This document shows, piece after piece, positions 1 through 64,000 of a stretch of 64,000 bases of DNA. The translations under genes and the position numbers were made by a program. The notes below the pieces were generated by a model. It was not told where the DNA came from and did not search any database. It saw only the letters and a list, made by a program, of their open reading frames with translations. The DNA is from Tomocerus qinae (lineage: Eukaryota > Arthropoda > Collembola > Entomobryomorpha > Tomoceridae), in contig CM034546.1 in assembly GCA_020055645.1 (NCBI GenBank), positions 9,920,001 through 9,984,000 on the forward strand, in the 5' to 3' direction. Numbering within the stretch: position 1 is the stretch's first letter; every line of letters starts with the position of its first letter.

Positions 1-687
1 GGACTCGGACTAACTGCTGTTACATTTTTAACCGCGAAAAATTTGATTGTACACTGAAACTGTAAACTCCAACTATAATAAATTCATTGTCATTTATTTA
101 TAAATGTTATACTTTATGATTCAATCAAAGTAACGTGATATAAATAAAAAAATGTAAGTGTTGTTATAATCTATGGTGAAATGTACTACATAATGGAAAT
201 GGAATATACGTACACAAGTTGACGGTGATACATCATCAAAATTGAGAAAGCAGGTCTAAGCAGGATTTGATTTATTTATTGTGTTACGTTACATACACGT
301 ACAAATATCGGTTAGTGTGAATTAGTGTGAATTGTGAAATAATGAATTGCCATTCATGTAAGTTTTACATTTTTTAACAACAAATATTGGAGAGTACTAA
401 TCTTATTGCCGTAGTAATATAATACTATAATTTACTACATTCAACATTGCTATCTTTACTTAAACTGATAAAAATTGCTAATTAAAACTTAATTTTGGCA
501 GGTCCAGCCCAGTTACACAACATTTTTTCAACTTAATCTATATTTGAATCGTGATTTAAAATTTAAAATAATTTTTGGAATTAGCTTCCACCAATGATCC
601 TTAACTCTAACCAACCACACCCGTCGTATCGTAGCGAGAAAAAACAAAGTCACCAATTGAAACCGGAATCATACCATTATTTTTAAA
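1..687. other. upstream region of the NACHT gene
   Basis: This AT-rich stretch precedes the SAM-NACHT gene. A possible non-coding or short-coding first exon ends at a good donor near 357 (CATTCAT followed by gtaagt), but no matching acceptor could be phased with certainty. I see no other gene here. Confidence 0.3.
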
Positions 688-1314
688 ATGTCAAACTTCA
701 TAAAAGTAACCGAAGTCCTTACTCAGTTGAAGATGTCACATCATGTACAAAAGTTTCAAGGTAAAAAAATATCCCTCAAACCATTAATAAATGTAAATCC
801 TTAGATTATGACTATTATAATTTCATAGTTTTTATTGTATTTTGTAAAATTGTTTGTAGATATTTTATCTAGTTTAGGCCACCTTCAAAGGCAATAATGG
901 TTAACTTTGGTCATAAAATTTAGTGAAAACATTGTTTTTTGTAATATAATGTTTTTTTGTCGGTTTTTAGCGTAGAGTAGATACTCAATTCTATGTATTT
1001 ATTTCTGACAAACTCATGCTCAATATCTAAATGAATTTTATAGCAATCTAAATAAATATTTGTAGATCGATTTTGCAGTAATGAACTAGGAATTAAAAAT
1101 AGTAAATCTAAAAAGTTCATGCAGCCGTGTAAATAGTGCTCATTAAAATCAAGTTTGGAACTCTAATAGCATTTAAATTTTGATAATTTCAGAGGCTGAA
1201 ATCGATGACGAATGTTTCCCACTTACAACAGAAAACGATTTTAAAGAACTAGGGCTTACTATTGGTGAACGAAAAAGGCTGGTCCAATACTTAAAGAGTT
1301 TGAATTCAACCCAG
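688..1314 (+). other. SAM-domain exons 1 and 2 of the NACHT gene
   Basis: Exon 1 (688-760) encodes MSNFIKVTEVLTQLKMSHHV and a few more residues. It ends one base into a codon that exon 2 (1193-1314) completes as Glu. The joined segment has the five-helix SAM pattern, with the usual acidic L-T-E-x-D-F-K-E-L-G-L stretch and a basic last helix. Exon 2 ends in phase 0 at 1314, and exon 3 opens at 1577 with Val-Ile-Asp. These exons are too short to stand out as open frames by themselves. Confidence 0.8.
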
Positions 1315-4300
1315 GTTGTTTAATTTTTACAATTTACTACTTTATTGATTTAGGACGATATATTTTCATCTCACAGTCAGTCTACATTTTATTCATTTGC
1401 ACCGTTACCTATACACTACTACACATTTAAATTCACCAAAGTGACATTTTAAAACTTGAAAACCTAATTTTAGTTTTAAAAAAGTGCAAAAATATTTATA
1501 TTTGGAAAATAACGCTTAATTTAATATCTTATAACCATTCCATAATAGTTATTAATTTCATTTTTCTATAAATTAGGTTATCGACAGTATTCGCATGCAA
1601 GAAATTGAGAACCAGCTCATTGAATTTTATAAGCATGAAGATCGGACGAATTTTCGGAGAATGGATAAAACGAAACTAAGTCTTGATGCATGCTACGTTA
1701 ATCTAGCCGTGGTTCCAATGGATATTTACAACGTTCTTGAAAACAAAGAGCATAAAACATTTGAAAGCGATTTCATACGACCGAGGAGCAGCGAAGAATT
1801 GATTTCTGACAAAAGCAACATTATAAAACTAAGAAATTTATTTGACCAGAGTGACAACAATCGTACAAAATTCGAATCAAATTGGGAGAATGTGAAACAG
1901 AAACGTATTTTGATATTCGGAAGGGCAGGAGTTGGGAAAACGACTTTGTGCAAGAAAATTGTATACAGTTACTACAAGGACAAAGTGTGGAAAGATTATT
2001 TTCACCGCGTGATTTGGCTAACTCTGCGTGATTTTAAACAAATCGGGGAACCAAACGGGAAATTTCACACAGAACTTTCTGACATTTACGCACAGCAATT
2101 TATATTGAACAAAAAAGACGGAGAAATTTTTTCGGGCATTATAAAAGGCGAGGAAAACGACGGGAAAAAGATTCTGTACATCTTAGATGGCTGGGACGAA
2201 ATTCAAGAACTGCTATTAAATGATAGCCACATTAGGCACGTTTTATTGGAGGAACTGCTAAAGAAACCGTTTCTAATTCTAACATCTCGACCATATACAA
2301 TGGAATTGGAATCGTCTTATTTTGATCAAGTTCTTGAAACTGTTGGCTTCACAAAAAAGAATATTTTTAGATACATAAAAAATGTAATTCCCGAAGATAT
2401 TCCCAACCAAAACAAAATTTTGAATTTTATTAATTCCCACAACGTCATTTCAGGAATTGCAAGCATTCCCATTCAATTGGACATGCTTTGCTACTTGTGC
2501 ACCAATATTGACGACGTAGAAGAATGTTTACACACAGAAACTGTCACAATGACGAAATTGTACGACGTATTGGTAAAAAAGATGCTTGACATGAATCAAA
2601 TACGCAAAGGTCGCCAAACCTTTGAATGGATCAGTTACAATTACAAAAGTGCGTTCAGCAGGTTTAAAGAGGGAGAAAGTTGCCAAGATATTTCGCCAGT
2701 TGTCTTCCTCGCTGAAATTGCTTATGAAGGTCTTCTATCAAGTAGAATCGAATTCAATGACAAGTTTTTTCCTACCGCAAAAAGCTATTCCATGGAAATT
2801 AGAAATCAAATGAAGGATTCGTATTTTCTTAACTGTCTCAACCCTTCTGAAATTGCTATCGAAAAAAAGTCGTATACATTCATCCATTTGACATTTCAAG
2901 AATTCATGGCTGCTCTGTATATTGCTAACCACTTAAAACAAGAACAAATCCTTCAAGTTATCTCGGAAAATAAATACAATCCGCGATTTCAAATTGTTTG
3001 GTCTTTTGTTGCTGGCCTGATTGATAATTCGCAAGAGCTTAATATTTTCTTTGACTATTTAGAAAGATCTCCTATCGATATAACCGGCATACCTCATCAG
3101 CTCTTGATGCTCAATTGTATCAACGAATGTGGCAATTTGATGGACCAGAAGAGAATGGACAGAATTGTGGAGGAATTATGGAACTGGCTTAAGTTAGTTT
3201 GGTTTTTAATTCATATTAATATACTAAATGCTCTAAATACCTTTTTACAACCCTTAATTTAATACTTTTAATAATTTTGAAAATTGTATTTAAATTTAAA
3301 CCATTTTTTACCTTATTATTGTTTTAGGAGTGAAAATTGGCATTTGGCAGATCCCCAACTACCAAAAAAACTTTATGAAAACATGTTGACGTCAATTTTT
3401 ACTTTTGATGCTGAGACAGTGACTGTTTCAGAATCATTTCTTGGATACACGAAATGGCTCCCGGATTCCATAATTCTAAAACTGATCGACACCCTTTTTC
3501 AAGAGGAATTCCATCAAACAACTGTCAATCCTAATCCAGCGATGATAAAAAGTGTACAGAAAATTTTATCGTGCAAATTTCGTTTCATCAGTGTCAAAGT
3601 TGCAAATCAAATCGATTCATTTCTTAAAGAAGAGGTTTTTAAATCTAAAAGAAGGAAAGATTCGTTGCTTCGTTGTGAGTTTTTAATTAATCTGCTGCCC
3701 GATTGTATTCTGAAAGACGATACGTGCAATACGCTATTAGAACTGTTTGATGCCATGAGGGTGGAATTCGAAAGACCTGTAAGTCGCTATGTGCAAGTGG
3801 CTATTTCGACCGTGCTTGGCAATGGATATTCTATCTTCTTCAAGGATAAACTGGTGGAGAAACTTGTCGACATGCTGCATGTAAATAACGTCCCTCGTAT
3901 TCGTAAACGTTCATTATATTGCCTTTGGAGAATAAAAAAGTTACCGGTGCCAACTCAAGAAATTCTTGCAGATTATTTCGGAACAATTTCTATGGAATTG
4001 TTGAATAATTGTTTGCAAAATCAGAAAGACCTGAGTCCTTATGTAATTGAAAAAATGCTCTACCATCTGACAACAAGCAAAAATCATATGGATAAAATAC
4101 GGGCATTGAGAGTTTTAGGAACACGAAAAAATTTAAATGAAGAAACGCTGCAGTTAATTTTTGGCGTTTTCCAAAGTGGCAATTCAGAATTGAAAAGAAC
4201 TATTCTAAGGGCTTTTGGCCGCCTAAATGAAATGTTTGATTCAATTGCAAATCAATTGTTGGACGAATTTGCCAATCGAGCCCAAGATAAAGTGGAATGT

Positions 4301-6490
4301 AAACATTTTTTCTCCCTCTGCTGTGTACTCCAAAATCCAAAAGTCTCACAACAAGTCATTGAGAGAATTGGAAATCTTTTCAACGTTTATGATCAGGAAG
4401 ATAATTCCAAACTAGTCTTACATGTTTTAAATATGTTAAAATTCAAACAGTTCCCTGACAATATTATTGACAATTTATACGCTCGGATGAAAAGGAAACT
4501 CGACAATACTTCAGAACTCAAAGAAATTCTTACCTGCTTGGAATATCAATGTGTATTTTGCGACGACCCGGACTTCCCATTTTTTCTAATTGATTTAGCG
4601 ATGAAGGATGATATGCTTACTAAACCAATTGTCAATATTTTCCGACAGCATCAACATTTATTCTGGATGGACAATGTCATCACTAAGATGGAAGACTCAG
4701 TATCTAATCAAAATAATATTTGTTCCAAGAATGTTCTTCAGGCTTTAGCGCAATGTAAAAATGTACCCCCAGGTTTACTTTTAAATACGATACGTCGCCT
4801 AATTAATCCTGAACAGTTGTCTTTAGAGGAATCTCACAGATATACGGACATAAAAATATTGCGTACTTTACTACAAAATCAATCGAAGCTTCCGGAAAAT
4901 GTTTTGAAACATTTATTTGATGCAAGCAATTGGAAGTGTCTAGAGTATTACTCCAAATACGTATCTAGACTTGTACATCATCTGCCACTGGAGGAAATAC
5001 TCAACAACTTAAATGAACTCAATTGGAAAAATGTATTTGACAATATTATAGTTACCAGAATGAAAGCCAGCTATTTCCCTATCCCCGTAATACAAATAAT
5101 TGAAAAGAAGAATGCGCTGTCAATTTTTACTCCTGTAAGTAAGGAACCGATGGAAATACAACACCTAGAATTATGGCACGTAATGAAGATGTTGAAAAGT
5201 GTTAAAAGTCTTCCACTCAGACCAGATTTTCTAACCCTGTATTTAATGTTCCACACAAGACAAGAAAGTCAGCTTTACATCGAAAAATTTTCCACGGCCT
5301 TCGAATATCAAAGAGGAAATGTGTTGGTGTACACCAATAATGTAGGAAAATATCTCAGACTCCATTTGCATACAGATGAACCCACAGAAGAAGATTTCAA
5401 AATATTATTTGGGGAAATCAAATATCAGCTCACTTCAAATGAAATCGAAAATAATGATTTTGTTCATCTTGATCTAAGGAACAATTATTTAGATGATAGC
5501 AGAATCCCACTGTTGAAGGAAACAATTAAAAACACAGGAAAGACTATTTTCACCTTGATACTATCAGACCAGCAAATCACATGCAACAAGGATGGCCTTC
5601 GTTCATTGTTGGACAAATCTTTCTGCAGAGCAATCGGATTAAAATATTTGTATGTTGATCGGAATCATATTTACTTGGCGAAGCAAGATTTCTGTGTTAC
5701 TTTATCCTATACGGATTCGTTACTTAGTCAATCAGGTCTAGAAATATTGGACTTGTCTGGAAATTTTATTCCCGAAGGGAGACTGTTTACACTAGACGAA
5801 AATATAGTTGCTGACAAGAACATTCTCACAAGCAATGGAATTCCTGAAAAGGATCTTGAGAGAAATGTAACATTTATCAAAAATTCTGGAACCTTAAACT
5901 CCAGCGATACGGGCGAATTGGGTTTCATTCCAATTCATACTTCGTTTTACAAGATTAAAGGCGACTTGAAAGAATGTAGAATTAGTAAATACACAGGTTG
6001 TATTATCTTAGGACATAAAAAATTGAAAGGATTATCGAAACATGCCTTTTTTGGAATCGATTGGGTCCCACCGACACAATCCGAAGGCTATGGACAAAGA
6101 CAACTCATAAAATCGGAATTGGTCTTAGCTGATCTTAATGACGATCATGTAAAAATCATAATTGTGCAGATGTCCCCACAAGAATTTGTTCGACAGTTTC
6201 AAAATGAGAAAGTGAAAGTCAAAGCTGTGATATTCGTGCCAACTGAAAAGATACGGGAATGTCTCGACTGGATTTATACCAGCAGAGACATAGCAGATAA
6301 ATATTCTTACAAGCTCCTAGCCTCCTTAAAAAGTAGTAGCCGTCATAAACTAAATTGCATTACTTGGGCAGATATTATGCTTGAAAAATGTGGAATTAAA
6401 GTTGACTCAATGAAACAAAATTACCCTCTTCTATCCCTCGTACCAAATCTAAATGCTCAAATCAACTTTGATTCGAATTCTACCATTTAA
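688..6490 (+). CDS. SAM-NACHT-HEAT/LRR STAND ATPase (NLR-like), 4 exons
   Basis: I predict exons 688-760, 1193-1314, 1577-3192 and 3328-6490. All have GT-AG borders and agreeing phases (1, 0, 2), giving 1,657 residues. Residues 1-65 read as a SAM domain (core FKELGLTIGERKRLVQYLK). The NACHT ATPase follows: Walker A GRAGVGKTT at about 180-188, Walker B ILYILDGWDE at about 264-273, a sensor-like LTSRPY at about 300-305, and the downstream GFTKKNIFRYI helix typical of NACHT proteins. About 690-1180 is an array of helical HEAT/ARM-like pairs. About 1315-1415 carries leucine-rich repeats (HLDLRNNYL, LEILDLSGN). The last 200 residues are unrecognised. Known NACHT proteins are cytoplasmic switches that oligomerise on ligand binding, and SAM domains recruit partners; immune or cell-death signalling here is inference. 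The start is the first ATG that opens the SAM frame. The exon structure is strong; the function is not proven. Confidence 0.85.
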
Positions 6491-6689
6491 AAATACAGTG
6501 ATAATTATTTGTCAAATATTTTAAACTGCTTCGCCAGTTAAGAATTAAGAACATAATATCAATTAATAGGAATAAAATTGAGCTTAAAAGAATCGCTACG
6601 ATAGTAATTACCAAATAAGACTTATTTTGACAAATCTTCAGATATAGCTCACTCACTATACCATTTACGTACATTAAGTACTTTAGTAA

Positions 6690-6695
6690 AATAAA
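6690..6695 (+). terminator. poly(A) signal of the NACHT gene
   Basis: A canonical AATAAA lies 200 bases after the stop codon at 6490 and is the first such signal in the 3' flank. Confidence 0.5.
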
Positions 6696-6724
6696 TTTAT
6701 TTAAGCACTTACACTATGTATTGA

Positions 6725-7005
6725 TCTTATCCCATTTTTAATAGTTATGGATTATACATTTTATGACATCATTTAACCATTTTTAATGCATTATACATTT
6801 TATGACTTATCACTCATTTATATTATCCCATTTGTAATAGTCAGGTAGTGTACATTTTTATGACATATCATTATTTAATTATTTTGTCCCATTTTTAATA
6901 GCTGTGCGTCAAACATTTCATGACATAGACATATCATTATCCCGTTTATAATAGTTATGTAGTGTACCTTATTATAACATATCATTGGATTTGATTATTC
7001 CATAT
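6725..7005. repeat. degenerate tandem repeat, 4-5 units of about 60-75 bp
   Basis: Successive units share the core ATCCCATTTTTAATAGTTAT followed by a TACATTTTATGACATATCAT-like block. The copies have diverged in length and sequence, so the array looks old. It is non-coding. Confidence 0.6.
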
Positions 7006-8579
7006 GATTATTACATTATAATATTTATTGATATTAATATTATTTATCGCTAATACCATTCTCAAATGTGACAGTTAGTAACATTTTGAAAAGTCAATCT
7101 ACTAACACCATTGCCTATAATTTAATACCTATTAATAACAATATTACAATAAATTCTTTCAGCAATTAAGACCTAATTTCAATTTGAAAAGTTACATCTT
7201 TGAAGTATACAGTGAAATAACAACTCTTGCTTGATTGCTTGAACATATTGGTATTATTTATGCCACATTTTGGTCTGCATAGGAATCTCTAAAATTTTAA
7301 GTACTAGTTCTTAATTTTATTTTTTCTTTCCACCTACAACCTACACAAAATTGCTCAGAACCCATGTACTGTAGTTTTGATTACTTCATTAAAATAGAAG
7401 ATGGATTTACTAACTATCTGAAAAGTATTACCCTTCTTAATCCTATTTGTGATTAATTAACACAGAATGTGTAAGGGAAATCAAACTGTTTTTTAAATTA
7501 TGGGGAACATGGTATTTGAATTTATTTACAAAGTCGTTGGCCTAACCAGTGTGTCTGTCTTTCTCAGTTTTGACCCGATCAATTTCAGTTTGAGTTTGTA
7601 TTGTGTCAGGGTGGTTGTCACCTACAATCTTTTTCCTTCCCACTAAAACCAAAATTTTTCGCGCTGCGCGCGATTATGGCTATATATTGTACTATAATAT
7701 CATTGCCCCCTCCGAAATCGACTTCTAAATACGGTACTGTCCATCTCCATATTGTTGTACCTGGAATACATTTTTAAACTTGATAATCGTATGTATTTAC
7801 AACTTTTAGATCTTTTTTAAAGCGTAAAAATAGAGATTGACGAGGGATTTACAGTAACGTATGTATTGAAAACATCTCATCTAAACTTGAATTTTTTCTC
7901 TTTTTAGTCTCGTAGTGTTTGTATCATTTAACTTAAACCTGTGGGTTATTTTATGAGATTTAATGCAGCGCACAAGTTGGAATTAATGTTTTTCTTTGTT
8001 TGTTAAAATTTCACCTGTAGTAACGATTTTAAACGGATAAGCATAGATTATTTCAAATCATGTTGGATATGTATATCTCTAGTTCTTACGTAATACGAGA
8101 TATCATACTTCATCAGTGAGAGAAATCTCAATTTATAATTTTATATATCTGCATGTATATACACTCGATACACAAATTTTATTGTAAAATAGTTATTAGT
8201 GTGTTAGTTATAGCAATTAATTAAGATACTATTTATTAGCTATGCAGGTTAACAGCCTTTCGAATGAACATTTTCTTCAATTCGGAATTTAAAATGAATA
8301 CATAGGCATTGTTGGGGCAAATTATATTACAATATGGTTATAAACATGTTAGTTATTTACTCAGTAGGAAAACAATTACAAAATAGCGATTTAGTATATA
8401 TGTTGTATATGCATATTAAACCATCCGATACATCCATTGTTAACTACAAATTAGCAATTAAGAAGTAATGAAAGTTTTTCATTAACAGAATAAATATCAT
8501 AAAACGATGCACCAAATTTGTGTTTCAACCTACTGAAAAACATAGCGAATAATTATTTTCTTGATTCTAATACTTTAGT
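7006..8579. other. AT-rich intergenic sequence with one repeat fragment
   Basis: No gene is visible. Around 7640-7750 a segment with TCGCGCTGCGCGCGATTATGG and GAAATCGACTTCTAAATACG resembles part of the tandem block at about 23.25-23.64 kb, so it is probably a fragment of the same dispersed repeat. Confidence 0.4.
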
Positions 8580-9110
8580 AATAGTGGTACCTATATTATA
8601 ATATTATTATTCTACTGTATGTTCACCTCCTAGATCATCGTCATCTCATTGTGGAAGCCAGCTTGTGAAAAAAAGCTCATTGAGGTCAGCAAAGTTCCTT
8701 GTGTCTTAGTGAAACCACTTTTAACCAAAACATGCTTAAATATTTTATATGGCTATGGCCTATAGACAACTTAAAAAACCATTCCCAGAAATTCTTACTC
8801 TCAGTGAGGAATGTTTACTGGCCAAGTATGTAATAGTGGACAGTATTGATTCTAGACATTATTGTGGATATTATTATTACATGATTGTTCTAACTTCGGC
8901 TCCAATCATTGAGTCGGACTATGAAATATTCAGCGCCCTTCCTTTCTTTAACGACTGGTTCGGTGAGGACTCCCAGACCACTCACATCGCATTGTTCTCC
9001 AAACGAAATAGGGCACTAATTTTTCATTATCGGACAAAACGGTCCCGAAGTTAGAACAGTCATGTAATAAATTGGTAGTTCCATCCATATAATATACTTC
9101 AAAGATTGCC
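8580..9110 (+). repeat. duplicated IR-upstream block, copy 1
   Basis: This block resembles the segments at about 48.0-48.6, 49.2-49.8 and 53.8-54.4 kb. Shared pieces include GAGGCCAGCAAAGTTC-like sequence, AAACATGCTTAAATATTT and the GGTTCCATCATAAT-like end. The other copies lie 5' of IR genes, so this one marks an old duplication of the IR upstream region. The 101-codon open frame inside it (8749-9054) is not kept in the other copies. Confidence 0.65.
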
Positions 9111-9147
9111 TTTGATGTGGTAGTGTATGTAATCTACATTCGTCTTG

Positions 9148-9910
9148 AACTACTACAAGGTATCAAAAAACCCCGATTTTTTAGGAAAAAACCCACGACC
9201 CCGAGTTTTTTGGGGGTTTTGGGGTTTTTTGGGTTTTAGGGTTTTTTATATAACTATAGGCATTATTGCAAGCCTATACTGTACCATCTAGGAAAACTAC
9301 AGCTGACAATAACAACGTCTGTGTAATCTTGCAACTAATATTATTTACTGTAAAAACAAAAAGTTAAAGCACAAATTTTTTTATTGTTAACATATTTTAA
9401 CACAGCAAACACGCAGTATTTTTTGAGCACCTATACTATTATTACTGTTTGATAACAAATAGTAAATTAAATACTATAACTATACATTATAATAATTTAG
9501 TGATTAAATTGACTTCTTCAATTAATGTCGAGCTTTAATTGTGAAGCAGTACAGCAATGAATTGAAAAGTAGTTAATTAAAATTGAGCTTAATTATGTAT
9601 ACAACTATACATAATCTTTACGACGATTAAAATTTAGTCATCTCGATACGATACAGTTACTGCACACGTAAAAGTGTATAAGCTACAATTTGTTTCCAAC
9701 TGATTATACTTTTTTTTACATTTTTGAATAGAAATATTACAAACTTAGTATGTTTTGTCTTATCTAGATGTAGCTTTAGTGCACATTATTGTCTGTTTTG
9801 TAAAAAACCCAAAAACTCCAATAAACCCAGGATTTTTTAAGTAAACAGGGTCGGTTTTTTGCCAAAAACCCCAACCCATAAAAAACCCGACCAACAACCC
9901 TGAACTACTA
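9148..9910 (+). mobile_element. non-autonomous hAT-type element A with 8-bp TSD
   Basis: The element spans 9156-9902. It starts CAAGGTATC and ends CAACCCTG, and is flanked by the direct repeat AACTACTA (9148-9155 and 9903-9910), the 8-bp target duplication expected of hAT. Both ends are lined with AAACCC/GGGTTTT tracts and the AT-rich middle has no transposase frame. A second copy in reverse orientation lies at 44797-45529. Confidence 0.75.
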
Positions 9911-9939
9911 CCATTCCGCCGTTAAAGCATTGTCAGTGT

Positions 9940-10060
9940 ACAAAATACCATTTACGACTTACCAGTGGTAAATGGTTTTTAATGGTATTTAACGTTAAAT
10001 ACCACTACCTTAAAAGTAGTGGTAAGTGGTATAAATGGTAAAAATGGTAAGAAATAGTAT
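9940..10060. repeat. hairpin-rich TACCATT/AATGGTA segment
   Basis: Short inverted motifs (AATGGTATTT, AAATACCACT, AGTGGTAAATGG) are packed here, and a related TACCATTTTTACCATT lies at about 10430. It could be a small MITE or a remnant of one. Exact ends are unclear. Confidence 0.4.
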
Positions 10061-11990
10061 TATTTAAAATTCGTGTTTAAATTTTGAATAAAATTCAGTG
10101 CCAAAGTATGAAATAGCTTAGCAGATGATCATGTCACAAAATGATAAGCGTTCATCAATCAGAGTAGGATTCAACCAACGGGGGCGCTAACAACCCTTGC
10201 CGATTGAGAAATTAATTGCAATTAAATTAGCATCAATTTTAAATGGGCGATACCAAATACAATCTTTTTTTCTTCATTTTTTTATAACTTTTGGTGTACA
10301 ATCAAATAAATATGATTAATTTAATTGATTAAGGGGCTAATTGAAAATATTTCATAGAAAATAAAGTTTTAAAACTTATATTTTGGGAAGTCTAGTGTAT
10401 CTGTACTCAGATGTCTAATCAATCGCTAAAATTTACCATTTTTACCATTAAATGCATTTGAACATTTTATAGATTTGCTTTCTGGCTCTCAATTTGAATA
10501 TCTGATTTAAATAATGAACTTACTATGATAGTTTTATAATAATTTTTATAATAATATATTTTAATAGTAACAATATGCGAAAACACAAAAAGTTAGATTT
10601 TTGGGTAAGTGGCAGAGATCATTCAGTATCAAAGGGGAAGTGTTCCAAACCCTGAATTTCAGCGAATACTTTCTTTTGGAAAACATCCCCATACATACAG
10701 TAGTATATCAAGACAAACCTAATAGCATGGCGTCAGAGACCCAAAGTTTTGGGCCATAACACGCGTAAATATTTTATAACCTTATAACCGCAAGTCTCAG
10801 TCCAAACAGTGTCCGAAATATTCCTACTTCTATAATATATAACGATAAAGAAGGTTTATTAGTTCGGGATTTATTCACTTTGAATAATTTGGTATTGAAT
10901 TGGATTTTTTATTATTCTTTTCAAATTCAATTGTTCTCCAGTTTGAATGGGTACACAAATAAAAATTTAAAGGCAATTAGCTTTAAGTTCATGTACACCA
11001 TTGGTTAATTTTTGTCTGGTTTTAATTACTAATAAATCAATTCCTAAATACAGGACACTGTGCTGTATACAGGCTTTATACAGGTTATGTATAATATTGC
11101 CAACTTACGTGTCTATCGTGCCTTCTTATACTAAGAAGTTATCTAGCTTAGGCTTCTTGAACTGTCCCAGCAACAGAAATAAACAATACTTTGAACAACT
11201 ACTAAGTATGTCAGTTAGTATAACGACACTTTGTGGGTTAAGGGTAAATGCTTATAGTTCAAATATCATATGTTAAGAATACAGTCAACATTAGACAGCA
11301 TATAAACTAATTCAACGAATGTTTCTAGTCGGGTGTATTTGACGTTTATATCTGAAAAGTGCTGCTATAAAACAATGGAGGAGTTTATCTTTACAAACAT
11401 TTGAATCTTAACATATGATGATAACCATTTGACCTTTTATGCAATTGTAGAGCCCATAAATTAACTGGACTGAACTGAAATTACATCTGTCTTTTTATGG
11501 AATATATGTCAAACACAGTGTATTTAGCGGCCTTAATTGATATTTTGTGATTGCAACGTAAATACACAACTTATTATTGAAGTAAAAATAGCCTACATTT
11601 TTTGTCAGAAATTTGCATTCAAAAACAAACTCAGAGTTTCCATTTACCTACATACTCCCGAATAATTTAAACAGTGTGTATTGTGTTATGAACTGACAGA
11701 ATAACAAGAACCGAAGCTCGAAGCAGAGAGAAACTATATTAAAAATTTATAAAAAACAGTTATTAACAATAAAATATTTTAAGTGCGTTTATGTGTTTGT
11801 CCATCTTTGGTTTAACTCACACCCACTAAGTTAGCTTTACCTTTACGCTTAACTGAATATTATTTAAATTTTACGTAAGCAATCCCTATCTATAAATTTA
11901 GTTGGCCAATTGAGATCTGCAATCATTCTGAAATGAATTATACGATACGTATAATATTTACTTGAGATTGGGAATCCTGCCTATATATAA
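10061..11990. other. intergenic region between hAT element A and IR gene 1
   Basis: AT-rich sequence without a convincing gene. The stretch at about 10700-10960 (GGGCCATAACACGCGTAAATATTT and following) resembles the 3' flank of the third IR gene at about 52240-52540. It is therefore probably the downstream flank of a lost IR copy. Confidence 0.45.
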
Positions 11991-11991
11991 C

Positions 11992-12000
11992 ACGACAAAA
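11992..12000 (+). promoter_or_regulatory. TATA box of IR gene 1
   Basis: TATATATAA lies 91 bases before the ATG. The surroundings (TGAGATTGGGAATC, then TATAACAC) match the region 5' of the IR gene at 55271, where TTTATAACAC occurs at about 55136. That conservation supports a core promoter. Confidence 0.55.
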
Positions 12001-12090
12001 ACTTTGGGCAACAGACATATACCTTTCCACATTTAATGAAATATTCCTTGTCTATCTTTACATTATTAAAATAATTTTGGCTTTGACAAA

Positions 12091-14043
12091 ATGCATATGG
12101 AAATTTATTTTATGATTCCTTTTATTTCATTTTTATTAACTGCTATTGTCATAAACAATGTCCAATGTTTTCATTTGCCATTTTATAGTAATTGTGATTT
12201 TAACATGGTCACTTTTGACCAATCCGAATGGCAGACAGACTTTATATTGTCCAACCAAAATGGCCAACCCTGGACCTTAGCAACACCCAATTATGCCATA
12301 ACTCGTCAACGTTATCATTGGGAACATCCACTGGATCAGTCAAGGAATTTGTGCAGTGTAAATGTTTTAATGGATCCATACTCTACGTTGGAAAATCTCG
12401 TTAAATATTTCGGAAAGAAAATAAATCGTCGGGATTCAAGATTTATAATTGTCATCAAAGATGAATTGAAGTGGATGAATCCAAAATGGGAATCAAGACT
12501 TATTGAAGATTTGGTGGCTCCTCTCTTCATATTCGGAATGACAGTAGGGAACAAATATTCAGTTTACATTCCAATTCTCTACAATCCAGACAGTGAGGGT
12601 TTATACCTTGGTCATATCAAAGACAGATTATCCGAGGAAGAATGGGAAAAGTTTTGGATTACTTTAAATGGTAATCTTCATGGCATTGAGGTTGGTGGTT
12701 CTTATGGCGAATTTTCATTCAGTGGATCTATAAAAATGCCAAAATGTCGGAAAACAATCTACTCAACTATTAAAATGGGATATAACTGTTTAAATTCAGT
12801 TAGAGCTGTTGAGTTGATGGCAGAGAGATTAAACTTCACTGCTGTTTATGGAAGGAGAGTAGAAAATCTAAAAGAACATAAACTATATGGACAAATTGAC
12901 ATGCTTTCAAGTAAAGTGAAAACTTATAATATAGGTTGGCATGAAACTCTTTTCATTGAATACTTTAATGAGTTGATTCCATATTACTGTGAGGCGAATC
13001 ATCGTTTCCTCGACACTCCTTTGACAGTTCTGATTCAAAATACTTATGATGATTATTGCTGGTGGCTGATATTCTCGCTAATCCCGATTTCATTTTATGT
13101 TTTGAGCTGCAGAATTACTTCTTTGTACAAGAGAATGCAAATGATTCTCGTATCCACAATAGCTGTCCTTTTAAATCAGGATGTTTCCAATAAAGGGAGA
13201 AACATTTTGTACCTGGTAATTGTGTCGATGGGATTTGTACTTGCTACTCAATATGAAACGCGGATAACAAGCGAGATTATTGCACCACCAGACAGAAAAC
13301 AATTTGTGGACTTTAAAGATCTCGTCGAAAATGGATACAAGTTATTGTTGCAAAAAGACAGGATTTGGAATTTGGGCGAACAGAGAATTGAATTCTTTGA
13401 AAAATATAAAATTCGGGATAGATATAACAAAAGTGTCTACAGATTCGATTGGGAAATCAATGCATCATCTAATGACAGAGAAATGGGTTACATGGGAGTT
13501 ACATGGAAGTTGTTGACCAACTATTTAGTGAAAATATTTGCTGTAATTGGGAAACCGAGAGGTGAATACCTCGTTCCCTTAATAGCATCCAAAATATCTT
13601 CAAATGGTGTCTGCATGACAGTAAAAGAAACAGACCTTGCTGATCCTCATTCTTATAAATTCTCAAATGGCTACCGTTACAAATTCCTTTTATATTTTCA
13701 GACCATGCAAGAAAGAGGCTTCTTAAAATATTTTATGCAACAGCACGAATTTAAAAGAGATTTGGGATACATAATTTCCCATTCAAAACTGAAGCACAAA
13801 CTGCGTCAGGCAGTGCCCATAAGCCTTTCGATGAAGATTCACACCATTTTCTTAGTTTGTGGATACATCTTGATTGGGTCTTTCTTCACACTCTTCCTAG
13901 AAAGGGTTTGGCATAATACTTTGCAAGTTCGTGTCTTGGGGTTTTTAGAAAGACTGAAGATGGTCACTACGAAAATTGAAGATCCAAATCGTGTATTTCC
14001 AGTTGCAATGGAAGCTTTCTGCGAATTGCGTAAGATGTTTTAA
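12091..14043 (+). CDS. divergent ionotropic receptor 1 (IR-like), intronless
   Basis: The gene encodes 650 residues in one exon. A signal peptide (about 1-27) precedes an extracellular region, then iGluR-type topology: M1 at about 322-342 (YCWWLIFSLIPISFYVL), a pore-loop segment at about 350-368, M3 at about 371-393 ending in the TQYETRITSEIIAPP motif in the position of the iGluR SYTANLAA gate, a second ligand-binding lobe, and M4 at about 586-606 (IFLVCGYILIGSFFTLFLE). IRs are cation channels of chemosensory neurons, and divergent members usually work as tuning subunits with co-receptors. The ATG sits in the TTTGACAAAATGC context shared with two paralogues. Ligand unknown. Confidence 0.88.
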   Translation: MHMEIYFMIPFISFLLTAIVINNVQCFHLPFYSNCDFNMVTFDQSEWQTDFILSNQNGQPWTLATPNYAITRQRYHWEHPLDQSRNLCSVNVLMDPYSTLENLVKYFGKKINRRDSRFIIVIKDELKWMNPKWESRLIEDLVAPLFIFGMTVGNKYSVYIPILYNPDSEGLYLGHIKDRLSEEEWEKFWITLNGNLHGIEVGGSYGEFSFSGSIKMPKCRKTIYSTIKMGYNCLNSVRAVELMAERLNFTAVYGRRVENLKEHKLYGQIDMLSSKVKTYNIGWHETLFIEYFNELIPYYCEANHRFLDTPLTVLIQNTYDDYCWWLIFSLIPISFYVLSCRITSLYKRMQMILVSTIAVLLNQDVSNKGRNILYLVIVSMGFVLATQYETRITSEIIAPPDRKQFVDFKDLVENGYKLLLQKDRIWNLGEQRIEFFEKYKIRDRYNKSVYRFDWEINASSNDREMGYMGVTWKLLTNYLVKIFAVIGKPRGEYLVPLIASKISSNGVCMTVKETDLADPHSYKFSNGYRYKFLLYFQTMQERGFLKYFMQQHEFKRDLGYIISHSKLKHKLRQAVPISLSMKIHTIFLVCGYILIGSFFTLFLERVWHNTLQVRVLGFLERLKMVTTKIEDPNRVFPVAMEAFCELRKMF

Positions 14044-14048
14044 TAATT

Positions 14049-14054
14049 AATAAA
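14049..14054 (+). terminator. poly(A) signal of IR gene 1
   Basis: AATAAA six bases after the stop codon at 14043; a second lies near 14163. Either could serve. Confidence 0.4.
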
Positions 14055-14683
14055 TAATTCATTTATTACTAGACTGAGCATAAGATAACAATCAGGCAAG
14101 TCCGACGTTTTTGAAAAATATACATTAACATCAATTATTAACATCGAAAAATTAGATGTTTAAAATAAATGACAAACATTGGGTACGGAATATTCATCAC
14201 TAACACACTTTACATTTGGCACACTCTACTGATGTGTATGTCAAATTTAGTTATTATTTTCTAGCGATGCATATTTTTATGATAGCGTGATGTTATTCAT
14301 ATTTAACTTCACAGTTGAATCTCATCTCTTGTAATTAAATAGCACTATTTCTAAAATCATGGTTTCGAGTGGGAAATGAAAGAAGGGGGACATTTCCCAG
14401 TGGGAAAAGTGGGAAAAGTGGTAAAAAAGGCCAAGTGGGTGGGAAAATGGGAAATAGAAAAATTAAGTGGGAAATAGACCCTAATTCCTCAAGATGGCGT
14501 CACTCATTTTTCACTATTTCCCAGTATTTCCCAAATTGGTGGGAATTCCCGGTGTCCAAAATTTGCTGGAAAATGGGAATATCCGAAACTATGTCTAAAA
14601 TACACCCTCAATTTAGAATGAATCAATTTTTACAAGATTAGTACAAGTACTTAGAGGTAGGTAAATGAGCAGGTCTTAGGACA
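14055..14683. other. 3' flank of IR gene 1 with a GTGGGAAA-rich patch
   Basis: No gene is visible. Between about 14365 and 14575 the sequence is rich in GTGGGAAA and its complement TTTCCCA, giving a chance open frame of 90 codons. It resembles in composition, though not in order, the TTTCCC minisatellite at the right end of the window. Confidence 0.4.
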
Positions 14684-15054
14684 GTTATGACCAGGGGCCG
14701 GACATCCACCATATTAAATTACGGAATGCCGTAGACTTTTGCCTTCTGATCATGCGCGAGTTGGAGGAGGAGAGAGCTGATGATATAGCAGGCAATGTGT
14801 GCGTAGTAAGGAAGGTTGTTGGTTGGGAGATACAGGCTATTGGGATTGGAAGAAATGCAATGTAGTGAATAGACCGAGCCGAGCGAATAAATAACAGAAC
14901 AGAACAAGAGATGGCAGCTGTATCATATCTCATATTCCCCTACAACATGAAAAATGTGCACTTACATGCATATATATTTTAGGCCTCAGTTAGAGGTGTA
15001 AGCTCATATATATTAAATTACGCAAATGTTGTACAACTGGGTTGATGAAAAAAT

Positions 15055-16480
15055 TATTTTTGTTATAGGGCGGGGTATGGGTGGGGTAGTGGAGACTACG
15101 TGGAGTTTAAATTTTTTTGTTTAAAGCAATGGATAGGGTTGGGAAGAGAAGACTAATTGGAGCTAATAAAAATATTTTTTTGCTTTGTGGGAGGGGGATG
15201 GGTGGGGAAGTGGAGACTACGTGGAGCTAATAAAAAACTTATTTTGCTTTGTGGGAGGGGGATGGGTGGGGAAGTGGAGACTACGTGGAGCTAATAAAAA
15301 ACTTTTTTTGCTTTGTGGGAGGGGGATGGGTGGGGAAGTGGAGACTACGTGGAGCTAATAAAAAACTTTTTTTGCTTTGTGGGAGGAGGATGGGTGGGGA
15401 AGTGGAGACTACATGGAGCTAATAAAAAACTTATTTTGCTTTGTGGGAGGGGGATGTATTGTGAGATGGAAATTACGTTGAGCTGATAAAAAACCTTTTT
15501 TTGCATTGTGGGAGGAGAATGGAAGGGGAAGTGGAGACTACGGGGAGCTAATAAAAAACTTTTTTTGCTTTGTGGGAGTGGGATGTAAAGACTACGTGGA
15601 GTTTAAATTTTTTTGTTTAAAGCAATGGATAGGGTTGGGAAGAGAAGACTAATTGGAGCTAATAAAAATATTTTTATGGTTTGTGGGGGGAAATGGGTGG
15701 TTAATTGGAGACTACGTGGAGCGAACAAAAATAATTTTTGGGTTGTGGGAGAGATATGGTAGGAAATGGAACTGCGTGAATTTTATATATTTTTGTTTTG
15801 AGGAGTGGCAAGGGTGTGGAGCTAATAAAAATATATTTTGGTCATTGAAGGGAAGGTGTAGAAAATTGGGGAATACGTGGAGCTGATAAAATAATTTTGT
15901 GGTTTGAGGGTTAGGTTTAGAGGAGTAGAAACCACCTGAAACTGATATAAAAATCTATTTTGAGTGAAGAAAATTGGTGGGAAGGTAACGAAAACATGGA
16001 ACAGATAAAGTTTGGGGGAGGGGGTGGGAAAGGTGGAGACATTAGCCCAAAGCTGATATTATTTTCGTTTAGGGAAAAGGAATGTCAGTTTAAGATTTGG
16101 GCCTAAGTAAAATTGTTTTTTTTGTTTGGAAGGAGTGGAATGAATAGTGGAGCAGAGACAATACACGGGAATAATAGAAATATGTGACGTTCTCAGCAAT
16201 ATTAAACCTTAAGGTGATGATCAAAAATTTGAAAATGTTTTCCAAATCATTGGAAATAATTGGAATTATTTCGTAAAATGATTTTTAGGACGTTTACATA
16301 ACTGTTAGGTTTATGAATTGGTATTTTACTGAGAGGTTAGAAATAAGGGGTTGGTTTGTATTCCCTTTTACTCGATACTTTAGTTTTCATCTTAAGGTTT
16401 AATATTGCTGAGAACGTCACATATATTTTAATGGGGGTAAAATCGGTGAAAATTGGAGGCTACATGAAATTTGTATTTTA
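15055..16480 (+). repeat. 64-bp minisatellite inside the hAT element
   Basis: Units read TTTGTGGGAGGGGGATGGGT, then GGGGAAGTGGAGACTACGTG and GAGCTAATAAAAAAC, with a period of about 64 bp. The copies near 15180-15440 are almost identical. Units decay towards 16480, and the array is interrupted by the MITE at 16183. The G-rich strand is the plus strand throughout. Confidence 0.8.
16181..16423 (+). mobile_element. MITE with TA duplication inside the minisatellite
   Basis: The ends are inverted repeats of about 35 bp (TGTGACGTTCTCAGCAATAT and its complement), flanked by TA at 16181-16182 and 16422-16423. Array-like sequence resumes on the right side, so it landed in the pre-existing array. The TA duplication fits Tc1/mariner-type mobilisation. 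It has no coding capacity. Confidence 0.7.
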
Positions 16481-17934
16481 TCTTTAAGTCAAAGCTCAAA
16501 TTGTGGAATTTTCAATATAACTACTGAATAATAGGTTTCGAAGAAATTTTTACTGTATGGTTGTGGGACCTGTGGTCTCAGATCCTTCCTATTCCTTAGG
16601 GAATTTCCAAAAGGAATTATTGACAAATAATGTGGTCGAGAAATCATTTTCGTTTCCATGCACCTTGGGCTTTAATTTCTATTTTGTGAATAAAGTTTTT
16701 CGAACAATTGTCACCGTGACGAAATCACGGGTCGAGAACGGGCTCGTTTATTTATTTATTTTTCTAAAATATGTACATATATATTTACTAAAAATGCCCA
16801 AAATATTTACTAAAAACGGATGAAATATTTTCTTAAATTGATGAATTTTTACTTCAGTTATTCAATTTAATTAAATAATTTGCATTACCAATCGGAAGGG
16901 AATACATGAAACTAATGTTCGAACGGAAATAATGTGGACTGTTTTCTCATAATTACATGTACCTATTTCTGAAATGTAAATTGTCAGTTGAAATTTATAA
17001 CTATAGAAACCGTAGAGGGTTACGGAGTGACGACAGGGGTAATGACATGACAATACTATGGCCCTGACCCGATATTTTGTTTGTTTACTATGACGATTTA
17101 AGATTGACATGCCAGTTAACCTCTCAGAAGAAAACAGTCCACATTTTTGAGCTGAAGTCTGAGACTTTGGAGACTAAACTACTTGACTATGGTGACTCAA
17201 CTACGTGACCCAATTTTTCAAGTGCATATAAATATTAACACCACGACTTAAAAATTCTCCCACCTCCACAGAGCCATCAAATGCAAGCGGTAGCGACATA
17301 AAGGGCCTTTTTCAAAATTTTTAATTAAACTCAATCACATTTTTAAAATTTTCTTAATAACATTTCAGAATGATTTTCTAAATTTCAAATTTTTAAATTA
17401 AAGTGTCAAAGTTTTCACAAAAAAGTTATAGAATTCCTACTATTTTACATGTATCTAAACCAGACAACATGCAAAAAATTGAGGATGTTCGAGGGTTATA
17501 CTGTTGAGGCTAGAAATAAGGCCAGATATTGTGCTTTAATATCCATTTAAATTCAGCTGCTCATATCTGCTGCATAGGAGAAAACAATTTTTTAATAAAG
17601 GTTTATTTTACTAGTGTACCAACACTGTGGTAAAATAAACCCTGAAGAATATTACCATTTACAGGGAAATAATGATTCTGAGAACGCATAGGACTATAAA
17701 TACGGACTTTTGAGCTAATTTATTGTTCGATATCGGTTTAGTTTCAGAAGAATCATTTTAGCACATATACACCATTATACAATGTGTATTTTATAGTATA
17801 TACATGCAAACAGCTGGAATAATGTTTTTATTTATTGATCCAAATTCAATGCATTGTTTAAAAGAAGTTCTTTTTGAAACTATCAAGCCTCAGAAATTTT
17901 AGTGGAAAAGGGAAAAATAGTTAAAATATTGATA

Positions 17935-18060
17935 TATATATCTCTTAACCCCAAAATATTTATGTAAATATTTTTTTATTAAAAAAATATTTACGTAAAT
18001 ATTACATTTTTTAAAACTCAAAATATTTAAATACATTTACGAAAATATTTTGATATTGTT
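17935..18060. repeat. AT-rich palindrome
   Basis: ATATTTATGTAAATATTTTT faces AAAAATATTTACGTAAATAT with a short centre, forming a long AT hairpin just inside the right end of the hAT-type element. Confidence 0.5.
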
Positions 18061-18157
18061 TTCCCACCACTATGAAACGAAAAACTACACAAGGAAATTT
18101 TGCTATGAGTAGCCAATAAAATATTTTTTTTATAAATGTCCGACCCCTGGTTATGAC

Positions 18158-18738
18158 GATACATCCCGGTAATAACGAGGTCCAGGTAACTGTTCTCTGT
18201 CTGCAAAGTAGCTCATTAAGCCACTACGCCACCATTAATTAAAACAATCGCAATACAACGTATTCTCTCTCATCATCAGGCATCGGATAGTTAGTTTCCA
18301 AAAATCCCGAAAAACTTAAAAACGCTAAAAATTTTCAAAAAATAGAGAAAAAGTTTCTTAGAAGCATTGTCTAAAAGGCTTTTAAGGTGACACTTTTACT
18401 TTGTTCAATTTTCATCTCAGTAAAATGAGACATTTTAACATCGAATCAATCATATAAAATCTGCAAAGTAAATCTTAAGGCTTAAAGCTACTACGTAAGG
18501 CTTACACGGACTTAATAGAGGCATATTTCATTGCTGCTATTTTTGTTGGACTATATAAGCGAACCCATTAGATCCTTCTTTAAACCCTTTATTTTTGTTC
18601 AAAATATGTTAATCCACCCATGATTTAAGTAATTCTGGACGGCTATACGTTTCTGCTTCGGAATTTTGAGAAATGAAGCTCAATAGAAACAGCATGTAAA
18701 CTAGCAAAGTGAATTGAATGTTTCCAAGGGCTCACTTC
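18158..18738. other. intergenic sequence, no gene seen
   Basis: Ordinary AT-rich sequence. I see no conserved frame and no repeat with clear ends. Confidence 0.3.
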
Positions 18739-18870
18739 AGGGGTAAGGTGACGACGTGCTCCAGAAAATGATTTCCTCTAACCAGTTCTTTCTAACCACT
18801 TTCCCCCGATTTTGATTCGGAGCTGGTTGGGGAAAATCAGTTTTCAGGAGCACGTCGTCACTTTATCCCT
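18739..18870 (+). mobile_element. short MITE with long terminal inverted repeats
   Basis: AGGGGTAAGGTGACGACGTG at the left faces CACGTCGTCACTTTATCCCT at the right, and the repeats extend inward past GCTCC. The element is 132 bp and non-coding. No clear target duplication could be fixed. Confidence 0.6.
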
Positions 18871-19680
18871 AAAGGAAACGTGGAAAGATGCAAATCCCTT
18901 TTATAAATTGTGAAATAAATGAGCGATGATTGACAAAGGTTATTCGGATTATCACGCCAACAATATGATTACCTGACCACCTTATAGTTTAACACGGGGT
19001 ATATTATTTACTATTTAGATGACCAATATGACGTAAACAATGCATTTGATGATTCTTTTTTCCTTTGGATTAAAATAATGAAATTTATGCGCCTATAGTT
19101 GTGTTTGAATGGCTGAAAAATATATTTGGAAGCATTTTTCGTTTTTATTATAGTAATATATTATAAAAAAGTTAAAAATAGTTTCTAATCTTCCAAATAG
19201 TTACGTACCTTTTAACAATTTCTTAAAGTCCAAAATAGTTTAAAAAAGTGATCATAAAATTTTATTTTTGGAAACCTAAGGTTGGTAAATGTTGACACCT
19301 AAAGTCCCAGTGTCCCACCTCTTACCAATAAAAAGAAGTTTTTAACCAACTATCTGATGTCTGCTTATCATAATCATCTACAGCTGAAGATAATAAGATA
19401 TTAGAAAAGGTTCAGTACAAACAAATTTTGGAGAATACGGAGATCTTTGAATATGTGAGACGGTCTTACAATATGATTCGATTGAGCTAGATCTAGTAAG
19501 CGAGATAAAAGGCTGTAAAGCCATTCCCTACAATTTAACCTCTCAGTATTCCGATAACCAAATACACACACAAACACCCGTTGGTCAGCTATAGGATACC
19601 CAATGCAATGGTTGAGTTTCAAATTCAAAATTGCAATTAGATAATTGAACCTAATTAACAAATTACAGACTTAAATTTTA
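18871..19680. other. intergenic sequence, no gene seen
   Basis: AT-rich sequence with no gene. CATCTACAGCTGAAGATAAT at about 19375 recurs near 57703, so at least one short dispersed repeat is present. Confidence 0.3.
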
Positions 19681-19689
19681 AACCACTAT

Positions 19690-21370
19690 GTCACCAAATT
19701 GACCCCGCCCGATATAGGGGGTATACCCCCATATCGGCAGTTACTAATTGTAAGAACCAAATGAATTTCCCTAACCTTAAGAGTAAATAAAAACGCAGAA
19801 TTCAAATATGGAGGCGGATTAACTATCAAACTGACCCCACAAGATATAGGGGGTTCACCCCCATAATGGCAAATATAAAATCATCGAATTAAATTAATTC
19901 CCTCAACCCTATGAGGTAATTAAATACGCAGAATTCAAATATGGAGGCCGTTTAATCATCAAACTGACCCCCACGATATAGGGGGTTCACCCCCATATCG
20001 GCAGTTACAAATCGTAAGAAACAAATGAATTCCGCTTACCATAAGAGGTAATTAAAAACGCAGGCTTCAAATATGGAGGCGGTTAAACTATCAAACTGAC
20101 CCCACAAGATATAGGGAGTTCACCCCCATAATGGCAAATATAAAATAATCGAATTAAATTAATTGAATCCACCCTACGGGGTAATTAAATACGCAGAATT
20201 CAAATATGGAGGCCGTTTAATCATCAAACTAACCCCATGATATAGGGGGTTCACCCCCATGTCGGCAAATACAAAACCTTGAAATTAAATTAATTCCCTC
20301 AACCCTATCAGGTAATTAACTACGCAGAATTCAAATATGGAGGCAGTTAAATCATTAAACTAACCCCCAAGATATAGGAGATTCACCCACTTATCGGTAA
20401 ATACAAAACCTTGAAACTAACTAATTTCAATCAACCCTACGGGGTAATTAAATACGCAGAATTCAAATATGGAGGCGGTGTAATCATCAAGCTGACCCCC
20501 CACGATATTTGGGGTTCACCCCCATATCGGCCAATAGACAACCTTGAAATTAAATTAATTCAATCAACCCTATGGGGTAATTAAATACGGGGAATTCAAA
20601 TATGGAGGCCGCTTAATCAACAAACTGACCCGTAACGATATAGGAGGTTCACCCCCATATCAGTAAATACAAAACCTTGAAATTAAATTAATTCAATCAA
20701 CCCTATGGGGTAATTAAATACGGGGAATTCAAATATGGAGGCCGCTTAATCAACAAACTGACCCGTAACGATATAGGAGGTTCACCCCCATATCAGTAAA
20801 TACAAAACCTTGAAATTAAATTAATTCAATCAACCCTACGGGGTAATTAAATACGGGGAATTCAAATATGGAGGCGGTTTAATCATTAAAATAACCCCCA
20901 AGATATAGGGGGTTCACCCCCATATCGGTAAATACAAGACCTTGAAACTAACTAATTTCAATCAACCCTACGGGGTAATTAAATACGCAGACTTCAAATA
21001 TGGAGGCGGTATAATCATCAAGCTGACCCCCTACGATATTTGGGATTCACCCCCATATCGGCAAATACAAAACCTTGAAATTAAATTAATTCAATCAACC
21101 CTATGGGGTAATTAAATACGGGGAATTCAAATATGGAAGCGGTTTAATCATTAAAATAATCCCCATGATATATGCGGTTCACCCTCATATTGTGGGGAGT
21201 CAGTTTGATGATTAAACCGCCTCCATATTTGAATTCTGCGTATTTAATTACCCCGTAGGGTTGATAGAATTAATTTAATTCGATGATTTTACATTTGCCG
21301 ATATTGGGGTGATCCCCATGTATCGTGCGGGGTAAGTTTGATGATTAAACCGCCTCCATATTTGAATTGA
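19690..21370 (+). repeat. 133-bp satellite array with orientation flip
   Basis: About 12 direct units cover 19690-21190. Each has GATATAGGGGGTTCACCCCC, then a segment with TAATTAAATACGCAGAATTC and AAATATGGAGGCGG. The period is about 133 bp where it can be counted exactly (20561, 20694, 20827), and two neighbouring units there are almost identical. From about 21190 the same units run in reverse complement to about 21370, with weaker traces to 21530. Each unit carries a hairpin (GGGGG-TTCA-CCCCC with flanking GATAT/ATATC). Confidence 0.85.
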
Positions 21371-21539
21371 CAGTATCTAATTATTTCTTTTGATTCTCGG
21401 AATCAATGTTGGTTAAGGACGTATGTTGCTATATGTTTGCCCATATGGGGGCCTACGCACTAGTATATCGTAGGGGTCGGCATCGACGGTATCCATATTT
21501 GAAGTCAGAATATTTATATTCCCCCAATGTGGAGTTTTA

Positions 21540-22120
21540 AGTCAAACAATTTGTGGCTTGATAACAGATTTGAATTCTGTCGGGTAGAAAATGATAAGGC
21601 TTTCGGCTCTTTGCTCGTTGGACCAATAATGATATGATGGAATAAACAAAAAAAGTTTAAATTGTTCCCAAAAATCGTAGGAATTTTTAAAAAATACCAG
21701 GTCAACGCCATTTTGTAGAATGGAAAATGCCTTATTTAATGGACCGTAAAACTCAAATATTGTCTTTTTTTCAATCGAATCATAATGCTGGAATCCGACA
21801 CATATTTTAGCAACATCAATTCTGTCTATGTTTAATTATATGATGTTGTACAGTTTTGTCCAAAATACTGCATGATTCCATACAAAGGAAACATATGGTC
21901 TTTTAGGAATGCAATAAACCTTAATCCACTTAAAAGGACCTTAAATCCAATTTACGTACATTGGTTTAAGATCCTTTTTACGGCCAAACGAAAAATGGAG
22001 GGGAATTGTTTTCTCCACCACGAAAAGTGGATTAAGGTCTTTTGCATAATTAAGGGACGATATTTCACAATTGGGCACTACGATAAGGCAATTTCCTTCT
22101 CAGTACACCTGTATTGATTG
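21540..22120. repeat. remnant inverted-repeat element
   Basis: CCTTAATCCACTT at about 21921 faces AAGTGGATTAAGG at about 22024. AATTAAGGGACGATATTTCA near 22045 resembles the ends of the inverted-repeat element at 38.24-38.98 kb. The open frame in the segment (21872-22117) lies across these repeats and is probably chance. Confidence 0.45.
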
Positions 22121-22357
22121 CTTTGTTTGACAATCTGATTTAATATCATCTTTTGAAAATAATTTCCACTTATTACATATTTGTACACAAAGTGGAAACC
22201 ATATGTCTAATATCTTTCAGTCATTGCACATTACAATTTTCCTTCAACGGCCGGTTTTTTAACGGCACTGCTTAACTCGGTTACAATATGTTACAACTTA
22301 ACAATTTTGAAAACCAAATTATTAGTTTTGGTTACCCTTGATGGAAATTTATGATTT

Positions 22358-25300
22358 ATGGAAATGGATGATGAAACTGATTTTTATTATTTTAAAGCCG
22401 CTTCTTATATGGTCAAAACAATGCTGAAGACAGCAGAGAAAACATTTAATTTGAATGAAACTGGGCATGGGAAAAAGACAAGCCAGACTTCCTCTTCTTC
22501 GCCTTCTCAGGAAAATACTATATTTCCAAAAAACAATTTTGCTCAAATCAGTTTGGTAAGTAATTACCCAAATTGAACAATTATCAGGGTAATGAAATAT
22601 ACGAAACAAATTAAATGCACCCATTAAATTATTTTACACAGACATCTTTCGATCAACTTTCTGTGCATAATCCATGCATGTCAATTTGTGATTCATCCGG
22701 GTTTTATTCTGCAAAAACCCATGCAGTGGAAACAGCTGCATCACCATCGATGAACAGTCAATCACCCCAAACGTCATCATATTCATCAACATTATTAAAA
22801 ACATCGATAAGCTCTGATCCTTTTAAACAAAAGAATCGCGGAGCCGAATTCAATGAGATTTCCAACATTGGTAATTAAAATTTTCCTGAAAACTAATAAT
22901 TACAAAATACTTCGTTTAACCAAAAGAGTGTGAGTGTTGCAAATTTTAATGTCTACTAAGCAGTTTTCATTTTTTATACAACTTTGGGACTCCCTTGCAA
23001 GGAAGAGCAAACTTAGGGCTTGCTAGAGAATCCCGTAGAGAAGCATTATGAAATGCGTGGGAAAAGGTAGAGTTGTTATTTTTTAGGGGAACATGGAATA
23101 TTGTATCCCTGTAATAACTGAACATTGGTTGTAAAGTTTATTTATGGGAATAGATACAGATAGATAGATATTTTATTTTATTCTGTTTCCAGCGAAATAA
23201 AATATCACACAAATGACCAATAAGGGATTATTTGCAATTTTTGAGAAAAGAGAAATCTACACTCATCGCGCGATTATGAGTCAATTGTAGACCATTTTTG
23301 GCAAAGAGAACTTAAAATTAAAGCAGGATTAAAATTTTTTGTCTATTTTCGGTGAAAAGAGATTAAAATTAATGCACTTCGCTGGATTATATGTAATTTC
23401 TTGTCTATTTTTGACAAAATAAGCTTAAAATTAGAGCCCTTGCTTTGCGTGATTATATTAGAAGTTTTGTCTATTTTCCGCAAAAACATAAAATTAATGC
23501 ACGTTTTGCGTGTATATTTTATTTTTAGGTTATTTTGGGCAAAACAACTTATTATATTCAATATTCCTAACCCATATAAATATAAACCCTTGTCACCTTC
23601 GAAATCGACATCTAAATACAATGCTAGGGTCCCGTTTTCCCTTGGTGGTCAAATTATGGTCTTTCTATATCATTAATTAAGCTTCGGTTACGAATTTAAA
23701 GTGAGCAAGAGTGATTCAATTTACAGGAAATATTATGATTATCATTTTCTGTAATAAATTGTCCTGCAGATTCAATGTTTAACAGGTCATTTAATGGTAA
23801 TGTGTATCGATAAATGGTAATAAAATAATAAAAAAAACATTTGCATGTAGTTTAAATAGTACAGCTGCAAATGGGGATATTAAGCCACAGTAATTAGACA
23901 TAAACTTATTTATAGAAAGCGCCCGCGCAGCTGCTGGCATTTTACACCGGCATTAGTACAATCAATAATTGATGTTGTATTTTTGACATGGGGCAACAAA
24001 ATTTTGACGAAACTTTAAAACAATAATTTTGTTCTCTTAGTTCCCACAAAATCGGAAAACGAGTGCAAATGGATTAGAGCAGACGCAAACACTTCAATTA
24101 AAAATGTGGCTGACTCAAAATCAAGCTGGCCAGAATTAGAGGTTAAAGTAATGATAGAAACCAGTAAGTTTTTGTTACTTGCCTATATTGACTATATTTT
24201 AACAATATGTGATGCATCGACAGTTTCCGCTCAAAATAAAAATGGTGATCATTAATAATTACATATGCTTTAAATCATATTGATTATGATAAATAATTTT
24301 GTAGACAATATCGACAATCGTCATAAGTTAGAGAAAAAAGCAACACATAAATCAAATGTAGACACCTCTGAAAAGGAAGAAGGTCAATCAAAGCAATGGC
24401 GAAGAGGAATAAGATTAAAAGAACAAAAGGAATCAACTACAATTTCGCCAATTAATGAAAATTCTGGAGTCGAGTCTGATGTTCATTCCGACAATTCATT
24501 TCTAGGTTTTCCTAACGACAATTTATTAATGCAAAATGGTAAAATGTTTTCCACATAAACTACTTTGAGCCACGTTATTATATGGTGCAGTTCAATTACT
24601 TTTTAATCGCATCGTGTTCTATTTTGTAGAAATTGACAAATTCGCAAATGATTTGGGATCGGACCATAGCGCGTTGTCAGGTGCACCAGTAACGCTGATT
24701 TCGGCTTTAGATGGTGAATTATTTGACGACCTTGAATTAAGCAATCTACATGCTGGCCATGGATGTACTACTGATGAATTTGACAGCATTAACATTTTAT
24801 CTTCCATGACGAGAAACGAAAACCAAAGTTTAATTCCACTGTCTTCAAATATTAATACTGATTTTCATTTAAAAGCGATCAACGACCGTCTGAAACAACT
24901 TGAAGATGGGCAAAAGGGTAATGTGCTTTTAAAGTATAATCACTGACGCTATCCATTAAAAAATTATTTTCTCGAATTATTTAAAATATTTTTTTATCAA
25001 AACAACCTTCGATTTCAAAGAATTTTATATTCTTGTCCTTTCTAGTCCTTTAAAAACTATATTTTATAATATATTTTGCGTTCTTGGAATTGTAATTCAC
25101 TTTATTATAAAACGAGGATGGCACAGACGTCATTGCAACCTTGTGAAAATCGGTTTTCGATCTTCCCACCCTATGCCTCGCCGCCAAAGTGGGCGGAACT
25201 CAGTGGTTTTCAACCGTTGGGGGCATGGCTTTTAGAAAATTAGGAAATGGGTGGGAAATGTTACACTTCCCACTTGAAATTTGAATGTTTTCTATGCCTA

Positions 25301-25496
25301 GGTTAGGTTTAAGTGTAGTTAATTGTAAAGAAGAATAATATACGACCCCTTAGACTTAAAAAACCTTGAAATCCTCTGACCTTTTCCAGATATATACTGA
25401 TGTACCTAATAACATGATTATACTTATACAGAAATCCAAGATAGACAGAATTTAATCATATCTTTGATTGAGGGCTTGAAGAAAGAGGAAATTTAA
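22358..25496 (+). CDS. six-exon gene, protein of unknown function (378 aa)
   Basis: I predict exons 22358-22555, 22642-22870, 24041-24163, 24305-24538, 24630-24917 and 25432-25496. Every border is GT-AG and every phase agrees (0, then 1 at the next four junctions), giving 378 residues and a stop at 25496. The protein is hydrophilic. It has an acidic start (MEMDDETDFYYFKAASYMVK), a Ser/Pro/Thr-rich stretch in exons 1-2, a Lys/Glu-rich exon 4, an acidic exon 5, and an end that could form a short coiled coil (AINDRLKQLEDGQK, then DRQNLIISLIEGLKKEEI). There is no signal peptide or membrane segment. I recognise no family. The make-up suggests a nuclear or scaffold protein, but that is a guess. Intron 2 holds a repeat block. 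The phase-1 exons 3, 4 and 5 are symmetric, so any one could be skipped without a frameshift. Confidence 0.65.
23240..23640. repeat. tandem block of about 85-bp units in intron 2
   Basis: Units repeat TTTTGTCTATTTT(C/T)GG-like and CTTAAAATTA(A/G)AGC-like pieces followed by a GCGTGATTATA-like piece, in about four copies. The right end (TTCGAAATCGACATCTAAAT) matches a fragment at about 7720, so this is a dispersed element with internal repeats. Confidence 0.5.
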
Positions 25497-25746
25497 ATTA
25501 TCACAGACTCCGTAAATACATTTGAGAAGAACAATGCCACTGTGGATGTTTTTTACCCGGCGGACAAATTATTGTTTTTAATCCAACATTTGCATCTATG
25601 ATTATAGGTATTTTACATTTAATTTCCATTAAAATGTATATAATCAAATGTACTAATTATTACTTTCCATTGTTGATATTTTTTATGTTACAGTTACGGC
25701 TTTTGTAAATCTAGGAGAATTCATCGTTGGTTTATACCTGTGGATA

Positions 25747-25752
25747 AATAAA
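25747..25752 (+). terminator. poly(A) signal of the six-exon gene
   Basis: AATAAA about 250 bases after the predicted stop at 25496. Confidence 0.35.
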
Positions 25753-26038
25753 TTAAATTTTTAAGAATCAATAAGGAACTATAATATCTCTCATTGTATA
25801 TCTAATTGACTTTATTACATAGCCCTAATACATTTTTGCATTCACAATAATGCATGCCATTTAGTTGGCGAAATGCACACCAAATAATGTTAGATAGGTG
25901 CAAACTAGTGGAGTTAATTTATTAATTCTATAACGTTTAATTACTTTTTGGTATTCAAATTAAATCAATTGATATGATTGTAATTTACTTTCAATAGATT
26001 TATTTGTGTTGCATTTTTTGCATATTTGAGACATTGCA
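25753..26038. other. AT-rich intergenic sequence
   Basis: No feature recognised. Confidence 0.3.
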
Positions 26039-26165
26039 GTTAAATATTCTTACAATCTGCAAGAATATCCTTAAAATTAGCAGATATCATAATCTAAACT
26101 TCATTACATGGGCAGATGTTATGCTTAAAAATGTGGAATTAAAGTAGACTCAATGAAAAAAACCA
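26039..26165 (+). pseudogene. degraded NACHT-gene 3' end, first half
   Basis: The sequence matches the main NACHT gene at about 6299-6420, including ACATGGGCAGATGTTATGCT, TGTGGAATTAAAGT and GACTCAATGAAA. It encodes the equivalent of NFITWADVMLK then GIKVDSMK with frame loss after LK. The match stops near 26165. The next bases of the gene appear at 30642, so about 4.5 kb of transposon sequence split one remnant. Confidence 0.75.
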
Positions 26166-26823
26166 CCTTTTTCAACAAGCAGGCATGCAGAACTTAGTTT
26201 AGGGAGTGGCTAGTATTTAAAACAGATAAAGTAAGTATAGTTCATGCTTGCATAGAGCGAATAATTTTGACAGTTTTTGAAGAAAACTGTCAAAATTGCG
26301 CTAACGTGATCTTCATAATGTCATTTGTAACACTAATAAATGTAAAAATGACATTAAATTAATGTTAGACGATTTTAAAATAACAACTTTATCGATGTCA
26401 AAATATTGACAAAATTTACTGTTAAAATAACATGAAATAATAATGTAGTTATTTTGGAAGCTATAAACAGAACATCTATAGCCAAAAGTCTACCCTCATA
26501 ACATGAAGCATTGGTAGCCACTTAGAATGCTGGTCCGGTATGCCTACGTCACAGAATTCTAACGGCGGGGCTAAGCGAGAATTTTGTACACAAGCCAACC
26601 GCGCGGATATCCAAATAATTTGGGGGCCGTATATAAGAACCTGGTATCTCCCATTGATATGTTTATAGTACAGCAAGGTTTTATAGTAGTGCAATGTACA
26701 CAAACCTTTAATAGCAATTCATTTCTTAGCGCGGTTGGCTTGTTATTGTTTGTGCAGCCAATGGGCATGACGTTGAATTCGTAAAAATAGAATTACACAG
26801 TGTGAATTAACACCAGCATTCTA
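26166..26823. other. intergenic region with two hairpins
   Basis: At about 26266-26297 TTTTGACAGTTTTT faces AAAACTGTCAAAATT. At about 26589-26756 CAAGCCAACCGCGC faces GCGCGGTTGGCTTG about 165 bp apart, which looks like a small MITE. Three overlapping open frames on both strands between 26476 and 26784 fall on this MITE and are probably chance. Confidence 0.5.
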
Positions 26824-28543
26824 TCACTCTATAATATAAACGTCATCGAAATGTATGTTGTGTGTACGGATTATGAAATTATGTATGTTATTACTCGGCC
26901 ACCGTACGGTTATTTCAAAATGTATTAACAACACAATTTGGTTTATTTGCTGAAGATGCTAAATTCCATCCAGATAGAACTTGATTTTATGCATACACGC
27001 TTGCGCGGTGATAAAATTATGAAAGTCACTGTTGTGAGACGTGGTAGTTGATACTCTTTCTTTCAATTTAACACCCCGTGCCGTGACCTTATTTTATACA
27101 CAGGAAAGTTTAAAAATTGGCTATTCATAATAAAACTATATTTTTTTCAATTCGCAAATTGTTTTAAGCTAATAGGAGGTTAAAAATGTTTTACGTCTTA
27201 AATAGAAAAACTAAGTCCATTCTTAAATAGAAAATATTCAGAGCGGGATGAAGTGGTAAACTATTTTTTATTTCAAATGTGTATGTTTTGAATCTGCTAC
27301 TTATGTGTTAAAGAGATTTATTATCATAAAATTATGACTTCTAATATGACGTCACAAATCGTGATGATGATAGGATTAGGAAGAGTATAAGTAGCCCTTA
27401 ACAAATGAGTATATAATATTTCTTTAATGTGATTCCATTTTCGTTGGTCATTGTCATGAATGTCATGGAAGTTGACATTTTCCTTGCATTGACACTAACA
27501 ACGGTAGTAGGTAAATGTAATTAGTTATTGCAAATCAAAAAAACAAAATTTTCTAAAACTTCAGCTTATTACGACCAAGGGCCAATATTTTTGTGTTGGA
27601 ATTTTGACTATCGGTACTTACTCTGGTCACCCATTATGGTCACATTTTTGACTTGGGGTATAATGTTACGTCTACGTTACTCTGACTCATCATTATGCAT
27701 ACTGCCAAGCTTAAATGTAAGCATCCCATCCATTATACCCAACATCCCCATCCAGGTGTTTCAATTGGCTGAAAGGGATGGTGTTGGTGATGGTCTGTAA
27801 CGGAACGGTACTTTATTTGGAAACTGGGGATGGGCTATATTAGATGGATTACTTTATTTGAATATTGGTGGTGGGCTGGATAAGATGTCCATCTTTTCTT
27901 GGGTGTTTGGTGATGATGGGATGGATGCGGTTGGATGTTCCATCTTTTGCATTGGATGGGATGTTTATCTACAACTTACGTCTATGAATAGATTTACTAA
28001 TACTATATAAGGTGATATAGATTGGAAATGCTGTATCTGCCTGTGTTATTCCAATTTTCATGCAGTTGTCTCATTTCCAGCTGAAATATCCTTACCACCA
28101 CTTTTCACTTATTGGTTGTAAAAAAGAGTGGAGGGAATGAATGAATAATGCATTGCAGAAGCCTGCCGCAATGACAACAAACCTGCTGGGAGTGAATTGC
28201 ACTCCGTATACCAACCAATGCATTGTTCATCCTTCCCTCTCCGCGACTTCCAAAGGCAGCTCTTAACCAATAGACGAAAACTGCTTGTTAGGATAAACCA
28301 AGGATCGAGACAGAAATGAAATTTGACGTCACAATTTCAATTTCCCATCTCTCTATATCTCTGCGTCTATGCTGCCAAGTGTTAATCTGTTTTATCCGAC
28401 GAAGCAAATAATCTACTTCCCCTCACGCACCAGGTGGGTGACGGAAATAATTTTTTGAAATACATTCTATCCATCTTACAATATTGCCCCGGAATACACA
28501 CTAGCTTTATTTATAGCAGGGCTTGGGCCCTGTGACCGGCTAG
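26824..28543 (+). mobile_element. non-autonomous Helitron, copy 1
   Basis: The element begins TCACTCTATAATATAAACGTC after an A and ends GACCGGCTAG before a T, matching the Helitron rule of TC...CTRR inserted between A and T. A stem AGGGC-TTGG-GCCCT lies just before the CTAG end, as expected of Helitron 3' ends. No Rep/helicase frame is present. A second copy starts at 41231, and 3'-end or internal pieces lie at about 36285 and 37862. A 377-bp insertion sits inside at 27987-28363. Confidence 0.75.
27979..28371 (+). mobile_element. 377-bp insertion in Helitron copy 1, 8-bp TSD
   Basis: Sequence 27987-28363 is absent from Helitron copy 2, which reads straight through CTTACGTCTATGCTGC at about 43000-43015. 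In copy 1 the octamer CGTCTATG is present on both sides (27979-27986 and 28364-28371). The insertion has an internal inverted repeat (GAATAATGCATTGC / CCAATGCATTGTTC) but no strong terminal repeats. An 8-bp duplication fits hAT; the class is otherwise open. Confidence 0.65.
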
Positions 28544-28611
28544 TATCTTATAAGTTCTTTGTTGGTAGCAGGGTGGCATTACTCGGGTCTAAAATGAATG
28601 GATACACAATG

Positions 28612-30244
28612 TACATGACAGATTTTATTTGATATAGGTAAATGTTTTTCCCGATGGCTTCCAAAATACCATTTCCCTGTCTCTACATGTGGGGAATGTC
28701 AATGGCAACAAACAACTTTCAGGAAAAAAATCATTTTTGACCCTGTCAGTAGTTATATGAAAAAAACCTCTTAAAAAGGAAAGCAAAATAACTTTTGAAT
28801 CCCTGGACGGATTTTGATGAAACTTGGTATGGAGAACCGCCATAAGTATATCTCCAGAGGTATTTTGAAAGAGCAATAACGTTCCAGTTTTTCGATTTCA
28901 AAAGACCCGGCAGAGTTTAAAAAAGTGGGTTTTTTCGGGTTTTTACCAGAAATAAAAAGTTTTTTCGAACATCTGCTCGGTTCAAATTAAAGAGATTTTC
29001 AAACTACACTTTGAGGGCATATCAAGTATTTCACTGTCGATGACCCCCGCCCGGTGTCAAAGGTCAAAACTTGGTATTGTGAAGAATTTCACCGTCTGAG
29101 GTATCAATCGAAAGCTAACAAGGACCCTGATGTCGCTAAAGCCAATATTTTGGCTAATAATGACCTCTAAAAGAGTTTACGGGTCATATAATGCAACCAT
29201 ACTTCAACATAGATGTATCAGAACACTCACACAATCGCGACATAATTCCCAAAAATATACCTATTTCTGCATACTAAATGCAACAAAGTATCATCTAACA
29301 TATCGTTAAACGTCATTTGTCACGTTAACATGCCAATCCGGGTCGGACGGAAGTGAAATTTAAATATATAATGACGATTCATAATATCATTTCCTTCCAT
29401 GCATTAAGTATACACATGGCCAGGCACAGGCCTATGCATTAAATTGGATTCTGAGTACGAGTAACTGTATAATTAAAGGTGACTAATAACCCTAGTTTGT
29501 GAATTCGTAATAGTTACCTGCGCTTTTCTCATGTCCGAATGACATCCAAAAGCATGTTAGATGACACATGGAAGTCTTTAATATGAAGAAATGGTCATGT
29601 TTTTTCGGAATTATGTCGCGATTGTGTGAGTGTTCTGATACATCTATGTTGAAGTATGGTTGCATTATATGACCCGTAAACTCTTTTAGAGGTCATTATT
29701 AGCCAAAATATTGGCTTTAGCGACATCAGGGTCCTTGTTAGCTTTCGATTGATACCTCAGACGGTGAAATTCTTCACAATACCAAGTTTTGACCTTTGAC
29801 ACCGGGCGGGGGTCATCGACAGTGAAATACTTGATATGCCCTCAAAGTGTAGTTTGAAAATCTCTTTAATTTGAACCGAGCAGATGTTCGAAAAAACTTT
29901 TTATTTCTGGTAAAAACCCGAAAAAACCCACTTTTTTAAACTCTGCCGGGTCTTTTGAAATCGAAAAACTGGAACGTTATTGCTCTTTCAAAATACCTCT
30001 GGAGATATACTTATGGCGGTTCTCCATACCAAGTTTCATCAAAATCCGTCCAGGGATTCAAAAGTTATTTTGCTTTCCTTTTTAAGAGGTTTTTTTCATA
30101 TAACTACTGACAGGGTCAAAAATGATTTTTTTCCTGAAAGTTGTTTGTTGCCATTGACATTCCCCACATGTAGAGACAGGGAAATGGTATTTTGGAAGCC
30201 ATCGGGAAAAACATTTACCTATATCAAATAAAATCTGTCACATA
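28612..30244. mobile_element. foldback element with about 640-bp inverted repeats
   Basis: Two nearly identical arms (about 28616-29255 and 29600-30240) face each other around a 345-bp unique spacer. The ends read GACAGATTTTATTTGATATA and its complement, and ACAT lies outside both ends as a possible 4-bp duplication. The identical 83-codon frames found in the two arms are a consequence of the palindrome. The phrase ACCAAGTTTCATCAAAATCC resembles sequence common in arthropod transposons. No transposase is seen. Confidence 0.8.
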
Positions 30245-30641
30245 TGTGGTTCAAACCTCTGTCACGGCACAATTTTTTGCTTTGATGACATTTTGTCACG
30301 TTATTTTTTCACATGAGTTCATGTTATGGATACGTGATCTACCGTTAAAAACTGACATTAAATAAAGTTAGAAAATTGACAGTATTTAATCATATCATTT
30401 TAACGGGAAAAAATGTAGGTCCAAAAAAACAGGATAAATAACTGGGAATAATGTTAAAAATGACAGGAATGACTGTTATCATTTTTAAGAGTGAATATGA
30501 GTCAAAAATGGACTAAAAATTTCAAAGAATCGCTGACCGCAACACTTTTTATCATTTTGAGAAAAAACACACTTTTCTTGGATTTCTGTAGGCAGAGTGC
30601 TTAGCCCTTAAAGCCTCTCTCCCTCAATACATACGTCTATG
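30245..30641. other. intergenic sequence, no gene seen
   Basis: AT-rich filler between the foldback element and the second half of the NACHT remnant. Weak resemblance to 26.28-26.40 kb (TGACATTAAAT...GTTAGA) was noted. Confidence 0.3.
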
Positions 30642-30718
30642 CTCTTCTATCCCTCGTACCAATTCTAACTGCTCAAGTCAACTTTGAATGGAACTAAGTA
30701 TACCATTTAGTAATACAA
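30642..30718 (+). pseudogene. degraded NACHT-gene 3' end, second half
   Basis: CTCTTCTATCCCTCGTACCA, TCAACTTTGA and TACCATTTAGTAATACA align with the last 60 bases of the main NACHT gene and its first 3'-UTR bases (6428-6500). Together with 26039-26165 it is one remnant opened by the Helitron and foldback insertions. Confidence 0.75.
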
Positions 30719-31072
30719 CAATAACTTCTTTCAATTATTTTGATGATCATGATACCTATGTCAGATGCTAGCCAAAGATTAAGATTCCTATTTATATTTG
30801 AACAGTTATGATAACATTTACTGTATGTGTAGTGTATTCATATATTTATTAAGGTACATTTTCTTTTAACTTCATTCCTTTCAAGTTTTGCTCACCTCCT
30901 TTGTCTGCAACCAATCGACGATGAGGAAGGTACATAATGGGATCAAGAAACTTGGTTTGAGGTTGGCAAACTCTTTCGCTTCTTGTACATACAATGACCT
31001 GACTAAATATTTGATGGAACATTAACACAGAGGAGTATGTCAGGCAAAAACAATCCCAAGAATAATCTAAAG
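30719..31072 (+). repeat. duplicated spacer block after the NACHT remnant
   Basis: ACATTTTCTTTTAACTTCAT and TTTTGCTCACCTCCTTTGTC recur at about 47390 and 53525. In all three places they follow, or stand where one expects, a NACHT 3' end. The minus-strand open frame at 30849-31085 is not preserved in the other copies. Confidence 0.6.
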
Positions 31073-32498
31073 TACAGGGTGTCAAACTAGGATTCAGGCC
31101 CTATGTATTTAAAGACCCGTAAGTAGCACGACAAAACCGTTGATACCAATCGAAAGCCCGTGCAAAGTTACATTGAAACACCGGTTTTCATCAACTTATT
31201 CCTACACATTCGCTTACACCAGCTGTTCTCCCAAAAAAAGTTGAAAATATGAATAAATTAAGCTAATTCGTGACCAAATCTCTCGCGGGGGCTGAATTTA
31301 GGCAGCGGTACTGTGTTGCCACTGTTGCCGCCGTTGCCGCTGGGAGGTATGGAGGTGATCGGCAACATCATAATAGCGGAGACAGTGGCAACAACGGCAA
31401 CAGTGGCGACACGCTGGAACCCCTGGCGGCAACAGTGGCGACACGCTACAACCACTTGCGGCAACAGCGGTGACACGCTACAACCACTTGCAGCAACAGT
31501 GGTGACACGCTGCAACCACCAGCGGCAACAGAGACACATTAATCTGGTTTCCTCTGTGTTGCTCTTGTCTTAGAGCATTGAGCTCAGAGCAACAGTGAAC
31601 AGGCTTAAATTAGGTTTAGCGGCAACAGATGTGACTCTGTTGCCGCTAGTGGTTGCAGCGTGTCGCCACTGTTGCCGCAAGTGGTTGTAGCGTGTCGCCG
31701 CTGTTGCCGCAAGTGGTTGTAGCGTGTCGCCACTGTTGCCGCCAGGGGTTCTAGCGTGTCGCCACTGTTGCCGTTGTTACCACTGTCTCCGCTATTATGC
31801 TGTTGCCGCTCACCCCCATACCTCCCAGCGGCAACGGCGGAAACAGTGGCAGCACAGTACCGCTGCCTAAATTCAGCCCCCGCGAGAGATTTGGTCACGA
31901 ATTAGCCAGTAATTTATTCATATTTTCAACTTTTTTTGGGAGAACTGCTTGTGCAAGCGAATGCGTAGGAATAAGTTGATGAAAACCGGTGTTTCAATGT
32001 AACTTTGCACGGGCTTTCGATTGGTATCAACCAGTGTTGGCAAGTGGTTAAATCCACATGTGGTCAAATTGGACGAAATGGACAAAATGGCCTGGTCGAA
32101 ATGAGACAAAAAGTGGTAAAAATGTACGAAATGGAAGAAATACCCTTTTGGGGCATGTTGAGACATTTACCTCAATAGTCAACAACAAATAAAAGTTCTT
32201 AAAGTAGCAGATAAAAAATCCTTTGAATGTGCTATTTTGTGGTTTGCTGTTACTAGATTAATATTTAGTTGGTTGTAAGTAATATTTCATCTTCTAAATA
32301 TTTTAATTTTGATTTCTTAAGTCTAAATTAACTTGAGGCTGATTTTCGTCCATTTTATCCATTTCGTCCATTTCATCCAGTGGCCCGGACGAAATACGAA
32401 AAAGTGGACGAAATGCCAACACTGGTATCAACGGTTTTGTCGTGCTACTTACGGTTCTTTAGATACATAGGGCCTGAATCCTAGTTTGACACCCTGTA
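31073..32498. mobile_element. snapback element with GC-rich minisatellite, TA duplication
   Basis: The element spans 31075-32496. The ends are CAGGGTGTCAAACTAGGATT and its complement with TA on both sides. The paralogous block at about 53745-53790 reads CTACAGTAAAACATTG through this site with a single TA, so it is an empty site. Arms of about 465 bp face each other around a loop of about 90 bp. The inner halves are built of GGCAACAGTGGCGACACGCT-type units of about 33 bp, far richer in G+C than the surroundings. The right arm has taken a later hAT MITE. Non-coding; TA duplication suggests Tc1/mariner-type mobilisation. Confidence 0.8.
32024..32432 (+). mobile_element. hAT MITE nested in the snapback element
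   Basis: The element spans 32032-32424 (393 bp). It starts CAGTGTTGGC and ends GCCAACACTG, with the perfect 8-bp duplication GTATCAAC at 32024-32031 and 32425-32432. The left arm of the host element shows the uninterrupted sequence (complement at about 31137-31150). GGACGAAATGG motifs repeat inside. Confidence 0.9.
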
Positions 32499-33024
32499 CA
32501 AGGTTGTTTGGTTTAAAATAAAAACTGTTATTTATTGCGTCAAGAACTTTTGTATAATTTCATACACCTCAAATAAGCAAAAAATTATTGGTGATTTGGT
32601 AAGGCAAGGTTGGTTTACTCATCAATTTTTCCAGCCCTTTTAACGTTTTTTAGAATGGCATAATTTAACCCTCTTCTGATCTTAATATTACAATACTTCT
32701 TTGGCCAACAAATTTTAAGACTTTCTTCCTCCCGGAAAACCTTATATTTCTACCATCGTTGTAAACTAGCAGCGCAATAATATACGCAAGTTGTTTATAC
32801 CAATTTCGTTAAATTATATATGTGGTCAGCTTTCGTGTCTAACCAGGGTGCAAATAAAACTGATTTTGATAATTAGTTTATAGATTTTAATGATGTCATA
32901 TTTCGACTAATTCAATGGCAAAATCTTTTTCTTCAACAGGAATTACCCGGGAGGAATCCTTACCAATTTTAACGACTATGTTGTTAAAATAATTCAAAAA
33001 ATGTACTTGTAAAATTATACTATG
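32499..33024 (+). repeat. continuation of the duplicated spacer block
   Basis: TGTTTGGTTTAAAATAAAAA, AGAATGGCATAATTTAACC, TTGGCCAACAAATTTT and GTCAGCTTTCGTGTCTAACCA recur in the blocks at 47.5-48.1 and 53.8 kb. The copy runs up to the 3' end of the inverted IR gene. Confidence 0.6.
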
Positions 33025-34848
33025 CTACCATACGTTTTCTAGAAGCAGTTTGAAGAAAGATCCAAGCAAGAAGTACCCACAAACGAAGAAAATAGTATGA
33101 ATATTCATTGTGAGACTTATAGGGACACCCTTAGATTCCTTACTATACTTCAGTTTTGCGTGAGATATTATATACGGTAAATCATATCTAAAATCGTGTT
33201 GCTGCTTAAAATATTTCAAAAATCCACTTTCTTGCATTGATTGAAAATAATATGGAAATTTATGACGGTAACAATATTTAAACTGGTAAGACATTGGAAT
33301 AGCGACATCTGTTTCCTTTACAGTCATGCAAACTCCGTCAGAAGATATTTTAGTAGTTATTAATGCCACAGTAAAATCACTCCTGTCTTTCTGAATGACA
33401 GAGAATATTTTCATTGAAAAGTTTGTCAACAATTTCCAAGTGAATGTATTTATTTCCATATTCATTTCTTCGGGTGTTGCACTGATTTGCCAGTCAAATC
33501 TATATACCAAGGAATTCATCTTGTCCTGCATTTTATATTTTTCAAAAAATTCGGTTCTGTCTTCATACCAATTTCGTTTTGAATCTTTCTGCAACAAAAC
33601 CTTAAAATCATTTTCCACGAGATCTTTAAAGTCCGCAAATTTTTTTCTGTCTGGTGGTGAAATAATCTCGCTTGTTATCCACGTTTCATATAGAATGGCT
33701 ATTATAAATCCCATGGAAACTATCACCAAGTACAAAATGTTCTTCCCTTTATTGGAAACATCCTGATTTAGAAGAACTGCTAGGGTAGATTGAAGAACAA
33801 ACTGCAAATTCTTGTATAATGGAGTAATTTTGAAGCCCAAAATATAAAATGAAATGGGGAACAGCGAGAATATCAGCCACCAGCAATAATCATCAAAAGT
33901 ATTTTGAATCAGAACTGTTAGAGGAGTGTCGAGGAAACGAGGATTGGCTTCACAGTAATATGGAGTCAACTCATCATAGTATTCAATGAAAACTGTTTGA
34001 TACCAATATATTTTATGTGGTATATAATTTGATAACATCGATATAGATCCACATCGTCGCTGGTGTTTTTTTAGATTTTCGTATGCCGTAGCATATACAG
34101 CAGTGAAGTTCAATTTTTCAGCCAACAATTCAATAGCTTTTACCGTATTCTGACAATTATAATTCACCGTCATCGTTGAGTAAATTGTTTTCCTGCATTG
34201 TGGCATTTCGGTAGGTCCAGTGTAATGAAATTCTCCCTCAAAACAACCAATTTTCGTACCCCAAAGATTGCCATTTAAAGCAATCCAAACCTTTTCCCAA
34301 TCTTCTTCGGATTTTCTTGTTTTAATCGGATGAAAGGTTACAGCTTCACCATTCTGCTTGTAGAGAATCGTCGTGTAAACCGAATATTCCTTTTCCCTTT
34401 TCATTGCCAATATAAAAAGAGGAGCCACCAATTCTTTAATAAAGTATGCTTGCCACTTTGAATCCATTTTTTTCACTTTGTCTTTGATAATGATTATGAA
34501 TCTCGAATTGCGACGATTTACTTCTTTTCCAAAGTACTTGACAGGATACTCTGATTTGGGTTTTGGCTCCATTAGAATATTCACAGAGCACAGATTTTTT
34601 GATAAATCTCGCGGATTTTCTCTATCACGACCAAAACGACTTTTGTTATATTTTTGTCCAGCCAATGTCCAGGGTTGTCCATTTTGATTAGACAGCATAA
34701 ACTCTGTCTGCCACTTGGATGGACGAAAAGTGATAATGTTAAAGTCACAATTACTATAAAATGACAAATTTCGAAAACTTTGTACGTTCTTGATGACTAT
34801 GATTACAATTAAAATCAAAAAGATGACACAATAGTACGTAGAAAACAT
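33025..34848 (-). CDS. divergent ionotropic receptor 2 (IR-like), intronless
   Basis: This 607-residue IR is a paralogue of the genes at 12091, 49954 and 55271, but in reverse orientation. It keeps a signal peptide (about 1-25), the ligand-binding halves, M1 (DDYCWWLIFSLFPISFYIL), a pore segment, M3 with the YETWITSEIISPP gate-like motif, and M4 (IFFVCGYFLLGSFFKLL). It ends right after M4 at ENVW, so the cytoplasmic tail of about 40-55 residues seen in the other copies is missing. Since IR function lies mainly in the parts before the tail, it may still work. It is the most diverged whole copy; reverse orientation indicates a local inversion. Confidence 0.86.
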   Translation of the reverse strand: MFSTYYCVIFLILIVIIVIKNVQSFRNLSFYSNCDFNIITFRPSKWQTEFMLSNQNGQPWTLAGQKYNKSRFGRDRENPRDLSKNLCSVNILMEPKPKSEYPVKYFGKEVNRRNSRFIIIIKDKVKKMDSKWQAYFIKELVAPLFILAMKREKEYSVYTTILYKQNGEAVTFHPIKTRKSEEDWEKVWIALNGNLWGTKIGCFEGEFHYTGPTEMPQCRKTIYSTMTVNYNCQNTVKAIELLAEKLNFTAVYATAYENLKKHQRRCGSISMLSNYIPHKIYWYQTVFIEYYDELTPYYCEANPRFLDTPLTVLIQNTFDDYCWWLIFSLFPISFYILGFKITPLYKNLQFVLQSTLAVLLNQDVSNKGKNILYLVIVSMGFIIAILYETWITSEIISPPDRKKFADFKDLVENDFKVLLQKDSKRNWYEDRTEFFEKYKMQDKMNSLVYRFDWQISATPEEMNMEINTFTWKLLTNFSMKIFSVIQKDRSDFTVALITTKISSDGVCMTVKETDVAIPMSYQFKYCYRHKFPYYFQSMQESGFLKYFKQQHDFRYDLPYIISHAKLKYSKESKGVPISLTMNIHTIFFVCGYFLLGSFFKLLLENVW

Positions 34849-35461
34849 TTTTAGATATAATCAGTTGAATTATTTTTTTGTGAAGTGGAAATTGTCACAA
34901 GTGTTGAGGTACTTTGACACAGTGTTCATGTACTTACGTATCTTGTAGCTCTGACTGATTATTTTTCTATCACTACTAATGATAATCATGTTGTTCGTGT
35001 TGCGCAGTGAAAATTTCCGTAGGTCGGTATGTTTGTTTATATCACCGTGTGTTAATTTGAGGCTCTGTCTAATGTCTAATCACTATCACTACTATTACAA
35101 AAGTCAGACACGTGACAATTCCGTTTGTATGTTTGTACTTCTGTGTTGATTTGACGTAATTCTAAAACGCAGCCAAGCACATATTAACGCACATAATGAG
35201 GCAAATTCCAACACGTTTAAAGCAGAACAATTGGTGGCACTACACAATAATTATGCACATAAAAGTTAGATTCCCAAAAAGTAAGTCAGTTTTCGATTCT
35301 GTAAAGCAAATTTTGCACCGTTTAAGGCAATGGAGCAGATTTCAAAAGACGGTTTTTGCCACAAATAGGGACGCTGCCAGGTAAACAGCAAAAATTATCA
35401 TGGAGGGTGAATGGGAATCGCGAAAATTCGTACTCTTTTTGGGAAAGTCCCAAAGGATACT
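34849..35461. other. 5' flank of IR gene 2
   Basis: Upstream region of the minus-strand IR gene, AT-rich. I see no strong TATA element and no other gene. Confidence 0.3.
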
Positions 35462-35699
35462 ACACCCATGTAGTAAGTGTAAAAAAGATTCTTCAAAACT
35501 TATTCTAGAGGTTATACTTTGAAAACTTCACATTTTTGTCTCTGGCTTGAAGTTATCATCGTTTGAAACTTGAAATTGATACATATTTCTGTATTTTGTG
35601 ATCCGTGTCTTCCAATCAAAGACAAAATTGTGAAATTTTTAAAATATAACCTCTAGAATAAGTTCCGATGAATCTTTATTGAATTTACTTTATGGGTGT
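35462..35699 (+). mobile_element. MITE with long inverted repeats
   Basis: ACACCCATGTAGTAAGTGTA at the left and ACTTTATGGGTGT at the right start imperfect arms of about 95 bp that include AACTTATTCTAGAGGTTATA and its complement. The element is 238 bp and non-coding. Confidence 0.65.
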
Positions 35700-36284
35700 T
35701 GAATCAGTAATCTCGGATCCGTTAGCACTTTTTCAAAAAAAGTTAATGAGGAATATGATAGTCAAGAGAGCATTGACGTTTGTTTGTATGCACCAGGACT
35801 TTAAGCTCCCGATACCCCAGATTTGGAAATCTGTGATTATCATCAAAATACATGTAAAAATTGATTTACAACTCTTGAAATTCTGTCTAAAGTTCTTAGC
35901 CGATTTTCTTGTGTGGTACATTTTTGGAATCCTGAATATAATGTATAAAATATACGATATACATTAATGGTATAATAGTATGCTCAATGAGTTACTTCAA
36001 TAGTCAAAAAATATTCTAAAATTTCATCTTCCTACTACCTAGGGGCAATAGGCATAGAAAAAAAATAATTTCCAGTGTAACAGGCACCGCCCACTAGCTA
36101 ATTTCCACACTTTAGCTCCGCTAATTAGTCACGCTCCCGAATTGTGCGTGACATTCTATTGGCTGAGAACACGTAAGCTCCTCCTACTTTGGGGGCGGGG
36201 CGAGGGCCGATTTCCACAGAAACTATGCAGGTTGCAAGAGATTTTCGGTGCCTGAGTCAATACGTTTGTATTAATATAGCATAA
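35700..36284. other. intergenic sequence with a possible repeat fragment
   Basis: A frame at 35692-35967 (start MGVESVISDPLALFQKK) resembles, at low level, a frame at 16557-16823 (MVVGPVVSDPSYSLGNFQKE). A TTCCACACTTTAGCTCCGCT segment at about 36106 resembles one beside the palindrome at 62851. No gene is claimed. Confidence 0.3.
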
Positions 36285-36690
36285 TATTATTGGTGATCGG
36301 TAACATACTCTGGCCACCCACTAGGGTCACATTTTTAACTTGCCCAAGCTGCAAAAATATAATGTTGGCCCAATGTCAGTTTTGACCGCCGGGACGTAGG
36401 GTCAGCGCTGAGCAAACTATTCGCCAACCTCTGCCCGTGGTTGGGTGGATGGACAAAAGGCAAAATATTAGCCAACGCTGGATAATGATTGGCAAATGGT
36501 CGGGAAAAGATCAGCAGTCGGCAACGTACTTCTTTTGAGATGGGGCCAACGCCTCCCTAATATTCGTGTTCTACATTTAGTTTAAAGACATCGAAAAATA
36601 CATGGCCGATGATTTGCCGATGTTGGCCCAACATAATAATATGTTTTGCAGCTTGGGTGGGGTATAAGATAACGTTACTTTGAGAGGGGC
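36285..36690 (+). mobile_element. Helitron internal fragment interrupted by a MITE
   Basis: TACTCTGGCCACCCACTAGG, CACATTTTTAACTTG and then TGGGGTATAAGATAACGTTA match the interior of Helitron copy 1 (about 27615-27680). A 315-bp insertion (36343-36657) separates the halves. It is bounded by CCCAAGCTGCAAAAATATAA and its near complement, with GTTGGCCCAA inside each end. Confidence 0.65.
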
Positions 36691-37861
36691 GCTGCTCCCC
36701 GTCCCCCACTGGATGCGTCCAAGGACGTACGTGCTGGGATATTAGTATGGACTGTTGCCAAAAAGGAGTGAACGCTAACACGTTCAAATTTTACTCTTTT
36801 TCGAGTACAGGAGTAGAGAACAAAACCTACAGCAAGCCGTAACAGAAGCTCGCTTGAGTAAGGCGACCATGTGCACATTTTTGGTAGAATGATAGTAGAA
36901 ATTGGTCTATTTTGATTACCAAGAACGTAAACTAAGGGGGTGGGGGGGGGGGGGCGCAGGACCCCCCTAACTCTGAGAAAAAGAGGATTTTTTTCAAAAA
37001 AGGCCAAAAATAGAAAAAAAATTCGCGCTTCGGCCGTATATGTGTTGTTATTAACACCATTTTTGGTTGCGCCTCCCCTTGACTATTTTCTATTTCTAGA
37101 TTGATTTTCTAGATACGTATCTGTTGATTACTAAATTCTACAGTAATTCAAATCAATATTGATCATAATTGACTATCAAAATCAAAAAGTTTTAAAATAA
37201 GTTATGTTTGACTATCAAAATATTAAATTTGGTAGGAGCGGAGTGAAATATTTTCCGCAAACAATTTATAGGAAACGCAATTGAACTTTTTAATACCCAT
37301 TTTCTACTTTGACTATCAAAATGAAACAAAGTGAGCGCGCGGTATCTCAGCAACCAATGGACCGATTTGTCCCAAAATCAATAGGGGTCGTCAGTGGTCC
37401 ATATAGGCATTGTTTTTGCCAAGTTTTGTCAATATTCGTTTTTGCATTTAAAAGTTATCGTGGGGACAGAAGGGCGGACAAACTGTGCGGTTCTATAAGC
37501 TCGCTTCCTCAAGCGATGAGCTAAAATTACAATAAAAAACACTCAATTTTCTAATTAATCGCATGACGCTACATTGCTAATTAAGGCTAACTCGGCCTTA
37601 AAATGGTCCATTGTCCAGTGATGGCAGTATGTATAATGTTGATTAAAAGTATCCGAGTCAAAAATGTGGTGGATAACCGAAGTAATTTGCCAATAGCCAA
37701 ATTCTCTTTCTAAACAAAAGGTTGACCCTAGGCTGTAATAAGGCGAAGTTTTGGAATATTTTTTGACTCTATCAACACGTAAAATCTGTACCTCTGGCCC
37801 TGGCCCACCTAATGAGAAAGCATGAAAAGGTCAATTGGAATTAACATAAAAATCTATGTAT
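36691..37861. other. repeat-rich intergenic sequence
   Basis: About 36820-36920 (ACCTACAGCAAGCCGTAACA and TGTGCACATTTTTGGTAGAA) recurs at about 57738-57830. A run of 14 G at about 36941 followed by ACCCCCCTAA resembles the G-rich hAT MITE at 38979. About 37310-37525 resembles the kind of tail sequence found in arthropod retroposons (ATTTAAAAGTTATCGTGGGG, ACAGAAGGGCGGACAAAC). No gene. Confidence 0.4.
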
Positions 37862-37949
37862 CTGAAATACATTCTACCCATTGTACAATATTGCCCCGGA
37901 ATACTAACTAGCTTTATTTATAACAGGACTTGGGTCCTGTGACCGGTAC
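37862..37949 (+). mobile_element. Helitron 3'-end fragment
   Basis: GAAATACATTCTACCCATTG through TGTGACCGG matches the last 85 bases of Helitron copy 1. The terminal stem is AGGAC-TTGG-GTCCT where copy 1 has AGGGC-TTGG-GCCCT, so the substitution is compensated on both sides. The CTAG end is lost. Confidence 0.7.
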
Positions 37950-38237
37950 ATTATATTAGTGATGAACCCAATTGAATTCCGGTGTAATTGGCCTACTAGA
38001 AACCATAATTCTTGCAAAATTGTTTGTAGATGCACTAGCCCCATGTACTACAGGACCTGGGTCCTGTGTTTAAGATAAAAGGATGTAGCGTAATAATGAA
38101 TGTTATGAGTAAATTACTTTTAAAATGACAAAATATCTTCTTACTTACATATGAAGACTGAAAATATTTTTGTAACTGGTCGCTCTTGTGCTGTTATATA
38201 GCAAGCAGCGTTAAATTATTGAATGTTTATCGACCAC

Positions 38238-38975
38238 TCACTATCATGTTCAGTTACAAGTTACAAGAATATCGTCCCTTAAGGATCGAAAAAGCCTGTA
38301 TCCACTTTCAGATTGGTGGACGAATAAGCCTAAATCCATTTTTTGTTTGGTGGACGAATAAGCCTAAAAATCTATTTTTTTGGTGGACGAATAAGTCTAT
38401 ATCCAATGTTCGTTTGGTGCAGGAAATAGCTTCTTTCATCTTGCAGCTTTGCTTGTAAAGTTATACGGGCGTATTGATACATAGTTAATATGGGCGGCGG
38501 AAATATTGAAATTTTATTCTTCCTTCCAGCCAGTTCAGTTTTATACAATATCAAAATACGAATTTGTCATTAAAAGTTTTGTTTTTTGTGTTATTGTGTA
38601 ATTAGCTAAAATTTTATAATGCTTATGTACATTATAGCATGATATATTTCAAGTATCAACATAAAAATAATAAATACTTCATTTCGTCTACTTGTTTATT
38701 CTTACTGTGCCCCGACAACTTTACGTGTTAGAGGATAGAGGCTATTTCGTGCACCAAACGTAAATTGCATAATCTAGGCTTTTTCCTGTACCAAACAAAA
38801 AATGGATTTGGCTTATTAGTCCACCAATCTGAAAGTGGATACAGGCTTTTTCGATTCTTAAGGGACGATATATTATGCGATATATTATACAAAGCAAACT
38901 CGATCGGACAAGAAAATACATAGACGATAAAATACATATATATTGCCTTCATGTCACATAACTGAACATGTAGTG
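38238..38975. mobile_element. inverted-repeat element with GGTGGACGAATAAG repeats
   Basis: CATGTTCAGTTA and ATATCGTCCCTTAAGGATCG on the left face their complements on the right. Arms of about 235 bp surround a loop at about 38472-38704. The left arm holds three copies of GGTGGACGAATAAG(C/T)CTA. Non-coding; the chance frames 38186-38458 and 38728-39021 fall in the arms. Confidence 0.6.
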
Positions 38976-39171
38976 TGGCAGGCACGTATCTAGAAATTTG
39001 TTCAAGGGGGGGCGGAAGCAAAAATTATACCAAAAAAAGACATATTCGCGCGAAGCGCGAAAAAATTTTGCAATTTTAGGCCATTTTTGAGAAAAAAATT
39101 CTCTTTTTCTCAGATTTAGGGGGGGCGTTGCGCCCCCCCCGCCCCCCTACTAAATACGTGCCTGAGTGTGG
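38972..39171 (+). mobile_element. hAT-like MITE with G-rich flanks
   Basis: The element spans 38979-39164 (186 bp). It has ends CAGGCACGTAT and ATACGTGCCTG, and AGTGTGG repeated on both sides (38972-38978 and 39165-39171). A GGGGGGG tract on the left and a GGGGGGG/CCCCCCC stretch on the right are typical of a widespread animal hAT MITE type. The duplication is 7 bp, one short of the usual hAT length. Confidence 0.7.
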
Positions 39172-41230
39172 GTTTATTTATCACCACAGAGGAAGAAAAG
39201 TGGTAAAAATGGACGTTAATTGCGACCTTTAAGGGAAGAAAGGAAGAATGTTTCACTTTTGTTTGAAGTCAATGAATAATTTCATATCAATAGCAAATGG
39301 CATAAATTCTAAATATCAAAAATGAACAAATTAAGAAATTTATAAAAAATGCGGTACATTATAAATGATTACTTAAAATTAATTATGATTTCGCACTTAA
39401 CTCACGCAGTATGTATCTTGTTACAATAATTAATCCTGAAGTAGTAAACCTTGCTTTTCTTTGGTAAAAAAGTCGTCATACAGTTAGAAGTGACAGTCCT
39501 CAAGACAATATGCAAGGTTTCAATAAAATATTTAAGCGTTTTTCAGCTCATTGCTTTGGTCTGTGCGAAACAAAGACGCCAAGCAAGTTTTCGTTTAAAA
39601 TATGAGTATACGATACGGTTCACATAATTGTGTCTCTTTAAAAGAATATTTGTATTATATGTGGAAATGATATTAGATTGTTAGAATTAGAGGATTACTT
39701 ATTATCCGTCTTGTTCAGAAGGATAAAAATTGTCATTATGTTTACCATCACAAGTTATGCTATAAAATTTTATATGGGGTAGATATAAATATTTTAAACA
39801 TTAATCTCCCTAACTTTATGAATGTTAGGGATAATCTAGAATATTGATTGAAAAATCAACGGGAAATTTAAGTACGTATCCCTAAAAATAACTAAAATAT
39901 TAGTTTAGCTGAATAACTTTTGAATTAAACTTAGGCTTTCAAACCACCTCTATTCAGAATCATAACAATAATAAAATGGTTTATAGGAAAGAATTTTAAA
40001 ATCTACTCTTAACCAATAGTCACGGAAGTAAGCATAGGAATATTTGTCTATTGCAGTATCTTAACTGCAATATGTAGTAAAGTAGGTAATAACACTTATA
40101 ACATGCACAAAAACTAGAACAGAAAGAGAAGATCATGATATTTATACGTACAACTATATCGCCGAATACAGACCAGTGTCCTGAATTTGTTACAGTATAT
40201 GTTACAGTATTATTTGTTTTTTAAAAGGCTTATGGAAATATTTAGTTTGCTTAACCATTTCCCTTACACAATAAACCTTCCCTACAGCCCTGATAAAAGA
40301 CATTTATAGGCTACTAGTTACTAGTCAACCCACCTGAAAGGAGCGAACCTAGCGCTCGAGAAATTCAGCAGGCCACCCATCACAGTAATAAAAACAAATC
40401 TGAAAAAAATCATCGGTATTAGCCTTAGGTTATTATGTTTACATTGTAAATACAATATTTTAAATATACTTTAATTTTCTACAGCGGTTGGAAAAATTAG
40501 CTGCGGCGCCAACATTCTGATCAAAAGGAAGATCCTAAACCAATATATAACACCAATACAGGGAACAATGAAAGACTCCATTTTTAATAAACACTCCAAA
40601 AAGTTCCCATTTAAAATCAGAAAAATAAGATTCCCTAGATTTTAGAAAAATGTACAAATCCAATGAGTACACTATACAAATAAATATTTTTATGGAAAAA
40701 ATAGTATTCCGCAGTTATTTAATTTTGCAAAAAAGGTGTGCAAACTGGCACGAAGTAATAAAGGGGGCAGTAAAAAGTATTACCAGCTCTATTAAAAAAT
40801 GGCAAATAAATTTGCCCATATATATAGCAGAACCAGTTTGAAGTTTTGCTAGTAGTTTTGAAATGCTAATTAATATGCCTAATGTTTCGAAATGTCCCCT
40901 TTCGCAAATCATCTCCATTCAATCACCAATAATCATCTTATGTAAATTTCTATTATGTTTTGATGCTATAATATTTTGAAACGACTCATTTCAGTGGTTA
41001 AGAGGAAGTAGGCTTGCATGCGCATGCCTATTTTGCTTTTAAGGAACGTGCATATGTTACGTGTGCAGTCAGCGTTGCGTTATGCATGGGGGAGGGAATT
41101 TTGCGTTACGTAATACGTTCCCTAGATTCTCCCTACCATACATACATACATAGATGGTTGATTTTTTAAAGTCTGCGATTATATATAGGCTATACTTTTG
41201 ACTCATCCAGGACATCATCCAATATTCATA
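39172..41230. other. AT-rich intergenic sequence, 2 kb
   Basis: No gene is visible. At about 40996-41050, TTAAGAGGAAGTAGGC and a GCATGCGCATGC hairpin resemble the right end of the piggyBac-like MITE at 41625. The opposed frames near 40650-40918 do not look coding. Confidence 0.35.
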
Positions 41231-41620
41231 TCACTCTATAATATAAACGTCATCGAAATGTATGTTGTATGTTTGTGTGTACGGATGTTGTAATGTTATG
41301 AATGTTATTACTCGGCCACCGTACTGTTATTTCAAAATGTATTAACAACACAGTTTGATTTATTTGCAAAAGATGTTAAATTCCATCCAGATAGAACTTG
41401 GTTTTATGCATACACGCTTGCGCGGTGATAAAATTATGAAAGTCACTGTTGTGAGACGTGGTAGTTGAAATTCTTTCTTTCAAATTTAATATACCGTGCC
41501 GTGAGCTTATTTTATACGCAGGAAAGTTTAAAATTTGGCTATTCACATTAAAACTATATTTTTTTCAATTCGCAAATGGTTTTAAGCTAATAGGAGGTTA
41601 AATTAAAAATGTTATACGTC

Positions 41621-42209
41621 TTAAGGGTGGCTTCCCCCTTTTGCCTGCGATGAGAACAGGTCACAGGGTCAACTTATAGCTTTGAAGCAGTTATATTCTG
41701 AAAGTTCCAGTTTTTGCCTAGGGCACCTGAAGGCCGGAATTTTGAAAAAAAAGTTTTAAATATTTTTAATCTTTTTTTGAAAATAAAAAAATTGAGTACG
41801 AATTTACATTGAGCTGCGAAATATGGTGTCTTTTTTCCTATTTCTAATTTTAAATCGGAAAAAAGGGCTTTCAAGTGCCCTAGTACTTTTTGCGGTCTTT
41901 CGAATAAGCTACTACACTCTTCTGTACGCTTATCCAAAACGCTTATCTCATCGCAGGGAGATTTCCCTACTCATAATGCATTGCAGAGAAAGTTGAGGGT
42001 TCATTCATAAGTAACAATCATCAGCTCATATTATCTCATATCTCCTTGCCCCAAACCACCAAATTCTCATTCCTGGTTAATCCCGCATTACATCCTATCC
42101 TAAATACGTCAACCTTGCGTTGCAGCGGCTTCGTTCATAGATTGACCAACTATGTGAACGGCCCGTTGCGAAGCTGTGTTCAAAGGGTTAAGAGGGAAGT
42201 AGTCCTTAA
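41621..42209 (+). mobile_element. piggyBac-like MITE with TTAA duplication
   Basis: The element spans 41625-42205 and is flanked by TTAA on both sides. Inner ends are GGGTGGCTTCCC and, inverted, GGACTACTTCCC. Helitron copy 1 gives the empty site ACGTCTTAAATAGAAAA (about 27193-27208) with one TTAA. TTAA targeting is the mark of piggyBac-type transposases (also Kolobok). The minus-strand frame at 41674-41937 is not recognisable as a transposase. Confidence 0.75.
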
Positions 42210-43096
42210 ATAGAAAAGTTAAATCCATTCTTAAATAGAAAATAATCAGAGCGAGATGAAGTGGTAAACAATTTTTTTATTTTAAATGTGTACGTTTTGA
42301 ATCTGCCACTTTTGTGTTATAGAGATTTGTTATCATAAAATTATGACTTCTAATATGACGTCACAAATCGTGATGATGATAGGATTAGGATTAGGAAGAG
42401 TATAAGTAGCCCATAAAAAGTTTAGGTGGGTGAATATTTATGAATATAGAATATTTCTTTAATGTGATTCCATTTTCGTAGGTCATAGTCATGAATGTCA
42501 TGGAAGTTGACATTTTCCTTGCATTGACACTATACAACGGTAGTATATGTAATTAGTTATTCCAAATCAAAAAAACAAAATTTCATAAAACTTCAGCGTA
42601 TTACGACCAAGGGCCAATATTTTTGTGTTGGAATTTTATTGTGACTATCGGTACTTACTCTGGTCACCCATTATGGTCACATTTTTGACTTGGGGTATAA
42701 TGTTACGTCTACGTTACTCTGACTCACCATTATATTGCCAAGCTTAGATGTAAGCATCCCATCCATTATAACCAACATCCCCATCCAGGTGTATGAATTG
42801 GCTGAAAGGGATGTGTTGGTGATGGCTGTAGTGGTACTTTATTTGGAAACTGGGGATGGGCTATATTAGATAGATTACTTTATTTGAATATTGGTGGTGG
42901 GCTGGATAAGATGTTGATCTTTTCTTGGGGTTTGGTGATGATGGGATGGATGGGGTTGGATGTTCCAACTTTTTCATTGGATGGGATGTTTACCTACAAC
43001 TTACGTCTATGCTGCAAAGTTTTATTCTGTTTTATCCGACCAAGCAAATAAACTGCTTCCCCTCACGCACTAGGCGGGTGAGGGAAAGAAGGGAAC

Positions 43097-44764
43097 ATTC
43101 CTAGTATACCGACGCTCAACGGAATAGACCGATATATAGCTCATTCGAAAGATCTCGTCGAGTACATCACGAATATGGTATTGGTTTTTGGGGCAACCCC
43201 CCAAATAAGAAAGTTATGGTCGGTTAAAGTTGAAAATATGACTATTTCGATGCCTAAGTTTTCAGAATACGAAGAGTTACAAGTTCTTCAGGACATCGTT
43301 GTTTTGCTCTTCATGTTGAATTTACTTGTAACTATGGCAACGTAGCTAACAAGATTATGTAGGATTGGTTTTGTAAAATTCTTAATTGCACTTTAACTTC
43401 TATTTTGGGCTTCTTTATTGTTCTAACTTCAATTTTCGTCATTTTTGATTTGGTTAGTGGCACGCGGTCACAATTTGCATTTTTAAACCTAACCTAATTA
43501 ATATTAATTGAAATTGGACATGGCACGTGTCACAGTTAGCATTTTTTAAACCTAACCTAATTAAAATTGATGGAAATGGAACATGGGATATGGTCAAAAT
43601 TAGCATTTTTTAAAACCTAACCTAATTAAAATTGATGAAAATTAAACATGGCACGTGGTCACAATTAGCATTTTTTTAAAACCTACATAATTAAAATTGA
43701 TGGAAATCGAACATGGACGTGGTCACAATTAGCATTTTTTTAAAACATAACCTAATTAAAATTGATGAAAATTAAACATGGCACGTGGTCACAATTAGCA
43801 TTTTTTTAAAACCTAACCTAATTAAAATTGATGAAAATTAAACATGGACGTGGTCACAATTAGCATTTTTTTAAAACCTAACCTAATTAAAATTGATGAA
43901 AATTAAACATGGCACGTGGTCACAATTAGCATTTTTTTAAAACCTAACCTAATTAAAATTGATGAAAATTAAACATGGCACGTGGTCACAATTAGCATTT
44001 TTTTAAAACCTAACCTAATTAAAATTGATGAAAATTAAACATGGCACGTGGTCACAATTAGCATTTTTTTAAAACCTAACCTAATTAAAATTGATGAAAA
44101 TTAAACATGGACGTGGTCACAATTAGCATTTTTTTAAAACCTAACCTAATTAAAATTGATGAAAATTAAACATGGCACGTGGTCACAATTAGCATTTTTT
44201 TAAAACCTAACCTAATTAAAATTGATGAAAATTAAACATGGACGTGGTCACAATTAGCATTTTTTTAAAACCTAACCTAATTAAAATTGATGAAAATTAA
44301 ACATGGCACGTGGTCACAATTAGCATTTTTTTAAAACCTAACCTAATTAAAATTGAAAGAAATCGAAAAAGGGACGTGGTCACAATTAGCATTTTTTTAA
44401 AACTAACTAAATCAAAAAGTGACGAAAATTGAAGTTAGAACAATGAAGAAACCCAAAATAGAAGTTAAAGTGCAAATAAGAATTTTACAAAACCAACCAT
44501 ACATAATGTTATTAGCTAAGTTGCCATAGTTATAAGTAAATTCAACATGAAGAGCAAAACAACGATGTCCTAAAGAACTTGTAACTCTTCGTTTCCTGAA
44601 AACGTAGGCATCGAAATAGTCATATTTTCAACTTTAACCGACCATAACTTTCTTATTTGGGGGGTTGCCCCAAAAACCAATACCATATTCGTGATGTACT
44701 CGACGAGATCTTTCGAATGAGCTATATATCGGTCTATTCCGTTGAGCGTCGGTATACTAGGATT
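43097..44764. mobile_element. foldback element with 66-bp minisatellite core
   Basis: The element spans 43100-44761. The ends are CCTAGTATACCGACGCTCAA and its complement, with ATT outside both. Arms of about 358 bp (43100-43457, 44404-44761) are nearly identical. It sits inside Helitron copy 2. Non-coding; the minus-strand frame 44570-44791 lies on the right arm. Confidence 0.8.
43460..44403 (+). repeat. 66-bp minisatellite
   Basis: About 14 units read CATGGCACGTGGTCACAATT, AGCATTTTTTTAAAACCTAA and CCTAATTAAAATTGATGAAA. Units alternate between 66 and 65 bp through GGCACG versus GGACG. Central copies are identical; edge copies have diverged. Confidence 0.88.
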
Positions 44765-44796
44765 TAGCCGAAAGAAGTTTCTGAAATACATTCTAT

Positions 44797-45529
44797 CAGG
44801 GTTGTGGGTCGGGTTTTTTATGGGTTGGGGTTTTTTGGAAAAAAACCCACCCCGCTTTACTTAAAAAACCCCGGGTTTATTGGGTTTTTTGGGTTTTTTA
44901 CAAAACATACAAAAATGTGCACTACAGCTCCATCTAGATACGCAATGCATACTAATTTCTATTCAAGAATGTAAACAAATGCATAAATAATCAGATGGAA
45001 ACAAATATAGCTTCTACACTTCTACGCGTAATTAATGTATCGTAATGTGAGGACTATAATAATATTAGTTTTATGTATACTTTAGTCATTGTCATTGTAT
45101 TGTGAAGATTATGTTTATAATATTGTTGTACACAATTTCAATTTATCACTTACATGCTTTGCAATTAAAGCTTCAAATTAACAAAGGAATAATTTCATAA
45201 AGTCAATATAATCAGTAAAATTATAATGCTTAATATTTTACTAGTTGTTATCAAACAGTAATAATAATGTAGGTGTTCACAAAAATACTGCATTTGCTAC
45301 GTTACAACATAATAAAATTAAACTTTTCTGCTTTAATTTTTCTTTTCATTGACGTAAGTAATAGTAGTTGACACAGTTGTTGTTGTTGTCAGCTGTAGTT
45401 TTCATATATGGTATAGTATAGGCTTGTATTTATACCTATAGTTATATAAAAAACCCTTAAACCCAAAAAACCCAAAAAACCCGGGGTCGAGGGTTTTTTC
45501 CTAAAAAACCCGGGTTTTTCGATACCTTG
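44797..45529 (-). mobile_element. hAT-type element B (reverse copy of element A)
   Basis: It starts CAGGGTTGTGGG and ends GATACCTTG, the inverse of the element at 9156-9902, with the same GGGTTTTTT/AAAACCC tracts and related interior. No 8-bp duplication is found here, which agrees with loss of the Helitron sequence expected on its right. Confidence 0.7.
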
Positions 45530-46676
45530 AAAGGTACACAGCTATGCAATAAATAGGTTTGGCTCGATTTGCATTTCGCGATGTACTACCTAGTACATGA
45601 AACATTCCTGCAAGTAAGCCCTCGCGGCTTGAGCGGTAGCATAGCTCTACTAATCAATAGTATAACCGTACTATCCCCCTAGCACACTCATCAAATATTC
45701 AAGTTTTAGAAAATACCTCATCCTAATGCAATAATATCCCAAAATAATAATTCCATTGGCACTAACTTTCACTGCCTTTCGAACGATACCTCACATCAGT
45801 ATTTTTCGACATGATAAGGTGTTTCACCTTTGCCATCTCATATAGGGCTTCAATTTCGAAAATCCATTTCTGCCCAATAACCTTCATTTATAAATGGCTT
45901 TCATTTTAATCCATTAGAATTCCTTGTATGAGTAATTTATTCGTAATTTTGAAAGGGAAGAAAGGCGAATTTTTCAAAATATTAAATACACTTCTAAGAT
46001 ATTGTAATGGTCGAAATTTGTTAAAAGTTGCATTCAAATCAATTCAGTAGTTTCGGAAAGCTGCTAGTTAGTTCATATATAGAATATCTTTAAATCAAGG
46101 AATTAGCGACTTCCGTAAGGAACTGTATTTAGTAGTGTAAAATTTGTTCTCATAAACCGGGAATTAGTTACTATACTATTGTTCTCGACCACATTCGAAT
46201 ATATTATAATACAATCAACATTAATGAATATTGTGAATATTGGCTTGTGAACAAATGACTATTTACTTAAACGTGAACAGAAACATGTTCTTAAACCTTA
46301 AGGTAGTGAAAAGACAAGCTGAGACCGAAAATATTATTTAAACGATCATGATCACTGCTGCATTAGTAATTGACAAATTTTGAAACCGAAAATGGACACA
46401 TGTCAGGGTTTATAAAGTATTAAAAGGGCCATTAAAAATTTTATTACAATTGTTTTCTTTGTTCAATTGCTCAAATATACTGATATTCATAGCTAGGCTA
46501 TTGCTTTATAATTTAGTTCAGAAAATATTATTATGCTATATAATATGCTTTGCTTGTTATTATGTAGATTTGCAAAAATGTTGCACGTATCCGTTGATAT
46601 AACAGCTGCTTTCTTTTACATGATCACATAATAGCGTATAGGGATAGGGGGAAGTGGATACATCTTTCCTTTACTA
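45530..46676. other. intergenic sequence, no gene seen
   Basis: AT-rich sequence between the hAT-type element B and the IR fragment. Nothing recognisable. Confidence 0.3.
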
Positions 46677-47000
46677 CAGTCTAAAGTATCTACTGACGGA
46701 ATAAACTTGAAAGAAACTGAAAGAAACAAATGTCGTCAAACCTATGTATTGTGAATTCAAACGATGTAACGGTTATAAAATCCAATCGTATTTTCGAGTC
46801 ATGCAAGAAACAGGTTATTTTAAAAAGTATTTTAAACAAAAAACACAGGTATTTTTTAACCGATAAAAATACCATTCAGCACTAAAGCATCTCACATTGC
46901 ATTTCCCCCATATAAATCTGACGATGAAGATTAATAATTCTTCGTGTCTCATTCACATTCATGCTTGCTCCTTGTTTCTTTACAATAGTTTCTGAACTCT
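46677..47000 (+). pseudogene. IR pseudogene fragment (second lobe to M4)
   Basis: Translated pieces match the last third of the IR paralogues: SKVSTDGINLKET, YKIQSYFRVMQETGYFKKYF, YHSALKH and PHINLTMKI. They correspond to the end of the ligand-binding domain and the start of M4. The frame changes at least twice and the first two thirds of the gene are missing. It runs straight into the NACHT remnant at about 47010. Confidence 0.75.
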
Positions 47001-47009
47001 TCTGCAAAT

Positions 47010-47247
47010 ATAAATTTATGCTGAAAATTGAAATTTCACGTGCTCTTAGTAATCTCAAAAGTTCTGGGAAATTATCTTATTTCTTTCATTACAAAAAAAT
47101 ATGGTCATTAAATGTAGCAGACAGCATTTTTGACATGACAGCAAGTAGAATTAAAGTCGACTTAATGAAACAAAATCACCCACTTTTAAATTCCTCCTAC
47201 TAAATGAAACTGCTCTAATCAATTTTGTTTCGAATTCCACAATTTAA
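47010..47247 (+). pseudogene. degraded NACHT-gene 3' end
   Basis: Pieces translate as ALSNLKSSGK, IKVDLMKQNHPLLN and, in another frame, INFVSNSTI with a stop. They match ASLKSSSRHK, IKVDSMKQNYPLLS and INFDSNSTI at the end of the main NACHT protein. TTTAATAATACAG follows, like the 3' flank of the main gene. About 95% of the gene is missing. Confidence 0.75.
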
Positions 47248-47566
47248 TAATACAGAATTAATTTGTTATCAAAGATTTCAATGACCACATTGCCAAAGCC
47301 AGATTTTGGCTTGAATAATGTTCCTATATAGATTTTGATGAGCACTTGAGATAACATTTGCATGTGTGTATGAATTCATGTATTATTTTCTTTTAACTTT
47401 ATTTCTTTCTAGTTTTGCTCTGCTCCTTTGTCTGCTATCCATAATCGATAATGGTTTGACGTCAGCAAAATCATTTGCTTCTCAGAGACTCATTGAGCTG
47501 GACCACAAAACCGCAGTAAATATTTGATAGAGCTTCTCCAGCCTTTTTTTAGAATGGCATAATTTA
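47248..47566 (+). repeat. duplicated spacer block after the NACHT remnant
   Basis: TTATTTTCTTTTAACTTTAT and GTTTTGCTCTGCTCCTTTGT match the blocks at about 30850 and 53525. Confidence 0.55.
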
Positions 47567-47957
47567 ACCTCCAACTGTGGCTCTGTGGTTAAATGCACTG
47601 CCTCTTAGCCTATCGGGCCTGGTTCGATTCCCGGTTGGAGCTTGTCTCTTTCTGGGGGGTTGTAGGTTTAGGGGTATTCCTGGCTCGGTGTTTAAGTACG
47701 GGGAATATCCTTGAGGTAAATGGTAGTACTGGAGCTCGTCCCTCTGGTACCCGGGATTATAATAGGGCTACGTCGCGTACTCCAGTACTGCCAAATCCTC
47801 ATAAAAATCTACCATAGGTGCATTCTGTGGTTGAATAGTGTCAAAAAAGTTTATAAAAGTGTCTAGTGGGCCCAGAAATTACGAGTTGAAAGCTCCAATT
47901 GACTTCGGTTGATTCCGTCCATGTAATGAACTATACTATACTATACTATATACTATA
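47567..47957 (+). mobile_element. tRNA-derived SINE
   Basis: The head has RNA polymerase III-like boxes: an A-box-like TGGCTCTGTGG at 47577 and a B box GGTTCGATTCC at about 47622. A unique body of about 280 bp follows, and the 3' end is an (ACTAT)n run at about 47931-47955. The paralogous block at about 32655-32690 (AGAATGGCATAATTTAACC then TTAATATTACAAT) lacks it, so the insertion is confirmed by an empty site. SINEs need a partner LINE, none of which is seen here. Confidence 0.75.
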
Positions 47958-49904
47958 GATATTAATTTTACAATAATGTTTTGGCCAACAAATTTTCACA
48001 ATTTCTTCTTCCACCAAAAACCTTTTTTAATATTTCTGCCATTATTTTAAGTTCACAAGTATATATGTAAGCTGCGAACCCTAATTTCGTTAAATTATGT
48101 ATGTGGTCAGCTTTCGTGTCTAACCAAGCTACGTGCTTGTGTAAAGTGTAAGCTATGCTTAATATCTTTTACCTACTGTAAAAACATTGAACAGTTCTAA
48201 TATTGGTGATTCTAATACTAAAATATCAGAGATATATTGTATTGGTAGTGGTATATGTTATTAAACTGTATTCACTTTACGAATCATCATTACCTACAAT
48301 ATTGGAAGTAGTATGCCTAGAAAAACAAATTGGGGCCAACAAAGTTCCTCGTCCCTTAGTGACACCGTTTTAGCAAAAACACACTTAAATATTTGATATG
48401 ACCATGGCAATAGATAAGAGAAACATGAAAGCTCAAAAACAATAGGAAGGAAATATGAAGAAGTCTTATTTGTGAAGAGATAGCGGACAGTTTATTAAAT
48501 CGAGAAATTATTATTAATATTAAAATGGTAGTTCCATCATAATAATTTAGTCATCTTTGATCAAGTAATGCAAGTCTCTAATCTTAAACAACTGTCACTC
48601 AACTGTTAAAGCATACTTAATAATATAAATTGATTGTTTAATTTTAACATTTTGTCGATCTGTGTTCTGTTCTTATCCTTAATAGTAGATAAGAGTATTT
48701 GTTAATGCGGTAGATTATCAACCATAAAAGTTTAGTTCCAAAACGCATCAAACAACTTGCGAATCGTTATAAAAAGAACACCTGCTTGAGTTTACTTTAA
48801 AAAATACTAAAATGAAAGAGAGAGAAATTATGTATACATGTTTCCTGACCTGTTTTGTTTGGGTGGGATGGTTCAGGTATCAAATATCTAGGCTACATTC
48901 GTCTCGTCATTAGTAGCGTCAATAACGCGTCACGACACGAAGTTATGTATATATTTTCATGCACAAATACTTATATCACAAATACTTACAAATAATAGTA
49001 TGTCGGTGATCTGATGATGTAAGATTGGTTTAATCATCAAATTCTTCAACCTTTATATTATTATTTGGAATAACATATCTTATTCCATTACAAATATTTA
49101 AAATTCAATAATTCCTTGGCCAATAACTTTTTTACATAATTTCTTCCTTCACTAAAAACCTTTTTTAATATTACTGCCTAATCTGCCATCGTTGGAAGTC
49201 CGCAAATAAGTATATACGTAATACGTAAGCTGTTCATCCTAATTTCGCTAAATTATGCATGTAGCCAACTTTCTTGCCACCCGAGCGACCTGTGTTTGCG
49301 TAAGCTATGCTTAATATCTTTTATGTACTGGAAACACATTGTCACAGTCCTAATATTCGTAATTCTAATTAAATGTCAGTGATATTAGTAGCGTTATTAT
49401 CATTATTCTGTATTCACTTTACGAATAATCATTGCAATGTTAGAAGGTAGAATACGAAGAGAAACAAATTGAGGCCAGCAAAGTTCTTTGTCTCTCAGTG
49501 ACACCGTTTCAAACAAAACATGCTTAAATATTTCATATGACTATGACATGTAGATAAGAGAAATGAGACAGCCCAAAACCATCCGAAGAAATTCTTACTG
49601 CGATGAGGATAATGAGGAAGGCTTATACATGTGTTAAGAGATAACGGACAGTTTATTGAGTCAAGGCATTATAAGGAATATTATGTAAGTGGTTCCATCA
49701 TAATATTTCAGATATATTTGGTCAGGCAATCTAATGCTTTCATCATAAACTGCTCTCACTCGAAACTGCTAAAGCATATTTATTATTATAAATTGACGGT
49801 TTAATTTTATAAGATTTTATAGATCTTGATAATGTCCTGACTTTTAATTTTATACAATTAAAATATCTATACGAAATCTTTTCCCCACACCGACAATTCA
49901 GTTC
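47958..49904 (+). repeat. two tandem copies of the IR-upstream block
   Basis: About 48000-48640 and 49080-49810 share CTTTCTTG/CTTTCGTG CC-TAACCAAG-like segments, TAAGCTATGCTTAATATCTTTTA, GAGGCCAGCAAAGTTC and GTTCCATCATAAT. The same block precedes IR gene 4 (53.8-54.4 kb). I see no gene in them. Confidence 0.65.
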
Positions 49905-49953
49905 TGTATATACGTATAATTTTGTGTATGCGTTGACCTTTGAATTTGACAAA

Positions 49954-51933
49954 ATGCCCATGGAAATATATTTTAATAAACGCTTTATCCCATTTTTATT
50001 AACTGTTATTGTCATCAACATCAACAATGTCCACTGTTTCCAAAGTTTGTCATTTTATAGTAATTGTGACTTTAACATGGTCACCTATTACCAATCCGAA
50101 AGGCAGACAGACTTTATACTGTCTAATCAAAATGGCCAGCCATGGACCTTGGCAACACTCTGGTATGACATATCTCGTTTCGGCCGTCATGAAGAAAATT
50201 CACGAGATCTCTCAAGAAATTTGTGCAGTGTAAATATTCTAATGGAACCAGGCCCTACTTTGGAAAAAATAGTTAAATACTTCGGAAAAGAGATGAACCG
50301 TCGGGACTCAAGATTTATAATTGTCATTAACGAGGAATTGAAGTGGAGGGATCCAAATTGGGAATCTAACCTCATTGAAAGTTTGGTTGCACCTCTCTTC
50401 ATATTTACAATGACAGAAAAGAACAAATATTCAGTTTACATTCCAAGTCTCTACAATCCAGAAAGTAAGGCTTTATCCCTTCAACGAATCAAAGACACAT
50501 TATCCGAGGAAGAATGGGAAAAGATTTGGATAACTTTAAATGGCAATCTTCATGGCATTGAGATTTGGGGTTATGATGGCCACTTTCCGTTCAATGGTCC
50601 TAGAAAAATGCCAAAATGCCGAGAGACAATCTACTCTACGATAAAAATGGATTATTATTGTAAACATTCTGTAAGAGCTGTAGAGTTGATGGCTGAAAGA
50701 TGGAACTTCACTACAGTATATGGAAAACCATTTCATTTAAATACAGAAGCGAAACATGTACTTGGAAAGATAGGGTTGTCGTATCATATAGCGTACACTT
50801 ATAAATTCTCTTGGTACAAAAATATTTTCATTGAATTGTTTCAAGAAATGATTCCGTACTACTGTGAATCCAATCTTCGTTACCTCGACACTCCTTTGAC
50901 AGTTCTGATTCAAAATACTTTTGATAATTATTGCTGGTGTCTGCTATTCTCGCTAATCCCTATTTCATTTTATGTTTTGAGCTTCAAAATTGCTTCTTTA
51001 TACAAGAGAATGCAAATAATTCTCGTATCCACAATAGCCGTTCTTCTAAATCAGGATGTTTCTAATAAAGGAAGAAGCATTTTGTACTTGGTAATTGTGT
51101 CGATGGGATTTGTAATTGCTACTCAATATGAAACCTTGATTACAAGCGAGATTATCGCACCACCAGACAGAAAACAATTTGTGGACTTTAAAGATCTCGT
51201 GGAAAATGGATACAAGTTGTTGCTGCACAAAGACAGGATTTGGAATATGGACGAACAACAAATTGAATTCTTTGAAAAATATAAAATTTTGAAGAGTTAT
51301 AATAAAAGTATCTACAGATTCGATTGGGAATCCGATGCATCACCTGATGACAGAAAAAAAGGATTCAATAGATTTACATGGACTTTGTTGACCAACTATT
51401 TAGAGAAAGTATTTGCCGTAACGGAAAAAGAGGGAAGTGAATATATCGTGCCCTTAATACCATCCAAAGTATCTTCAGATGGAGTCTGCATGACAGTAAA
51501 AGAAACTGATCTCGCTGAATCGGTATCCTATTTATTCCAAGATTGCTACCGTGACATATTCTATTCATATACTCAGACCATGCAAGAAAAAGGCTTCTTA
51601 AAATATTTTAGAGAACAAAGCAATTATGGGAATCATTCGGGTGGTAGAATATCCCATTCAAAACGGAAGCACGACGAGTCTCAGATAGTGGCTATAAATC
51701 TTTCGATGAAGATTCACACCATTTTCTTCGTTTGTGGATACTTCTTAATTGGATCGTTCTTTACATTGTTCCTAGAAAGATTGTGGAATCATAGACTGAA
51801 TTTGCAATTACATGTTTTAAGATTTTTAAACAAACTAAAATTGGTTGTTCAAAAGAAAAGTGTAACTCGAGTATTTCCATTTGCAGCGGATGATGTTGAA
51901 TTGCGTAAGATTTTTAACAAAACATTAACATAA
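49954..51933 (+). CDS. divergent ionotropic receptor 3 (IR-like), intronless
   Basis: I choose the ATG at 49954, in the TTTGACAAAATGC context shared with IR genes 1 and 4; the frame is open 30 bases further upstream but with no ATG. The product is 659 residues: signal peptide (about 1-28), LSFYSNCDFNMVTYYQSE motif common to the family, first lobe, M1 (YCWCLLFSLIPISFYVL), pore segment, M3 with YETLITSEIIAPP, second lobe, M4 (IFFVCGYFLIGSFFTLFLE) and a tail of about 50 residues. It is the longest copy. Predicted chemosensory cation channel subunit; ligand unknown. Confidence 0.88.
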   Translation: MPMEIYFNKRFIPFLLTVIVININNVHCFQSLSFYSNCDFNMVTYYQSERQTDFILSNQNGQPWTLATLWYDISRFGRHEENSRDLSRNLCSVNILMEPGPTLEKIVKYFGKEMNRRDSRFIIVINEELKWRDPNWESNLIESLVAPLFIFTMTEKNKYSVYIPSLYNPESKALSLQRIKDTLSEEEWEKIWITLNGNLHGIEIWGYDGHFPFNGPRKMPKCRETIYSTIKMDYYCKHSVRAVELMAERWNFTTVYGKPFHLNTEAKHVLGKIGLSYHIAYTYKFSWYKNIFIELFQEMIPYYCESNLRYLDTPLTVLIQNTFDNYCWCLLFSLIPISFYVLSFKIASLYKRMQIILVSTIAVLLNQDVSNKGRSILYLVIVSMGFVIATQYETLITSEIIAPPDRKQFVDFKDLVENGYKLLLHKDRIWNMDEQQIEFFEKYKILKSYNKSIYRFDWESDASPDDRKKGFNRFTWTLLTNYLEKVFAVTEKEGSEYIVPLIPSKVSSDGVCMTVKETDLAESVSYLFQDCYRDIFYSYTQTMQEKGFLKYFREQSNYGNHSGGRISHSKRKHDESQIVAINLSMKIHTIFFVCGYFLIGSFFTLFLERLWNHRLNLQLHVLRFLNKLKLVVQKKSVTRVFPFAADDVELRKIFNKTLT

Positions 51934-53499
51934 TTTAAATTAATTAAGCCACAAGGTACATGTCTAACGGAAAATCTGTGTTACAATTTTTAATGGTTTA
52001 AATTTTTTATTTGAAAAATTTTCTTACAGCAAACATTCGACGGAAAGATACGGAAGACAGCGAATTCTAGCAAGATGTACCAAGATATCACTTGGAATTA
52101 CCTTCATGCATGCATCGTTAAAATAGGGTTGCTCTCCCTCCATAGGTTTTTAACTTACGACAAGTATACTTATAATAACATGTTACTGCGTAATAGTAAG
52201 TAACTGTAGCCTTATATACCATGGTATAATATAGTAGTATATCAAGAAAACTCAATGTCACCGTTGTCAGCAATTTTTTGCTTTTCTCAGAGACACCAAG
52301 TGCTGGGCCATATCACGCGTAAATATTTAATTACCGTATTAGCTGTATGAGAATTCACAGCCCAAACTGATTCCTAATAAATGTAATCCTATATAACGAT
52401 AATGAAGGTTAATATTATAGAATAAATAAGTCACAATTATTAGTTATCTGGTATTGTATATTGGGATTGGATGTTTTTTCTGTTCATTAAAGATTGGTCT
52501 CCGCTCTAGTTTGAATTAGTATTATAGATATGCATATATTTTGTCAATTTTGGCCTGGCTTTAATATGAATAAATAAAATTCAACAGTACACTGTGTTTT
52601 ATGTCCTTTTGTCTTTGATACGTATATATGGTTAAGTATTTTATGATTTAAAACATATCAAGGACCAAGGATGCAGTTGACATTTATAATATCATAAAAT
52701 AATTACTTTAGTTATTAACCATTTGATTTTAATCTGCATTGTTCATTTATTTTAATATATCGTTTACTTGTGAGAAAGAAAGAACATTATTTAATCAATT
52801 GGTACTATGCATCCACTATTTACTGACACTATGTATTACGAAATAATAAATATTGAACTGATTTCGCGTTTGCGAAATCACATTTAAATATTGTCGATGA
52901 AAGTTAAGGTTTACTCAATGTAATTCATAAGGATTAATAGAAAATAACACCTAATCGGCCTGTCAGTTTGAATACTAATAAGAAGATAAGTAATAAAATA
53001 TTAATAGTATATATCTGAATAAAATCAGATAGGTGGATATCTGCAACCTGCTTTTATTCCTATTATTAGTTATTACTAGCTAGTCGAGGTATTCTTGTCT
53101 CTCTTAATCAATAAACTGCGCTTATACCATCGAAAACATATTTTTAGAAGAAGGATATCCAATTACGTTAGCGATTTAATATGGACAACTAAGTTACTTT
53201 TAAAAACAATATTGCTGTCAAGCTTTTTTACCTCAATATGTAAGGCATCTACTCAGTAATCCCCCTAACTAAGAAATAATCTTTCGTATATGAGCATAAT
53301 TACAATTCGAAAGTTTAAGATCACAATTTTTCGTGTAATTTTGCTAGAAGCAGTTGAATTTATAAGACTTGATAGACGTGGTGGAAGCAAGTGTTTAAGT
53401 AACTTTAATGAAAGATGTATGTACATAAAGAGTACTTAATTTGCTCTAGGACAGATAGTATATACTGAATTTGTTATGCAACACATACATATCTTACCT
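51934..53499. other. 3' flank of IR gene 3
   Basis: No gene is visible. About 52240-52540 (GGGCCATATCACGCGTAAATATTT, AACGATAATGAAGG) matches about 10700-10960 and so belongs to the duplicated IR unit. Confidence 0.45.
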
Positions 53500-54440
53500 A
53501 GTGTATTCATATATTAAATTATAAAGTACATTTTCTTTTAACTTTATTCCTTTCCATTTTTTGTTCACCACCTCGTTCACCCCAACCAATCGATGATGAT
53601 GAAGGTGCAGAATGGGACCAAGAAACCTGGTTTGAGGTTAGAAAAGTGTTTCGCTTCTTAGAGACACAATGACCTGAGCCTGAATAGCAATAAATATTTT
53701 ATAGAGCTTAAACACAAAGGAATATGTCAGACCAAATCAATCCCTAGAATACCCTACAGTAAAACATTGTTTGGATTCAGATAAAAAGGGTTCCTCATTG
53801 CGTCAAAAACTTATGTAGATACTTACGTAAGCTGTTCACCCTAATTTCGTTAAATTATGTATGTAGTCAGCTTTCGTGTCTAACCAAGCTATGGGCTTGT
53901 GGAAATTGTAAGCTATGCTTAATATCTTTTACTAACTATAAAAACAATGAGCAGTTCTATTATTCGTGATTCTAATACTAAAATATCGGTGATATATTAT
54001 GATAGTAGTGATATTTTTTACTATACTGCTGCATTCACTTTATAAGAATCCTTATTACAATGTTTGAAGAAGGTATTAAGCCAAGAAAAACAAATTGAGG
54101 CCAATAAAGTTTATCGTCTCTCAGTGACTTTAGCCAAAACACATATAAATATTTTATACGACTACGGCTAATAGGTAGGAGAAACATGACCGCTAATGCC
54201 TAGAAATTCCTTTTGACTATCAGGAAGAAGGCTAGCTTGTGAAGAGATAGCAGACAGTTTATTGAGTCAAGACATTATTAGAAATATCACGTTGGTGGTT
54301 CCATCATAATACTTCAAATATCTTTGATCAGGTAATCTAATGGTATTCTCTTAAACGTTATTAAATCAACTGTTAGATCATTTACAATATTATAAATTGA
54401 CAGTTTAATTATAATATTTTACAGATCTTGACAGTGTTCT
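53500..54440 (+). repeat. duplicated spacer and IR-upstream block before IR gene 4
   Basis: The segment starts ATAAAGTACATTTTCTTTTA, holds the empty site of the snapback element (about 53745-53790), then GTCAGCTTTCGTGTCTAACC and AAGCTATGCTTAATATCTTT, and ends GGTTCCATCATAATACTTCA. It is the cleanest copy, with no large insertion. No coding potential is seen. Confidence 0.65.
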
Positions 54441-55133
54441 GATTTGTTGTGGATAAGGGTTTTGTTAATGAGGAGGGTGATCAACTACACTTATTTAATA
54501 ATAATCTCCAACAACTTTCGAATATTATTAAAAACTAGCTGAATCCTAGCACACAAAGTGTGCTAGAAAATGTTGAAATCAGTAAATTTCTAGCGACTGC
54601 GCATTGGCCCGAATTTCATAGACCGTTGATTGGACTCAGTACTGATAGTCTAAGTCTAGTCCTTGCTCATTAATTGCAAAATATTACCCTTACTCATTAA
54701 TTACAAAATATTACGGACAAATATACAAACCTTAATACCCAATTCCATGCGCATGTCCCACTTTTGTTCAAAAGATTATGTTTATGTAGAGTAAAGATTA
54801 AAGAACATCTGCTTGATTTTACTTCAGAAAAGGAGAGATTAAAACTGAAATTTATAGATGCTACGTGACCTGTTTTTTTGTGGTATAGTTGGCTATTATA
54901 ATTGTTTATGCTAAATGTATAATATAGTTTAATCAAAAATCTAGGCCACAGCCACATTTAGGAACCTATATAAATTAAATGTTCCGAGTTGATTGATTTA
55001 TGTGACATGTACTGCGAAGTGCCTCTAGTCTGCGAAGTCTAGTTGAAGTTATTGTTCACTTTTAATCGAAATGTAAAAATATGTTGAATTATATGGTTCG
55101 GTGTAGTATTTACTTAAGATTGAGAATCTCCTG
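54441..55133. other. 5' flank of IR gene 4
   Basis: AT-rich sequence. No gene is visible apart from chance frames. Confidence 0.3.
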
Positions 55134-55146
55134 TGTTTATAACACT
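55134..55146 (+). promoter_or_regulatory. TATA-like element of IR gene 4
   Basis: GTGTTTATAACAC about 130 bases before the ATG matches the position and context of TATATATAACAC before IR gene 1. The preceding AAGATTGAGAATC is also shared. Confidence 0.45.
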
Positions 55147-55270
55147 ACTTAACGCTCGCTTATACTAACAGAACTACCTTAACAGACATTCTTTGAAATG
55201 AAGTTTTTACCTTTGTAAATAGGAAATAAAGGTAATACTTTTGCATAGACTGAACTTAGAATTTGACAAA

Positions 55271-57208
55271 ATGCATATTGATATATATTGTATGCTACTC
55301 TTTATCCTATATTTATTGACTGCTTTTGTCATCAAAAATGCTCAATGTTTTCGAAATTTGTCATTTTATAGTAATTGTGATTTTAATATGATCACGTTTG
55401 ACAAATCCGAATGGCAGACAGATTTTATACTGTCCAACTAAAATGGCCAACCCTGGACCTTGGCAGCATCCAATTATAACATCTCTCGTTTCGGTAGACA
55501 TCAAGATAATCCCCGAGACCTGTCAAGAAATTTGTGCACTGTAAATATTCTCATGGGTCCATACCCATATTACGGAAATTTAGTTGAATCCTTAGGAAAA
55601 GAAATAAATCGTCGTAATTCAAGATTTATAATTGTAACCAAATTTGACCGTTTTACGGGGACATTGATGTTTATGTATTGGAGAGAAAAATTTACTAAAG
55701 ATTTGGTGGCTCCTCTCTTCATATTTTCAATGAGAGGATGGAGCAAATATTCAGTTTACACTCTGAGTCCCGAAAAGTCAGGAGGTAAAGATTTATCCCT
55801 TTATAAAATTGAAAGTAGTTTATCAGAGGAAGAATGGGAAAAAATTTGGATTACTTTAAATGGCAATCTTCATGGCGTCTCAATTGAGGGCTCTCTTGGC
55901 TTATTTCACTATGATGATTCTATGGAAATGCCAAAATGCCGAGAAACAATCTACTCAACAATGAAAATGGGATATAACTGTCTAAACTCAGTGAGAGCTG
56001 TTGAGTTGATGGCTGAGAGATTAAACTTCACTGCAGTATATGTAAGAGCATATCAAATCAGTTATAACATATTTGGACATATCCAAATGCTTTCAAATAA
56101 ATGGAACACTTACGATGCAGACTGGCATGCAACTCTTTTCATTGAATACTTTCAAGAATACATTCCATATTACTGTGAAACCAATCCTCAATTCCTCGAC
56201 ACTCCTTTGACAGTTCTGATTCAAAATACTTTTGATGATTATTGCTGGTGGCTGCTATTCTCGTTATTCCCGATTTCATTTTATGTTTTGAGCTTCAGAA
56301 TTACTTCTATACACAAAAAATTACAAATTATTTTCGTATCCACAATAGCCGTTCTTCTAAATCAGGAAGTTTCCAATAAAGGGAGAACCATTTTGTACTT
56401 GATAATTGTGTCCATGGGATTTGTACTTTCTACTCAATATGAAACGTGGATAACTAGCGAAATTATTGCACCACCAGACAGAAAACAATTTGTGGACTTT
56501 AAAGATCTCGTGGAAAATGGATACAAGTTGTTGTTGCAGAAAGACTGGGATTCGGACCTAAACGAACAAAAAATCGAATATTTTGAGAAATATAAAATTC
56601 TGAAGAGCTATAATAAAAGTGTCTACAGATTCAATTGGCGTACAGATGCATCACTTAAAGATAGAAAAATGAATAGAAACGAATTTACATGGAAGATATT
56701 GACCAACTTTTTATTGAAAGTATTTGACGTGATGAATAAAGAGAGAAGTGAATACTTTGTGCCCTTAATACCGGCCAAAATGTCCTCAGATGGTGCCTGC
56801 ATGACTGTGAAGGAAACAGATTTGACTGATCCAATGTCTTATAGATTCCAACATTGCTACCGTTACAAATTCCATTCATATATTCAAAACATGCAAGAAA
56901 GAGGCTTCTTAAAATATTTTAAGCAACAATTTGATTTCAAAATTGATTTGGAGTATATAATATCCCATTCAAAATTGAAGCATGAAGAGTCTCAGACAAT
57001 GCCCATAAGTCTTTTGATGAAATTTCACACCGTTTTCTTCATTTGTGGATACATCTTAATTGGGTCTTTCTTTGTACTGTTCCTAGAAAGAATTTGGCAT
57101 TATACTTCGCAAAATCTAAAGATGATCACCACGAAAATTAATGTTCCAAATCGTGTATTTCCAGTTGCAATGGATGTTGTCTTTGAAATGCGTAAGATGT
57201 TTCAATAA
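55271..57208 (+). pseudogene. ionotropic receptor 4 with one in-frame stop (possible read-through gene)
   Basis: From the ATG at 55271 (TTTGACAAAATGC context) the frame runs 56 codons, meets TAA at 55439-55441, then stays open for 588 codons to 57208. The paralogues have CAA at this place, in the shared SNQNGQPWTLA motif, so one C-to-T change explains the stop. Everything else is kept: signal peptide, both lobes, M1 (YCWWLLFSLFPISFYVL), pore segment, M3 with YETWITSEIIAPP, M4 (VFFICGYILIGSFFVLFLE) and tail. An old pseudogene would be expected to carry more damage. In Drosophila, some IR genes with premature stops make full receptors by neuron-specific read-through. Either a young null allele or a read-through gene is possible. 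Confidence 0.82.
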
Positions 57209-58115
57209 ATAATTAATTTATTAATTAATAAATGTACGAAAACAGTCCTGCTGTCCCACATTGCATTTGAAATATTTTGCAAAAATAAACATTGAAGTTA
57301 TTAAAATCGATTTTATAACACGTAATGTGATTGTAACTGACGACTTCAAATTGACTTGGCTAAAAACTGGTAGATGTTATAAAGGAATTAGGAAGACTAT
57401 TTGGTTATGGTATGGTGAAAGTTCGCCTCGTTTGTAGTGTGTCCATTTACGTAAAGAACATCATTAAATGTTCTTAAAAATTCGGACTCTTCCAAGTTGA
57501 TGAAAGATTAATATGGGAATAGGGAAAAATCAGTATTGAAAGTTATTCCATTCATTGATGATGGAAGGAAGGAATTTTAAAAGTACACTAAGTTTAAAAG
57601 CACGCTCGTCGTATTTCCCAGTTTAACATTTCTGTTTTGATTGATTATATTGACATTTCAAACAACTGTAAGTAACCTTTTCCCTCCCATTATAATCATA
57701 GTCATCTACAGCTGAAGATAATAATACAATATAAACCTACAGCAAGTCGTAACAGAAACTCGCCAGAGTAAAAAAGGATCTTGTGCACATTTTTGGTGGA
57801 ATAATAATAGAAATAGATTTTAGTTATAGTAGAAGCGGCAAAAAATTTATACTGATTACGTAGTCAAGACTCTGAGTAGATTTGGTTTAAAAACCCCGCA
57901 AAGTACGACGTCCTATATTCTGTACTGACCCATAAAATAATGTCCAAAAGTAAGTATACCTTGAAAGAAAGGAAGGATAGGTGTGATTCGCATCTAGCAC
58001 TTTACTCTAAGTTGCACTTCTATGAATATAAAACAAAGTACGATGTTACCCTAGTGTGCTTGTTCTGTGGGATTGTCCATCAAATCTTCCCCTGCTTGAA
58101 AGAGTAGGGCTCATC
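57209..58115. other. 3' flank of IR gene 4
   Basis: AATAAA occurs at 57204 (overlapping the stop) and at about 57228. About 57738-57830 is a copy of the dispersed repeat at 36820. No gene is visible. Confidence 0.4.
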
Positions 58116-58375
58116 CCATATACCCGACACCAGACAGTCAAATACCCGACACCCGACGCCCTCCCACCTGACGCCCGACAACGACCATATCCTATCTACC
58201 CGACAACCGACAGCCAACTACCAGACACCCGATGCCTTCCCACCCGATGCCCGACAGCGGCCAAATCCTTCCCACCCAACGCCCGACAACTAACTACCGG
58301 ACACCCGATGCCTAACCAACCGACACCCGCCGCCTTCCCACCCGACAACTGACGCCCTTCTACCCGTCATTTAGA
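58116..58375. repeat. C-rich degenerate minisatellite
   Basis: CCCGACACCCGACGCC-type units (variants CCCGATGCCTTCCCACC, CCCGACAACTGACGCC) fill the segment, giving a Pro-rich chance frame of 98 codons. Base content differs sharply from the surroundings. Confidence 0.65.
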
Positions 58376-59420
58376 TTTGTTGGAAACTTAAAATTTTTAT
58401 AATGTAAATTATTTTGTTGATGACTGCAGTATAAATTATCTTGTTTATGAGAGTAATTATGTAACAATGTGCATGCCTTTGTCTTTATCTTTTACAGACA
58501 CCGCTTCTTTCAAAGGTAATAAACTTTTAAAATTCTGTTTAATAGATATGCAAATAAACGCAATAAAAATGAATTTTTGAATTAGTATTTGCCTTCAAGC
58601 AAATAAGAATAAAGGATGGCAATTAAAAATGTTTTATTTTGGCGACCCAATGGTTCTTTTATTTGACACATTTAATACGGCGTATGGATTTAAATACATA
58701 AACAACTATATAATTTGGTGCACAGTATAATTGTGATAACATACTTTGATATTCAAAATTACATGCTTTAATCTTCATTAATGAGCAAACACATTAAAGA
58801 TAAAATCATAATTTATGTACATCGTCTATCAATCAATTTTAAATCTATTTCAGTAAAATTGAGAAACTTTATTAAATGTAACTACCATGTTATCTATTTA
58901 GAACCTTGTTTTGTTAACATATTAAGCAGACGTGACAGAAAGCTAAACTCTGTCAGGTTCTTTGGGACATACAGATTCTTTGGGACATACAGGCCTCATA
59001 TTTTTAAAGAAGCGAACCGGAATATTTTTCGTCTGGGGGAGGGTTGGTGGGTCAGTGATGCCATTCGGACTCCGGAGGACTACAGTCAAACTTCAACCTT
59101 ACAGGTGAGGTCTCGTTTAACTTAAAATTTTATTTCGTCCATCCTACGTCCTCTGGCATCACTGATAATATTTGTTTGACTAGAGTAGTTGTTTAAAGCA
59201 ATACGACGGTGAGGTAAAGAAATAATCCGACATAAAAGAACAAATAAATGTCTATTTGCTAGTATGATTTAATCGTATACTCGAATAGTATGTTTTATAA
59301 TGTTAACAAAGCTTAACCAAAGCAACAAGTTTAATTATTAATTAAATGTTAAAATTATTATTTTTAGTACATATACTTTCGGCGCTAAACCTATTTAACC
59401 TCTTTAATTTTAATTTGGTA
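58376..59420. other. sequence left of the DIRS-type element
   Basis: TTCTTTGGGACATACAG occurs twice in a row at about 58958-58995. TCAGTGATGCC (59052-59062) and CGGAGGAC face GTCCTCTGG and GGCATCACTGA (59155-59165) as a broken inverted repeat. This could be part of the retroelement terminus, but I could not match it to the other side. The frame 58781-59125 has no recognised match. Confidence 0.35.
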
Positions 59421-60440
59421 CTTATTTTAAAACAGCCTGTGAATACAACGTATAGTTTTCTATAGGTCTGTTATAAAAGTTTGCAAATGTTTCTGATTTC
59501 TTAGACCAACCTGCATATTGAAAAATTAAATCTGTCGGTACTCCTTTGGCAGCTGCTTTGGAACTAGAAGTATGTCGAAAACTGTGAGATGTAAAAACGC
59601 TAGTGTCTATATCAGCTTCTTTTAGAAGCCAAAATAACCATCTACTCAAAGTTTGAGTTGACACTGCACTATGTGGTTTAATAATGCTTAGGAACAATGA
59701 ATCATCTTTCCTAAATTCTATGGTACGTTTCAGGTGTGCAAACAGACAGCTTACAACGCATAGTTTACTATTTTCTAGGTAGGGTGGAAGAATCAAACAT
59801 GGTTGGACTGAACTTGCTTTAGAAGTCTTAATCATATCTTTTATATGAACTTTTACTACGTCACCGAAGCTAATATTGGGTATTTTAATAAAAGATAGAG
59901 TTTGAACTCTTTGTGCTGTGATTAATGCCAATAATCCAATTAGTTTCAAAGAAAGTTGTCTTAGATTTAGCAAGTCGTTTGAAGGCCAAGAGTTGAAAAC
60001 ATCCAAAATTTTGTCAGCGTTCCAAATATAAGAGTTTTTTGGCTGAGGTATATTTAATCTATATATACCCTTCAAATGTCTTGCTACTAAAGGATGTTGG
60101 CCTATTTTCAAACCGTCTATAGGATTAAGTAAACTGGATAAAGCTGACCTGGCTGAATTTATCGAGGAATACCCTAAGTCTTGCTCGTGAAGAACAGTTA
60201 GAAATGATAATTGCTAGTTTTTTAGTTTTTAAATTGCTTGACAGTGGGTCTAAATTTCTTTGACTGCAATACTGGAACCTCTTTTTATATACAGACTCGT
60301 ATTGGTTCCATGTTGATTGAGAACATGAAGCGTATAAAAGTTTTACTACATTTTCTGGGTAGCCTTGATTTTCTAGACTTTCCCGGATAAGATTGCGGCT
60401 GCAAGGTGCAAATCTGAGTGGAGAGGGTGCGGTCTGCAAT
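59420..60440 (-). mobile_element. tyrosine-recombinase part of the DIRS-type element
   Basis: The region shows the tyrosine-recombinase pattern: an Arg in ITAQRVQTLS, HSFRHTSSS (H-x-x-R box), YAGWSKKSETFANFYNR with the late Tyr candidate. This type of recombinase integrates circular DNA copies of DIRS elements. Fossil copy; positions approximate. Confidence 0.78.
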
Positions 60441-61420
60441 CATAAGGAGAAACAAGCAGATCACGCTTTGGATTAAATATTAGAATTTTCGAAACAGCTA
60501 ATTCTATGAATCTTGGGTACCAAGGTTGCGATTTCCACAACGGAACGACAACAATGCCTTCTGCTTTGTCGTCGATAATTTTTCGTAAAACTCTGCCAAT
60601 TAAACAAAATGGGGGAAAGGCGTAAAACTTATCATTCCATTTGACCGTGAAAGCGTCTACGAATAATGATTTCGGATCTGGTTTCCAAGAGATAAAATGT
60701 TCACATTTTGTGGTGTGTTGACTTGCAAATAAATCCAAATTAGGCTTATAGAAAGTATTGCATATTCTATTAAATTCGATATCATTAATCATCCATTCAC
60801 TGTCGTCTAAATCTTGCCTAGACTCTTTATCTGCTAATAAATTTTTTGCACTCGATATATAGGATGCAAAAATATACAGATTTTTTGATTCGCAATACTG
60901 CCAAATGGATTTTGCAATGCTGTGCAAATGAGGATAGCGGCACCCTCCAAACTTATTTATGTATGATCTTGCTGTAGTATTATCAGTTCTAATTAATATT
61001 TGAGTATTTTGTTAGTCTTTAAATAGGGAGCGTAAGCTTTGGTCTATAGCCCTCAATTCCAATTCATTAATGCTGCAATTTTGTAATTCCATTGGCCAAT
61101 GGCCACTGGAAACTATATTATTGCATACGCATCCCCAGCCTGATAAAGAAGCATCTGTACTGATACTATATTTAAAAGAATCTTTTCTAATAAAATTTAC
61201 AGCACCGGGTGCATTTTGTATCCACCAACTAATGTCATTTTTAGCTAAACCTGAAAAAGACATTAAATTGTCAAAATCATTGGAATTTTTCATCAAATGC
61301 AGCGATTTTTCATATTCTAATTGTCTAGTATACAAACTCCCATATGGAATAGCTGGACATGCAGAAATCAGATGGCCTATTAATTTAGCAGCATTTTGTA
61401 TGGTAAACTGATCCAAAAGT
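60370..61420 (-). mobile_element. RNase H and linking region of the DIRS-type element
   Basis: STDASLSGWGCVC and NELELRAID belong to RNase H. Further on, NLDLFASQHTTKCEHFISWK and YAFPPFCLIGRVLRKI with VVPLWKSQPWYPRFIELA are phrases typical of DIRS-like polyproteins. Fossil copy; positions approximate. Confidence 0.75.
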
Positions 61421-61439
61421 TCAAATTGGTGACAGAGGG

Positions 61440-62250
61440 AAATAATTTTTGTCTTTTTGTCCTCAGGTTATTTTACGTACATATGTACTGAGTTAAAAAT
61501 AAACCCCAGGTACTTGATTTCTTGAACCGGTACTAAAACAGATTTACCCCAGTTAATAATGAAACCTAGATTTTCTAAGACAGAGGTTACAGTTTCTATT
61601 GACTTTTCACAAAGTTCAAGACCTCTATCTAATAAAAGGATGTCATCTAGAAATATGACTGAACAGTAACCTTGCTCCCTCAGAACAGTCATCACAGGCT
61701 TCATTATTTTTGTAAAAATGTAAGGAGATATGTTTAAACCAAAGGTCAAGCATGTAAATTCGTACAATTTTTGCTCACACCGAAATCTTAAATACTTTCT
61801 AGAAGCCGGATCAATGGATACTAAATAAAAGGCATCTTTGATATCTATTTTCCCAAAAAAGCAGTTTTGTATCATAAGGTTACGTACCATTCTAAAGTCC
61901 TCCATCTTAAAGTGGGGACACTCGACATATTCCTTCAGATGATTAAGATTAATTATTAATCTAAATGTACCATCAGGTTTTGATACAGGAAGTATTGATG
62001 AAATGAATTGGTCTATGCAATCGTCTACCTGAGTTATAGCATTGATTTGTTGTAACTTTTCAACAGCAGTTTGGAGGGCTGATATTTCAATTGCATTAAA
62101 ATTGCGATTTTTTGCCTCTGATTTCTGTCTAGGTTCGCGTTTAAAAGGTATTTTTACACCCTTGATACATTCAAGAACGAAAGTATCAGCTGTTATCTCT
62201 TTCCAATTAATAAAAAATTTAGATAGACGACCGGCAGAATAACTTACATT
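61440..62250 (-). mobile_element. reverse-transcriptase part of the DIRS-type element
   Basis: Motifs seen are KIDIKDAFYLVSIDP, FTCLTFGLNISPYIFTK and the catalytic box VIFLDDILLL, followed by EIKYLGFIF. These are the palm-domain blocks of DIRS/LTR-type reverse transcriptases. Fossil copy; positions approximate. Confidence 0.8.
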
Positions 62251-62299
62251 GACATTTGAGAGACGCTTAGTATTTTGGTAGGCACAGTTAGATGAACAT

Positions 62300-62810
62300 G
62301 GCTCTACTTCTCGAATCGTGGCTCTTGGCGTCGAAATTTATTGAATTGTCCGCGACTTTGTGGGCGAGATCGACGGAATTGAAAGCCGCCCCTGCGACGA
62401 GGCAGCACCCCCCAGGTTAAAGACCCGGCAGGGTAATTTCTTGTCTGATTTGTTCCTGTAGCATATGGAACAAAACGGCGTCTGTCCAATGGAGGGCGAT
62501 ATTTCCTAATGATCTTCAAATTGTTCTTGGATTCTTTCAATGCGTCAGAGAGACCATCTCCAAATAAAAATTCCGACACGGGAATCTTTGAGGCACAAAT
62601 ACCAGCATATTCAGGGTTAATTTGCTCTCTTAATTTAGATCTGCGCTGTTGATTGATGTCTCGAAATGCTCCATCCATGGCGAGCATAGATGCCCCATCC
62701 ATGGCTATTTGAACTAAATCGCGAGCCTTGTTTGCAGGAATTGAACCTGATATGTCCATCACTGTTTCTACAATTTTTGCGAACGCCGTCATTCCAGCAG
62801 GCATCGAAAA
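62300..62810 (-). mobile_element. gag-like part of the DIRS-type element
   Basis: An alpha-helical stretch with repeated AMDGA motifs is followed by an Arg-rich end (RRRGGFQFRRSRPQSRGQF), which could bind nucleic acid. Similar short gag proteins with Arg/Gly-rich ends are known from DIRS elements. Fossil copy; positions approximate. Confidence 0.6.
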
Positions 62811-62861
62811 AATTTAAATTTCCACAGTAACAAGCTCCTCCCACTTTCTAATTTCCACACT

Positions 62862-62918
62862 TTAGCCCCGCCCCCAAGCCACGCCCCCGAAGGGGGCGTG
62901 GCTTGGGGGCGGGGCTAA
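62862..62918. repeat. 57-nt perfect GC-rich palindrome
   Basis: Two 27-base arms (TTAGCCCCGCCCCCAAGCCA and on) face each other around a 3-base loop. It is the most GC-rich stretch of the right half of the window and lies about 50 bases beyond the gag-like region of the retroelement. TTTCCACACTTTAGC beside it recurs at about 36106. Confidence 0.85.
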
Positions 62919-62984
62919 TCCAAATTTCCAGTGCAACATGAATTTTCTAAAGAAAATCCTGCACAGCCTGCGTTTTAAAAAATC

Positions 62985-63930
62985 TCCCCCAAATTTTCAT
63001 TTTATCCCAAAATTTCCAGGTTTTCCCAAATGTCCATTTCACACCAAAATTTCCAGTTTTCCTCAAATCTAAATTTTATACCAAAATTTCCAGTTTTCCT
63101 CAAATTTCCATTTTCACTAAAGTTTTCCAGTTAATTCCCAATTTTCTAGTTTTGTCAAAATTTCCATTTTATACCAAAATTTCCAGGTTTCCCCAAATTT
63201 CCATTTTATATCAAAATTTCCAGTTATCTTCAATTTTCCCATTTATACCGAGATTTCCAGTTTTCCCCAAATTTCCATTTTATTCCAAAATTTCCAGTAT
63301 CCCCAAATTTTCATTTTATACCAAAATTTGCAGCTATCCTTAAGTTCTTCTTTGAAAGCGAGATTTCCATTTTTCCCCAAATTTCCATTTTATACAAAAA
63401 TTTCCAGTTTCCTTCAAAATTTCCCGTTTTTCCCAAATTTCTATTCAATTTTTACTCTAATTTTTCAGTTTCTTCCCAAATTTTTAGTTTTGCCTAAATT
63501 TCTTATTTTCACTCAAATTTTCCAGTTTTTCCCAAATTTTCATTTTATACCAAAATTTCCAGTTTTCCCCAAATTTCTATTTCACTTAAATTTTTCAGTT
63601 TTATCCAATTTTATAGTATTTCCATACAATTTCATTTTCACCCAAGTTTCCATTATTTTTCAAATTTTTCAGTTTTTTCCTAATTTGCAATGTAAACCCA
63701 AACTCCCAGTTTCTCTCTAAATTTCCAGTTTTTCCCTAAATTTCCAGTTTTTTCCAAATTTCTGGTTTTCCCCGATATTCCAGTTTTTTCTTCAAATTTC
63801 CCTTTCCCCCAATTTCCAGTTGTACGGCATATTTCTAATTTTGCTGAGAAATTTTATTTTTCCCCCAAATTTCCAGTTTTTTCCAAATATCCAGGTTTTC
63901 TCTAAATTTCCAGTTTTCCCCAAACCAAAC
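62985..63930. repeat. degenerate TTTCCAG/TTTTCCCC minisatellite
   Basis: Units of about 34-38 bp read AATTTCCAGTTTTCCCCAAA then TTTCCATTTTATACCAAA, with many variants, to near the end of the window. Phe/Pro-rich chance frames (63152-63343, 63328-63720) come from the repeat. Confidence 0.75.
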
Positions 63931-64000
63931 TACATTAATAAAAAATTAGCTATAAATTCGTACTTGACTCAAACGCCATACTCATTTTTCATGGTTTCAT

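Follow-up and report, generated by a model that had tools for sequence, protein, structure and literature searches.

A multi-copy SAM-NACHT gene family in the springtail Tomocerus qinae and the kinship of its SAM exons with those of transposon-like loci

Introduction

Vertebrate NLRs (NLRP3 and others) combine a NACHT ATPase, carrying Walker A and B and an HLTFQEF-type motif, with leucine-rich repeats (LRR) toward the C-terminus and an adaptor-type N-terminal domain, a CARD or a PYD. Plant BED-NLRs are NLRs with a transposase-type domain, but this domain is zf-BED rather than SAM, and their NTPase is the plant NB-ARC. SAM domains adjoining NLR or TIR modules appear in excerpts of two papers, on fungal NLRs with SAM_Ste50p (PMC9815663) and on amphioxus TIR-SAM hybrids (PMC2575513). 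SAMD9 and SAMD9L carry AlbA, Sir2-like, TPR, and OB-fold domains, according to an excerpt of PMC5445408, and an excerpt of PMC3308963 states that reports of NLRs in protostomes were lacking as of 2012. None of the titles and abstracts retrieved by our literature search described an arthropod SAM-NACHT protein or a SAM-bearing CACTA element.

Here we describe a gene found in a 64,000-nucleotide stretch of the Tomocerus qinae genome (hereafter, the window). Its predicted product shares with vertebrate NLRs the NACHT domain with these motifs, putative LRR toward the C-terminus, and an N-terminal domain of predicted adaptor role, and differs from them in having SAM in place of CARD or PYD, a long array of helices that separates NACHT from the short putative LRR stretch, and an extra C-terminal domain. 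Unlike SAMD9 and SAMD9L, it has an NLR-type NACHT as its NTPase, and no AlbA, Sir2-like, TPR, or OB-fold domain was present among the best 25 of its 27 Pfam matches (E up to 1). The fungal and amphioxus proteins likewise join SAM to NLR or TIR modules, but they belong to other lineages and the excerpts describe no transposon link for them.

Results

Gene structure

The SAM-NACHT gene at positions 688-6490 of the forward strand was confirmed as real. Its exons (Table 1), joined through GT-AG introns, yield 4,974 nt comprising 1,657 codons and a stop, with zero internal stops, while retention of intron 2 (between exons 2 and 3) places the first stop at codon 67 and retention of intron 3 (between exons 3 and 4) places it at codon 626, both counted from zero. 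A stretch of 1,054 codons would lack stops by chance with a probability of about 2e-34, assuming that 7.1% of codons are stops, the rate derived for 35% GC.

Four distinct close paralogs (L010, L014, L015/L012, and L017/L018) were available for comparison. In all four, a GT donor follows the first half of SAM, as the counterpart of the exon 1 donor, an AG acceptor precedes the second half at the same spot, and exon 2 has the same length. In-phase sites, the only ones sought, corresponding to the exon 2 donor and to the exon 3 acceptor and donor were also found in all four, the broken copy L018 lacking the in-phase exon 3 donor at the corresponding place. Since the SAM exons and matching splice sites recur in every distinct paralog, the joining of SAM to NACHT is supported. 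The four-exon model proposed by the first-pass annotation thus appears sound, as it gives a single open frame of 1,657 aa and comparison with the paralogs backs all three junctions. A second AATAAA, in addition to the one listed in Table 1, occurs at 6690.

Table 1. Features of the SAM-NACHT gene in window coordinates (a slash marks the splice site)
Feature	Position (nt)	Position (aa)	Strand	Content or basis
Exon 1	688..760		+	Start Met, SAM (first half); phase-1 end at G/GTAAAA
Exon 2	1193..1314		+	SAM (second half), 122 nt; donor CAG/GTTGTT
Exon 3	1577..3192		+	Linker, NACHT, candidate winged-helix motif FIHLTFQEFMAALYIA
NACHT	1904-2392	175-337	+	Pfam match
Candidate winged-helix motif FIHLTFQEFMAALYIA		500-515	+	Motif scan, exon 3
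Exon 4	3328..6490		+	Helical array, putative LRR (short), C-terminal domain, stop codon
HEAT-like helical array	3332..5386		+	Sub-threshold Pfam match
Short leucine-rich repeat stretch	5455..5800		+	LRR_1, 19.4 bits (cut-off 20.6)
Unnamed conserved C-terminal domain	5957..6487		+	Alignment of 8 members
AATAAA, possible polyadenylation signal	6571..6576		+	Sequence match only

Domains of the predicted protein

The N-terminal SAM_1 match (30.7 bits, Pfam cut-off 23), which marks the domain as SAM rather than CARD, PYD, or DED, supports the earlier placement of SAM in the position usual for CARD or PYD. The NACHT assignment with intact Walker motifs also held: the domain scored 53.9 bits (cut-off 26.7), with Walker A (GRAGVGKTT, aa 180-188), Walker B (ILYILDGWDEI, aa 264-274), and the HLTFQEF motif all found. 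A phmmer search with exon 3 identified NLRP3 chains as the nearest solved structures, the alignment covering exon 3 residues 421-451. For helical domain 2, NLRC4_HD2 scored 15.3 bits, below its cut-off of 33.1.

The HEAT and LRR regions of the first-pass annotation fared less well. HEAT_2 scored 15.6 bits on the whole protein and 18.3 on a part of it (cut-off 27.7), and the LRR part is short, with a single strict motif match among visible repeats such as LEILDLSGNFI. Both LRR_1 and HEAT_2 being sub-threshold, these two names rest on weak matches and visible repeats.

The best PDB matches of the SAM domain were ANKS6, BICC1, SHANK3, and ANKS3, a set that includes polymer formers. The domain retains the DD and G-x-R/Q-K/R stretches, which presumably have a role in polymer-forming SAM domains (ML/EH surfaces). 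A polymer-type SAM is therefore plausible at the level of sequence, and the recruitment through SAM polymers suggested by the first-pass annotation could operate in this protein.

The domain at about aa 1481-1640, after the LRRs, had gone unnoticed in the first-pass annotation. The GC, GQR, E, N, and W positions are invariant across the eight aligned members, and no convincing match was found in Pfam or PDB. A permuted papain-like (LRAT/NlpC-like) fold was considered on the basis of an Asn-Cys pair in seven of the eight members and an upstream His, the latter not falling in one aligned column; it stays a tentative reading unsupported by the matches, which comprised two PDB chains at E 0.71-0.77 and seven Pfam families with best E values of 0.02-0.19, each in one to three of the eight members. 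An AlphaFold2 model of window positions 5498-6487, made from a single sequence, had a mean pLDDT of 37.5. A search with the domain of L024 found 12 places, the SAM-clade copies not being among them; therefore, the sharing of this domain by the two groups is based on tblastn (27-28% identity) and alignment (20-23%).

The NACHT family

The source genome contains 30 NACHT matches. A SAM exon was found at seven of the 22 NACHT loci examined (the window gene and 21 others), corresponding to five distinct genes, so the gene does not stand alone but is one of at least five distinct SAM-NACHT genes. For an arthropod genome, such numbers show that this lineage can harbour many NLR-type genes. On the NACHT tree, the SAM genes fall to one side of a branch with support of only 53/93. 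No prokaryotic or viral relatives were confirmed in searches that used one query each and reach close relatives only.

For pairs that do not include the window gene, exon 3 (NACHT; six pairs) shows constraint, with NG86 values of dN 0.11-0.17 and dS 0.68-0.95, and constraint on SAM was weaker (dN 0.23-0.41 and dS 0.54-1.84 where computable). When gene ages were sought from dS, most pairs with the window gene gave values that were saturated or could not be computed. The identity of the window gene to L014, L010, and L017 was 35-36% in the helical array and 59-60% in the LRR region (aa 1330-1480), and its SAM has changed at the same pace as the helical array. Intact and broken copies are clustered at C1:42.56-42.60 Mb. 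This clustering and the fast-changing helical array resemble birth-and-death evolution of receptors.

SAM exons in transposon-like loci

A link between the SAM and a transposase-like family, which the first-pass annotation did not note, emerged from the source genome. A search of it with the SAM of L014 revealed, on C1, C2, and C5, open frames 452-860 aa long with identities of 50-56%, higher than the 42% between this SAM and the SAM exon of the window gene. The joined exons 1 and 2 of L047 and L048 pass the SAM_1 cut-off of 23 (26.5 and 37.1 bits), and these two loci, the transposon-like ones in which exon 1 was found, have the same start and phase-1 intron as the NLRs. In L046, L047, and L048, the distance from the acceptor to the aligned point is 122 nt, like NLR exon 2. 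Three of the four close transposon-like subfamilies have CAG/GT at the end of SAM and read through it, and the window gene uses the same CAG/GT as a splice donor. Intron 2 of the NLR genes was scanned for remnants of the zinc finger seen in the transposon, with p values of 0.054, 0.02, 0.956, 0.172, and 0.724. The signal of kinship with the transposon-like loci comes from the four paralogs, not from the SAM of the window gene.

L048 and L046 show a weak likeness to CACTA and Plavaka transposases, respectively: Transposase_21 scored 25.1 bits in L048 (cut-off 28.6) and Plavaka 17.8 bits in L046 (cut-off 26.3), while L047 had no transposase match in Pfam. Among these three loci, only L046 passed the C2H2 cut-off. 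One transposon-like pair is identical across 2,624 bases on two chromosomes. The multi-copy family carrying these SAM exons is probably a DNA transposon of CACTA/Plavaka-like type, distinguished from those transposases by its N-terminal SAM.

In a phylogenetic tree of 32 SAM rows, built like its successor on only 64-66 columns, the NLR and close transposon-like SAMs formed one clade (support 98/89, recovered in 98% of 200 bootstraps), which excluded two PDB SAMs and 21 other rows drawn from the 26 SAM matches of the same genome. The same nine-row clade was obtained at 98/92 in a 36-row tree. Five more divergent SAM exons of transposon-like type did not join it: SAM_L067 drew L078, L080, and L081 into its group, and L068 and L079 were placed among other SAMs. 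Four of the divergent exons had been selected for their transposase body, and among these only L079 had a Pfam SAM match. The NLR SAMs were not monophyletic, forming a single group in 11% and 24% of bootstraps in the two trees. L048 fell outside the group of NLR and L046/L047/L071 SAMs (95/91 with 32 rows and 93/85 with 36 rows); for this reason a transfer of SAM from transposon to NLR is favoured, though not proven.

Discussion

We consider it fairly probable that the window gene represents a multi-copy family of animal NLR-type receptors with the architecture SAM-NACHT-(helical array)-LRR, whose N-terminal SAM was taken from exons 1 and 2 of a CACTA/Plavaka-like transposon that the genome still contains, and which operates as a STAND switch. 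In this model the C-terminal half, with its variable helical array, short LRR stretch, and conserved tail domain, would sense a cytosolic cue; NACHT would then exchange ADP for ATP and oligomerise, and the clustered SAMs could polymerise or recruit SAM partners, like CARD and PYD in vertebrate NLRs. Such a receptor may have a role in immunity. If its SAM is of transposon origin, the family would illustrate a concrete route by which NLRs acquire new signalling modules.

It is less likely, although worth serious consideration, that the NLR and transposon SAM exons derive from a common host SAM gene of BicC/ANKS-like type, or that an NLR was the source of the SAM in the transposon. The SAMs next nearest to the clade in the 32-row tree, SAM_L064, BICC1, and ANKS6, would fit such an origin, as would the divergent transposon-like exons outside the clade and the position of the L046, L047, and L071 SAMs among those of NLRs in both trees; moreover, SAM exon 2 of the window gene is 39% identical to L048 and 38% to BICC1, ANKS6, or SAM_L064. 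However, the clade shuts out the 21 other own-genome SAM rows of the tree and both PDB SAMs, and SAM is found in close transposon-like subfamilies whose proteins are mutually only 40-47% identical, yet among the NACHT genes examined it is confined to one group. Furthermore, L068, the one other SAM exon with the same phase-1 start among five partial ones examined, resembles the transposon-like L079, with which it is paired at 99/96.

A scaffold without an immune role, in which SAM binds BicC/ANKS-type partners and NACHT acts in development or RNA regulation, would agree with the top PDB matches of SAM (ANKS6, BICC1, and SHANK3), but the birth-and-death appearance of the copy cluster and of the helical array makes it rather unlikely. 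With the transposon-derived SAM of the favoured explanation, one could further speculate, at somewhat longer odds still, that SAM is an integrated bait binding the SAM of active transposases, so that these NLRs would detect or silence the same transposon that was the source of their SAM; if so, it would be a cytosolic surveillance receptor against a selfish element. Finally, an annotation artefact, in which the SAM exons belong to another gene or to a fossil transposon and are not spliced to NACHT, might be suspected from the lack of an ATG in L017/L018 at the place matching the start of the window gene, but is very improbable, given that the exon pair, its order, and the matching splice sites are repeated in all four distinct paralogs.

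Gene structure and domain organisation

Searches covered a 334 Mb genome in 115 contigs, with the window located on contig C1 (C1:9,920,001-9,984,000). The four exons that had been predicted from the sequence for the SAM-NACHT gene splice into a single frame of 1,657 codons, which bears out the model, and the gene is real. Pfam likewise recovered the N-terminal SAM (SAM_1, aa 4-61, 30.7 bits against a cut-off of 23) and NACHT (aa 175-337, 53.9 bits against 26.7) of the first-pass annotation, and both Walker motifs are intact as described, with Walker A at 180-188 and Walker B, carrying an extra acidic residue, at 264-274. LILTSRP (298-304) and FIHLTFQEFMAALYIA (500-515) also occur; motifs of these kinds characterise NACHT domains and the adjoining winged helix. 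The best solved-structure match of the NACHT exon was to NLRP3 chains (E 3.1e-7, exon residues 110-331); for other NLRP3 chains, the best-matching stretch was residues 421-451. The HEAT and LRR assignments held only in part: a long helical region does follow NACHT, but HEAT_2 and, in a short leucine-rich stretch, LRR_1 remained below threshold.

That description lacked an additional domain C-terminal to the LRR stretch (aa ~1481-1640), for which no convincing match was found in Pfam or PDB. Eight sequences of the same genome align over it with 13 invariant positions, including G, C, GQR, E, N, and W, the identity to the window copy being 54-56% for two close paralogs and 20-23% for five distant cousins. 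A genome search with the copy from locus L024 returned 12 places, the SAM-clade copies not among them, so that the link between the L024-type and SAM-clade groups rests on the alignment and on tblastn (27-28% identity across some 280 aa, lowest E value 2.3e-8).

SAM-bearing members of the NACHT family

The gene is one among many NACHT genes, with 30 matches to PF05729 genome-wide, all above the cut-off. Among the 22 loci examined (the window and 21 others), profile search detected the SAM exon in seven, at 75-82 bits: the window, L010, L014, L012, L015, L017, and L018. At E values up to 1, the sole further match (7.8 bits) was on the far side of L027, and a remoter SAM exon could escape detection because the fetched loci extend only about 4-5 kb from NACHT. 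Since L012 and L015 are 99.7% identical and L017 and L018 99.5%, the seven loci represent five distinct genes. The near-copies L012, L015, and L018 lie on the small contigs C18 and C28 and differ in their frame breaks; they are possibly haplotigs or copy-number variants. Two fragments showing 53-59% identity to the NACHT exon, and each holding two in-frame stops, occur between L010 and L014 (C1:42.57 and 42.58 Mb).

In all four distinct paralogs, the donor of exon 1 and the acceptor of exon 2 correspond to their counterparts in the window gene, and an exon-2 donor, exon-3 acceptor, and exon-3 donor occur at matching places, only in-phase sites having been sought for these three. L017 and L018 have no ATG at the place matching the window-gene start, and exon 3 of L018 is broken. 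Other NACHT genes carry ankyrin repeats (L013, L022, L026), and some have a short N-terminus. In the 20-row NACHT tree, the SAM genes fall to the same side of a branch with a support pair of 53/93. No SAM exon was found in L029, the neighbouring NACHT gene, in whose C-terminal domain the Cys and nearby His known from other copies are missing.

Table. Features of the window and of related loci
Feature	Position (strand)	Remarks
SAM-NACHT gene	688-6490 (+)	exons 688-760, 1193-1314, 1577-3192, 3328-6490
L029 NACHT gene	L029 1385-4942 (-), C1:9912384-9915941	head-to-head with the SAM-NACHT gene, ~4.7 kb from the start of the latter
L026 NACHT-ankyrin frame	L026 2525-7921 (-)	weak match to class 3 lipase towards the N-terminus, 20.4 bits (cut-off 22)
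Long ORF, related	12070-14043 (+)	
Long ORF, related	33025-34860 (-)	
Long ORF, related	49813-51933 (+)	
Long ORF, related	55442-57208 (+)	
DIRS-like retroelement pieces	59422-62337 (-)	tyrosine recombinase (49.2 bits) and reverse transcriptase (87.5 bits); Dam methylase below threshold
NRPS condensation-domain open frames, five	C1:108.4, 41.0, 39.0, 41.2, 60.1 Mb	1,602-2,456 aa; L041, L042

Related SAM exons in transposase-like loci

Searching the genome with the L014 SAM revealed 20 places, NLRs among them. The non-NLR stretches, 40-56% identical to the query, are located on C1, C2, C5, C9, and C75, one in a 108-aa open frame and the rest in frames of 374-906 aa; the best four (50-56%) outscore the SAM exon of the window gene (42%). 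L046, L047, and L048 form a transposase-like family with a SAM half-exon ahead of a finger. L046 has a C2H2 finger above the cut-off and matches Plavaka below threshold (17.8 bits against 26.3), L048 has a sub-threshold Transposase_21 match (25.1 against 28.6), and L047, without a transposase match, is 47% identical to L046 along its length. Identical or near-identical copies (L046/L077 on C5 and C2, 2,624 bases at 100%; L047/L069, 351 bases at 99.4%; L048/L074, 301 bases at 99.7%), as well as 49 genome matches to the L046 body, many with stops, suggest that this is a recently active DNA transposon family.

The exon structures of the NLR and transposon-like SAMs agree where visible. In all three loci an AG acceptor precedes the second half of the SAM, its phase being that of the NLRs, and 122 nt separate it from the position that aligns with the NLR donor. 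Of the four close loci (L046, L047, L048, and L071), exon 1 was identified in L047 and L048; there the upstream exon begins near a Met and ends in phase 1, and the joined SAMs exceed the SAM_1 cut-off (26.5 and 37.1 bits). In three of the four close subfamilies the SAM ends at CAG-GT, which is read through into a finger, while the window gene splices there at CAG|GT; L071 has CAG-GC.

Probable direction of SAM transfer

A tree of 32 SAMs (five NLR, four transposon-like, 21 of the 26 own-genome SAM matches, and two solved SAMs) recovered a single clade of NLR SAMs together with those of transposons (98/89, 98% of 200 bootstraps). L048 fell outside the group of NLRs with L046, L047, and L071 (95/91), and the NLR SAMs formed one group in only 11% of bootstraps. 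L068, one of the 21, was then relabelled as transposon-like solely for its similarity to transposon-like L079 (99/96), and four more divergent exons were added; the core clade of nine was recovered at 98/92, with the inner branch down to 93/85 and the NLR SAMs grouping in 24% of bootstraps. The four exons, chosen by transposase body, all have a rightly placed acceptor and open exon, L079 alone exceeding the SAM_1 cut-off (24.0 bits).

Capture of the SAM from a transposon by an NLR is the direction we consider rather probable. It is favoured by the branching of NLR SAMs inside the close transposon SAMs, and by the spread of the SAM over transposon subfamilies that share just 40-47% protein identity, as opposed to its confinement to one group among the NACHT genes examined. 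However, the window SAM by itself is equally close to BICC1 and to a transposon, the SAM tree is short, none of the five divergent transposon-like exons enters the core clade, and zinc-finger relics in NLR intron 2 are not significant. Among the titles and abstracts listed by literature searches, none showed an arthropod SAM-NACHT or a SAM-bearing CACTA element.

Divergence of domains and proposed mechanism

The window protein and L014 are most alike over NACHT+WHD (66% identity), followed by LRR (60%) and the C-terminal domain (57%), whereas SAM (38%) and the helical array (35%) are the most variable parts of this gene. The helical array rather than LRR is the candidate sensing surface. Among paralog pairs without the window gene, exon 3 had dN of 0.11-0.17 and dS of 0.68-0.95 (six pairs) and the SAM exons dN of 0.23-0.41, with dS of 0.54-1.84 in five computable pairs, which points to purifying selection on NACHT and, less strictly, on SAM.

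By analogy with NLRs, the C-terminal half would sense a cue and release NACHT, which could then bind ATP and oligomerise, and the resulting ring of SAMs might form polymers or bring in SAM partners. The solved SAMs closest to that of the window gene are those of ANKS6, BICC1, SHANK3, and ANKS3, some of which are polymer formers.

Other features

C1 also carries a COX1 copy readable in the invertebrate mitochondrial code, followed by apparent COX2 and ATP6; ARAGORN found no tRNA at this locus. The four related long ORFs of the window, which together with the five NRPS condensation-domain frames make a springtail source fairly probable, have no Pfam match and look like divergent ionotropic-receptor genes.
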